Source: Clavelina lepadiformis | Taxonomy: Eukaryota; Chordata; Ascidiacea; Aplousobranchia; Clavelinidae | Assembly (NCBI RefSeq): GCF_947623445.1 | Contig: NC_135243.1 | Location: forward strand, 19,538,479-19,602,478 | Direction: 5' to 3' | Length of the DNA: 64,000 bases | Part shown: in pieces, positions 1 through 64,000 of the stretch | Numbering within the stretch: position 1 is the first letter of the stretch | Layout of the letters: each line of letters begins with the position of its first letter | Notes under the pieces: generated by a model | Told to the model about the DNA's origin: nothing | The model's database searches: none | What the model saw: only the letters and a program-made list of their open reading frames with translations | Made by a program: the position numbers and the translations under genes

Positions 1-389
1 TGTTCAGACGTAGAAAGACGTTACAAAATCTTTATTTTATAAAAATTAGGCCAGGCAACTTATCATTTTAAAGAAAGAAGGGATGCGTTTGAAAAAATAG
101 TTATGTTGGTTAAAACTGACAGTAATGATTTGTGTATACGATATAAGACATTCATTGCAATATACTGTTGAACTGTCTAATACATTAATAAAGGATTACA
201 GAGAAACACTTCGTGAAACTCCGCTTACAAAAATATTTTGATATCTATGTTTAGGTATACTCTCACAAGGTGTTTTCCTAGTCAAGGTTATGTCAATAAA
301 AGAAGCTACTGTTTACTAATTTTAACTAGAAGTACATGTTCACGTTTCATTGTTTCAGGTATGAGATAAATGTGTATTTGAAAGCATAC
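1..389. other. Intron or flank downstream of LDLa exon; no gene seen
   Basis: No open segment with recognisable domains. On the minus strand this lies beyond the splice donor that closes the LDLa exon at 390, so it is most likely intron leading to further exons outside the window. Confidence 0.5.
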
Positions 390-1882
390 CTGTGTCGCCG
401 TAGCAAGGATTTCTGTGTTTGCAAGTGTTGTTTCCTTCCATGTTACAATCACATCTGTGTGGTGACCAAGAAGGACAAATTATTTCGGAGCAATTAAGCT
501 CATCGCTTCCATCGCTGCAGTCGTTTAGTCCGTCGCATAAGAATGATGGAAAGATGTACTGGCCATTGTCACACTTCCATTTGTCTTCAATAAACCGGAA
601 TGTTGTTTCATCTCTTCGGTTCCAGCAGTCTTCGTAATCATCGTCTATTTTGCTTTCATTTATACATTCATACGAAGATTACTTATCAAGACAATTTGCA
701 CCACCACGATGGCAGTCGTTGCATTGAAAATATCCAGGTGGACAAATACAATGAAATTCGTCGACTCCATTGCTGCAGTCAGTCCATCCATCACAAACAA
801 ATCTCCACGGAATGCATTCAAGTAACTCTTCATTCGAAAATGGACAATTACATTTGAGCTCTGACGGTTGACATTTCGGTATTACGATATTAGAACTTAT
901 GGTCCCCAATAAATCTTCAAGCGAGCCGTAATTGCAACTTCCTAAATGGTGATACCAATGTTAATAATTTGGCAACATTTTGTAAATAAAATAAAAGATA
1001 TATAAAACAACCGTTTTTTCTGGAAATCGAATAAATCATGTTAAGTCTATATGTTACCAAATTTACCGCACACTACAGTTCAAGTCAAATACGAGCTTTA
1101 GATATACAGACAAGGTAAGCCATGCAAACTTTGCACAGTATTGCCGAGTTAAAATATAAATATAGGTTTATAGAAAAAAAATTTGAAAAAATTATATAAG
1201 GAATTAAGTCCTAGTTAAATTTAGCAACAACATATAAGTGACTTGCTTTGAAACAGAAATAAAATGACGCTACAGCTTAATCTATTACTTTAATCGTCAT
1301 TAAAAAATTATCAACGCACCAGAACCACCAAAAAACCATTTGCTGAAATATTATAATCTCGCCAGACAAAGGTATGACGTCAGACGTTTTGCTTACACTT
1401 GTTCAATCGTTTCAAGTTTTAATCGAATTATGGTTTTATTTGTAGTGACTTAATTGTATTCACACTATATCCAGTTATAGCGTGATGTTATTGTCGCAAC
1501 CGACAAAATCTGTAAGAACTTAGTAATAGTCCTACAAATAACTTCTATAGACTTTTAATTTAGAAATAAATAACTGTGAAATTGCGTATACAAAGCTTGG
1601 TTTCAATTTCCTTTGCCAGTTTTATAGTTTGGCCGTTACATTTTAAACAATTATGCCCAGTATAGTGTAGTAGGTGATATGTTGATTTTTGCGAAATATT
1701 TTCCGAAAAGACTTACGTAGTGCGTCCACCAAATCAGCTTGCGAAATATTGGGGTTTATTTTCAGCAAAAACTCTTGAACATTCCGGTCTAATCCTTGCC
1801 AAAGGTCATTGAAGTCGATTTTGTTTGAACGCACTTGCAATGAAGTAACAAACAAAGCAAGCAACAAGATGTCACACTTCAT
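390..1882 (-). CDS. Secreted LDL-receptor class A repeat protein, 5' part, with an in-frame stop
   Basis: Two exons join in phase. Exon 1 (1882-1717) starts at ATG with a hydrophobic signal peptide (MKCDILLLALFVTSLQVRS) and ends at a strong donor GTAAGT, leaving one base. Exon 2 (941-390) begins after TTTAG and restores codon CGA. It carries Cys-rich modules, one with the LDLa core C-x6-C-D-G-x2-D-C-S-x4-E-x2-C. A second LDLa lies further down with the Ca-binding pattern CDGLNDCSDGSDELNC. Exon 2 ends in a GTATGC donor, phase 1, as usual for LDLa modules, so more exons lie left of the window. Odd: codon 679-681 is TAA, in frame between the two modules, while the frame on both sides is open and domain-like. 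As written the product is 142 residues. This could be a nonsense allele, a sequencing error, or a real short product with a decaying tail. LDLa modules bind calcium and ligands outside the cell; the ligand here is unknown. Confidence 0.7.
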
Positions 1883-1899
1883 ATTTCTCACCTACGTTA

Positions 1900-2510
1900 A
1901 CATTTGAATTTTGATTAAACCTACAAATCCATTTGTATGACTTGCTTATTTCTTACAATGTCGCCTTTTTAAATAAAGTAATATTTTTCACACGATATAA
2001 AAATAGCATTTTATTTCAGTGTGAAAAATTGTTTGAGAAATATAATTTTGCTATGCAAAACGTGCTGTATGCTCTAATTAAAAAAACCTTGTTTTAACAC
2101 AACATATCAATGTATCTCTGATGATAATCCAATTGGTGCATTACAAGATTATTACTGACCACGCGGAAATGAAGAAGCATGTTTTATGTAGTAACTTTAC
2201 TATATTAATCACTTAAGAATTTAGACGATGACTTCGATACGAGCTCAGGTGATAAGATCAGATCGTGCACTAACAAGTATGAATAATTACATGATATTAA
2301 ACACGTTTCAGCTTACTTGGAGAAGACGACCTTTTACATCAAAGATTGACTACAAGACGCTCGTTACAGTTGTAAATCTTAATGTTATTTCTGAACTCTC
2401 GACCTGAAAGAAGCATGATAGATATAATATATATATCTTATAATAGGCGTTATATCCTTTGCTTTAATGACTGGTTTATAGGTCATCGGTTCATGTTTCA
2501 TAAGTAAGAT
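1900..2510. other. Intergenic, nothing recognised
   Basis: AT-rich with scattered stops in all frames. It probably includes the promoter of the minus-strand LDLa gene, but no clear TATA motif at a fixed distance from its start is visible. Confidence 0.5.
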
Positions 2511-2519
2511 GTTTTGTGT

Positions 2520-2800
2520 CGTTTACAGCAACAGTACACTATACATGTCAGCTATCGGGCCTTGGAACCACCTATACAGCAAGATGTGCGTGATACCAAA
2601 AACCTTAACATTTTTTAAAGATTACTAAAAACGTATTTTTCCCACTGTGCTTTTGTATTGTAACGTTTTAAATATTGATTTTATTGTTGATGTAAAATAT
2701 TTTCACGTTTTGCTCTTTTCAGGTTTTTATATTTTGTATGTTACTTAATGTTTTTGTCTGATGGCTGTGAAGCCCCACTGATAGCGTTGCATAAATTTTA
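2520..2800 (+). mobile_element. LINE (non-LTR retrotransposon) 3'-end fragment
   Basis: A short frame near 2545-2640 reads like the C-terminal tail of many CR1/L2/Jockey-type reverse transcriptase ORFs (pattern GPWNHLY...IPKTLTFFKDYLK, compare the family consensus xLWNxLP...xSLxxFKxxLK). It is followed by a T-rich 3' tail. No full-length RT domain is present. Identified from family resemblance only. Confidence 0.4.
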
Positions 2801-2809
2801 AAGTCTGCC

Positions 2810-4560
2810 GATCCCACAACAAAAATTCGAAATTATAGTCTAGTTATTTATTTTTTCGAACTGCGGTTCATAACAGAAGTTATACAATTATACAAAAAAA
2901 ACTATACAACAGCCAGTTTTCATCTACAGTATATTTCAAAAAACTTTTCATTCGTTGCAATATAGCCATGCCGTAGCTACATTGAGGCAAACGAAGCACT
3001 TATTACTGCTGCAAGTTTTCTATAATTCTGGCACAAAACATTTATATTGTTAAACCATATTTAACAGCACACTTAACCAAAGACTTACTTGACCTGTTTG
3101 CCTCTGTAAAAAATTATTTACCCCGGCTACGGTCTTATTGTGCTGCACAACAAGTAAAATGTAGAACCAAACCTCTGGTCATGTTTTGAAATAGTGTAAA
3201 GTACATATGGCCAATGCGTTTGGCAATACAGTAACGCATAAACTAGTTACTGACGTGTAATATGTTATGGAATAATAACTGTTCATGTTTTGTAACCCTT
3301 GGGACACCTTGAGGAGACAACTGATTGTTCAAGCTGGTTCGTTGGACCTGCGACTCTTCGAACAACAGCTCTTGGAACTGTATACTTGAAAAAAGTAAGA
3401 TTTCTCTGGTTTTGTTAGACTCTTACGTAGGGTTAAGACAAATGTTTTTAAATAAATCAGAGTGCAGCATGGTTGGTGTTTTTAGCTTAGAAACTCCCCG
3501 AATAGTTAGTACGTTTCAAAGTTTCAGGTCGACTGGAATGAAAACTTGGATAGAAAATGGCACGAAAAAGTAGGAATGGTGCGCTTTTAGGTTGAAAAAT
3601 GCACTTTTGACTTGGGCCTATAACGGAAAGTATAAATATGTAATTTTTGCATTATTCGAATGCGAGATAGTATCAGGCAATCCTAGTCCACATGCAATAA
3701 TCAGATTTTTGACTAATTGCATTTTTAGTAATTTTACTATACATAAAGAAAGAAATTGACCCTTTTTTGAAATCCATACCTTCCTCTAGCACTACCCTTC
3801 TACCGATGAGCAATGCGCACCTTCCTTGGGCCCCAGCATCACATCGACACTGCCATAAGTGGCGTCTTGCGTATTCCGACTAAATTCTTTATTTCCATTG
3901 GAAAATCTTCCCTTCTCGCGGGAATTTTAATTGTTTTGCTTTAGGCCGGTTAACTGGCATCCTACTTAATTAGCAATTCCGCAACGTTTGATACACGTCC
4001 CTGCAATTTTACATGTTTTCATTTTATCTTGCTGCTCAAGTTAGTTGCAAGTGTTATTGTGTACTGTAGACTGTAGATATGTTGATTTTGCAGTAGCGTT
4101 TATTTAAGTTTTGCGTTTAATTATGTCCATGCCTATATAGCCTTGTTTAACTTAAATAGGCCCAGTTGTGCTGTATTAGATTATATATTAATGCACCGGT
4201 TGTAGAGCTAAACGGATCTGTTTTTTACCGTTGCAACTTTCATTTGTATCGGTGTTAGACCTTAGATCGGTGACCTCAAGCTTGCTCTCCCTGCAATGAT
4301 TTACTGGATGACTCGATGCAACCCGGACAGAGAAGTTGTAAAAGCACTTGCAGTTGTATTTGCTGTCACACAACCTGCGTCTTTACACAGACAGCAACAC
4401 GCAGCCAATTCATTTTAATACAATCTACCAGCAGTTTCCTCTCAAACCAATCTTCATTTCTTCATTGGTATGCCCAGTGGCAGGTCACAATGGCTGCAGT
4501 CATGAGCCTAAGCGAACTTCTTCACCTGCCCAGTGCCCATAGCCATTCCAAATATTTAAA
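2810..4560. other. Intergenic, nothing recognised
   Basis: Short open frames (e.g. 3325-3573 and 4316-4573) show no domain, no splice context and no codon signature, so they are left out as chance frames. Confidence 0.45.
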
Positions 4561-4566
4561 GACTTT

Positions 4567-4743
4567 TCGATGAAGATCAGTTGGAAAAGTTGTTCAATGC
4601 CATTCAACGTGGCTCAAACATAAGCCTAAAGAGCATGGGAAGAAATGCCCAGACCTTGTATGAAGACATCTATCAGACATTATTACTTAAACATTTACAG
4701 ATTTTGATGAAAAGTAGAGATCTAGTTACCCGGCGAATCTAAA
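4567..4743 (+). other. Unidentified coding-like segment
   Basis: A 59-codon open stretch with acidic, helix-like composition (LFDEDQLEKLFNAIQ... then SMGRNAQTLYEDIYQ) looks more like protein than its surroundings. A stop lies just upstream, it has no obvious start, and its last part runs into a repeat-like segment. I do not recognise the family. It could be a captured exon fragment or a transposon-borne remnant. Confidence 0.25.
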
Positions 4744-4920
4744 ATAATGTCAGCAGTACTTAAAATGACGAACATTTTTAACAATTTTGGTTATGCAATC
4801 GCTTTTCAAACATTACGTTTCGAAACAAAGTTAATTTTTATCGATTATTTTTCAGGTTGCAAGCAATACTAGACAACTCGTGGTTGAAATATTATCTGAA
4901 ACTTTTTGCTATAGCAAATT
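4700..4920 (+). repeat. Truncated copy of the 41.7-42.1 kb hAT MITE
   Basis: This stretch aligns by eye with 41805-42005: shared landmarks in the same order are GATCTAGTT, CGAAtCTAAA, GTCAGC, ATCGATTA and GCAAG-ACT-GACAACT. The terminal TAGGGATG repeats seen in the other copy are missing, so this is an internal fragment. Confidence 0.5.
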
Positions 4921-4937
4921 ACCGTCACTTGTTTCAC

Positions 4938-7900
4938 TTAGCCCCAACAACTTGTATCTATACAGAATGAGCTTAAATAGTCGGCATTGTCTTTCTGTGC
5001 AACAACCGTTAGGGTTTCTTTGACGTACATATAGAATCGTTCTGAGTAAGCCTGACAAAAACATTCGGCTCGTAAATTTCCACAAATGTAACAGATTTTG
5101 TCAGATTCTGCCAAATGGTTTCCTTTTAGGCTGGTGATGTAGTCTCGCATTCTATGCCATTCATCATTACAAACACATTCTTCACTTTTGCCTTTACGAC
5201 AAAAACCACAGGGTGAATCTTCCCCAATGAAGTCAATTTTACATTGATGTTCTATCATAACCTCATAGAGATTGCTGATTTGAATGAGAAATTCACGCTT
5301 ACAGCAGCATTCTTCTTCGATGCGTTTACAGCGGTAGCAGGTAGGGAGACACGCTTGCAAGAAGCCAACTCGTTTTTCAAACTCTTCAAAACACCTGCAA
5401 TCTTGAGGTAACTGTTTGCACCTGAAGCAGGATTCTACAAACTTCACAACCGGAGGTTGTTGAACGTTGTTTGACTGAAACAAATTGAGAGATCTTGTAG
5501 AATCTGCTTTGTGTTGTTTGTGCAGTTTACTCTTTGTTAGATTAGCCATGTCGTTCATTCCACGTTCATGCGAAATGTCCTGTTTCAAACTGTAATCGAG
5601 ATTGACAGTATATTTAAAAAGTTCTTTCACCCTTGACTTGTTCAACCGATTTTTCTCTTTTAGGTTAACTAGATAGCTGTAGAGGATATCTGGGTCACCA
5701 TCTAGAGACAGAAGGCTACAAGAAGAATCCGAACTTGTAAGTTCATGACAGACGGTCCTGCAAAACATTTGACAAATATTAGGCTAAATCTTGTATGCTG
5801 TTTGTACAAAAAGGTTTGGTGTACCGCGAAACTTGTGTTTATTGCAAAGTATAGTACTACATGTATATATATATATACTGTAACAACAGTGTTGTCGTAA
5901 TATTTATTTGTTGCAACGTACATGTATATATCAATCAAGGGTGTGCTATCAATTATCTGCTGGCTTCTTCTGCCAGCAGCAGTCCTTTGATCGGCATCTT
6001 CTATGACTTGAAGGAGGTAGCTAGTTCTGTAGGGCCACTGATCTGCAAGTATCACCCAGAGAACAACGTCTTGGGCCAGATACACATTTCGGGCTTCTGT
6101 AGTTTGTCAATATGATAAACGACAAAAGCATTTGCGTGTAGTAATTCCGAGAATTACAGTATTTTGATCAGTATTATTATTAATTACAAGTACAGTATTT
6201 TTATCAATATTGATGAAATGAATATTGATTCGAAAGCATATGGAAAACGTTAACCTAAAATTTGTTGTTTTTGTTCATCTTCTTCGTGATCTGCAGATAT
6301 TCCGCTATGTTCTCCTTCCGATATCTGACGGAGAAAAGTTTCTTTTTCTCTCTGAAATCGAAGCAGAAAACTGATAAAATGACCGTGAATGACCTTTACA
6401 GCAAAAATATATCCTTGTCACTCACCCTGCGTTGATGACATTGGATAATGGAAGCAGTCACGGATATGACGTTAAATATTCGTTTGATATTTCTTGGATT
6501 TCCCTGAAGGTGTTCTACAACCATACTGTTTTCCAACATGAAATCCCTTTAAGTCATAAACATAATGGCAATTATACACTATTAACATTGTCAGACTTGT
6601 GGTTTAATAAGGATTACTGCAACATCAAATGCTAGTATAATGCGAGCTAGTATCATTGGATGTGTTGCTTAGTAAAAACAGTATATGCTGCGTCGCTCGT
6701 TCTTAGTGCAATGTGCTTGTATTTTCAAAATTAACTGTAACTGCATCAAGAAAATCTTACCTGCATGTGAAGAGAAATCGATGGAAATTGATCGGAGCTT
6801 CAGCGACTTCCTGTTGGTTGTAGCTGTTGGAAATTGTTTTCAGGGCACTTAATGGAACATCACCATGAACAGTCTTTTTGCCTGCGGTCGTTGAAGCCAA
6901 AGAAATTACTGGACTAGAAGTGGAATTTTGAATGGAGAGTGTACCTGAGAGTGGCGATCCATGTGTTATGATTGGTTCTGTTGGGGTTGGCAAGGAATCC
7001 GAAATAGGTGTTTTAGGTTTCTTTATAGAAGATCCTGAAACTGACGGTGACTTTTGGACAGGCGATGAGGGTGGCGGCGTTGAAGTAGTCGACAATGTCA
7101 TTGTGTTTCGGGACCACGAGCTAGACGATGACAATAGTGTGAACGTAGCACTTGGATCTGACATAGCACCTTTTAATTCAGGTTTATATGACGAAAGAGA
7201 TGAATTAGATCCGGACTTAATATTTCTCAATTCACCGATCTCCTGATCATTTTCGGTTTCCTCGTTACCCTTAAATGCAACATTCTCGTCCAGCCACGAT
7301 TGCTCATCTACGTCGGAAAATTGTCTTTGTTAGAATTGAAAAAACTTAAGAATAATTTAATGATGTAAAGTTACACGAAAGTTAACAAATGAAGAACAAT
7401 TATGTTTTAAGGGTTGCATGTGTGACATTTATTACGGTAACGATATGCGCAGAAAGTATACACAAGAAACCACAATAACTTGGAACAATTGTATCATGTA
7501 CAGACTACCGAAAAATAACGTTAAGTAATTCCCGCGTACTTGGAGCCATGGCATCATTTCTCTGATCTAAAATATCTGACATAAAAATACGCTTGTGCTT
7601 ACAAAAAAAAGTATCGGAAATTTTGAGTGATAAGAAAAGCATTTCACCCAAAAAATCGCAAATTTGTTACAGACAATTGAAACACTACATCATGACAGTT
7701 AAGAAAACACTTCTTATTATGTGAATATTACCAACAGGTATGGTAAGCGTACTATACCTTCCTCCAAAACGGTCTTATAAGCTACGATATCTTTCGTGTA
7801 ATCTGCTTCGTCCATTAATCCAGCCAAGAACTGAATTTTGTCTCCGGTATCTATCTAGAAAGCAGCAAAATAAGAATAAATAAACAAACATATTTTTTCA

Positions 7901-10900
7901 TTGCAGTTCACGGTTGTACTGAGGTGTTTATTAAACTTCTCTGACTCACTTCTGGCAAACAAAAAGGTAAATTTATTATCTTTTTCAAATATTCGTATCC
8001 GTTAGTTTTTGAATTTTCCTCGGTTTCTTCCTCGAAGCAGCGAACAACTACTCTAGAGTCGACAGCGATGAGACAAATAAATGGACTGTGACGATCACTG
8101 AGAAGAATGCTGACCGCTTCCAGAACTGGCCTTACCTGAAAATCGTTTTTTCAAAAGAAAAATATTGTTTACAAATGTCGTTGGTAACAATAACGTTTTA
8201 AATAAATTTATGGCAGGTAAAATACGAGCAACTTAGTTACGGTACATTGACTTGAATCAATGTTGTATCTAGGCTATAAGTAAAAAGGCGCAATCAGCTA
8301 AAAAGTTTACAAGATAAGATCATGATTTTTGAAATATTAATATTTTCGTGTTGTTAGTTTTGCCTGGGCTACAGATTTAATTGGAGATGAATAAGAAAAA
8401 ATTAAAAGCATATTAAAGCTTTGTTCAATATATTTGTACCTTTGACAGCGGTATGCGGTCTAAGTCGTCAATTGTTATAACCACTTTGTATTCAACATTG
8501 TGAGCAAACTCTATGCTGTGAATGAGGTCGCCCATAGCATGTACCTGTAAAAACAGGGTTCAAAAACATTTTACACATAAACTCACTATTTAGGTTTTTA
8601 AACCAAACAATTGAATAATCGAATCAGGTATTTTTATAACTTTAAAACAATTTTTACTTCGCTTTTTATTTTGTCCATGAATCCGAGTTCTCCTGCCAAA
8701 TTTCCTCTAACGCCCTCTAGCGCTTTTTCGACACGGCTTCTTTGTGAGTTGAACATCGCCCAAATAACCTTGACAAATCCATAAAATATCCCAACTCCAG
8801 CAGGTAGCCACGACAAAATTTGTGTTACTATTGCAGCACTGCTGGATAGCTTTGGATTAAAAAGAAAACTTAAGTTTTTATAGGATATTCTTATAACCTA
8901 ATCAGATTTAATTACACGAAACATATGTGAAAACACATCAAACTGGAAGATAAAGTTTGCCATAGCTTGGTCCATGTATGAGATATCCTTACCTCAGTTT
9001 CACCATTTTGATAGGTAGCTATGACGTACGAGCATATAGCTGGCACAAGCAATAACATTATTGAGAACAGGACAATCCAGGCTAAATTTGAGACCTTAAA
9101 CGTTACTCGAGGGTGCTTGAGATAGTGTTTCCAAAACGATCGTTGGTTCTGACTTTTACCTGCCAATGAAGAATCAACATTTGGTTTATTTGCTTGCGGC
9201 TTATCTGTCTGAGCCTGTATTCCAAGGATTGATAATGTCTTTGTAGCAGCACTTGCTTCCCTTTCGCGATTGTAGCCAATTTCCCACCAATTACTGTCAT
9301 TGTTTGTTTTTTTCGTAAATGCTGTGTGACGTGCTGGGTTGAAAAGTTTACAATGCCTCACCACTCCGTATTCTTTCATCATATTTTTCACGTCACATTC
9401 TTGCTCCAGTTTAGCGGGAAGTCGAACAAATAACTTAGACGATGTTGCTGTATTAACTGCAGTCTCTTTGTCTATCACGCTCAGATTGATAGTACGAAAT
9501 AGTCGGGCTGTTAATTTCCCAAACTCATTTTCCACGCTGTCTGCCAGGTTGGTGACAATCCCTGCCCACAAGGTGTCACATCCAGCGTATTCCCAAGCGT
9601 TAAAGTGAACAAAAATGTATCTGTGTATGTTTGTATATAGTACTGTAGCTAATGGTTTGGTTAGCTTGTAAATACTATTGTAATACAATTATTTGTATTA
9701 AAACACTAATTATCATTTTGCGCAGTGTTTCTTTCCACTGTATGTGAGATGTTTTAATAAATTTTTGCTTAACATTTTGTCTGTCTTACCGGCGACGAGT
9801 TGAAGACTTTTTGGTTTCTGTATTATCCGTTTTGCTTTCCACATTTCCAAGAAAAGGCGACTTCTTTTCGGGCACTTCCCTCTGTCGTAACGCTATCTTT
9901 TGCTTTGGTGCTACACGAACTACAGCAGTTTTCTTTTCGCAAATCGGTAACTTGGTGAAAAAAGCATAAGGTAAAATATCAAAGTAACTGAAACTTCCTT
10001 TTTTAACCAAATCACTGCCCAATCTTTGAACTGCTAAAAGAAATAGAAAGAGGCAACATATCAAGCAGATCAACGATGCAGTGCGCAAGATTCCAACTGA
10101 TGCGTTGGCAGTCACAAATTCCGGTCGTATGGATAGTATTGTGAAAAGGACGACAAAGCACAGCATAAACACAGCGAACACCAGGCTTGTAGAATGTATA
10201 ATTCGATGCCCGTCTGGTGAATTATTTTCTTGTTCAGTTTCTTTTTGCATCTGCTTCATAGCTACTAAATCTGGTGAAAAAATTTGGAAAGCAATAACTT
10301 CAAATTTTATTTATTCAGAATTGCGTTTCGATATTTTTATGCGTAATGTCTATTATACATCCAAAGTAAATTAGTTTGTTCTTCTTGAACGTTTTTTACC
10401 GGTCTCCAGACAACGTTTGCACTATCAAACTGATTCATTATGACCTCATTTTATGAAAATGGCTATTTGCTGAAACTACGGCAAAAGCATAGCCAACATA
10501 TACTGGCAACGTAACTAAAATGTACGGTTTTAAATGAAAATGTTTTATTAATTTAATTAAAATATTTTCGCAAAGACAGCTCATTTACAATTTAATAGAC
10601 ACCAGTTCTTTTTTTCCAATAAGTTGGTATGTTATCTTCTTTAACTTCACTATTTTAAATATTTTCTTCAAAACATAAACATTGCCTAAGCCCTAAAGTG
10701 TTCAAAGTTTCATTTAGGAAAACAAGATGTAAAACATTTGAACAATCAATTGCTTTAATTTTATTTTAGAAAAGCACATTTACTTGCGACTTGTTTCATA
10801 AGAAATGATTTCCCGCTGCCCCATTTCGCGAAAATTCCAATAGTCATTGGTGTTTCGATTCTTTCAATTTGTCGAACCAGAGCTTCAGCGTAAACCACAT

Positions 10901-11074
10901 GACCCAAATGGTCGACGTCAGTACCATTGTCGTTTAGTATGTTACCTGTAAAAATTTTTATTTACTTTTACAGTTGACTTGGATTACAGTTGACTAAGCT
11001 TATTATTGCCTATTATGTTTACCTTGTGGTAGGATGGACTTAAACACTTCCGACGCATTTTCCTTCAGCGGCAT
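4938..11074 (-). CDS. Kidins220-like KAP P-loop NTPase with Cys-rich C-terminal repeats
   Basis: Twelve exons: 11074-11023, 10945-10784, 10270-9790, 9620-8993, 8849-8658, 8544-8440, 8135-7950, 7854-7758, 7307-6761, 6349-6255, 6096-5922, 5757-4938. All phases agree, giving about 1,179 residues. Landmarks: Walker A GIFAKWGSGKS (about 54-64); two transmembrane helices inserted after it (about 99-119 and 135-152); the KAP motif FVHFNAWEYAG (about 236-246); a second membrane pair (about 413-437 and 446-475); Walker B KVVITIDDLDR (about 524-534); LPFCLPE; a Ser/Thr/Pro-rich stretch (about 650-790); WVILADQWPYRTS; and LDGDPDI...YTVNLD, which match Kidins220 order. KAP proteins are membrane-anchored NTPases facing the cytoplasm; Kidins220 is a neurotrophin and ephrin scaffold. 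No ankyrin repeats precede the KAP domain, so NKPD1-like architecture is an alternative. Exon 10 uses the less usual acceptor CAGAG to stay in frame. The C-terminus is described separately. Confidence 0.88.
5055..5429 (-). other. Four C-x2-C-x(6,7)-C-x-C modules at the KAP protein C-terminus
   Basis: In the last exon the pattern occurs four times at about residues 1017-1029, 1047-1059, 1090-1103 and 1129-1141. The modules start CFRC, CYRC, CGFC and CYIC, and end CRC, CCC, CVC and CFC. Each is followed by an acidic-aromatic helix of 15-25 residues. The four-Cys spacing suggests a small metal site, probably zinc; this is inference. I do not know a named domain with this repeat. Confidence 0.7.
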
Positions 11075-11079
11075 CTTTG

Positions 11080-11580
11080 TAACTATACCTTCACTATACT
11101 GTACTTTTCACGTTTTATCTAATGCTTATATTAAATTACAGATAAGCATTAAATTACATATGCTACTAAGAACATCAAATACTTTCCGAAACGTATAAAC
11201 AGATTCTCACAACATATCACACTTTTTCTTGCAAAAGCTGATTGATTGTTAAACCTAAATAAACACTCGCTATATCTGGTTTTGTACTCCCGTATATACT
11301 GAATACCACGTGCAGTAGGCAGTGTGGTGACAATCTAAATAAATTGATTGATTAACTAAATAATTGAAAAACTGATTATCAAATAAACTGAAACTAACCT
11401 ATTTATAGATGTTATAGGTCAACTACAACGTTGTCCATGTAGTCATGTACCATTACTGTCCACACACATTGTCCACTCACCACACATGACGCTTCTGTTA
11501 TAGCAATAGATTTACCGGGACGCCAATTGGGGTATTAAAGAATGAATGAAGTAAGCTAAGTTGGTTTCCTTTAGTGTCGA
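11080..11580. other. 5' flank of the KAP gene
   Basis: No coding signal. The promoter of the minus-strand KAP gene should lie here, but no core element stands out. Confidence 0.4.
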
Positions 11581-11586
11581 AATACT

Positions 11587-11787
11587 TTATGGATCCTGAA
11601 ACGGATCAGGTCGATGCTGAAGGCAACGTAGAATGCGGCTTAGCAATCTGTTTCTAGAGTGGCATTTTTTCTGGCACCAAAAGCAGATGAAAGCAGAAGA
11701 GAGGACCCTTTTCTTCTTTTGAGCTTTTAAGTCTTCTCTTATCCTATTTACTTCTAACTGCTGGGTTTGTTTCTTCTCATATTCCAA
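11587..11787 (-). pseudogene. Possible LINE C-terminal zinc-finger-like remnant
   Basis: The frame contains AFICFWCQKKCHSRNRLLSR followed by ILRC. It resembles the Cys-rich tail (C-x2-C-x3-C-x-SRxGLxSHxRxC) found at the end of several animal non-LTR retrotransposon ORFs, but the His ligand position reads Arg. No RT is attached. Family assignment is weak. Confidence 0.3.
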
Positions 11788-11789
11788 GC

Positions 11790-12430
11790 AAGCGCATACG
11801 TCTTCACTTCAGCCTGTACTCGTCCACTGTACATTATAAAATCATCAATTTATTCAAGAAAAGCAGTTTTTACTTTATCTTGCCACTAGATGCCAGGAAT
11901 ACGGCGCATGCATAGCATGTGGACAGATGTAACTCATATTCATGTCGATGCTTGACACAAATACAAGCCTGCGATTCAAGCTCACTGTTCTTACTTAAAG
12001 CCTCGCCCTTATTGCGGCTTTTTAAAAACTTTTCCTTTGTTTGCTGTTGTTTCGTTCTCTATATTTATGCAGCAAAACTGTTCGAAATTCAAAAAATATC
12101 TGTCGGGAATTTACTACGTCTTGTTATATATTTTAATATATTTTTGTTGCCGTACGTTTAAAAATGCAATAAATCCTAACGAAATCAAACTTTTAATGTA
12201 ATTTGACTGAAATAATCGAATTTTAACTTTTACTGTTTTGTAGCTTCAGTTTCCACTACACTGTATCGGATCTACCATCACTTGCATTATGTCTTACGTT
12301 CAACACAACCTACATGATTGCTATCCACTTTCTTTCTCAGGTTGTCACCTCGCAGAAGACGTGATGTGACTTTATCCTGAACATACGCGCAGAATATTGT
12401 TTTGCTGAATCAAAAAGGTCAGTTGCTAAA
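11790..12430. other. Intergenic, nothing recognised
   Basis: A Phe/Leu-rich 80-codon frame at 11919-12161 has no domain or context and is taken as chance. Confidence 0.4.
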
Positions 12431-12436
12431 TTTTAG

Positions 12437-13225
12437 TAGGGCCATTTTTATATGACCTTAAAAAATCAATAATATGACTTTATTTTTTTTTTGGAAATTA
12501 TGACTTTATATGACTTTATGTGAAAATCGTGTATTTTTACATGCGAACAACGTCACTCACGGAACTAAAGAGTAAAACATACGCAACACAACAGTAATAC
12601 ACATCCATTTTTATTTTAAACCACTGTTGTAGTACAGTTTCATGTAGTGTGGAATGTTAGAGTCTTTAAAGTTACGATTTGGACGTAAAAATGACTTTAG
12701 TAAGGAAAATGAGCACTCCACAGACGCTGATGTGGGTTGACACTTCTGCAGTTTTGCATAAAGCGCTGGTGAAATGTCTTGTCTTTGTAACTCCATAATT
12801 TGTTTCACATCGTTTTTGTCCAATCGCTTCTTAATGTAATTTTTGTAGAACAGATTGTGTTGCAACACAATGCAATGTGTGACCTCATAAAATATAGGCC
12901 TGTGACTGTAAGTATTATGTAGGCTAATCCTACAGTTTGCCTTCGATCAATCAGAAATTGCCTTACTTTCTTAGTGCTTAATTGCTTCACCGCTTAAATT
13001 GGTACTTTTTATTTAAAGTATACAACGATATGACTTTATAACTCAAAAATATGACTATATAACTTAAAAAGCTGATTTATGACCTAACCAGGAAAATATG
13101 ACTTTATATGACTTCATAACTTTCTTAATATACCTCATAGGGATGCGGTTTTTGCGTTAAAATTGATTTCACGACTTACTGATGCATAGAAAAAAATATG
13201 ACTTTAATGACTTTAAATGGCCTTA
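12437..13225 (-). mobile_element. hAT transposon relic with short inverted ends
   Basis: The left end TAGGGCCATTT and right end AAATGGCCTTA are inverted with one mismatch. Both subterminal zones are crowded with ATGACTTTAT-type motifs. A transposase C-terminal fragment lies inside on the minus strand. No convincing 8-bp target-site duplication is visible, so the outer limits may be eroded. The ends match the element at 52688-53423. Confidence 0.55.
12611..12868 (-). pseudogene. hAT transposase C-terminal dimerisation fragment
   Basis: The 85-residue frame contains PTSASVECSFSLLKSFL and then RNFKDSNIPHYMKLYYN. This is the pattern of the hAT C-terminal dimerisation region (SxExSFSxxKxxLxxxRxxxxxxNxxxYxxxxYN). 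It ends at a natural stop 12611-12613. The catalytic region upstream is missing or scrambled, so it is a pseudogene. Confidence 0.6.
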
Positions 13226-13229
13226 CTTA

Positions 13230-14000
13230 TTACTCATGCCCCACTATCACTTTTCATATGATGATTACAGCATAGAGGTTAGAGGTTGTAGTCTACAAGC
13301 GTACAGTCTAGAAACTAAATGACTGGGCTATATTGTACTCCGTTTACGAATAAAAGGGGCTTTACGATGACCTATGTTGGTAGAAAACTATTTGATGCGA
13401 CGAATATTGGTGTTGTTTGAACAGAACGGGATTATTTGCTCCGCTGATCACACGGCCACTGCTAAACAAATGACCATTCAAGTAGATAATCCCTATATAT
13501 GACTCTATTTTTTAACTAAGAGTGCCGCTCTGTGGTTCTTTTTGCAACGTAAATGGACAGCTCTCACTGCCATTTAACTCACTGCTTTGTTGTATGGGTT
13601 GAGCTAAATTGTGGGGCTTACCATAATAATCATAATAGCTCTCCTATGAATGGTTTAGGCTTTTCCTATCGTGAAAAGATACACCACCTTACATATATTT
13701 AAAAAAATTATTCTAATACTCTGCGGCGCTACTCTAGAATATCGTTTTGAATTTGCACTTGCTACACTTCATATAAGATGAAACTTATCACGTGAAACAT
13801 AGTATTATAGTAAGCATACCTTCACGAATTTAAAACGATGCAATAAAGGCGCAAACGTTTTATAGTTAAGTGAAATAAAGTGAATGGACAAAAACACAAA
13901 CAAAAAAACAACTCTTTACAATTTAGAGCAAACGCGAGTCAGGTAAAGGATTAAAGCTTGTATTGTGTTTGACGTTTCTTTTATTTTTGTTTACACTTAA
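13230..14000. other. Transposon-rich spacer, no gene
   Basis: No open frame of interest. A 12-bp inverted repeat (AACAACTCTTTA near 13908, TAAAGAGTTGTT near 13997) flanks about 90 bp; its meaning is unclear. Confidence 0.35.
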
Positions 14001-14009
14001 AGAGTTGTT

Positions 14010-14700
14010 TTACGTCAACCTGTGATTTCTGTCTGGTATAACACAAGCTCGAATTCACTGCCCTTCACGTATAACGGGATGCATATTTACCGCGATAAAC
14101 ACTGGTATTTCGCAAAAACCTTCAAACGCAAAATCCAGATTGTAATGAAATACGCAAAGATCGTGTTACAACGTATTTCAGGGGCAAAATCGCCCCAAGC
14201 AACAAACCGTTACGATGAGAAAACTTAAAAAAGATTTACGGTTAAAGACGTAGACGTAAAATTTAGAATGGAAACTGGCGCCGATGCCACATTCATTTCG
14301 AAGGATAATTTTAGGTTTCTGGCTGATACTATACCCTCATTCTAGCTGTAGATTATTTATCGGATCCTTAAAACTATCCACATTCGATAAAGGGCAAGTT
14401 CAAAGCTGAAATAGGATGTGGATGCGTAACAGTATAAGATTGTTCAGGATATCTGCGTTGTTCAAGGCTTGAACGAACCCTTACAAGGGTAGCCAGCAAT
14501 TAAAACGCCAAGTATACTTACATTCCATGACAATCAATGCGACATGCCTATACCAAAAAGTATTTTTTGAGATGTAAGAAATTTTGTGAGGACACAAAAC
14601 CACACTAAACCACACTAACCCCGAACGTTAAAATCTTCTGCATGAAAACCTTCACGTGTACCAATACTTCTTCAAATTAAAGTTAAAATACTGAGGGAGG
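14010..14700 (+). pseudogene. Decayed gypsy-type retrotransposon pol remnant
   Basis: Near 14250-14330 a frame reads VKFRMETGADATFIS, the form of a retroviral-type aspartic protease active site, where the family has DTGAD; the catalytic Asp reads Glu here. Downstream, in broken frames with many stops, are phrases like those joining protease to reverse transcriptase in Ty3/gypsy elements. No LTR pair was found. Clearly dead. Confidence 0.35.
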
Positions 14701-16600
14701 CAGTTTATAAAGCTCAAATGGAAACAAAAGACTCAGCGACCTCGTATAAATCATGAATCGCATAAATCGAAAGTAAACCTTGAGAATAAACTGAATTGAA
14801 CCTTGAAAATAAACTGAAAATGAACCGTCTGTAGTTCGTTTTGCTGAATTTCGATGATGACACACCATACATGACCGTTGGGAAAATCTTTTCTTAAACA
14901 TTGAAGGGGAAGGTTTTTATACAGTCTAGTGGTTTGTAAGACAGCTTTGAAATAAGTTAGAAATTTGCGCCCTTTCCACCAACAATTCAGTAACGGCGAA
15001 GTACCCAGTTTGCATCGAGATGGCATTCAGCACTTGCACAGAACGTTCAATTCACATTTTTTGGAAGTGGAACAGAACATTGCAAATCGGTTTTCACTTT
15101 AGTAAAGCAATTCTTAACCTGTGAGAAATTTTGCAAGTTTAGAGGGGAAATTAATTAGTTATACAAAATTTCTTTGTGAACGTAAGTTATACGCACAAAA
15201 ACTTTGTTGTAAAAGATGACTTATAAGCAATTAGACAGCTACGGAGAGCTAAACAGTGGCTCCAGTGGTGGAGTACGAAAGGTTACTGACAAAGACGAAA
15301 GTTTGATCATTTTTAATAGGTTTTTCACATTTCTCTGATTCCTCTTCTCGTGCCTGAACTTCCGCCTCCGCCAATTCTATTTCCTGCTTCGCCGAGGTTC
15401 GGATTTAAAAAGAGCTTGTTGCCTGGCATTTTGCTTGTTGAGCCAAACGTAAACGTATACGCGTTCAGCTTTATGACAACTCTTTGAGGAGCTCGTTGAA
15501 ACTGAATCTATCTGCGAGCACTCTGAACGTACCAAAAGTTTTTTAAACCACTTTTCTTGTCCGTTTTTCGGTTCTAATTTGGTACAAAGACGTTCATTCC
15601 GACCATCGGCGGATTTGTCGTTTTTGCAAACCTAATGCCCATATGATCGAAGTAAGTCGGTGTAAGTCGTTTCGAGCAACGACAAATATTCAATTGTCAA
15701 GACAACGTTTACACCAATCAAGCAAGGTTATTGTCATCTGTTAGTGTAAGACAATAATAGCAAGACTGCGATGTCTTCAAACAATGCTGTATAAAGGAAC
15801 TTCTTGCCGGTGTAAGTCCACGGGTTTGTTTGTGCAATTATTTTCTGAACAACATTTTGGTACCCAAACGGAACCGTATGAACGCACGACAGGCTAAATG
15901 ACTGAGTTCGACAGTTAGCAACGAACTATCCCAGCTCAAAACGTTGTTGGACTGCCTCTCCTTCGGAGAAAGACCTAGCTCCAGTTCTCGGGAAATGCAA
16001 CTGCAGGCAGCTCTGCTGACTACACGGGAATTATTAGTAACGGCCTTCGCGCACTGCTTGGATAATTGACAGTCGACACTAAACTCGCCAGGAGATTAAA
16101 CAACAATCGAATGAAGTTTCTTAAAGCCGTGACACCAAGCGGCGTTTAAGACTTATGGTATTTGCTCTTTCCTACACATGATACAGCATCAGTATGGTAC
16201 AACTCATGGACACACAAAAATTACACACAATTTATGAAGCCTTAACGAGTTATTCCGGGACCTGAAGTCTGTTGAGATTAGCGAATTCAAACTATAAATT
16301 AACATGAGATATCAAACATAAGAAGTTTGAAAATATACATGATTCTTTTTTTAACTACAAACGCTTTGGGCATTGGATTGTCAAGATTTCGCTCAGGTGA
16401 GTTGCATATGAATTCCTTTACGCGATAAAACCATTTGAAAATATGTTGCCTAGTTATTGTTTTACAGTGCATTGAAATCTTTACAATCCAATGCTCAGAA
16501 CGCTTGTAATTTAAAAAAGGATCAAAGTGGGTCGACATCCATTGTTAAGTATAGGCAATAGAAAAACTCTTGCCACCCAGACAATAACTCGGAAAGGGTC
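14700..16600. other. No supported gene
   Basis: Several frames of 70-90 codons on the minus strand (e.g. 14751-15026, 16299-16538) lack domains and splice partners. The stretch 15940-16050 is GC-richer and briefly open but unrecognised; it may belong to the retrotransposon relic. Confidence 0.35.
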
Positions 16601-16607
16601 TACAGCC

Positions 16608-16862
16608 CACTGGTTCCCAAAATTTTTCAGCTTGTGGCACACTTATAAAACGTTCGCGGCACACTTACAGAAGAAGAAAAGTTGCTTTAAAAAAAATTAA
16701 TTTCACGTGTTAAGGCGATGGATGTGCTTATTTATCAGCTATTGAAGCAGTTAGAGCGCATTTTAGTCGCATGTGCTTGTCTGCATGCCTTGTTTTAAAT
16801 ATTCATACGGTTCTTTTCCCCAATTCCAAAAAGCTTCGCGGCACACAGTTTGGGAATCACAG
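16608..16862. mobile_element. Small MITE with hAT-like inverted ends
   Basis: The left end CACTGGTTCCCAAAA and right end TTTGGGAATCACAG are inverted with a few mismatches, followed inward by GTGGCACAC on the left and its inverse GCGGCACAC on the right. The CAGTGGTTCCCAAA style of end is common in hAT MITEs. Exact target-site duplication not resolved. Confidence 0.5.
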
Positions 16863-17089
16863 GTCTATAATCTATAGTCTATACCATAAAAACTAAGTTT
16901 AAGCCAAATTAAGTTCGAGTTATGATTAAACTTTCTATTGTATTACTGTCAAAATGTAAAAAATTTCTATGGTTTGGTATGCTTTTGTTATATACATTTT
17001 ACAAAGACCATGGGTCAGTACAGTACAAAAAGCACTGTTCAAATTAACAATCTCAAAAAACTCCCGTATATAAGTGATACATAGACGAT

Positions 17090-17963
17090 GGTTTGGTGAC
17101 ACTTAATCACGCGACACTTAATCACGCGACGTTTAATCACAGACACATAATCACTAGGACATTTAATCACGCGACATTTAATCACACATTTACAATGTAT
17201 ATTTACATTTACAATTTACAGCAATGTTATGCATGGGAAATGTAAACAACTGCACGAAGATAGACTAAAATCTCGCTTGACAGATAACGGTCAACTGTGT
17301 TTTGCACGCGCAGTTTCAGTGCCTTGTACCGCATTGGAATAGAAGGTTGAGTACCAGCAATTCCTTGCAGAAACGTTGCACGTTGTGACAATAGAATAAT
17401 GATAGATATTAATATTACATATAGGTTATACGTAGCAATACAAAATGACATGTTATTTCATGATTGGCTAATGTGTTTGTATAAAAACTAAGGTTTGGTT
17501 AAAATCTCTCCTTCTTGTCTCTACACATAATATCAGTTTTACCTTCTGGACTGTTCATTACTGAATTGGAGTTATAGTTTTGTTTAAATGTGAAAAGATG
17601 ATGAAAATGTTTCTATTGCGATACAACTTACTTCGGATAATATAACAATTAGACTTTATGAAGCTGGTGTTGATTTAAAGAAACATTATAGAGAAAGCCG
17701 GCGCAACGGAGTCAAAGACAATTGTCGGGGAGTTCTAAAAGAAAGACTAATAGCCTTTGGCTTTAGGCCAACCTTAAAAGCAATCCACATCGCCATCCCC
17801 ACAGAGAGATGCACACGAGCTTGAATTACTGAATTTTCCTCACGCTTTTCCGACATCCAAGTGATTATGTGTCGCGTGATTAAATGTCGCGTGATTAAGT
17901 ATCGAAGTCGCGTGATTAAATGTCCTAGTGATTAAGTGTCGCGTGACTAAGTGTCGGTACACC
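17090..17963. mobile_element. DNA transposon with tandem-array inverted ends, 9-bp duplication
   Basis: Flanked by perfect 9-bp direct repeats ATAGACGAT (17081-17089 and 17964-17972). The ends GGTTTGGTGACACTT and AAGTGTCGGTACACC are inverted. Both terminal regions are built from five to six degenerate units of GACAYTTAATCACGC in opposite orientations. A 9-bp duplication suggests a Mutator-like element or relative; this is inference. An open stretch at about 17635-17824 (includes RLYEAGVDLKKHYRESR) may be a transposase or captured-exon remnant; unrecognised. Confidence 0.65.
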
Positions 17964-17972
17964 ATAGACGAT

Positions 17973-19080
17973 AATGATTGAATACATTATTTAAAAATTA
18001 GCTGTGTGATTAGTTTCTCTATAAGAGAACAGAGACACACAGAGACATAAATTTAGTTTACTCCATATAAGTTTAACTGCACATAATTGCAACCAATCTT
18101 ATGTAAAGCAAAGTGTAGGGAATAAAGACAACCGATCTACAGTACTGCAGTATTATACTCAACTTGGGACGAGTTCAATAAGTTTGTGAACGCTTTTCTT
18201 ACAAATGCTACCGCTGTATTCAACTTGCTTTGTCGGCAGCACATATAGGCCTACTGCTCTAAAAGCTTGTTTGTTGCGAATCGGACTTAAAATGTATCTG
18301 TGCATCCAGTTTCATCTTCACAAAATTTCCAAATCATCCAGTTTGAAGACTCGCTCCAAAAGTGAGAACTAAATTTACACTGCTCTGTAAAATACAGTTT
18401 ATGCCAAATATTTCTGATCTTTGAAATTATAACATTATTTCAAAACTTTTCATCAAAAGTACAACATTCAAGGATTGATAGTGATAAACCATATTAAAAC
18501 ACAGATTGGCCAATATCTTGCAATAATCAAGTAAAAAATTGCGCGTTAAAATATGTGTGTAGCTGTATACTGACATGAAACACCAGTAAATAAAACACCT
18601 AACGCAACACAATATTCCATTGCTCTACTTTTATGTTAGTTACGAAAATCCTTTTTTATTAATTTTATGTTAAAATAATTAATATATAGGTATGATGTTT
18701 CATGAGACTGAAATGTTGAGATTAATTTTGGTCACATGAAAACGTATAATCTAGTTTGGTAACTCAAAATATATAATCATTGTTCGCTGCAAATCAGTGT
18801 AAACATCGAACTCACAAGTGGGCGAGTTAGAATAAAGACGAGAGATAAAAAATTAGTTGAGGTGCAATTTTTCACCTTTCGCCCATGCTACGTAAAAGAT
18901 AGGAAAAATTAGAAGTGCCATAGATAGATAGTAGGTGTAAAGTATAACATTTACTAACTCCAGGAAGCGCGTTCTTTTTAGACACAGTTTTCCTATAAAT
19001 ACCCTGAAAACTGGATTCGACCTCAGACACAATTATAGAACCACTTTCGTGATACACTTGTTGAATTTTACTGGAGAAAG
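17973..19080. other. 5' flank of the CCCH gene
   Basis: No coding signal on the plus strand. The minus-strand frame 18872-19153 overlaps the first CCCH exon and is taken as a shadow. Confidence 0.4.
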
Positions 19081-20814
19081 ATGGAAAGTCGTCGATCAGA
19101 ATTTCAAGGTAAGTTGTGGTTTTCCTCAATAAACTAGTCGTCATGTTTGTCAATGTGATTTAATAACTGGATTGATTTGAACCAAGGTATCAATAGATAT
19201 AGCAGCTGAGTAAATTTCAATAACAACCTACAAATGTAGAAATTATTTGATGATGTGTGTGATGAAAAGTTGAAGTTTTTCCTCAAATTATTACTCAATC
19301 AAAAATAAAGTTGCTAGCTCTTGGCTCACATAAACATTGCAATATAACAGACCGCCAAAGAGTTGTTTTAAAACGTCATATAACACACTTATTACGTTAG
19401 AGTGTTAGCATAGATTGTTAAATGACAAAGTCTAACTAAATTGGTCGCAGGTTCTCGTCAATTTTAATGACGTTTTTGTTATAGATTTTCCAGTCACATC
19501 GTTTGAGAATACGCATACATATTCCTCTGGTTGTAAAGTCAAAAAAAGTAAATTATGTCCAAAGTAAGTGACAATGACTTCATAGTTGCATAAAACTGTC
19601 ATTAGAGTTAAGTTAGATCAGGCACAAGTCATGAATGAGTTAATCGACATCACGAAACGACGTAAATTTGTTTATATTTATCAGGTATCACGACGAAGGT
19701 CTATGTGAACTTGGACCGAACTGCAACCTAATTCATGAGGAAAAATATAATTACGTCAGTACTTTGGATCCTACAGTCCCCGAGTTTTTACCTCGCACAG
19801 CACAAAAGTCTTTTATGCCGTCAGAAAGCTTTAATCTTTGCGACGACACTTTGTCATGTGACGAAACTGATCTCGCATTACCAACAGGTCTTAGTAAAAG
19901 TTGGATTTTAATTGGAAGCTGCAATTTTGGCTCGGAATTTTACTTCGTCTATAGTAAGTTTTTAGGTAGTGCGCCGTTATATTTTTGGATAAAATATTTG
20001 TTTCAAACTAGCTCTAATTTATAACTTTGAGTTTGGAATGTTTCCGGTAATTATTGCTTCATCTATAATGATGTTATAATGTGCATGTTTAGGTAATAAT
20101 GGAAGACGTCCTCCTGCAAGCGTCCTTAATTTTAAAACGAAACCGTGCACTAATATGTATGCATTTGGCAAATGTCCTTATGGGGACAAATGTACTTTTT
20201 ATCACAACAAAGAAGAAAAGAATTCTCCTTTCTACAAGAATCGTCTTTGTAAAAATTTCACTTCAAATGGAAACTGCAATTTGAGATACAAATGTGTATT
20301 TGCACATAGTACGTTCTTAACTTTTGTATTCTAGCAGAGCGTAGGGCAGATTTTTGTGAGTGAATATTTACTTTAATGAAACTTAACAAATCATGGGTGT
20401 CATCAGTCATTTGTTCTATCGCAACACATTTCAATGCATTTTTTGCATTTTCAGGCGCAGATGAACTTAGCATGAAATTCAAAACAAAATTCTGCAAAGA
20501 TTTACTTATAACAGGAAAATGCTCTTATGGACCACAGTGCAACTTTGCACATAACCTGTTTGAAAAACGGAAAGATTATTCGACAGTGTTCAAGTTTAAA
20601 ACCCAAATTTGTGAAGGGTAAGTTGCCGCTTGCTTTAAAAGTAAAATAGATACAAGATAACTGTATGATTATGTTTTAATTGAAGTTATCAAACTAATTG
20701 AAACATTATGCTGAATTTAGTTGGATCAACGGAAATTGTCCCAGAGGATCGATTTGTACTTTAGCCCACGGACCAAGCGAACTTCAAGCGCCCAAATATC
20801 TGTCTCAACCATAA
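19081..20814 (+). CDS. Tandem CCCH zinc-finger protein
   Basis: Six exons: 19081-19108, 19485-19563, 19685-19953, 20093-20308, 20455-20617, 20721-20814. Phases agree and give 282 residues from ATG to TAA. There are four canonical C-x8-C-x5-C-x3-H fingers: the first is split across exons 2/3 (starts KLCPKYHDEG), two are in exon 4 (PCTNMYAFGKC..., LCKNFTSNGNC...) and one is in exon 5 (FCKDLLITGKC...). A fifth is C-x7-C-x5-C-x3-H, split across exons 5/6. A sixth, in exon 3, is degenerate (SWILIGSCNFGSE, missing most ligands). Lead-ins such as KFKTKPC recall the YKTELC lead-in of tristetraprolin-type RNA binders. A role in binding AU-rich mRNA is inferred from the family. The protein is nearly all fingers, with no other domain seen. 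Confidence 0.85.
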
Positions 20815-22110
20815 AAAGACATTTTGTTCAATGTATTGCTGTGAAACTGTTTGTTATTTCTGCGTTTCTCAAGTGAGTTCGTTTCATATTTCACGCAGAT
20901 GAAAGTATCTCATTCTTTTAAAAGTCGTTACTCCTATACTTTAACAGTGGGTGATATTCCATATTTCATTTGGTTTTTTATGTCAAGAAATGCTGTAATC
21001 GCTTCTGTCCTTGTTTCAACGATCTTTCAGTTTTGAATTTACTGATTTACATATATGTATCCATGCTGATCGTATTGATGTTAACTGCTCATGGTTAACT
21101 GTAAACAAATATCGGCATAGCATTGAATAATCCCATAAATATATCTTAGTATTGCATAACCGGTGCCGTTGTAATCCGTGTACAATGTTCCCTCATCACG
21201 ATTTTAACATTGTGCAAATTTTCCATTTGTGATTTTTATCCTGGTCGTAAAAAAAAAAGTTGTTTCTGTGACGTGATACTTCATAAATTAATTAGTAGTT
21301 AGTTGCAGAATTTTACTTGATACCAGATTTAACTAAAAACTGTAATTAAGTTCAAGTGCATACCTTCAGAAAATAGCGATAGGAGCTAATGAAATGACAT
21401 TGAATACTTACCTACAATGTTTCATCACATTTAGAAAGGAAACACGTTTAACCTAAAATCTTTTTTTTGAAATTCCTTAGCCATTGTTAAAGATTAGCGT
21501 AACCATGTAACGTTACGTAACCATGGACGTCTTGTGACGCCGGGTTTTTCTCCAAAAAGACAATAAGTGATAGAAGGATCACGAGGTGTTATTTTGAAAG
21601 CTATAAACCCGTTGATAACTGCGACCATGATATTGTGAGCGAAAGCGTTTCAAACTTCTTTATATCGTTCTTTCTCTTATTTTCACGAAACAAGATGACA
21701 AAGTTCTGTAGATTTTAATCTCAATGGTTACCAAATTTGGTCATGAGCCTAACTAGCTTTTAAGATTACTAAACCAAAGCTGGTGTTTTTAAAAGTTATC
21801 TAACTTAGTTCAAACAAGTTGATTTGATCATAAGTTTAAAATAAGCGCAACTTTCCTCGCAAATTCTTACTGCCAATGTTAAGTATATTTTGTTCTAGCA
21901 CTTGCTGAGTATAAGTATTGATTAGGAAAAAAGTAAGACTCAACCCAGTGAAATGTAGGCCTGGTAACAACTAAAATAAATTCATAAAGCTTTCAGCGTA
22001 CAATGGACAGGTTGACTTTTTTCAGACTTTGTACTTTAATCAATAAAATCTTCATATAGTACCTACTTTTGCAGCGCACATTGCAATTGCTTTGTAGGCT
22101 ATGAGCTGCT
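20815..22110. other. 3' flank of CCCH gene; repeat-bearing spacer
   Basis: No gene beyond the stop at 20812-20814. Contains one copy of a dispersed repeat listed separately. Confidence 0.4.
21340..21870. repeat. Dispersed repeat, copy 1 (pairs with 33140-33610)
   Basis: Shares an ordered series of blocks with 33140-33610: AGTTCAAGTGCATA, AACTTCTTTA, TTTTCA-GAAACAAGA, ACCAAATTTGGTCAT, TTACTaAACC, and the CAAACAAgTTgaTTTGAT block. Divergence is high and ends are not defined, so the class is unknown. Confidence 0.5.
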
Positions 22111-22126
22111 TTGTGATATGCTATAG

Positions 22127-24861
22127 CAAGGTTGTTCAAATGGCGGATCGCGATCCGGATCCGGATCTTTTCAACTTTTTATATGGATCTTTAAATGTAG
22201 CCTTGAAAAAAAAACTTTTGAAACTTCCTTTTTTTTTCAAAAAAAAAAGTTTTTTTTTTCAAGAGAAACTTTTTTTTTCCAAAAAAACTTTCACTTTTTA
22301 TGTGGATACTAATTGCCAGGGTTGAAATTAATTTTTTGAATTTATAATAGCATAATTTTGCTCCCTCTCAGCATTAAAGCGTATCGTTTTTCGTTTACTC
22401 ATTTACACACCACTAACTCGACTAACTATTCTCTTGTCTTCTCTTCTCGCGGTCAGCCGGTTTTCTGCACAGCGGGGGGCCGCGGCGAAACAAAAAACTT
22501 CTAGAAATGTATCACTTGTACAAATCATCAGAGTTATTATCAACATGGCCAGTAAGAAGCGGAAAATTGATCTAGAAAACAGACAATTCAATGGTGAATG
22601 GACTGAAGATTACTTGTTTGTGCTCAACCCAAGCAATAAACCCAAATGTTTATTGTGTGACTGCACTCTAAGCATGATAAAGAGTCAAAACATCAAACGA
22701 CATTTCTTTACTCATCATAAACATTTTAATGAGAAGTACAAGCCTGGCTCATGGGCCAGAAAACAGAAAGTTGCGTGTTTAGATAAGTCTGCCAGCTCTC
22801 AGAAACAATGCCTCTCAACATTTGTGTCTGAGCAATCAAAAGCCACAGAAGCAACACTCAGCATCAGTCACATTCTGGGCAAGCGGATGATGACATACAG
22901 TGATGCTGAAGCTGTTAAAGAATGCATTGTTGAAGCAGTAAAAATCATGCATCCAAGTAAGAAAGAAGTGATCACCAGCATGACAACTCTCCCGCTCTCC
23001 AGATTGACATGTACATGGAGATGCACTGATATCGCTGAGGATTTGCATGACCAGGTGTTGATTGAAGTCAAGGACGCTGATTGCTATGCACTAGCTTTAG
23101 ATGAATCAACAGATATTACAAAATTGCCCAGCTTGCAGTATTTGTTAGGTGAGTTGATATTATAAGTATAATATTGGTTGTAAATGGAAAATTTCATTGC
23201 AAGTCCAGTGTCAAAAACATTTTGTATATATTTTATTTTTTGTACGCAAATTTGCATGCAGGTACTTTCACCACGGAGTGTTCAATGAAGAACTGCTTGC
23301 ACTGATCACACTACATGGCAATACTACAGCAGCTGCGATATATGATGCACTCATAAGCAAACTTAAGGAGCTTCAGTTGCCAATTCAGAACATTTGCACA
23401 CTTTCCACTGATGGTGCACCCGCCATGATAGGAGCATGTCATGGTATGTCATTACTCATTACAGTTGTATGTATGTCATTACAAATGTATTAAGTCTAAT
23501 AAATATTTCATTGCACAAAATCTAACATAGCATAGCGGCCATAGCCTAATTATTTGTATTGACATACCTCAAGAGGTAATATGACTTTACAGTAAATAAC
23601 TCTTCCAATTTTTATGTAGGTGTAGTCACCAACTTGAGAACCGAGTACTGTCCTGATCTGATAGGAATCCACTGCATCATCCACCAATCCGTACTATGTG
23701 CCAAGCTGTCCGGAGACTTCCAAGAGCTAATGACTGATGCAATGAAACTAATCAATAAACTGAAAGCAAACTCATCTCTAAAGCACCGGCAACTAAGGAA
23801 CTTTATAGATCAGCATAATGCTGAATTTTGTGACTTACTCACGCATAATAACGTGAGATGGCTAAGTAAGGGCAATGCTTTGAAAAGGCTGTGGGACCTT
23901 CGTAAAGATTTGGTCATGTTTTTAAATGAAAAGGGTCAAACTAGTACTCTGCTTGAAGGTACCAATCTATGTAACTTGGCTTTCCTTGCTGACTGTTTTA
24001 CCCATCTAAATACTCTGAACTTGAAGCTCCAGGGCAAGGGGCACACTATCATTCAGCTGTGGTCAGCAGTGAAATCTTTCAAGCAACAGCTGTTGCTATT
24101 CGTTTCAGATATCACCAAAGACATGCTCCACTTTCCATGCTTGAAAGTGACTATACAAGAAGTTAGCTGTGATAATGATTGGTCATGCTTTGTCGAATTT
24201 CTGCAAAATTTGGACACTGAGTTCTGTAACAGGTTCAAGGAATTTTATGAAATCAGTTCAGTTATAGAACTAATTTCACATCCACTGTCTGCTGATGTTA
24301 ATGGCACATGGAAAACACAACTTTCCACTGAATATGCATTGCTGGTGTCTAAAATGCAGGTAGAACTTTGTAATCTTAAAGGAGATGAGATTTGTATCGC
24401 AGATCCAAATGTGTTTTGGTTATCACTTGTAACCTTGGAAAGGTACCCAGTTATAACCAGGCTGGCTAGAAGAATCCTTACTTGCTTCGCTTCTACGTAC
24501 CTTTGTGAGTCGTTGTTTTCATCAATGAATTTTGTAAAAAACAAGCATAGAACGAGACTCACAAATGCTCATCTTCATGAGCTTATGAGGATATCAGTAA
24601 GTGACAGAAAGCCCCGATTCGACGCTATTGTGAGATCTAAACGAACTCATCATTTTTCTCACTGAAATAATCTTGGAGCTGTAGCACACTTCACTTTTGA
24701 CTATTACAAAGTTATTAATATGTTGTAGGGTACATTTTCATGAATAAAGCACCATAAAAATTAAAGCATGTCCAATATATTTACTATTCATATTTAGTGG
24801 ATCATCATGTTGTCAGGTTTGGTTGTGGTGGATCATGGCAGAAATCATTTGAACACCCCTG
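22127..24861 (+). mobile_element. Full-length hAT transposon
   Basis: Bounded by perfect 8-bp direct repeats TGCTATAG (22119-22126 and 24862-24869). The left end CAAGGTTGTTCAAATG and right end CATTTGAACACCCCTG are inverted with two mismatches. An 8-bp duplication and CA...TG ends are hAT hallmarks. Total 2,735 bp with a transposase gene in the same orientation. A tract of alternating A and T runs lies at 22207-22290, between the left end and the gene. Confidence 0.88.
22545..24665 (+). CDS. hAT transposase, BED finger type (ZBED5/SCAND3-like)
   Basis: Proposed exons: 22545-23148 (or to 23152), 23262-23443, 23620-24665, giving roughly 610 residues. The N-terminus MASKKRKIDL is basic. A BED-type finger follows (CLLCDCTLS ... 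HFFTHH). Next come the RNase-H-like core with DESTDITKL and STDGAPAMIGACHG, then the C-terminal dimerisation region (SLFSSMNFVKNKHRTRL...). This order is that of the hAT lineage that also gave vertebrate ZBED5, SCAND3 and FAM200 genes. Intron 2 (GTATGT...ATGTAG) keeps frame. At intron 1 the best donor (GTGAGT) is one base out of phase with the next exon; the weaker donor GTTGAT four bases on restores frame. Exon 3 is one long open frame, so activity may be recent. Confidence 0.82.
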
Positions 24862-24869
24862 TGCTATAG

Positions 24870-25260
24870 CATATGTTCATCGAAATTTGCACAAAGACAA
24901 GCTAAGGGGTAATCGGGAAACAAGCAATGAACCAATGAGAAATCGTGTCATGTAAAGGACTGCATTCTAAGAATAAAGACTGTGACACCAAACGATACCA
25001 TGCAGCTTAATTCTACATTTATGATACATCATAGTTATTGTTTCCAAGCATAGTATCTGCAGCATACCGGTACTGCACGACCATATTGAGACGGGATTGC
25101 ATTTTATATCGCAGCTAACCTATCAACAAAATAGATTATACCATACAGGATATAGCCATACAATACGAAAGCTAAACTGTAAAAGCAAATATTTTTGGTA
25201 TTCATGAAACAAACAGGAGTTTAACTTCCAAGTGTCTGATTGTGTTAAGCAACTGATAGC
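24870..25260. other. 5' flank of P450 copy 1
   Basis: Immediately right of the hAT duplication; no coding signal. Should hold the promoter of copy 1. Confidence 0.4.
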
Positions 25261-28200
25261 ATGTTGTCACCTCTTGATATACTATCCATTGAAACATGGA
25301 TGCTGTTGATATCTGTAGTTGTCTTAATAAGGTAGAACAGTGTGATTTAGATATACGATAATAAAAGTTTTTGTATGGTGTTGAAACATTCATGGATTTG
25401 CATAATACAGTAGGTTACCATAATTTTTTAGTGATCAGATATAGTTTTTCTTAAATCTAGATTCTACATTCACAAGAAGTGGCAATTCTTCAAAAATCGT
25501 AACATCCCGCATGATCAACCTTCATTACTTGGTTTGGGAAGTTACATTGCGTTTACGGGGGACCCAGATGCTGTGAGTGGGATTGTAATTACAAACAACT
25601 TTAAAACCTAATTCATGTGGAGCATAGTGTTCATTTAAATCACATGAAAAAGAAGTTTCACATCATGATGTAAAGATGATTAATAACGCAAGAAGCTAAT
25701 TAAGCCTATATGTACGTCATATACATTTTTAAATCATGCAAATCAACTTTTCACACTCTACAGATGGTTACTTATGATTTGGAACATAAGCAAAAGTATG
25801 GACCAATATTCGGGTATGTTAAATAATTCTATAAACATTATCTACTGTGATAGACATTTGAGACTCTGTTCAAATGATTGTTAAATCAATATCATATTCT
25901 GTTACTTTTAATTAGATAATCTAATGATATATGGGTAATGTTGGTAAGTTATTTTTCAGGGTATACTTTTGGCTATCTCCTATTCTTGTCATTTGCGATC
26001 CTGAAATTTTAAAGCAAATATTCATCAAAGAGTTTTCCACATTTCCTGACAGACAGGTACAGAACAAGACACTTTGTAATGGATTTTGTTGACACTTTGT
26101 AATGGATTTTTGTTGACCACTCAAATCGATATTCATTAAGTGTTTATTCCTAGTTATACTATTTTTGTCAAAGTATTTTATGTATGTTAATATAACTGTT
26201 GAAACGTTTGCAGCAAATTTCAGGTACGGTCATGCATCATGATAAATTACCTTATTAAGAAACATAATGTTAACATGTTTCGACAGAATAAGTTTCTAAA
26301 AGTTAATGGGAAAGAATTGAATGCTTCTCTGATTAGTACGACAGGTGATCAGTGGAAAAGAATAAGGTGGCCGATTATTGTGTATTTATGCTGACGGTGA
26401 AATGTAGCAAGATCACACTGATGTGTGAAATATATAGTACTTATTTATAGTAAGCTGGTTTTGTTTATCTGCTAAATTGCAAAGTTTTGTCAATGCTACC
26501 ACATACATCTTGTGTGTCAAGTCAAGATTTCATGTAGTGCTTTGATAGGAGCACACTGACCCCAACTTTCTCCAGTGCTAAACTCAAGGCGATGATGGGA
26601 ATTATTGAACAATGTTCTGATAAGACCGTGGAAAGTCTGAAAATGATTTCTGATACCAGAGGCGGACGTTTTGATGCAAAAGAGTATGGAAAGGAAAACT
26701 TTGTCTAAACTTTAAGCCCGTCTTTTGTTATTAAATATTGTCACTTTTTTTTGTAGTTTTCTGGTTTAAAGTTATGTTTTGTGTTATTTATTATTATCTT
26801 TGCCTTTGACAGAACATTTGGTCGTTTATCACTTGATGTCATCTGCTCTGCTGCTTTCAGTGCTAACGTCCACTCTCAGGTGATGAGGTTATTTCTGTAT
26901 GTTTTAAGAGATTACCTTTACCCGAAGTGTTGATTTTATGTAATTTCTAAAACCATTGTTATTTCATTCTATAGTTAACTGCATTTATATGAATAACATT
27001 AAGAAATGTGTATGCTATATGCAAATTACATATTGAGATCGGATGGTGAAGGTCTTTTGTAGTGCGTGCATTGATATTAAATACAAACATTTGCTTTTAG
27101 GAAGGAGAAGAAACACCCAAAATTGTTCAAATGGCAATGAAAGCGTTTGATATTTCATCCACAAACCCAGTTATATTGCTAATTAGTATGTATTGTTAGC
27201 AAACTTGATACTTTAGCATTATATGGTTTAAATAATGTGAAAATTTCACTATAAAATAAAAATATATCTCTCTCGTAAAGTTATACCTTGGAATTTGAAC
27301 CTAGTTCATTTCTGGAGTTCATTTCCCTTTCATTGCAATTTCAGGCTGGGAATAAAATTGTCTTTTATAATTGCTCAGATTTCAGGATGTGCAAGTCCTG
27401 GTGTATCAATATGCCTGTTAAATAAGAACTTGGATGTTGCAATGCACATCTCATTCATGTTATCATCAAAATTTCAAATCTTTTTTTTCAGTTATGTTCC
27501 CCTGGTTGGAATCGATTTTCCATAAATTTGACTACAGCATATTTCCCAGGGACATGCTGAATTACTTTAAAAGTCTTACTGAAGTATTAATCCAGAAAAG
27601 AAAATCTGGTAGCAGCAATCTGAAACAGGTAAATTCATTCATATATAATTTAATCAATCTCACATTTATTGGGTTCGTTCCAGGGACAAGAAAACTTGGA
27701 GAGAGGTACAAGCTAGTATGAAATAAATGACAATTTTTTTCCCTTCCACTGATGTACAGCATTGAAGCGATTTTACGCTTCTATGCCTATAAGCCAGTAC
27801 ATACCAGCATGCAAGTACTAGCTTAAACACACCACCGTCAGCTTAATTTCGTTTTTTTCAGCTTATGTTTTACGAATTTAACTAAATATGGGTTTAGTGG
27901 TAATTATTAACATAATTATTTTTGAGTATGTTTTAAGCCTTATCTACTTTGTCACTTTTTCCTGTTCATTGGTGTGTATTAGTAACAACTGGCTTGATTT
28001 TTTGTCCCAATCGTGCTTTTCACGAAAAATAGATTGACTAACAAACTATTTATATTATTTTTGTCTATTTGATCAGCTAAAATGTTTTTTCACCTTTACA
28101 GTGGTGTAGTTTACAAATTTACATTAATTTTACTACATTGCTTTTATGTTTAAAAATGTTATATGGTAAGCTATCCACTTGTGACAGTAAAATATTTTTA

Positions 28201-30855
28201 TGTTCCAGAGAGTAGATTTAATGCAGCTGATGTTAAACGTTAGAGTATCTGAGGAGGATGTTAAGAATGGAGCAACTAAAGGTAACATTTCTTCATGATT
28301 CTGAAGTAAATTTTCTGGTTTGCAATATTTTCTTTGCTCTGAATAAATCTTGTTTTTTCCAGGAATGACTTTGAATGAAATCATTGGAAATTCAATGATC
28401 ATGATATTGGCTGGATATGAAACTACTGGAAATGCTATGTTGTTTTTGGCATACAATCTCGCCACACATAAAGATGTCCAAGAAAAAGTTCAACAGGAAA
28501 TAGAAGAAACAATAAAAGAATATGTTAGTACTTAAGTTAAATGTTTGAAACTATGCTGCACATATATAATATATTTAGTTTGTAATATTACTTTTTTAAC
28601 TTAAACATTGTATGTTTCAAGGGTGAACTTACATACGATGGGATTAACAACACGAAATATCTTACCATGTGCATCAATGAATCTTTAAGGCTTTACACTC
28701 CTATTGCAAGGTAAGTAGCATCACCTCCTTGCACTGATGATTTGTTTATTTATGTATCTAGTACCAATAGTATCATACAATCCTTAAATAACAAACTGAT
28801 CAAAATAACAAACTACACAAAATAATCAGTTTTTGGTATATAAACTAAAACATTGTCCTGTCCACTGTCAGTTGCTATTGGTTATTATTAATAACAGTTG
28901 CATTGACAACCTTTGTACTGACAGAAACGCCAGAATTGCTGAAAAAGATATCACAATCAATGGTCTGAATATAGCTAAAGGGACTGAAGTGCAAGTACCA
29001 TTCTATGGAATGTGTCACGATGATGAATACTGGGATGAACCATTTGAGTTTAAACCTGAAAGGTTGGTTGGTTGTTTCAAAGTAAATAGAAACCCCAAAG
29101 CCTAAACTGTGCAAACAATTGCTCCCATTGTTAGCTCCACAATGGGAAAAAATTGTCACGAAAAGCAAGCATGCCTATGTGTTACAAAATGAAAAATACC
29201 TCATTTTTAAAGACACCTTACTTTCTGCTAAATAACTACTTGTGATTAAATCCAATTATAGTTGGATACAAAATCTTATTTCTTCTGAAGTCAAAAAATT
29301 TTTCCAACCCGACATATGAAAATGATTTTTTTTAAATGTTTTATAACTCATTTAGAGTTATTCAGAAACGATGTTATGCAGCTTTTAAATGAATTACAAC
29401 GGAATATTTACACTTAAGCTTAAGACGCTAGTTTTCTGTTGCTTCATTTTCTTTGTGATCCGATGAGGTGATATTTAAGGCAAAAGGTTTCACATTACCT
29501 TTGCTTGCAACTGTGTTATACGACAGGCAGCAATGTTTGCTTGCTTTAAAGAGACCTAGTAAGCAAACAAAATTAATCTGAAATTGGCAATAAAACCATA
29601 AAAATGTTTTCCCCTTCAAATTTAATTATGTTTATGCACATAAATAAGTCAGTTTGGTTTTTTTAAATTCCACCATTGAAATCCACAACTAATCATGATT
29701 GCATGTGTCAATATCATACTTTATCTGTATGTAAGCCTCATAATATGCAGAACTTGTTTTCTAGTATATCAAACAATATTCCAAAAACCAGACCACGTTT
29801 ACACATTACTGTGATAAACAAACACACTTACTTCATAATGTCTGGTGTAGTTGCAAATCTTGCCAACGTTTGTGCAAACTTGAATTACAAGCAGTCATAC
29901 TATACCACTTGCATGTGATGATAACTTATCGTTTAAGTAGCAGTTTATTTTTGGGCTTAATAGGTCCAATCAATCATTTTAGCCAACTTCTTGCTGCAAA
30001 ACTTAATTCTGGAGAACAGTAATTGTTGAACAGCATTAAAAAATATCAGACTTTTTTTGCAGATTGTTCCTCCGTTGTTATGCAAAATCTGTGCAATCAA
30101 GTTCATTTTTGGTTGTCACATAGCCGCACATCTTCACACAATTTGTTTTTGTTGTTATTTTTTGGTTGTTTGTTTGCTGTAGCCTACTATTTTTAAATTT
30201 TATACCATGACAAATTTTCACTTAACTCAACAATTCTGTGCTTACTTTAACTGTGATGCATTCACCATATTTTAATAGAATGGAGGACATGAACAAAATT
30301 GATCCAATGGTTTATATGCCATTTGGAGCTGGACCTCGCAACTGCATTGGAATGAGATTTGCATTGATGGAAATAAAAATGGCAATTTGCAAATTGCTTC
30401 ATGAATTCGATTTAGATGTTTGTGAGGACACACCGGTAAGTTATCTAAATGTTCTCTTGACTCTTAATGATTTAGTATCTATATAAGTTGTTTGACTAGT
30501 ATCGAAAAATATTTAAATTAATACTAAGGTCTGTGTGATAGCAAGAGAATTTACTTTTGATGATTTATGTTAAATCGCCAGTAAGTGGTACAAAAAAAGT
30601 CAGGTTAATTTATGTTCAATGCTGCGTTCAATGCAGCTTATATTTATAATCATAAATAATTTCTTAAACATTTTTCTGCATTGCAAGTGTTTTTAACAGT
30701 GCTTAGTAAGCACTGCTTACCCTTACATGTTTTCCATGTTTTATCTTAAATTTTTCAATATTTTACAGCCTGCTCCCTTGAAAGTGGTCTTTCGAGATAC
30801 TATACAAGCGAAGGATGACATCTTTTTGAAAGTTACTCCAAGATGCAATCAATGA
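25261..30855 (+). CDS. Cytochrome P450, CYP3-type, tandem copy 1
   Basis: Fifteen exons: 25261-25331, 25461-25572, 25764-25813, 25960-26056, 26287-26366, 26549-26683, 26813-26879, 27101-27185, 27492-27628, 28209-28281, 28363-28523, 28622-28710, 28925-29062, 30279-30435, 30769-30855. All phases agree; 512 residues, close to the usual P450 length. The N-terminal membrane anchor is about residues 10-26. The C-helix [18 protein letters not shown] is close to CYP3A. I-helix AGYETT (319-324), ExxR as ESLR (376-379), and heme loop [15 protein letters not shown] with axial Cys454. P450s are ER-bound mono-oxygenases; CYP3 members oxidise drugs and steroids, and the substrate here is unknown. Intron 13 is 1.2 kb, against under 100 bp in the other copies. 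Confidence 0.92.
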
Positions 30856-31310
30856 AAGATTTTCCAGCAAAGAAGAATTCATGGATGTCACTTTTTGTAT
30901 CTTAGCATTTCTGTATTTTTTCGCTTCCTTTTTATCATGGTAAATCTGTAACTTTCCCAGCACATGCAATCACCTGTACATAGATCTGTAGTGGCTTGGG
31001 AGCCACATCCAATACCATTATATCGATTGTGGAAACGTATGCGCCATTTAATTATTGAAACATTGTTCATTGATAAAACTGCAGCTAGCATTTAATATTT
31101 GGCTGCAGATGTAATTTGGCTGCAGCTGCAACTTGATAAAACTGCAATCGTGATGTAATATTTGGAAACTTGCCCTAAATAACTTTATGTGAAAACGCCG
31201 TTTAGTGCGTTACCAGGTGATTTCATAACATCCTAGTTTTAACTGAATGTAATTCCCATTGCCAACGCTTTGCTTTTATCGTTCACACATTCTGAAATGT
31301 TCGTGTATAT

Positions 31311-31580
31311 TGTGTTGAATATTTCCGTTCACATCGCACCGCTTTATAAACTCGAACTGATACGCGAGTAGCGCCGCAGACAGAGAGATACTGAATCGTA
31401 CGAACGTATTACGTTAGTCGTGTTAAAATGTAATTCGTTAGACTTGTTTTAATTGGTGAACGCTAAGTTTGTGATTGTGTAATATTAATCGGAACCTGTA
31501 CAGTTCCTACAATAAAGGATTGTTTCTGATAAACTGTATCTGTTAATCGTAAGAACTTTCGGCTAGTAACCGTAGTAACA
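31311..31580 (+). mobile_element. Possible solo LTR
   Basis: A segment from about TGTTGAAT to GTAACA contains a TATA-like CTTTATAAAC near 31342 and an AATAAA signal near 31512 in LTR-like order, with a GC-richer middle. No second LTR, no clear primer-binding site and no confirmed 4-6 bp duplication. Speculative. Confidence 0.25.
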
Positions 31581-33139
31581 CATTAAGGTTAGAGAATTCT
31601 AACCGCACGCAACCACGGAGTCAGATCATTAATTCGGCAGGTAAATTAAGTCCGAATAACATAAGTTAAGACAAGCAGTGTCTCCGCAGATCCACACATA
31701 AAAACTCTACAAATAATTCTCACATTGATTGGAGTTTTAACAGAAGTGCAACATATTGTACAGTACAAGCTCTTTAAACTAATTAAATTTATTTAAGGGA
31801 CTGAACAAATTACTTCGAAATACCTAAAGTTTGTGAGATTTCCAAGTAATTTATGTTCTTTAATCGGGTTATTTAATGTTATACACAAGTGTTCATGTGA
31901 TTCTTTGAAGGTGAAGAAACAATAAATATCGCAAAACCAACGATTTTGCATTGTAACAAAGCATATCGTTATAAGGTTCACGTCACAATAAATGACGTTT
32001 CAATTAATTTCGAGATAACTGGCGCTCTTTATTCTTTGGAACCACAAAACCAATTCGGCCTAAACGAAACTTTAAGTTAGGTAGCTTGAGTTACGCGTAG
32101 TAGTTTTCATTCATTTTAATAGGGATTTGCTGGGAATGGTGAAACAACGGTGGCCGCAAACGTATTAGCAGTTATTGACAATAATTTCCACATTTTTCAT
32201 TGCAATGGGCAATTGTGTAATAAATAAATGGACTATAAGTCACTGTTTTGTCGATCTAGATCAGCTTGCATCCCTTGATATCCTTTCGAGCTAAGTTGGG
32301 GAAAAATTATGCGTTCAAAGAAATACCGAGACAGGTCAGGTTAGAAATGCTCCAAAACCAATGATTACACATAAGAAGGTCTATGAATCGTTTGTCGCGC
32401 GGGTTAACAAGGAACGCGTTTGTGCTGCAGAGAGCTCGTTCAAACAAGAAATGAAATTGTCAGCCAAAAAAATTTTTGCAAAAGCGTCCCTTAGCAATTT
32501 TGAACGCTGCGCTACAAAGAAAAAGAAAGGTATATGCAAGAGACGCTTTGTCCTAATAAAAATGCTTATGGCAGGGGTATTACAGCTGGTAGTTCCCCTA
32601 ATCAATTTTTTTGTTTTACTTTTTGCGAGGGTAATGAATTTAATTTATAGCGATAATATGCTTTTCCTTCCAATACAATAAGTTTTTTCAAGAATTCATC
32701 GGTAGAAGCGTCTGTACAACTGCCAAGAATAGTTTTTTAAATTTTTTATTACAGTATAAAATAAAAGATCATCAGATCAAAAATGACGCTATTTGTGTCG
32801 TGTGCTTTGTAGGACTACCACTACCTCAACCGATAAAATCGTACGTTGGACGCTACTTTTCACAGTTTCTTCTTTATCTAACTTAAATGTTATGATATAT
32901 TTACATAACCTAAATCTTCCTTTCAGTTTAAATTTAACTTCAATTAAACCCTGAATAAATAGAATCAACTTTGTTCATAACGATTCTCCTAACCTAACTG
33001 GCTATAATCTCTAGTAACGGGCTGCGGCTACTTTCATTGAAACCCCTCTCATTTTATTGATATGGATATCGACCTCGTTTTGTTTGCAGTCGGACTTCAG
33101 ACCAGTTTAAATTGATAAATATAAGCTTACCTGTAAATA

Positions 33140-33610
33140 GGCTAAGTTCAAGTGCATAGTTTCAGAAGTTAGAAAAAGCGGAAAATGGAAATAAAACCTT
33201 ACTCAAGCAAAACGCATTATTTTATCAGAGAAAGAACTTAGGAAGCACGTTTGAGCCCAAAGTGTTTCTTTTCATTTGCATCAGCCAGTTTCATACAGAC
33301 AAGAATTAACTCAAAGGTCACGTAATTAATGATGTCATATGCCGGATTAATGTCCAAAGAATGACGTGATGCTGTGAAGGTGACTTTTAAAACTTCTTTA
33401 AATCGCTCTTGCACAATTCTCATTTTCATGAAACAAGAACGCAAAGTAACCTAATTCATTATAAATCGTCACCAAATTTGGTCATTAAATAGTCTACCTA
33501 CGCTTTAAAGTTACTTAACCTAACTTTTCGTTCACATAATAAGTTTGCTAACCTAACTCAAACAAATTTGTTTGATGATAAATAAATTTTATCTTAAAGC
33601 GCAAATACAT
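33140..33610. repeat. Dispersed repeat, copy 2 (pairs with 21340-21870)
   Basis: Same block order as the copy at 21340-21870. Best-conserved block is ACCAAATTTGGTCAT near 33471. Confidence 0.5.
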
Positions 33611-35393
33611 CACCAGGACCGTATTAGGTAATAGACGCTATAGAATTTGTTTAGCCTTTTGTTTTATTGTCTTAGGATTTCAATTATTTTTCTGTCACAG
33701 GTTTATTATACTGGGATAAAGCTTTTCCCTCTACACTCCTCCCGTATTAGTTTATTGTCAATGCAAGCCTATCATACACTTCTCAATAAAAGTTGTCAAT
33801 TGTTAAGATTTGTTTTGCATATGGTAATATGGTGGCAATATAGCAATATGACCCTATATAATTTAGGGCAGCCTATAGGTTAAGCCTTAAGGTAAGAAGG
33901 CATGGAAAAGTAAGCAAACTGATGCTAGAAGGCAGTCCCAGAAAAGAAATTTATAGGAATAAGCTAAACAAAATGCGTAATTTTTTCTGAAATAAAACTC
34001 TGCTCTATCAATGTAGGCCTATGGTACGCAGCCTATGCACGAATTGACAGTAAGAGTCAACTCTATTACATTTGATAGGCAACAAAACCGAGGTCAAGAA
34101 AATTCTCGATGAGTTTTGATTAAACAAATCAATTTTTCCTGAACATCGTTTTGTCTTGCTTCTCAAACCCTTTTATTTCTTGTAAAACATCATCTATTGT
34201 TTAAGGACCTATCTGATTTAAACACATATTGAATATTCGTGAAATATGATGCTAAATGGCTGGATATGCTTTCGCCTTGTTTTAGTGTTGTTTATATGAC
34301 GTAATCGTCAGAGGTTTTTCGCTACTTACAAAGTCATATAAAGTGAACTTAACTGCACAATCGCATTTCTTCCTTATTTGGAAAGGTACGACGTGTGATG
34401 CCAACTTTTAAACGTAAAATATTGCGTCGTGAAATTATACTAACATAAGGGAGAAAACCAGTATTACTGTAATGTGGTTGTAGCACATTTTGATAGTTAT
34501 GTCAACATCACAATGTTGGTAAAAAACAACAGTTCAAAACGGCGCTGTACTATACTAGGGACAAAAGCAAATAGGCTATGCAATCGCCGAAACGTTATAA
34601 ATAGAATTAGGCAGAGGTGATCTTTCAGTAGGGAAAGTCGCGAAATACTGATGACAACCATAGCAAAGTGTAATTACGCTTATTTCGTATGGCCAGTGCG
34701 GATGATGAAATTTGTTGAAATTATGACCGATTACAAGGCTGCAAGGTTAGGTTGGGTTATTGGGATAAAAAAATGATTTGGACTATTTAAGGTTTTATTA
34801 AACATAGCCGAAGTTAATCCACACAACCTGCTTTTAAGAATAGGGTGGTGTAGGCTATGCCGGTAAGGTAATTTTGATTTCTTAGACGTTTAGGGTTTAG
34901 TTTAAGTTAGCTTTTTGAATAGTCAGTATAGACATATAGGCTACCGGTAGCCCTAGGATATACGTCTAACGTACATTTAGAATATTGCTTGCCCGTTTAA
35001 CAGAATTTATTCTGATTTAGATTTACAGTGATAACCTAGTGCTGCCATTGGTGCGTTAATTCTACTATATTTCAAGCTTGCGTAACTTAGCCTATGATAC
35101 GTACAAACTACTGACAAGTTGTACTGTTTTTATTATACAGTATAGCCTAGCTAAAAGCTATTATACAAATGTGCTAACTTTTCCAGATGTGTTAGGCCAA
35201 TGTGGCCTTATGGAGGTAGAAATGCTTTTATATCGCATATTCTGCTGTATACATGAACAATACCGATTGCACCATATCATAAAAATGTTAACTAAGCCTA
35301 GATGTAAAACAAGTGTTTTTTGTTAGTTATTCAGAAAAATACCTTAAACTTTTTTCATTGAAAAAGCTGTTGCTTGTGTAAGAGAACGATATC

Positions 35394-38300
35394 ATGCTGA
35401 CACCTCTTGATGTACTGTCAGTTGAAACGTGGATCCTGGTGATATCTGCTATTGTCTTGTTAAGGTAGCTCAAATGTATACACTGTACAATGTATACACA
35501 AAGTAAACACCCCTATGCACTGAGTTGAAACATTAACGGGTTTGAGTAGTTCTATTGACATACAGCCTACTTTTATAGGCATTGTTCATTATTGGAGACT
35601 CTTTTACTTTTGCACTCCGACATGAAAACCTTAATGAGAAGGTGTTATGAAGTAACAGAAAATAAATTATAACGTAATAATTCCTCAACATTCGATACTG
35701 ACATAGGAGTGCAAAAGCAAAGGAGACTCGTTGATTAATTATTAATCTATACGCAAGAAATATTTCTAAATTTAGGTTCTACATTCACAAGAAGTGGCAG
35801 TTCTTCAAAAGTCGTAACGTTCCATATGATCCACCTTCATTACTGGGTTTGGGAAATTTAGTTTCATTTTTGAAGGACCCAGATGCTGTAAGTATTATAT
35901 TACTATAATTACAAGCAATTTCAAAGTTTGATTTATATAGATCCTAGTGGTCGTTTAAAACAGCTGTAATACTAATAATTTTACTAAAACTTACTTGTAA
36001 ACTATTGATAGTGCAAAAAGGTATGTGATACTCAAACATTGTTTTAACTTCCTGCACTTAACAGATTTTTACCCACGATTTGGAATGCAAGAAAAAGTAT
36101 GGACCAATATTCGGGTATTAATGATTTTCTTGATTCTGCTTTAATTTAAATACTACATACCATGAGGAACATGGGTTTACCATTTCTTTTAAATTATTGT
36201 TGTCGATTATAAATAGTTTAATACTCCTTATAACATTTATTTGATGTATATGCCAATAACACTCGCATTTTTTTAGGCTATACTTTTGGCTATCTCCTGT
36301 ACTTATCATTGGCGACCCTGAAATTTTAAAGCAAATATTCATCAAAGAGTTTTCCACATTTCCAGACAGACAGGTACAGAACAGGACGCTTTGTAATGGG
36401 TTTTTGTTGACCACTCAATCCATCGATATGTATATATATATAATCAGTATATTATTTGTACATAACTAGATTACTGTAACCTGAAAACTCATTATTAATG
36501 AATCTGATAGCTAAACCATTTACTCATTAAATACTTTTAAATCAGTAACAAAGCTTGTTGGGATATGATGCTAGATAAACCAGGAATTTTCCCATATAGG
36601 TAGGCTAAGTTTATCCCAGTACAAGTTTAAGTGGATGACCAGACTGGGACAGGCAAGCAAATTTTAAGTAGTGGTGGCTCCTAGCTCACGTATTGTATGG
36701 GCTTAGGTGTAGCTAGCTCCCTATTTTTATAAACTGTGTTACCAATATCGATACACGCCCAATTGCCCATTTCATGAGCTAACCGTGTAACATACATTAC
36801 AGTATCCTGAACTCACTCATGTAAAGGTTATTTCATACCATAACACAACTCATTCTTATGCATTAATCGTTAACTGATGAAGTGACTCAACTCATCCATA
36901 TTTATACTGTATACTTATACATAAATACATTACTGTAACCTGAGAATTTTCCTTATTAATAATTCTGATAAAGAACATTTGCAGACCTTTATGTTTTTGC
37001 AACAGGATAAATTACTCTGTTGACAAATACTATGTTTATATGTAAACAATGGACATGTTTTGACAGAAACAATTTCTCAAAGTCAATGGAAAGGAAATGA
37101 ATACTTCCTTGCTTAGTACGACTGGTGATCAGTGGAAAAGAATAAGGTGGCTAGTTTTTATTTGATTTTGTTGTGCTTGTGATTTGTAAAGTACTCATGC
37201 TAATGTTTGAAAATTGTGCTGTTAAAATGCAAATTGGTTTAGTTTATCTGCTGTGCTTCCTTAATTTTTTCAATATTGTCAACATTAGCAGTCAATTTAA
37301 CTTGAAACTACCTTGATAGGAGCACGCTAACCCCAACTTTCTCCAGTGCTAAACTCAAGTCAATGATGGGAATCATTGAACAATGTTCTGATAAGACCGT
37401 GGAAAGTCTGAAAATGATTTCTGATACCAAAGGCGGACGATTTGATGCAAAAGAGTATGGAAAAGAAAACTTTGTCTAAACTCTAGCCCATTTGCATCGT
37501 TAGATATTGTCACTTCTATTTGTAGTTTTCCGGTTTAAAGTTATGTTTTGTCTTTGCCTTTGACAGAACATTTGGTCGTTTGTCACTTGATGTCATCTGC
37601 TCTGCTGCTTTCAGTGCTAACGTCCACTCTCAGGTGATGAGATTGCTGTAATTTTTTTGTTTAAGAAATGGCAATTTTGTTTATTTTTTATTACAAAGTG
37701 CTAAGCATGTTGATTTTACTTGAAAGCAGAAATATATTACTATTTAGGTGCCTTTTTGTGTTCAACTGCCTGTGTTAATAAAATAATTGTAATTGCCTTG
37801 TGCTTCTTGCTAGATATCAGACAATATGCATACATAGCAGCAAATAATAATGCCAATATATGTTGTAAGTCTACGTCTAGTGTGTTCACTGGCAGTATAT
37901 TGATAACAGACTTTTGCTTTCAGGAAGGGAACGAAACACCCAAAATTATCCAGATGGCAAAGAAAGCATTTGGTATCTCTTTTTCCAGCCCAGTCATGCT
38001 GCTAATTTGTGAGTGTGCAACCACACTTAATATTTTGGTGTATATGCTGTTGTATGTATTGCTGTTTTACTTTATAACCGCACTTTATTGTTTATTAACA
38101 CTTTCTTTTGTTTTTTAGTTATGTTTCCATGGCTTGAAACAGTTTTGAGTAAATTTGACTGGAGCGTATTTCCCAGAGACATGTTAACTTACTTTAGAGG
38201 TCTGACTGAGGCATTGATTGAAAATCGAAAGTCTAATGACTTAAAACAGGTGAAATAAATCATTTTTTAAATTACGCCGATTTTCCTCAACTTGTTACTT

Positions 38301-39944
38301 AAAGTGAGGGCTGAGGCGCAAGTCCAAAAACGAGTGACTTAAAACTACACTGATTTCAGGCCGACTAGTTTTTGGACTTGACCCTCATTTTATGGACAAA
38401 AAAGTACTTTAAAAGACACAAGAAATAACACTGATAAGAAAAACATATAAGAAAGTATATTAGTAAACAATCAACTTATCACAGAAAAAAAATTTTGTGT
38501 TCCAGAGAGTAGATTTAATGCAGCTGATGTTAAACGTTAAAGTATCTGAGGAGGATGTTAAGAATGGAGCAACTAAAGGTAACATTTCTTCATGATTCTG
38601 AAGTAAATATTCTGGTTTGCAATATTTTCTTTGCTCTGAAGAATTCTTGTTTGTTCCAGGAATGACTTTGAATGAAATCATTGGAAATTCAATGATCATG
38701 ATATTGGCTGGATATGAAACTACTGGAAATGCTATGTTGTTTTTGGCATACAATCTCGCCACACATAAAGATGTCCAAGAAAAACTTCAACAGGAAATAG
38801 AAGAAACAATAAAAGAATATGTTAGTACTTAAGTTGAATGTTTGAAACTATGCTGCACCTATATAATATATTTAGTTTGTAATATTACTTTTGTAACTTA
38901 AACATTATATGTTTCAAGGGTGGACTTACATACGATGGGATTAACAACATGAAATATCTTACCATGTGCATCAATGAATCTTTAAGGCTTTACTCTCCTG
39001 TCGCAAGGTAAGTAGCATCACCTCCTTGCACTGATGATTTGTTTATTTGTGTACACAACACGAATATTGTTTTACAAACGTTTGATACATAAGTTATCAC
39101 AACACTATCAGTTTAAACAAACTTTTGATTGAACAAGAGTTGTGTTCTCAAATAATGTTTGTCATTGGTTATTATTAATAGCAGTTGCTTTGACAACCCT
39201 TGTAATGACAGGAACGCCAGAATTGCTGAAAAGGATTTCACAATCAACGGTCTGAATATACCTAAAGGAACTTTGATTCATGTACCAGTCTATGGAATGT
39301 GTCACGATGATGAATACTGGGATGAACCATTTGAGTTTAAACCTGAAAGGTTGGTTGATTGTCACGACTAATACATTTGCATATGCTTAATGTAGATGCA
39401 TTTACCATATTTTAATAGAATGGAGGACATGAACAAAATTGATCCAATGCTCTATATGCCATTTGGAGCTGGACCTCGCAACTGCATTGGAATGAGATTT
39501 GCATTGATGGAAATAAAAATGGGATTTTGCAAATTACTTCAAAAGTTCGATTTAGATGTTTGTGAAGACACACCGGTAAGTTATCTAAATGTTTTAGGGC
39601 CATACCAATTATAGAAGTTGTAAGCAAGTATGGAAAAATTGTTTAATACCCGAAGTGTGTTTTGAAAATAAAATTTAGTTTTTGAACTAAAATTATTTAT
39701 CAGTGGTATAAAAATCAAGTCGATAAATGTTTGTTGCTTATAATTAATTTTTAAATGCTTCTTTTGCATTGCGAGTGGTTACAGGATCACTTGCTTTTCA
39801 TTGGTGTGACTTTTTGATGATTTTCATGTTTTATTGTAAATGTTCAATATTTTTCAGTCTGCACCTTTGAAAATGCTTTTTCGAAACAGTATACAGGCAA
39901 AAGATGACATTTTCTTGAAAGTTGTTCCAAGATGCAGTAGATGA
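35394..39944 (+). CDS. Cytochrome P450, CYP3-type, tandem copy 2
   Basis: Fifteen exons: 35394-35464, 35776-35887, 36065-36114, 36277-36373, 37067-37146, 37320-37454, 37567-37633, 37924-38008, 38119-38249, 38506-38578, 38660-38820, 38919-39007, 39212-39349, 39419-39575, 39858-39944. Phases agree; 510 residues, two fewer than copy 1 because exon 9 is two codons shorter. Starts [18 protein letters not shown], a signal anchor. I-helix AGYETT, ESLR, and [15 protein letters not shown] with axial Cys452 are all intact. Far closer to copy 3 than to copy 1, in introns as well as exons. Probably an ER mono-oxygenase like its neighbours. Confidence 0.92.
35596..35733. repeat. Short inverted-repeat element in intron 1 of copy 2 (also 43889-44027 in copy 3)
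   Basis: GAGACTCTTTTACTTTTGCACTCC at the left is matched in inverse by GGAGTGCAAAAGCAAAGGAGACTC at the right, imperfectly. Intron 1 of copy 1 has nothing similar. Likely a MITE inserted before copies 2 and 3 separated. Confidence 0.5.
38301..38390. repeat. Hairpin element in intron 9 of copy 2 (also about 46546-46629 in copy 3)
   Basis: CAAGTCCAAAAACGAGT and its inverse ACTAGTTTTTGGACTTG flank a short loop, with GTGAGGG/CCCTCAT outside. Present in copies 2 and 3, absent from copy 1. Confidence 0.6.
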
Positions 39945-41668
39945 AAGATTTTCACTAAATTAGCAATGAATAATATTAGCACTTTTTAACTTGTTATTTT
40001 GTATCTGATCGTTGTTTTTTTGTACTTTATTGTGTAATTCCGTAAATTCTACTTTGATTGCAATTATCTGTTCAAGTTTATATTGTGTACACTGTAGATC
40101 CAACTAGATAAATATTGCTGTCATACATTTTGTAAAGCAGTGTAGTATAATCCCGTAGCAACGTTTATAATTTTTTATTCGCTTAATTTTGAATATAATC
40201 GATGGTAAATGGACATGATTTAATTCTCACACAATATCAGCATTGTTGGTTGAAAAGTTAAAAATTAATGACGTTTTTTAATAAAGGTCAATATCGTTAC
40301 GCTTTCTGTTTCATGGGTAGAAATTATGATGGTTTAATACACCATTCATATGATGAAATATTCATTGAAATGTTTGACCGTTTTCATCAAGTGTATGTCA
40401 GATTGCAGCTTTCTGTTCTACTCAGCAGTTTATGTCTCACTGTTTCAGCATTTTTTCTGACGTTGCAATTCTAATCATTGGTACTTCCACTCATAGCGCA
40501 CTATTAAAAATTGACTTTTATAACGCCGTGTTGTTATTTGTTTGATTTCAGTTGATCAGCTCAGCAATATTTTATGAACGGGCTATTTAAAGCTTGAGAT
40601 ATCTTGGAAAAAGTTTGAAATGTTTAACGAACGGCTGCCACTGTTTCGCCTGAAAAAAACTTTCGTTTCAAACTTTTTTCACGATTTCTTGTTAACCTTG
40701 TGACGATGACGTCACGATTCATGAGTTGTTACTTTTCTCTCTCACTTGTAAAGACAGCGCGGTGACGTCAGATAAAGTAACTCGCTTGAGCTGGTGTCGA
40801 TATATACTTTTGTGTTGTTCGTAATCTACCCCTTTATTATGCTATTGATTTCATTGGTTACTACTACGCAATGTAACATGCAGTAAGCTGTGCCCGAAGG
40901 TGAAAGCCTTCGTGTCTGATAATAAATAAAATGGGAACTTTATAACTTAGTAATTTATATAACTTAGACATAATTAAGCAACTAACAGCATAGTGACGCC
41001 GTTTGAGAAATGAGAACTCATATCATCGAAGCAGAAGTTAAACAAATTATTATCAATCGTCCTCGCTCACATTCTAACAATTACCGCCAGCATACGCGGT
41101 CATTATGACTGATATATTTGTTGCGTAGTACTTTACACAAGTAATACACAAACGAACAAAAGTAATTTGTCATAACGACTCATAACCTAACGTAAATGTT
41201 ATGACAAACCAACCTAAAGTTGTCTTCTTATTTCACTTCAATTAAACGTTAAGTACAGTAGATGAAATCAAATTTTTCCAAAACCTCTCGAATTTAATTA
41301 TTTGCAAAACAATTATGGGGTAAAACTTCGTCAGAGGTGCCCTTTAAGATATTTTTCTAGGGGCAAGCTTGCTTCTTTTATTATTGAGAAAAATAGGGAC
41401 TTCGAATGTTAGTTGAAATAGCTAGGCCTATTGTTATTTAGCAAGACTGCTTGACACTCTATAGTCCAACAAATATGAAATAAGTTACAAGGAATGTGAC
41501 TCATCGAACACGCTTCCAAATACCATGCACATTTTGCACAAGGAGGCCATCGGATGTTTTTATTATTCTGACGAATACAAGTCTGATGTCATTGGAAGGG
41601 CGGTAAATGGTACTTACGTGAGAATTTTCCAGTCTCACTTCAAACCGCTTTGATTTTGTACTATAATT
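39945..41668. other. Spacer after P450 copy 2 with NLR-locus blocks
   Basis: No gene. About 40110-40345 matches 48370-48590 after copy 3, 41270-41610 matches 48900-49225, and 41575-41655 matches 51505-51585. The order is the same as at the NLR locus. Confidence 0.6.
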
Positions 41669-42098
41669 TAGGGATGGGCCGATACGAACCCAAACCCGAA
41701 TAGATTCGCCGAATATCGTCTTTGTAGAAGATTCGGGACAACAGGAATGCCTACAATGCCGAACCTGAATACAATTTTACTTATAAATTTGATGACTTTG
41801 TTAAAAAATGATGATCTAGTTTCCTGACGAAGCTAAAGTAAAGTCAGCTATAGCCTACTTACAATGAAGGTCGTTTTCCTAACGATTTTGCTTTTTCAAT
41901 GGATTTTTAAACACTGTTTTTTTTTAAAGAAAGCAACTTGTTTATCGATTACGTCATGTTACAAGCAAGACTTGACAACTTTCGGATGAAATTTTATTGT
42001 TTGGTTCTAATACGAATATATTCGGGATTCGTTCGTGTCGACCTTCATAATATTCGGGTTCGTACGAACCCGATATACTTCCTCGTCGCACATCCCTA
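41669..42098. mobile_element. hAT MITE, 430 bp
   Basis: Ends TAGGGATG and CATCCCTA are inverted. Flanking 8-mers CTATAATT (41661-41668) and CTATAAAT (42099-42106) are a target-site duplication with one change. Subterminal CGATACGAACCC and GGGTTCGTACG are also inverted. No coding capacity. The uninserted sequence is at about 52368. Confidence 0.8.
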
Positions 42099-42344
42099 CT
42101 ATAAATACACGAACTTGACGTAAAGACTGGATAAAAAATAATCTCAGCAAACAACAAAAACTAAGAAAATCCGTACACCTGTTTCATGCAAATAACTGAT
42201 GCTGATATACATTAAAGTTCGTTAATTCTCGAAATTAAAGTTGGCCATATGCCAGAAAATGACATTTCGGAAACAGTTGTTAAAATTGGAATGGACATAA
42301 CATGTAACCGGCAACATTTGATTTTTGTCGTAACGTCAATGTAG

Positions 42345-42632
42345 CTGATCAGGAGGACGCGTGGGATGTGGAACCTCTTGATCATTCACAGGAAGGAACA
42401 TCATCTTGTAAAATCGCATTTAGCATGGAACAACTTAAAATGTCATCAACTTACTACACAAAGACTATGCTTACAACAATAACAACAACTTATTACTTGC
42501 TATGACAACTCACAACGTAAAATGAACTTTGCACCACATTTTTTAAAGAGTGCAATAACAAAGAAATCGAGTTGTTGCTTATCAATAAGTGTAAAAACAA
42601 TTTTGTTTCTATATTTAGGAGAAATTCTGCAA
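42345..42632 (+). pseudogene. NLR gene relic: exon 6 part, intron 6, start of exon 7
   Basis: Matches 57270-57545 almost throughout: the exon part GATGTGGAACCTCTTGATCA..., the splice donor (G-GTAAGA there, T-GTAAAA here), the whole intron, the acceptor ATTTAG, and the first 15 or so bases of exon 7. It then breaks into the 5' flank of P450 copy 3. Exon 6 lacks its own upstream half and everything encoding NACHT. Confidence 0.85.
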
Positions 42633-43723
42633 ATTTGTTTATATGACGTAATCGACAGAGTTTTTTTCCTACTTCGTAAACCATGTAAAGTAAATCTAAC
42701 TAACCACCCAAGACCAATCGCATTTCTCCCTATTTGGGAAAATACGACTTGTGACAAGGACGTTTAAACGTAAAATATTGCGTCGTGAAATTTTGTTAAC
42801 ATAAAGCATAAGAGCAGTCTTATTGTAATGTGACTGTAGCACATTTTGATAGTGATGTTAACATCACAAAGTTGGTAAACAACAGTTCAAAATGGCGTTT
42901 TACTGGAAGTGGGAAATAGGCCTACACAAATAGACTATGCAATCACCAAAACGTTATAAATAGAGTTAGACAGAGGTCTTCTTTCAGGTATTGAAAACGT
43001 AACACAATGCCTCGCTAAGCAGACTTGAGAAGACAGGGAATCCTTCGGGATGCTATTTATAGCACACCTGAAAACAAAATACAGGAAGCATGATACATTA
43101 TATTCAATCAGTATGATATAATATAATCCCATCATCACAAACACAACCCGCTTTTAAGGATAAGGTGGTGTTTCCTGGTATGGTAAATTTGATTTCTTAG
43201 ACGTTTAGAGTTTAATTTAAAATAGCTTTCGGATTAGTGAGTATAGGCTTATTGGAGAGCCTTTTAAGCTAAAGGTTCAGACAAAGGTATGTAAGTAGAT
43301 TTTCGTTATTAGGGCTAGCCCGTTTCACAGAATTTATTTTGCTTTAGATTTACAATTTTAGTCTAGTGGTGCCACTTTTGCGTTAATTCTACCATATTTC
43401 GAGCTTTCATAACTTAGCCTATGATACGTACAAACTACTGACAAGTTGTACTGTTTTTATTATACAGTATACCTAAAAGCTATTATACACTTGTGCTAAC
43501 TTTTCTATACATGCTAGGCTAATGTAACCTTATGGAGGTAGAACTGCTTTTATATCGCAGAATCTGCTGTATACATAAACAATACCGGTTGCACCATATC
43601 ATAAAAATGTATAACTATAATATAGGCCTCGTTGTTCAACAAGGGTTTCTTGTTGGTTTTTCAGAATAAGACCTTAAACTTTTTTCATTGAAAAAGCTGT
43701 TGCGTGTGTAAGAGAACGATATC

Positions 43724-46700
43724 ATGCTGACACCTCTTGATGTACTGTCAGTTGAAACGTGGATCCTGATGATATCTGCTATTGTCTTGTTCAGGTAGCT
43801 CAAATCTATTATCATTAATGTGAATCATTAATGGGTTTGAGTAGTTCTATTGACATACAGCCTACTTTTATAGGCATTGTTCATTATTGGAGACTCTTTT
43901 ACTTTTGCACTCCGACATGAAAACCTTAATGAGAAGATGTTATGAAGTAATAGAAGTAAAATGTAACGTAATAATTCCTCAACATTCGATACTGACATGG
44001 AAGTGCAAAAGCAAAGAAGACTCGTTGATTATTTTCTATTCGCAAGAAATATTTCTAAATTTAGATTCTACATTCACAAGAAGTGGCAGTTCTTCAAAAG
44101 TCGTAGTATTCCATATGAACCACCTACATTACTTGGTTTGGGAAGTTTAGTTTCATTTATAAAGAACCCAGATGGTGTAAGTATTTTATTAATATAAGTG
44201 CAAGCAATTTCAAAGTTTGATTTATATGGATCCTTGTGGTCGTTTAAAACACTTATAATACTAATAATTTTAATAAAACATACTTGTAAACTATTGATAC
44301 TGCAAAAGGTATGTGTTAGACGTAAACATTGTTTTAATTTCCTGCACTTAAAGATTTTTACTCGAGATTTGGAATTCAAGAAAAAGTATGGACCAATATT
44401 CGGGTATTAATGATTTCCTTGATTCTGCTTTAATTGAAATATATACTACATACCATGAGCAACATGGGTTTACCATTTCTTTTAATTTATTATTGTCCAT
44501 TGTAAATAGTTTAATACTTTTTATGACATTTATTTGATGTATACGCCAAAAACACTCGAAACGTTTTCAGGATATACTCTTGGCTATCTCCTGTGCTTAT
44601 CATTGGCGACTCTGAAGTTTTAAAGCAAATCTTCATCAAAGAGTTTTCCACATTTCCTGACAGACAGGTACAAAACAGGACACTTCGTAATGGATTTGAT
44701 TGACCACTCAACACATCGATATGTATATATATAAACAGTATATTGTTTATATATAATTAGATTGCTGTTTACTGAAAACTCATTATTAATAAATCTGAAA
44801 GCTGAACCATTAACTCATTAAATACTTTTAAATCAGTAACAATGTTAGGATATGATGCCAGATAAACCAGGAATTTCCCATATAGGTAGGCTAAGTTTGT
44901 CCCAGTACAAGTTGTTTAAGTGGATGACCAGACTGAGACAGGCAAGCAAATATTAAGTAGTGGTGCCTCCTAGCTCACGTACTGTATGGGCTTAGCTGTA
45001 GCTGGCTCAGTGTAACACACATTACAGTATTCTGAACTCACTTGTGTAAAGTTTATTTCATTCCATAACACAACTCATTCTTATGCATTAATCTTTAACT
45101 AATGAAGTGACTCAACTCATCGATATCTATACTATATAGTATATACTTATACATAAATACGTTACTGTAACCTGAGAATTGTCCTTATTAATAATTCTGT
45201 TAAAGAACATTTGCAGACCTTTATGTTTTCACAACGTGATAAATTACTCTGTTGACAACCGGTATATTTATATGTAAACAATGGGCATGTATTGACAGAA
45301 CCAGTTTCTCAAAGTCAATGGAAAGGAAATGAATACTTCCCTGCTTAGTACGACTGGTGATCAGTGGAAAAGAATAAGGTGGCTAGTTTTTATTTGATTT
45401 TGTTGTTCTTGTGATTTGTAAAGTACTCATGGTAATGTTTGAAAATTGTGCTGTTAAAATGCAAATTGGTTTAGTTTATCTGCTGTGCTACATGAGTTTT
45501 AATATTATCAACATTAGCCCTCAATTGAACTTGAAACTACCTTGATAGGAGCACACTGACCCCAACTTTCTCCAGTTCTAAACTCAAGGCAATGATGGGA
45601 ATCATTGAACAATGTTCTGATAAGACCGTGGAAAGTCTGAAAATGATTTCTGATACCAAAGGCGGACGTTTTGATGCAAAAGAGTATGAAAAGGAAAACT
45701 TTGTCTAAACTCTAAACTTTAGCCCATTTGCATCGTTAGATATTGTCACTTTTATTTGTAGTTTTCTGGTTAAAAGTTATGTTTTGTGTCATTTATTATT
45801 ATCTTTGCCATTGACAGAACGTTTGGTCGTTTGTCACTTGATGTCATCTGCTCTGCTGCTTTCAGTGCTAACGTCCACTCTCAGGTGATGAGATTGCTGT
45901 AATTTTTTTGTTTAAGAAATGGCAATTTTGTTGATTTTTATTACAAAGTGCTAAGCATGTTGATTTTAGTTGAAAGCAGAAATATATTATTATTTAGGTG
46001 CCTTTTTGTCTGTAACTGACTGTGTTTATAATCTTAATTGCCTTGTGCTTCTTGCTAGATATCAGACAATATGCATACATTGCAGCAAATAATAATGCCA
46101 TTGCATGTTGTAAGTCTACTTCTAGTGTGTTCACTGGCAGTTTATTGATAACAGACTTTTGCTTTCAGGAAGGGAACGAAACACCCAAAATTATCCAGAT
46201 GGCAAAGAAAGCATTTAGTATCTCTTTTGCCAGCCCAGTCATGCTGCTACTTTGTGAGTGTGCAACCACACTTAATATTTTGGTGTAAATGCTGTTATAT
46301 GTATTACTATACTACTTTATAACCGCACTTCATTGTTTATTAACACTTTCTTTTGTTTTTTAGTTATGTTTCCATGGCTTGAAACAGTTTTGAGTAAATT
46401 TGACTGGAGTGTATTTCCCAGAGACATGTTAACTTACTTTAGTGGTCTGACTGAGTCATTGATTGAAAAACGAAAGTCTAGTGAGTTAAAACAGGTGAAA
46501 TAAATCATTTTTTAAATTGTTCAGCTTTTCCTCAACTTGTTACTTAAAGTGAGGGGCAAGTCCAAAAACGAGTGACTTAAAACTACACTGATTTCAGGCC
46601 GACTAGTTTTTGGACTTGACCCTTATTTTATGGACAAAAAAGTACTTTAAAGACACAAGAAGCAGTACTGATAAGAAAATATATTAGTAAACAATCAACT

Positions 46701-48204
46701 TATGACAGAAATATTTTTATGTTCCAGAGAATAGATTTAATGCAGCTGATGTTAAACGTTAACGTATCTGAGGAGGATGTTAAGAATGGAGCAACTAAAG
46801 GTAACATTTCTTCATGATTCTGAAGTAAATATTCTGGTTTGCAATATTTTCTTTGCTCTGAAGAATTCTTGTTTGTTCCAGGAATGACTTTGAATGAAAT
46901 CATTGGAAATTCAATGATCATGATACTGGCTGGATATGAAACTACTGGAAATGCTATGTTGTTTTTGGCATACAATCTCGCCACACATAAAGATGTCCAA
47001 GAAAAAGTTCAACAGGAAATAGAAGAAACAATAAAAGAATATGTTAGTATTTTAGTTAAATGTTTAGAAATATGCTGCACATATATAATATATTTAGTTT
47101 GTAATATTACTTTTTTAACTTAAACATTGTATGTTTCAAGGGTGCACTTACATACGATGGGATTAACAATATGAAATATCTTACCATGTGCATCAATGAA
47201 TCTTTAAGGCTTTACACTCCTGTCGCAAGGTGAGTAGCATCACTTCCTTGCGCTGATGATTTGTTTATTTGTGTACACAACACGAATATTATTGTACAAA
47301 CGTTTGATACCAAAGTAATCACAACACTATCAGTTTAAACAAACTTTTGATTGAACAAGACTTACAAAGCTTTGTGTTCTCAAATGACGTTTGTCATTGG
47401 TTATTATTAATAGCAGTTGCATTGACAACGCTTATACTGACAGGAACGCCAGAATTGCTGATAAGGATATCACAATCAACGGTTTGAATATACCTAAAGG
47501 AACTTTGATTCATGTACCAGTCTATGGAATGTGTCACGATGTTGAATACTGGGATGAACCATTTGAGTTTAAACCTGAAAGGTTGATTGGTTGTTACCGC
47601 TACTACTTGCAAAATTGTTGTCACGACTAATACATTTGCATATGCTTAATATGGATGCATTCACCATATTTTAATAGAATGGAGGACATGAACAAAATTG
47701 ATCCAATGCTCTATATGCCATTTGGAGCTGGACCTCGCAACTGCATTGGAATGAGATTTGCATTGATGGAAATAAAAATGGGATTTTGCAAATTACTTCA
47801 AAAGTTCGATTTAGATGTATGTGAAGACACACCGGTAAGTTATCTAAATATTCTAGGACCATAACAATTATAGAAGTTGTAAGCAAGTATGGAAAAATTG
47901 TTTAAAACCCAAGGTGTGTTTTGAAAATTAAAGTTGGATTTTGAACTAAAATTATCATTGGTATAAAACTCATGACGATAAATGTTCGTTGTTTGTAATT
48001 AATTTTTAAATGCTTCTTTTGCATTGCGAGTGGTTAAACTAAAGGATCACCTGCTTTTCATTGGTGTGACTTTTTGATGATTTTCATGTTTTATCAAAAT
48101 TGTTCAATATTTTTCAGTCTGCACCCTTGAAAATGCTCTTTCGAAACAGTATACAGGCAAAAGATGACATATTCTTGAAAGTTGTTCCAAGATGCAATAA
48201 ATGA
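43724..48204 (+). CDS. Cytochrome P450, CYP3-type, tandem copy 3
   Basis: Fifteen exons: 43724-43794, 44065-44176, 44354-44403, 44571-44667, 45299-45378, 45549-45683, 45818-45884, 46169-46253, 46364-46494, 46728-46800, 46882-47042, 47141-47229, 47444-47581, 47678-47834, 48118-48204. Phases agree; 510 residues. Starts [19 protein letters not shown]-helix AGYETT, ESLR and [15 protein letters not shown] with axial Cys452 are intact. Differences from copy 2 cluster in exons 2-4 (e.g. [15 protein letters not shown] for [15 protein letters not shown]) and in the region after the K helix. Exon 3 uses acceptor TAAAG rather than AACAG. Likely an ER-bound mono-oxygenase with a related but perhaps shifted substrate range. 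Confidence 0.92.
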
Positions 48205-50400
48205 AAGATTTTCACCAAATTAGTACTTTTTAACTTGATTGTTTTGTATCTGATCGTTGTTTATTTGTGTTCCTTATTGTGTAATTCCGTAAATTCTACT
48301 CTGATTGCAATTATCTGTACAAGTGTATGTTGTGTACACTGTAAATCCAACTAAATAAATATTGTTGTCATGCATTTTTTAAAGTAATTCAGTATAATCC
48401 GTAGCAACGTTTATAATTTTTTATTCGCTTGATTTTAAATGCAATCGATGGTAAATGGACATGATTTAATTCTCACACAATATCAGCATTGTTGGTTGAA
48501 AAGTTAAAAATTGCTGACGTTTTTTAATAAAGGTCAATATCATTACGCTTTCTGGTTTATGGGTAGAAATTATGATGGTTTAATACTGGGTTGTCCAAAC
48601 TTTTTTCACTGAGGGCCATCTGCTAAAATGTGAACCAGTGTTCGGGCCACTCACTATGTGTGAAGATCGTTGCTTGCCTGCAACGCACTAACACCGTGTT
48701 ATCAATAAAAACAGTAAAAATAAGTCGCAGTTGCAAGTATGGATATTTATTTTAATATAAAAATAGTTGAATACGAGTGTAAACTGGTGCTGGTTTGACT
48801 CTTGCCACTTTTTGGTGATAGTTACTGAAATAGCACTTTACTTACAATGTTTCAAATACAAGCAAACTAAGCTTTTAAAAGTAAAGTTAGTGGTATAGAA
48901 TACTCCAAAAAATCTCGAATTTAATTACTTGCCAAGACATTATCGAGTGAAAATTTCATTAGTTCAAATTTCATCATTATTTCAGTGCCCATTGATTTCT
49001 GGGGGCATCTGAGGACAGCTTGCTTTTGTTAATGAGATAATTAGGGACTTCGAAAGTTGGTTTAAATATTTATTGTTATTTAGTAAGATTGCTTGACACT
49101 TGATAGTCCAAGTCCAACAAATGTAAGATACAGTACTAGAGATGTGACTAACCTTATACGCTTCCAAATAACATGCACATTTTGCACAAGGAGGCCATCG
49201 GTTGCTTGCGCTATTCTGACGAAAACAAATTTTAACAGCAGATTTTGTTGAACTCTTTAATTTGCATGAAATACAAAAATAACAGCAGAACATTGACTTT
49301 TCTTTTGCATTAGCGGTTGTAAAGGTGAGGTAGCCTATTAGTTACGAAAACTTTTGCAACTCTGGTACAAACTAAGATGAGGTTGATTTGTTCTCATTCG
49401 TCATCGGAGTGGCAGCTTTCGGCAAGACTGCCTGATTGGCTTGTCAGGTAGCCAGCTGTAGTTTGATTAGACACGTTGAGCAACGGACTCTCACGAATTT
49501 GAAAACGTATCACTGGTATTTCTATGAAATCCAATCCTTTTCAATGTGGCAAATCCCTACTGCATTCGACTGCAAAGTTTTCGTCATCGGTTTTGAAGGT
49601 GGAATTGTTCTATCAAGTTGATTTTTGTGTCGGTGTTTTGTTGGCCACACTTTACCGAATCAACGAAATCTCTTATTCTTTTTTTCTCAGTACCACTTTA
49701 TTGTCGTAAACTGTAGAGAATATACAGTATACTGCAGAGCACTACTGTACGTTATGTTGTCGCACGGCTGAAGCTACTATACCATTAGATTTACATGAAG
49801 TTTATCATCGAATATACAGTATACCGCAATAGAAACCAAATTAATTGATCTAGCGATAAACTGCAGCTATGGTTAAGGAAATCCTTTAGTTTCAACTGCA
49901 AGTACAGTATGTGAAGTAGGTTCGTGTAACAGTGATTTTGCTATATGATATTGCTACTGTCGCTTCTACAGACCTAACAAGTCAGTCAGAGTCAGCCTAT
50001 TACAAGATCGAGGAGCTGAAACCGGTTTACCATTAGCTTGAGCTATGCTTGAATGAACTGCAGCGTATGAAAAAAGACGACAGACTATGACGTAATAACT
50101 ATTTTAAAACCTAGCGGCACGAAGGAGCGCATATGATTTCAGGCTAAGTAGCTACAGATTGGCAAGGAGTTGCTCACTAGCAGCATATACTTTCCTGAAG
50201 TAATTTATAATTATCTCAATTCAGTCGTTCCGATAACCGTTTATTGTTATTTTAGCAGTTAAGTCACCTTTAATGCGACGTGATAGATAAACTGAAGTGG
50301 ATAACCGAACTAAAACTAGTTTGGTTTGGATAACACGTCGGATTCAAAATTAAGTTTGATACACGGCATTGTAAAGTCTATTTTTCCAGGCTTGACATTG
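48205..50400. other. Spacer between P450 copy 3 and NLR gene
   Basis: No gene. Holds a hAT end fragment and blocks matching 41270-41610. The NLR promoter should lie near 50200-50400. Confidence 0.45.
48586..48720. mobile_element. hAT-type terminal fragment
   Basis: CTGGGTTGTCCAAACTTTTTTC followed by GAGGGCCATCTGC is a typical hAT left end. It starts exactly where similarity between the two duplication units (40345 and 48587) breaks off, so it probably inserted after the duplication. No matching right end located. Confidence 0.5.
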
Positions 50401-50410
50401 CGTCTGTAGT

Positions 50411-53400
50411 ATGAATGATGCTGAATTTGACACTGCTGATGGTTTATCTGCTGTAAGTAATTCGAACCAAACTCTGGACGCAGCTCGAACAAGTTTGCCT
50501 GCCAACGAAAATAATGGTAATGGACCGAGCGAAGTTAGCAACTTGGTTGAGAGGACCATGCAGCAAGATCAACAACGTATGCTGACGCCCATGCCAACAG
50601 ACCATGAAGGTAGGCTATGGAGAAAAGCATACGGTTGTGCAATTTGTTTGTTATTTAATTCTGTTATGTGTGATGACTGATGAGTCAAGTGGAAGCTTTT
50701 ACTTTTAAGATTTGCTATGGGCTGAAGTGTGGTTTTGTAATTAAATGCTGATTGTTTAGTTTCAAGCATTACATACAACCAAAATATTTCTAAACATATG
50801 TTAAGGCAGTCGTATCGTTTCTGTCCCAAAACATTTTTCTGCCACATTTGTAACGTCTGTTACAATCTCAGAAATGTGTTACTTCTGCTATTCCTGGTTC
50901 GAATTAAAAGTCGCTGAAATATTCTTTATCGTTATTCCCCAAGCCATTATCGTTTTCAGTGTTTTTGTGCGTGTTATGTCAGATAGGCATTACACAAAAC
51001 TAAATGGCTGCAATAGCAGATGCTGGGAAATCTCAAGGGTGCAATGTAATATGATACAGAAAGTAAATATAATACTGGGATGGCTAAATCGAACACATAC
51101 ATAACGTGTTACACAAATCCATTTCCAAACACAGTACATTTTTCATGTCATAAAACCACATCGCTATTCACAGATGTATAACAACCGAGAATATTCAACG
51201 GTGTATTCAACATTCAAAGCGAAATAGATACGTCATAATATGCTTCGACGAGTTGGAAAAAGTGTTTTGTATAGAGTATTGTGCTGATTTTGTTTTTGAT
51301 GATGCGATAATATTGCACAACACGCTTTAGTATGGAGAACTTTGACCAGCTATTGTAACTATAGAATTATACAATCCCGGAAACACGGTCGTTTGTCTTT
51401 GCTTGGTAGGAGATTATTTTTCATTTTGTTAACTGTCGTGATTTGACCCTAGGTGACACAGCCAGCATACTTTTCATTCAATATGAACATAATAGGCGAA
51501 TATAGAATTCTGATGTCATTCTTAAAGGGCGGAAGATGGAACTTACGTGGAAATTTTCCATTCCCACTTCAAAACGCTTTGGGTATTATATTCTTGATAA
51601 CAAAAATTCCGTCGCAAAGCATGGGCTGTACTGAGCGAAAACATGTGATGCGCTTGCGCATTAAAATTGTTTGAATCAGCGCATGCGTGACAGCCCTGTC
51701 TTTCGCAATATTTCGCTCACGCAAGTAATAAACATGTTTTTCCTTCCGTGTGGGCCTAGGTCTTACGACACTTTTCAATAGCATAGCCTGATAGGCTAAA
51801 ACGTGTTTACAGTAATCAAATTCCCCTGCTAGCTTGTCGATTTGGTTAATTTTGATGCCAGGATTTAAATTCTTTTTTTTAAAACGAAGATATTCTGGTG
51901 GAGGCTACACAACATTCAGATATGAAAGATGCGTGCCCTAGAACCTAAAATTCACGAATACTCCACATTCAAACAACTAAAACGCCTATGTCTAGCTCTT
52001 TTGAGACTCTAACATTAACCGATAATACTTTATCAAATTCGTCATTATTTTAATATAATGTAAATGTAACTTCCACAGCAATCCATGATACGAAGCAATC
52101 AGTTAAGCATAAGTTGGGCTAGAGCACTTTTGCAAAAAATTAATATAAATAAAGTCTACAATTGTGACGCATAAATTATATATTAGCTTTCAATAAATCG
52201 CTTTTGTGTTATTTAAACAATTTTTGTTGGAAACAAAGCGAAAAAGATGTCATGGTAGCCATTCAAAAAAACAAAATTGATTTAAGTGAGGCATTGTTTA
52301 GCTTAGCATACAAGTCGAAATAACGCCCATGGCTATACTTAGCGCATTGTTTAAGTAAGGAGAATTTGTACTATAAATACAGGTATGTGACGTAAAGACT
52401 GGACAAAAAATAAGCTCAGCAAACAATCAAAACCAGTACACCTGTTTCATGCAAATAACTGATGTTGATATACATTAAAGTGCGTTAATTCCCGAAATTA
52501 ACGTTGGCCATATGCCAGGAAATGAAATTGGAATGGACATAATATGTTACCGGCAATATTTGATTTTTGACGTAACGTCATCCGGTTTGTAACAACATAT
52601 CACTATATAGACCAGCGGTGCCAAACTCAATCGCACCAGGGGCCAAATCTCAAAACTTATAACGCCGCGGGCCATAAGGATGATAACTAGGGCCATTTTT
52701 ATTTTGACCTAAAAAAAATTTTTTTTGACTTTATTTTTATCAAATTTTGACTTTATTTTGACCTAACGAAATTGCTTATTTGTAGAGGCCACAGTTCTTC
52801 CTCCAGTTACCCAAACATAATATTTTGTCGATTTCAGACCCAAACGTAATATTTTGTCGAAAAGTCAAGGTGTTTTATGGATTATAAAAAGTGCGTCGTG
52901 TTTTTTGGCGTTAGATTTAGGTAGCTTGTGTTATTTTGTCCTTGTGAAAAGGGCACTTTGCCTCGATTTTCTCCGAATGGTAAATTCTAATAAACAGCAA
53001 ATTAAACAGGGAAGAAGTAATGTAATCCCCTTCACGCGGCATAAGGATTAATTTATTTAAATACGTAACAATGAATAAACAATGGACAATTTGCGATAAA
53101 AGTTACTGCTGATCCAAGTGGGCATTGTGACTTATTTCCTGCTTTTATGGGTTAATATGGTTTAATTGTGTCGCAGTTCCTGATTTACAATGCTTACACG
53201 AGGATTTTTACAAAAATTACTCTCAAGAAACACAAAAACTTTGTCAAAAGTCATAATTTGACAAATTTTGACTTTATTGAAAATTTTGACTTTATTGTAA
53301 ATTTTGACTTTATTTTGACCTATAAACTTCTTAGAAACAATCCCCTAGGTGCTGAAAACAATTTTATTCTTTGATTCGTGGTCAGACGAGGTCCTTAAAA

Positions 53401-56400
53401 ATTTTTGACTTTTGCGGGCCCTAATGATAACTGATTGAACGTTTCGTAACTTGACGTGACTTGATTGACTGTATCCCGACACGAGTACATGAATTGGAAC
53501 AGGCAGCGAAACAACACCAAGTTTTTGATGTTTAAAGCTCGGTGTATCATTCTTCTTCGAATACAAGTCCAACAAATATTGACGAAAAAAAGTAAAAATA
53601 CATCGCACTCGATAATATACCCTGCCAAGAAGTAGAATAAAAGCTTACCTACCACGAAGTAGGCTTATTATTAAAAACAAGACTTTGGGAAAACCAGTGT
53701 ATTTCACGGAAATTGGGCCGTGCGATCAGTGGGAACAACATGAATCAAAAACTATTTTGTTAAGTTTGTGCTGCATTGTTTGATGTTTAAAGAAGCCGCT
53801 CTCAAATACGAGCACGAAGTAGACCGATAAAATGAATATGTAAAAAATGAATGTATGCGGTTTACGGTATGCTATAACTATAAGCTCATACGCAGAAATG
53901 CAGTAATAAGATTCTGTCAAACACGACCGTACTACAGGTAGCCTGCATCAAAAAATGGAAATGAAACCATGCACAAGTTAAAATTAGAAATTGCATTAGA
54001 TAGTTTGGCCATATTGAAAGGTGCCGTACTATTAGACTTGCAAAAATTAAACTGAGGCTGCTGAATAAGAGCAGTTTTAACTGGGCTGTTTTTAATTATT
54101 CTTATGTTACGAGTTACGACATTATGTTTCATTTATTGTGTCATTATTTTTCATTTGCAAAAGCATTAAAGAATTACCAAACAATAAAGAAAAGGCAGCC
54201 CAGAATACAAGCGATAGAATAAATCGATTTATTCTATCGTATGTTGAGGCAACTGCTGTGCTACTGTATTGTGCGATTTGTTGTTTACTGATCCGGGTGT
54301 TTGACACGTATGATATAGACAGAGCTTTTGACGACGATTATTGTGTAGCCTAAAATCGCATCCTGTGTTACTGAAAGTAAAATAACTTGAGAACAACATG
54401 ATGAATGTTAAAATAAAAATGAAACCAAAAGCGATTTCAAGCATAGCTTTAGCAAAGATACGTCAAGTTATTTTTTTCTGATGGAATCGCTCAAGTTATT
54501 CGAAACTTATTGCGGTGATGACATTATTGTGTTATTGACGGAAGCTAACCCCCAGTTTAAACCAGTTGCTGTATGTGTGATGAAATTAATCCATATACCG
54601 TACTTGATTTGCAGATAACTCGCTTTCGTCGTCCGCACTTCGGCTTCCCAATGGAAACACCCAGATTGCACAAAACTTCATGAACAACGAAAACAATCTG
54701 ACTGTCGCAAATGCGGACCAGTTTGAATTCAGAGAAATTGTACGGGTAGCAAGTCAGACTGGTGGTGAGTTGTGAATGATTTCGTCCATCATACAGGCCT
54801 GAGTGTTTTTTTATCAAAGCACAACGCTAAATATTGTGACATAAAATACGCTCTAACACAAGCATTTCTATAAAACTATAGTTAATTATGCCTTTAAATG
54901 TGTATCACATTGATATCAGGTCTTATTTGTACGTTATTTCCTGATAGTAATAAATTAATATGTCTATTATGCAGGCGCGCTGAGTATAACTTACGCGCCT
55001 CATTATGAGCAGCGCCACGATAACAGACAGTTCGTTGATCAGCGACAATTTCACAGAACTGATGTTGAGAATTGCTCCGATTTGAATTTGGGTTCGGGTA
55101 GCAGAGTGTCGAACGTTTATAATCCTGGTAAGCTGCATTTGTTTTCTCAATGGTTGTAGGTATTTTGTCGTTTTGGAAAACGTTTTGTTCGTTTTACTTT
55201 CGTGCTTTATGATTTTGCATTTTGTGTAGGCGGCCCAAGCGATACTGCTATGAGCAGTGAAAGGCGATCGTCACAGGAAGAAATCAAGAAAAAAAGTGAG
55301 TTACCGTCGTTTGTTATGGATATAACTTACAGTATTCATTACTTGAAAATCGTTTAACTTTAGTTTATATAGTAATCGTTAGTAGCTAATTTCATTTTTG
55401 TTACTCACGAATTGGTAAATGTGAGGCTGTATATGTGTCCAGGTTGTAGCCTATACCATTAAAGAGTAGTGTTGGGAGTTTCTACCTCTTTAATCTCTGG
55501 AGAATCTTTAATAAACTTTAAAAATTTTTAACTAATTTTAACTACATTTGTACATTTAATAAATTTAAAAAATTTGAACTAAAATATTGTACAGCGTTAA
55601 TTAAATTTAGTAGGTGTAACAAATACCACGAATTGATCCAATTCATCATTACTTTTTGCGTTGCGCAGATGAGGAACTTGCCATCAATAAAGTCCTGGAG
55701 TTGCAGGAAAAGTATCGTGAGGATGACATTCAACTTCAAGGAATTGATGTTGCTGGGAGCGATATTCCTGAAGTTCATCCCACCTATGTGAAGATATCTT
55801 TTTATCAGGGAGAAGCTGCTCCAAGGACAGAGGAGTATTTGCCTTCAACCTCCACCCTTACAATCCGGGAAGAGCTCCAAGTTGATTTCGAAGACTTGCT
55901 GCAGAGCGAAAATCAACCTCATTTTATTTGTTTAATTGGCATCCCAGGATCTGGAAAAACTACCTGTGCCAGAAGACTTGCTAAGTCGGAAGAATTTACT
56001 TGTTTTTACATGAAGTTCATGGATATGAATTACGAAACTGATCTTACTCTTAAGGATCTGTTCATATGTAAAGCCTACCCAGATTTGGAAAAGAAGGTTT
56101 GCGATGAAGCTTTTCAATGGATCGTCCACAACCAAAAGCAGTGTGCATTTATATTTGATGGAATTGATCAAGCAGAGTGGACTTTAAAGGAAAAAGTGCC
56201 AAGACAAGATTACGACACCCCGTTGCCAGTGGCTGATCTTGTGTCCAATCTCTGCAACAAACGTTTTCTGCCTGACGCTCACCTGGTTTTCACATCTCGG
56301 CCTCATAGCGTCATCTTCCTTCCGAAATCTTGTAGACCAGACGCAACTTACTTGCTGGGCGACTTACCTTACGATTGCACGAAGGAGCTCTTCTATTCAT

Positions 56401-59400
56401 ATGCTGGTGATCAGGCAGGTTCCATGTGGGAAGCACTTGAATCTCATGCCCCTCATCTCATCAGTTTGTGCTCAAATCCACTCATGATTCAATTGGTTGT
56501 TGCTTCTTGTCTCAACCCATCAAGCAAGGTCGGTGACATCCTTTCATCTTCTGACAAAGCCTTCACACAGACGAGGGTGTTCGCTACTGTTCTTGACAAC
56601 CTGAAGCACTGTGACAACACCAGACATGAGAATATCGAAGAACTGTCTGCACAGATTGGCAGAGTTGCATTTCAGGCAACGAGAAATTCAACCGTCGTCA
56701 TCACCATCCACCAACTTCGTAACGAGGGTCTCAGTTCAGAAATGGTTCAAGACATCATAATCACTCTTCATGCTCACAAGGGTATCACAAGCAAGGTATT
56801 TGAGGGTGACACGAAATTGATCTTCTGTCACCAAACGTTCCAGGAGTACTACACTGGCTACCATATCACCCACAGCATATCGGTTAGAGAGTTTAAGGCT
56901 CTAGTGGAAGAGGAGCTTTTTACTGATCGCTGGGCAATGGTCAGAAGATTTCTATGCGGGCAGCTTGTGGATTTGACGTCTGGTGAGCTTTTTATGTATG
57001 CCTGCAACAACGTTTAGGTCTCTTTGTTTTGTGAGTATATTTTGTTAAGTCTTGCATTAGCTCAAGGCACTTGAACATTTTTAATAAAATATTCCAACTT
57101 ACAGTATCTTATAACATTTACCAGAATGACAATTACGTGCCGGTGGCACTTGAAATATTTTATTGTCAACTTTATTTTATTTATTTGCATAAATCTGATG
57201 TAGTTATGCGTTTCGTTTGTAGATCAGACCCTAGAGCAATCTGAGACCGATCTTCCTGTTGAAGAGGAGGAAACATCGGATGTGGAACCTCTTGATCATT
57301 CACAGGAAGGAACATCCTCTGGTAAGATCGCATTTAGCATGGAACAACTTAAAATGACAACAACCTACTGCACAAAGACTACTTACAACAATAAAAACAA
57401 CTTATTACTTGCAATGAAAACTTACAACGTAAACTGAACTTTGCAACACATTTTTAAGAGTGCAATAACAAAGAAATCGAGTTGTTGTTTATCAATAAGT
57501 GTAAAAACAATTTTATTTCTACGTATAGGAGAAATTTCGCAAACCAAAAAGGGGCGTTGTGTGGGAAACTTTCTCCGCAGTATTCGCCGAGCCATCGCCC
57601 ATCCATTGAAAAGAAAAGGTAATATCGTGAATTGTTTAACTGTAATTTGGAAATTTTAAATAACAAAACTGATCGCAAAATATTAAGAGCCACCTTTAGC
57701 CTGAACATTTGCGTTAAAATGATTGTGTATTGAATTGGTATACGCACTGGGTTACATGTTACAGCAGTAACGGACGGCTTTTCTAAAAAAAAATGTCTTA
57801 ATGTTTACATAAAATTGAAACTAAAAAACGAAGCCAAAAACGTTGGACATCTTTAAATGATGACTTTAAAATTTTTGCCCATATTTCATCCAAAGAAGCT
57901 TATATATATGTGACCATATATTGAAATGTGTATTTCAAACACATAAACATCCTTTCAGGAAACTCTACAAAATATGAGTGCGAACCGAAGACGTCAAAAG
58001 TTCAAAATGCAACGGATAACCAGACATCAGCGGACAGGTATACTTGTGTTATTCAAGGCACATAAATATGACAAGCCAGTAGTGCAGATGGCAAGGTTTT
58101 CTGTACATTAGGCTGTGCTAAGCGCAGCAAAATATTAATTAAAACAATCTTATTACGATGCAATGTAGATTTTGCAGCAACAAACCAATAATATCAGTAT
58201 AGTGCCGCACAACTGTTGTAGCGTTATACTATTCCCATTCTATGGTAACCTGATTTTATCGTTTGTTTTTGATTTTTGCAGCCATAAATCAAATATGGAC
58301 AAATTGCCGTCAAATGGGATCATTTCTGCCCAGAACCAGGTTAATACCATTTTCAGCTCATAAAGTTTATACGTGATTATAACCTAAACAACTTAGACAT
58401 TGGTTTCATTTCCCATGGCTGCAGCTAAAACGTTAGTCTTGCATGTTTTTAGGAAATATGCCTACAAGTTGCTGCGCGCAACGAGCTTGACAGCGACGAA
58501 GATCCAGGTGACTTGCAGTTTTTACATAGTTGTCGTTTTTTCATATAATCTTGATAAAATACAGTGCATAACTTTGATTCGGCGTTCTTTTTCACAGAAA
58601 ACACTCGTGGGGCGAAGAGGAATATCTTGGTTGACAGCATCATCGGAAAACTGGAAGAATTTTCTTCGAAATTCAGTGGCGATGCAGGTACAAAGTTTAT
58701 CGGTTTAATAACGAAAAGTCGCCAGATACGCTGGTTTCTCCTGCAGTTTGAGATATCTAAGAATACCGTATCAACGATAGGAATGTGTTATAGTCTAATT
58801 AATAGAAATGTACTTATGACGCAGTCGACATTATACGACAACAATCATATTTGTGAACACGTTGCTTTTATTCGTAAAACATTTTCGTTTCTACTTCTTT
58901 TACTTTTAACACGTCCTATTTAGACAGCAAACGTAGATTGCTTGAGCTTTGGAGTGACGTACGCGAATGCAACAACGAGTTCGTTCGAAAAAAGGCAGCA
59001 GGGTATTTCCCCGCAAATACCAACCTTTGGGGAATCCCGCTAAACACCAGCCAAATCTTGTCGTGCTGCTATGTGCTGTCATTGGTGCAGAATATTCAAT
59101 TTCTAAACTTGTCTAACTGTCATCTTGACAAGACCTCTTTTCGGCAGTTTTGCTCGGCAATCAAGCAAGTACCGTCGGTAAGTTTTTATCTTGCCGGTAT
59201 TGCTTATTATAACTTACCTCGCCGTTGCTAACCTACACTATTATTTGGGGCGTAATATCAATTTATTGGGCTCACCATTAAGCCCTGTTTACAAATGTAA
59301 AACTTACTTTTAAAATTTCTAGATTGGCATGTTAAGTATCGTTGGCAATTACTTGGAATGTGAATCGGTGAGCGACATTTGCGAAATCCTTCCAAATATC

Positions 59401-59835
59401 AAGCACGAGCTCGGAATGGGCTGGTGTTTTTCTGGCGTCTACGGTCGAAGGACAGCGAGCGATGAGGAAAGGGCTCTCATACAACGAACACTCGACGGTT
59501 TGGACAACTCGGTAATTTTATTGTCCATTTATGCAACGTAATTCATGGCGGTTGAGTAAACCAAGACGGTCGTATTAAACGTGAAAATAATTCACGATGT
59601 GGTAAATACGAATTTGAAATACGTTAATCACATTTTGCTGAGTTTCTAAAATTAACAAAGTCGTTATTGCTTAATAAGCAATACGATATGTTTTAGAAAT
59701 TCTCGTAGTTGTACATTCCTAACAGTCATTCTATAGATGTATACTTTGAAAACTTTTTAGAACTTGCAAGTTCTTGTTGAAATCGGCGTCGTCTTGAGAC
59801 CACGGAAACCAATCACACCGTCCAATGAAGAATAG
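50411..59835 (+). CDS. NACHT-domain NLR-type protein with short LRR-like tail
   Basis: Fourteen exons: 50411-50609, 54615-54764, 54975-55127, 55230-55295, 55669-56982, 57223-57321, 57529-57618, 57959-58037, 58282-58339, 58453-58507, 58598-58687, 58924-59177, 59323-59511, 59761-59835. All phases agree; about 956 residues ending TAG. Residues 1-190 are polar, Asn/Gln/Ser-rich, with no CARD, death or pyrin fold recognisable. Exon 5 holds NACHT: Walker A GIPGSGKTT (about 280-288), Walker B AFIFDGIDQAEW (about 349-360), sensor LVFTSRPHS, and the helical end FCHQTFQEYYTGYH. Residues 627-770 are a charged linker in small exons. Exons 12-13 have LRR-like phrases (NIQFLNLSNCHLDKTSF, MLSIVGNYLE). NLRs are cytosolic sensors that oligomerise on NTP binding; ligand and partner are unknown here. 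Intron 1 is 4 kb and transposon-filled. Confidence 0.88.
52613..52679. mobile_element. End of an outer hAT-like element interrupted by another
   Basis: CAGCGGTGCCAAACTCAATCG is a typical hAT terminal motif, and CAGGGGCC and GCGGGCCAT follow inside. The next insertion at 52688 cuts it. Its far end was not found beyond 53431. Confidence 0.45.
52688..53423. mobile_element. Non-autonomous hAT element, nested
   Basis: Perfect 8-bp duplication ATGATAAC (52680-52687 and 53424-53431). Ends TAGGGCC and GGCCCTA are inverted. Subterminal zones carry repeated TTTTGACTTTATTTTGACC motifs on the left and right, like the relic at 12437-13225. No transposase frame remains. Lies in intron 1 of the NLR gene. 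Confidence 0.85.
54212..54239. repeat. Perfect 28-bp palindrome
   Basis: CGATAGAATAAATC meets its exact inverse GATTTATTCTATCG with no spacer, centred on ATCGAT. Located in NLR intron 1, about 375 bp before exon 2. Confidence 0.85.
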
Positions 59836-62040
59836 TTGCTTCAACGGACGTTTAAGAATGCACTTTCGTGTTTCATTCAACTCGAAGTTGCGTTTCGTGT
59901 CAGCAAACAAGTTTTTAGTTATAAATTGCCAACATTTTTGCAATTTCCAGTGGTTTATCAGTGTCTGATAAACGCACGGATTCAACAGGCGGTTTCAACT
60001 CAGTTAATTGAATGAACCGAACTCTTGGAATAGTAGCCTGATATTAAAGCAACTACTAATAGTACTATTATAGCAAACAGTATGACTATTATAGCAAACA
60101 GTATTTTTATTGAAGCAACGTTGTAGTTACAGGCTTGTTTGATATGAAACTTCAAAATATCTAAATTAACTTGAGTAGGGTTGAACTACTAATGAATGAA
60201 TTATTTTATTCCCTTCTTCCTTTAATATAACACTATAGGGTACTTAAGTCGATGATCAACTGCTGTAATTCATTCAAGCTTTGATAAAGAACAAATGTTA
60301 TTCGAAACATGTTACCGCTTTTTTAATAAAATGTTTATACCTGCTTCTGTGGCTTTTATTGAAACCACTTGGTATATGTAAATTAGTTGATTTTTTTCTG
60401 GATCTGATATATCTGCTGCAGAATACAGTCTTCAAAATCATTTGTCAAGTCCCAACCAGTTTATCTACCATGTATGTTTGCTCATCGACTTTTGCCGTAC
60501 CTTAGGTGTAATTAAAGTACATTTAATCATCATAAATCATTTAATTGATCATCGTGTACATGTGTTATTTCGATGCACATGAGACTTTACATTACCTGGT
60601 TTGCTTTGCACGTGTTGCATGGATAATAACTAGCTAAGTTAAAAGGCTTGGTGATCAGTTGCAAAATAAAAATAACTTTGTACATCGAAAACTTGTTGAT
60701 TTGGCACTGAAGCACCTATAACTGTAAATAAATTTAAGCTATCCGAAGATATAGATTGAGTGGCTTGAAACACCAGTGATGGAAAAATTATTGCTGCTAT
60801 TGTGACCTCATGGAAGCGGTTGCTCAACTTCTTTGAATCCTACCATTGGGTTATATTACCCTGTAGTTCATAACAATTAATCCACACATGCAGCCAGACG
60901 AAATAGGATATTGTAAGCCTAAGCTTATAGCAGGCGAAATAGGGTATTAGTAAAAACAAGACTGGACACGTAATTGACATTTTGTTAACACAAGTCAAAT
61001 TGCTTCAGCACAACTAAAAAGCTTGTTTGCACGCTCGGCGATGGCTTGAGCGTATGATAGTGATACGACCAGTAGCTTATATTTGAGCGCTGTTTGTGCT
61101 TCGGGTCATACGAGTTGACCCAGGTCTGTAGATAGTGACATTTTGCTGGGATTCGAGTTCAAGGTATAGTTGGTTACACATCAATAAGTCTTTTGCCACG
61201 ATCAGTTACTCATAGTTAGCGAAAATTTAGTTAAAAGATACAATTCATTTAGAAAAGAAGGTTTTACTGTATATAGACTTTGCAATCTTTAGATTCAATA
61301 AGTGACTTAGGGTAGATGTTTAAGGTTTACTCTATGATGTACTACGTGTTTCTGGGTATTTACCATTCAATCAGATCACAAGAAACAATATATTACAATT
61401 ATTCAGCTTTAGGTTTGCGTGACAAATGACCCATGTAGATGTTATTTGTTGCAGATGTGTTGTACAAGTAAAAGTTTGTTTCAGCTATGATAACAAAGTT
61501 TAATTCGCGATCTAATCCATGTATAAAATAAGATGTTGTTGTACAAAATTAGTAAAAAGACAAAAGATAATTAATCAGTAAAGTTTTGCGTGAATAATAA
61601 ATACAAAATACGACAACAAAACATGGGAAAGATAACATCATGTTATAGACAACATACATATCTTAAAAAAAAGAAACATGAAGTGAAGCTCTTGAAGAAT
61701 GCAGTAATATATCTGGAAATGCAAGCAAAACTATTGCAACATACGAGAGGCATAAGACATGTACTGAGGAAAGAAGGCAATACACTCACTATAATAAAAA
61801 ATCACACAAGCAAAGGTGGAAATAGTTAAAAAAACAGATACATTTTAGGACAGAAGAACGTATCCTGGCTAATATATCACAAAAACACAACAAGTACTAA
61901 CATGTCCAAATGTTTACAGTACCATTGCTGGATGCACCGTTCTTGATAAAATCTACATTTGTATGGAGGTAAAATGATATACGTATGAAAATAAAAAGAA
62001 ATACATCGGAATTCTAAATGCGTACACGAAATAGTACTAA
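59836..62040. other. Spacer between NLR and FN3K-like genes, nothing recognised
   Basis: AT-rich. The 79-codon frame at 61590-61829 is Lys-rich and lacks domains. It contains the 3' flanks of two converging genes. Confidence 0.5.
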
Positions 62041-62660
62041 TCACAGTTTCAAAATTTCATGCATTAATGAAATTGATGAAGACTTATATCCACTACCAAA
62101 ATGATTCCAGTGATTAAGGTTATAAAATAGCTTGTACAGTTTAATGCGATTTTGAAAGCCTTCTCGTTTAGGTAGGATCTTGTGGTAAGCATTGTGAAAA
62201 TCAGACGGAAAGCCACCAATTAAGTGTGCCAAGGCAAGATCAAATTCAGAGTGGCCATAACTACACGCAGGGTCAAACACACAAGGTTCATTGCCAACTT
62301 CCCCAGTGTTTCCCACCCAAAAATCACCATGAAGTAAAGACGGTATAATTTTAAAGTCATTTGGAAAAAAATTTGGTAACTTTGTTACGAGTTCATGCCA
62401 CAAACTTAAGACTTCACGATTTTGATATGTGGCAGTGACTTTCTCAATTTGTGGTTGTAAACGATTAATAGCATAGAACTGCAGCCAATCTTTCTTCCAT
62501 TCATTATTCATTGGAATGAATCCACAACAGGTTGTCACATCAAACCCAAAGCTATCAACGTATTTACCTGATGATTTACCAACAAATGACTGGTTTTTGG
62601 TTACTGTATTCTTCAAATTTTCATTGTAAAGATGAAGCTGGGCAAGTTTAGTTCCAAGAT
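62041..62660 (-). CDS. Fructosamine-3-kinase family, last exon
   Basis: About 206 residues from an acceptor TTGACAG at 62661 to a stop at 62041-62043. The start DLGTKLAQLHLYN matches the FN3K segment after the hinge. LLHGDFWVGN is the catalytic loop (HGD-W-GN) and VFDPACSYGHSEFDLAL carries the metal-binding DPA. GGFPSDFHNAYH and the C-terminal helices also fit. The family phosphorylates ketoamines on glycated proteins, which then break down and free the amine. The N-terminal ATP-binding lobe (about 100 residues) is not visible in 62700-64000 and probably lies beyond the window. The open frame continues to 62703 but meets TAA a few codons earlier, which supports the acceptor chosen. Confidence 0.85.
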
Positions 62661-64000
62661 CTGTCAACATACGTTTGTAAATGGGTTTAGCAATTTCAGA
62701 CAATTTTAAAAAGAGTTAGAGTCATAACATGCAACATCATGAAAATATGTTGTTTACTAGTTAAAAGCTATTGATGCATCAAATTACGTAAATCATATCT
62801 AAGAAGTACCTTTGGCCAGCCAATAACTATTGCAATAAAAAGTAGAATTCAGTAAGGGTTGAATGAACATTGGCTGCATTAGAAACAACGGTAATGTATC
62901 TCTCAATTCTATCTCTTACCCAAGCCATGTGTGGAGCCTTAATACGAGAAAGTTTGAAAGTGATGGTTATGTCCTTATGTGATTATCATGTTAATAATCA
63001 AAAATAAATTTGAATGCAATCTGAACATGACTGGTGAGCATTTTCTAGCAAGATTAAGCAAAAATGTTTAACAAAGTCAACTGAGATAGTTGTTGAAACT
63101 TGTGTGGATTGCAATTACTAGGTTTACTGGTATTTATTCATTAAGTTAAGGTATATGTTATAGTTAAAAATAAATGTTATAGTCTTAAATGGTAAATATT
63201 TAAAATGTTATAGTTAAAAATACAGAGTTATAAAGTGCTAACTACCATACTTCCTAACTGTCAATTGTTAAGTCCCGAAGTCAAGTGTGTAAACTGGTAT
63301 GAAATCATGGCCAGAATACAATGCCCAAATAGCCTATTTTTAAACACACAAGAAATCTGAATTGGAGCTTTTAGAAGCTAATCATTTTCTATACAATCGC
63401 TTTAAACCACTGTTTAATGACAAAGAAGTCCCTTTCATTCATGCTAACGCACAATGAAGTCTTTGTGTCCTATGTGTTCTTTGTACACTAATTGGCTTTG
63501 TAGCAGAGCAGTTAGAGCACTACAGTGAAACTGAGGCTCAAGACGTGTATTGTATTGCAATAGTATCATAATGTCCTGGCCTTGGGCATCGCATGAACGA
63601 TGCTTGCCCAGTTGCCCTTGCTCAAGAATCCTGGAAAACGGTTACAAAATCAAGTAACATGATATAAAATTTCTTAGAAGTGATCTTTCAGAACTTGCAC
63701 AAAGAGATGTTCATTAACTGGGACTAAAACTGTGAGGAATCAAAGTTAAGTTTACGTCATGCACAGTCTTTCTACGGTCTGAGAATAAAAATTTTGATAT
63801 CGTACCATACCACTACGTTCCCTAATAAGTACTCTGCACATTGTGCATGTTAAGCCAGTCGACATGGTTACTCTTGTTGTGGGTTAAGCCTTCAGTTTTC
63901 ACCACGACGAATTTTTTGGCAGGAAAAATAATGTTTTTTTTTAAATACAATAACCTAATGAGAAAAAATGCTCACAGACAACCCTTGTTACCAGGGTTCG
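62661..64000. other. Presumed FN3K intron; no exon found
   Basis: I looked for the Gly-rich and Lys-bearing N-lobe on the minus strand without success. Contains one SINE-like segment. Confidence 0.4.
63493..63640 (+). repeat. Possible tRNA-derived SINE
   Basis: TAGCAGAGCAGTTAGAGCA resembles a pol III box A region and GAGGCTCAAGAC, 32 bases on, resembles box B. The intervening loop is the right size for a tRNA-derived head. A unique body follows. It does not fold as a functional tRNA by eye. Confidence 0.35.

Follow-up and report, generated by a model that had tools for sequence, protein, structure and literature searches.

The window analysed here is a stretch of 64,000 nucleotides from the ascidian Clavelina lepadiformis, and its numbering is used throughout, also for positions that lie outside it. 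It contains three P450 genes, an NLR (NACHT-LRR) gene and a fructosamine kinase. A literature search found no publication on this locus, which is no proof of absence from print. The genes on which the analysis turns are the following:

25261-30855, P450-1, 15 exons, GT-AG introns, no internal stop
35394-39944, + strand, P450-2, 15 exons, 510 aa, intact, CYP3-like
43724-48204, + strand, P450-3, 15 exons, intact, CYP3-like, 92.7% identical to P450-2 in amino acids
50411-59835, + strand, NLR gene, 14 exons, 956 aa, intact
57529-57618, + strand, exon 7 of the NLR gene, which contains the right end of the duplicated unit (57543)

As in P450-1, the introns of P450-2 and P450-3 are all GT-AG and internal stops are absent. 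The best named relatives of P450-2 (among the best 120 of 1194) are 3A-like and CYP3-like, which places it with the CYP3-like P450s, and a database P450 from another contig (P0010) matches PF00067 with 343 bits in Pfam. The coding sequences of P450-2 and P450-3 differ with a dS of 0.074 and a dN/dS of 0.43 (bootstrap 0.26-0.72, n=200); the pair is thus constrained, and both genes appear to be kept intact under purifying selection. P0010 is closer to P450-2 (98.0% identical) than to P450-3 (92.7%), and the P450 duplication would therefore predate the split between the two database records. The P450-3 counterpart of P0010 has no separate database entry, perhaps because the database was clustered at 90%. 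Within P450-1, the tract 28195-28594 is 96.5-98.5% identical to P450-2, with adjacent windows at 53 and 88%, and over the same positions, in exon 11, P450-1 and its counterpart from the other record (P0011) are no more than 87% identical. It seems that P450-2/3 recently converted part of P450-1 in this lineage; the three P450 coding sequences gave no signal in a run test (p 0.36, 0.91 and, for P450-2 against P450-3, 0.46), and windowed identity shows the tract despite this null result. Around these genes, 21648-21833 and 33386-33581, upstream of P450-1 and P450-2 respectively, share a 70% direct match that is perhaps a trace of the older P450 duplication. Pieces of hAT-type transposase (Dimer_Tnp_hAT, zf-C2H2_12) lie at 22356-24662, between zinc-finger sequence and P450-1, and 30987-31678, between P450-1 and P450-2, is a dispersed repeat with at least 39 other places in the genome (among the best 40 of 1756 candidates). 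Behind P450-1, the interval 30.9-34.3 kb holds no match to the NLR region in self-blastn (E 1e-5) and none above 45% identity in tblastn with the NLR protein P0001.

The NLR model has an open frame across its 14 exons, beginning with exon 1 at 50411-50609, and 13/13 of its introns are GT-AG. P0001, a Clavelina lepadiformis database protein of equal length (956 aa), is 99% identical to it across the part aligned in the protein search and 97.7% overall, the differences falling mostly in exons 1 and 2 (56/67 and 45/50 residues equal). The NACHT domain of P0001 is recognised by PF05729 with 67.1 bits, above the Pfam cut-off; Pfam finds no LRR at E 0.1 and no N-terminal effector domain. A profile of P0001 with two relatives, P0002 and P0003, was searched against solved structures and matched NLRP3 over the NACHT part and LRR proteins, e.g. 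ribonuclease inhibitor, over the C-terminal part. The structure model of P0001, built from 3 sequences, has a low overall confidence (mean pLDDT 42.5) and is poor over the NACHT part; it has alternating strands and helices at ~816-900 and a linker (625-753) below pLDDT 50, as would be expected of a loose linker followed by an LRR part. By its sequence the gene belongs to the NLRs, with NACHT and an LRR-type C-terminal part, and may be classed as a putative immune-type sensor.

P450-2 and P450-3 lie in two abutting, collinear and direct copies of one segment, that is, in a tandem segmental duplication. Its parts, and the blocks by which the downstream half of unit 1 is recognised, are:

34288-42633, + strand, unit 1, with P450-2 and the NLR relic (self-blastn, genome search)
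42634-42634, + strand, single extra base between the end of unit 1 (matching 57543) and the start of unit 2 (matching 34288)
42635-57543, + strand, unit 2, with P450-3, exons 1-6 of the NLR gene and bases 1-15 of its exon 7 (self-blastn, gene model)
41371-41580, + strand, relic block A, paired with 49018-49228, upstream of NLR exon 1
41575-41652, + strand, relic block B, paired with 51502-51581, in NLR intron 1
42097-42338, + strand, relic block C, paired with 52369-52580, in NLR intron 1
42351-42633, + strand, relic block D, paired with 57265-57543, the end of exon 6, intron 6 and the start of exon 7

The identity of the pairs in self-blastn is 77.9% for A, 82.5% for B, 80.2% for C and 90.1% for D, and all four are in direct orientation and in the same order in both units. 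Ranked by score, the four pairs reach 379, 239, 174 and 79.7 bits, whereas the best of 300 dinucleotide-preserving shuffles of 40341-42634 reached 43.7 bits. There is also a fifth, short match (41277-41329/48904-48957); this piece, with which the first block of an earlier note on this DNA began, reaches 45.5 bits and is barely above chance. The left end of the unit is a separate block in self-blastn, 34288-34628/42635-42987, which was found at only 2 places in the genome. In searches of the species' own genome, 42097-42633 matched itself and its two partners only (3/3 candidates scored), and 41240-41665 matched itself, the 49.0-kb partner and a 71-base stretch of C1 at 79%, which covers 41280-41350 and so lies outside the four blocks (3/3 scored). 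The latter search did not recover the 80-base partner that block B is known to have at 51.5 kb, and the search tool skips very common words; it supports the uniqueness of this short block only weakly. The earlier note had described four block pairs behind the second and third P450 copies, and read them as a tandem duplication of a segment with P450 and NLR sequence in which the upstream NLR survives as a collinear relic; self-blastn and the gene models bear this out, with the pairs at the places given, on the same strand, in the same order and far above the shuffles. Nor are the blocks out of order, in mixed orientation or dispersed, the outcomes named beforehand as speaking against a duplication: blocks A, C and D and the left flank occur at two places only.

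Between the blocks, unit 1 lacks three pieces of unit 2, and both units contain dispersed repeats:

49229-51501, + strand, unit-2 sequence absent from unit 1 (deletion 1, ~2.3 kb), contains NLR exon 1; no second copy found
51584-52360, + strand, unit-2 sequence absent from unit 1 (deletion 2, ~0.78 kb), within intron 1 and with approximate limits
52581-57264, + strand, unit-2 sequence absent from unit 1 (deletion 3, ~4.7 kb), exons 2-5 and the front of exon 6
52683-53431, + strand, dispersed repeat of 0.75 kb in NLR intron 1 of unit 2, at least 39 other places (among the best 40 of 740 candidates)
41669-42098, + strand, dispersed repeat inserted in the relic, at least 37 other places (among the best 40 of 1220 candidates)
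40694-41176, + strand, dispersed repeat in unit 1, behind P450-2, matched at 5 other places, twice over nearly its full length

The loss of NLR exon 1 in the first gap and of exons 2-5 in the last had been proposed from the letters alone and agrees with the gene model, by which the last gap also takes the front of exon 6. For the stretch 49229-52368 the own-genome search gave a single place (1/1 candidates), and the first two gaps are therefore read as losses from unit 1 and not as sequence gained by unit 2. That the third is also a deletion in unit 1 rests on the gene model. The repeat at 52683-53431 lies within this third gap, and unit 2 may have acquired it later than the duplication. The one at 41669-42098 has short inverted ends and an imperfect 8-base target repeat and, from a reading of its letters, may be hAT-like. 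A processed (retro-) pseudogene was considered and rejected, for the relic retains sequence of intron 1 and intron 6.

The copied unit starts ~1.1 kb upstream of the CYP3-like P450 and stops at the 15th base of NLR exon 7, where homology to unit 1 ends; the duplication thus ends within the NACHT-LRR linker of the NLR. Exons 1-6 and these 15 bases make up 1996/2871 coding bases (~70%), and exons 8-14, which encode the LRR part, are not in the copied segment visible today. Since the unit ends inside exon 7, the upstream NLR copy was most likely truncated at birth and, on this sequence evidence, never a complete sensor; the downstream NLR is whole because its 3' exons lie to the right of the unit. 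The locus has the form of a partial gene duplicate, in that homology breaks within the coding sequence of the longer copy and unit 1 has no match better than 28.3 bits to the sequence beyond 57543. The longer copy also has the ancestral structure: P0002 and P0003 join NACHT to a C-terminal part, which makes the full gene the older state, although these proteins are relatives and not a single-copy ortholog of the locus, so that the comparison is weaker than the textbook test. The earlier note held that the NLR had been duplicated too and only the P450 kept twice; the P450 alone is indeed intact twice, but with an end in exon 7 the NLR copy was probably never complete.

The history that we consider probable is a direct tandem duplication in which the NLR copy was born truncated and then decayed. 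The duplicated segment would have begun ~1.1 kb upstream of the P450 and ended at base 15 of NLR exon 7, its two ends being joined with one extra base. At neither end of the unit is there a repeat, and the letters at the junction share only a trivial match, which points to end joining or a replication-based mechanism and not to crossing-over between repeats. The product would have been two complete P450s, a complete downstream NLR and an upstream NLR without most of exon 7 and exons 8-14. At least three deletions would then have taken exon 1, some of intron 1, exons 2-5 and the first part of exon 6 from the truncated, unconstrained copy, and a transposon would have inserted into it. Purifying selection would have kept both P450s intact, and there are signs that sequence was exchanged within their cluster. 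We infer that the present junction is the original one and that the decay was neutral. Divergence between the units is 14.3% (128/896) in the left flank and upstream sequence, 10.8% (81/753) in the relic blocks (8.5 to 15.3% in single blocks) and 6.8% (195/2865) in the P450 introns. Relic and flank have diverged to the same order, as a single event requires. The non-uniformity counts against this history; the low value of the P450s may reflect gene conversion, for which the run test on P450-2 and P450-3 gave no signal.

It is unlikely, but deserves the most weight among the alternatives, that the whole NLR gene was duplicated with the P450 and that the 3' exons of the NLR copy and the left end of unit 2 were lost afterwards in one deletion spanning the junction. 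Abutting unit ends fit an original junction and a later deletion junction alike, and with at least three deletions already in the same relic one more is not far-fetched. Such a deletion costs an extra event, however, running from exon 7 to a point upstream of P450-3. Exons 8-14 and the sequence right of the unit (57544-64000) have no match in unit 1 at E 1e-5, none better than 28.3 bits (E 0.16) when searched to E 10, and no tblastn match of P0001 above 45% identity. On the other side, 30865-34287 has no match in unit 2 better than 30.1 bits (searched to E 10). Both absences would also be expected from the deletion itself.

Two further accounts have hardly any probability left. In the first, unit 1 would be the older, short form and the NLR exons would have been inserted into unit 2 later; formally, what is missing from one locus can be read as added to the other, and a 4-base match (CGAA) flanks the first gap. 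Against this insertion, 49229-52368 was found once in the genome, the missing pieces carry exons 1-5 of one gene, in frame with the exons outside them, and a full-length paralogue of the gene is present in the same genome. The second, an assembly artefact or unpurged second haplotype, is suggested by the very repetitive tract that the region adjoins, and we think it just as improbable. The assembly, which we take to be kaClaLepa1.1 (210.1 Mb, scaffold N50 25.1 Mb; PMC10884593, in part), was built from 117-fold HiFi data with a consensus quality (QV) of 67.4, the units differ by 7-14% on average by region, and the greater closeness of P0010 to P450-2 means that the copies split before the records did. 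That the blocks are dispersed repeats lined up by chance may be set aside for A, C and D and the left flank, since, even with three dispersed repeats lying between or beside the blocks and a genome search that missed the short partner of block B, these four are found at two places only, in order and orientation.

The wider surroundings bear on whether P450 and NLR belong together. An inverted NLR paralogue (NLR-B, the 867-aa P0002) lies ~150 kb away, at about -101.8 to -111.5 kb, and further out comes sequence matching the fructosamine kinase of the window. The arrangement is the mirror image of the window's own NLR and kinase, and these two look like old neighbours. No P450 was found beside NLR-B: tblastn finds only the three window copies in 238 kb (E 1e-3; E 1e-2 with >45% identity). 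The P450s are thus one-sided and have either come in here or been lost on the other arm, and P450 and NLR are not a conserved pair, although the word 'pair' in the earlier note suggests a lasting association. The NACHT exons of the window (55667-56984) are 89% identical in DNA to those of NLR-B (L009 3293-9191), three other matched parts having 49-74% protein identity, and gene conversion between the inverted copies at these exons is possible. Much of the neighbourhood is repetitive. From about -95 kb to 21.3 kb (L010, L011, L013-L021 and the window) run more than 100 kb of nested direct and inverted repeats with ~72-98% identity, a tract that near 20 kb contains CCCH zinc-finger sequence; a tandem array with a period of ~419 bases extends over at least 24 kb (-144477 to -120324; L024, L023, L022), and more direct repeats, with pieces 70-82% identical, lie to the right of the window at 68515-84905 (L012, L025, L026). 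Genome-wide, the NACHT family gives at least 97 matches (among the best 97 of 137 candidates), several with identical scores, many of them clustered at 0.3-3.7 Mb on C4 and others on C5.

Both ends of the event can be read at this locus, and they show how an immune-type and a detoxification family can be linked in a change of copy number by position alone, along an ordinary route of genome growth and gene loss. They also caution against seeing selective loss in a vanished duplicate that was probably incomplete from the start. Most interesting would be expression, at any time, of the LRR-less NLR copy. An NLR can signal in the absence of its LRRs, as has been shown for NLRP3 (PMC6281599, in part). 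One may imagine, as a long shot, that the truncated copy was transcribed and harmful, and that its NLR start and NACHT exons were quickly removed under selection to keep the second P450.

The individual genes have known relatives in Ciona. Named CYP3-like P450s of Ciona are ~54-58% identical to the P450 here and belong to the same sequence family, from which the present genes are distinct only in species, in the tandem arrangement seen and in the NLR fragment carried along. Ciona LOC100175027 (P0003) likewise combines NACHT with a C-terminal part (44% identical across 58% of the region searched), with a shorter N-terminal part; the NACHT-LRR linker is much longer in the NLR of the window, neither P0002 nor P0003 having a counterpart to ~692-760 of P0001 and matching 640-691 more than in part. 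As an event, the locus is a new example of a known process, the partial tandem gene duplicate. It shares with the partial duplicates described by Katju 2012 (PMC3449122, in part) that one copy lacks the coding sequence past a break within the reading frame and that the longer copy is like its relatives; it differs from them in that the partial copy came with a complete neighbour gene and then lost most of the copied sequence.
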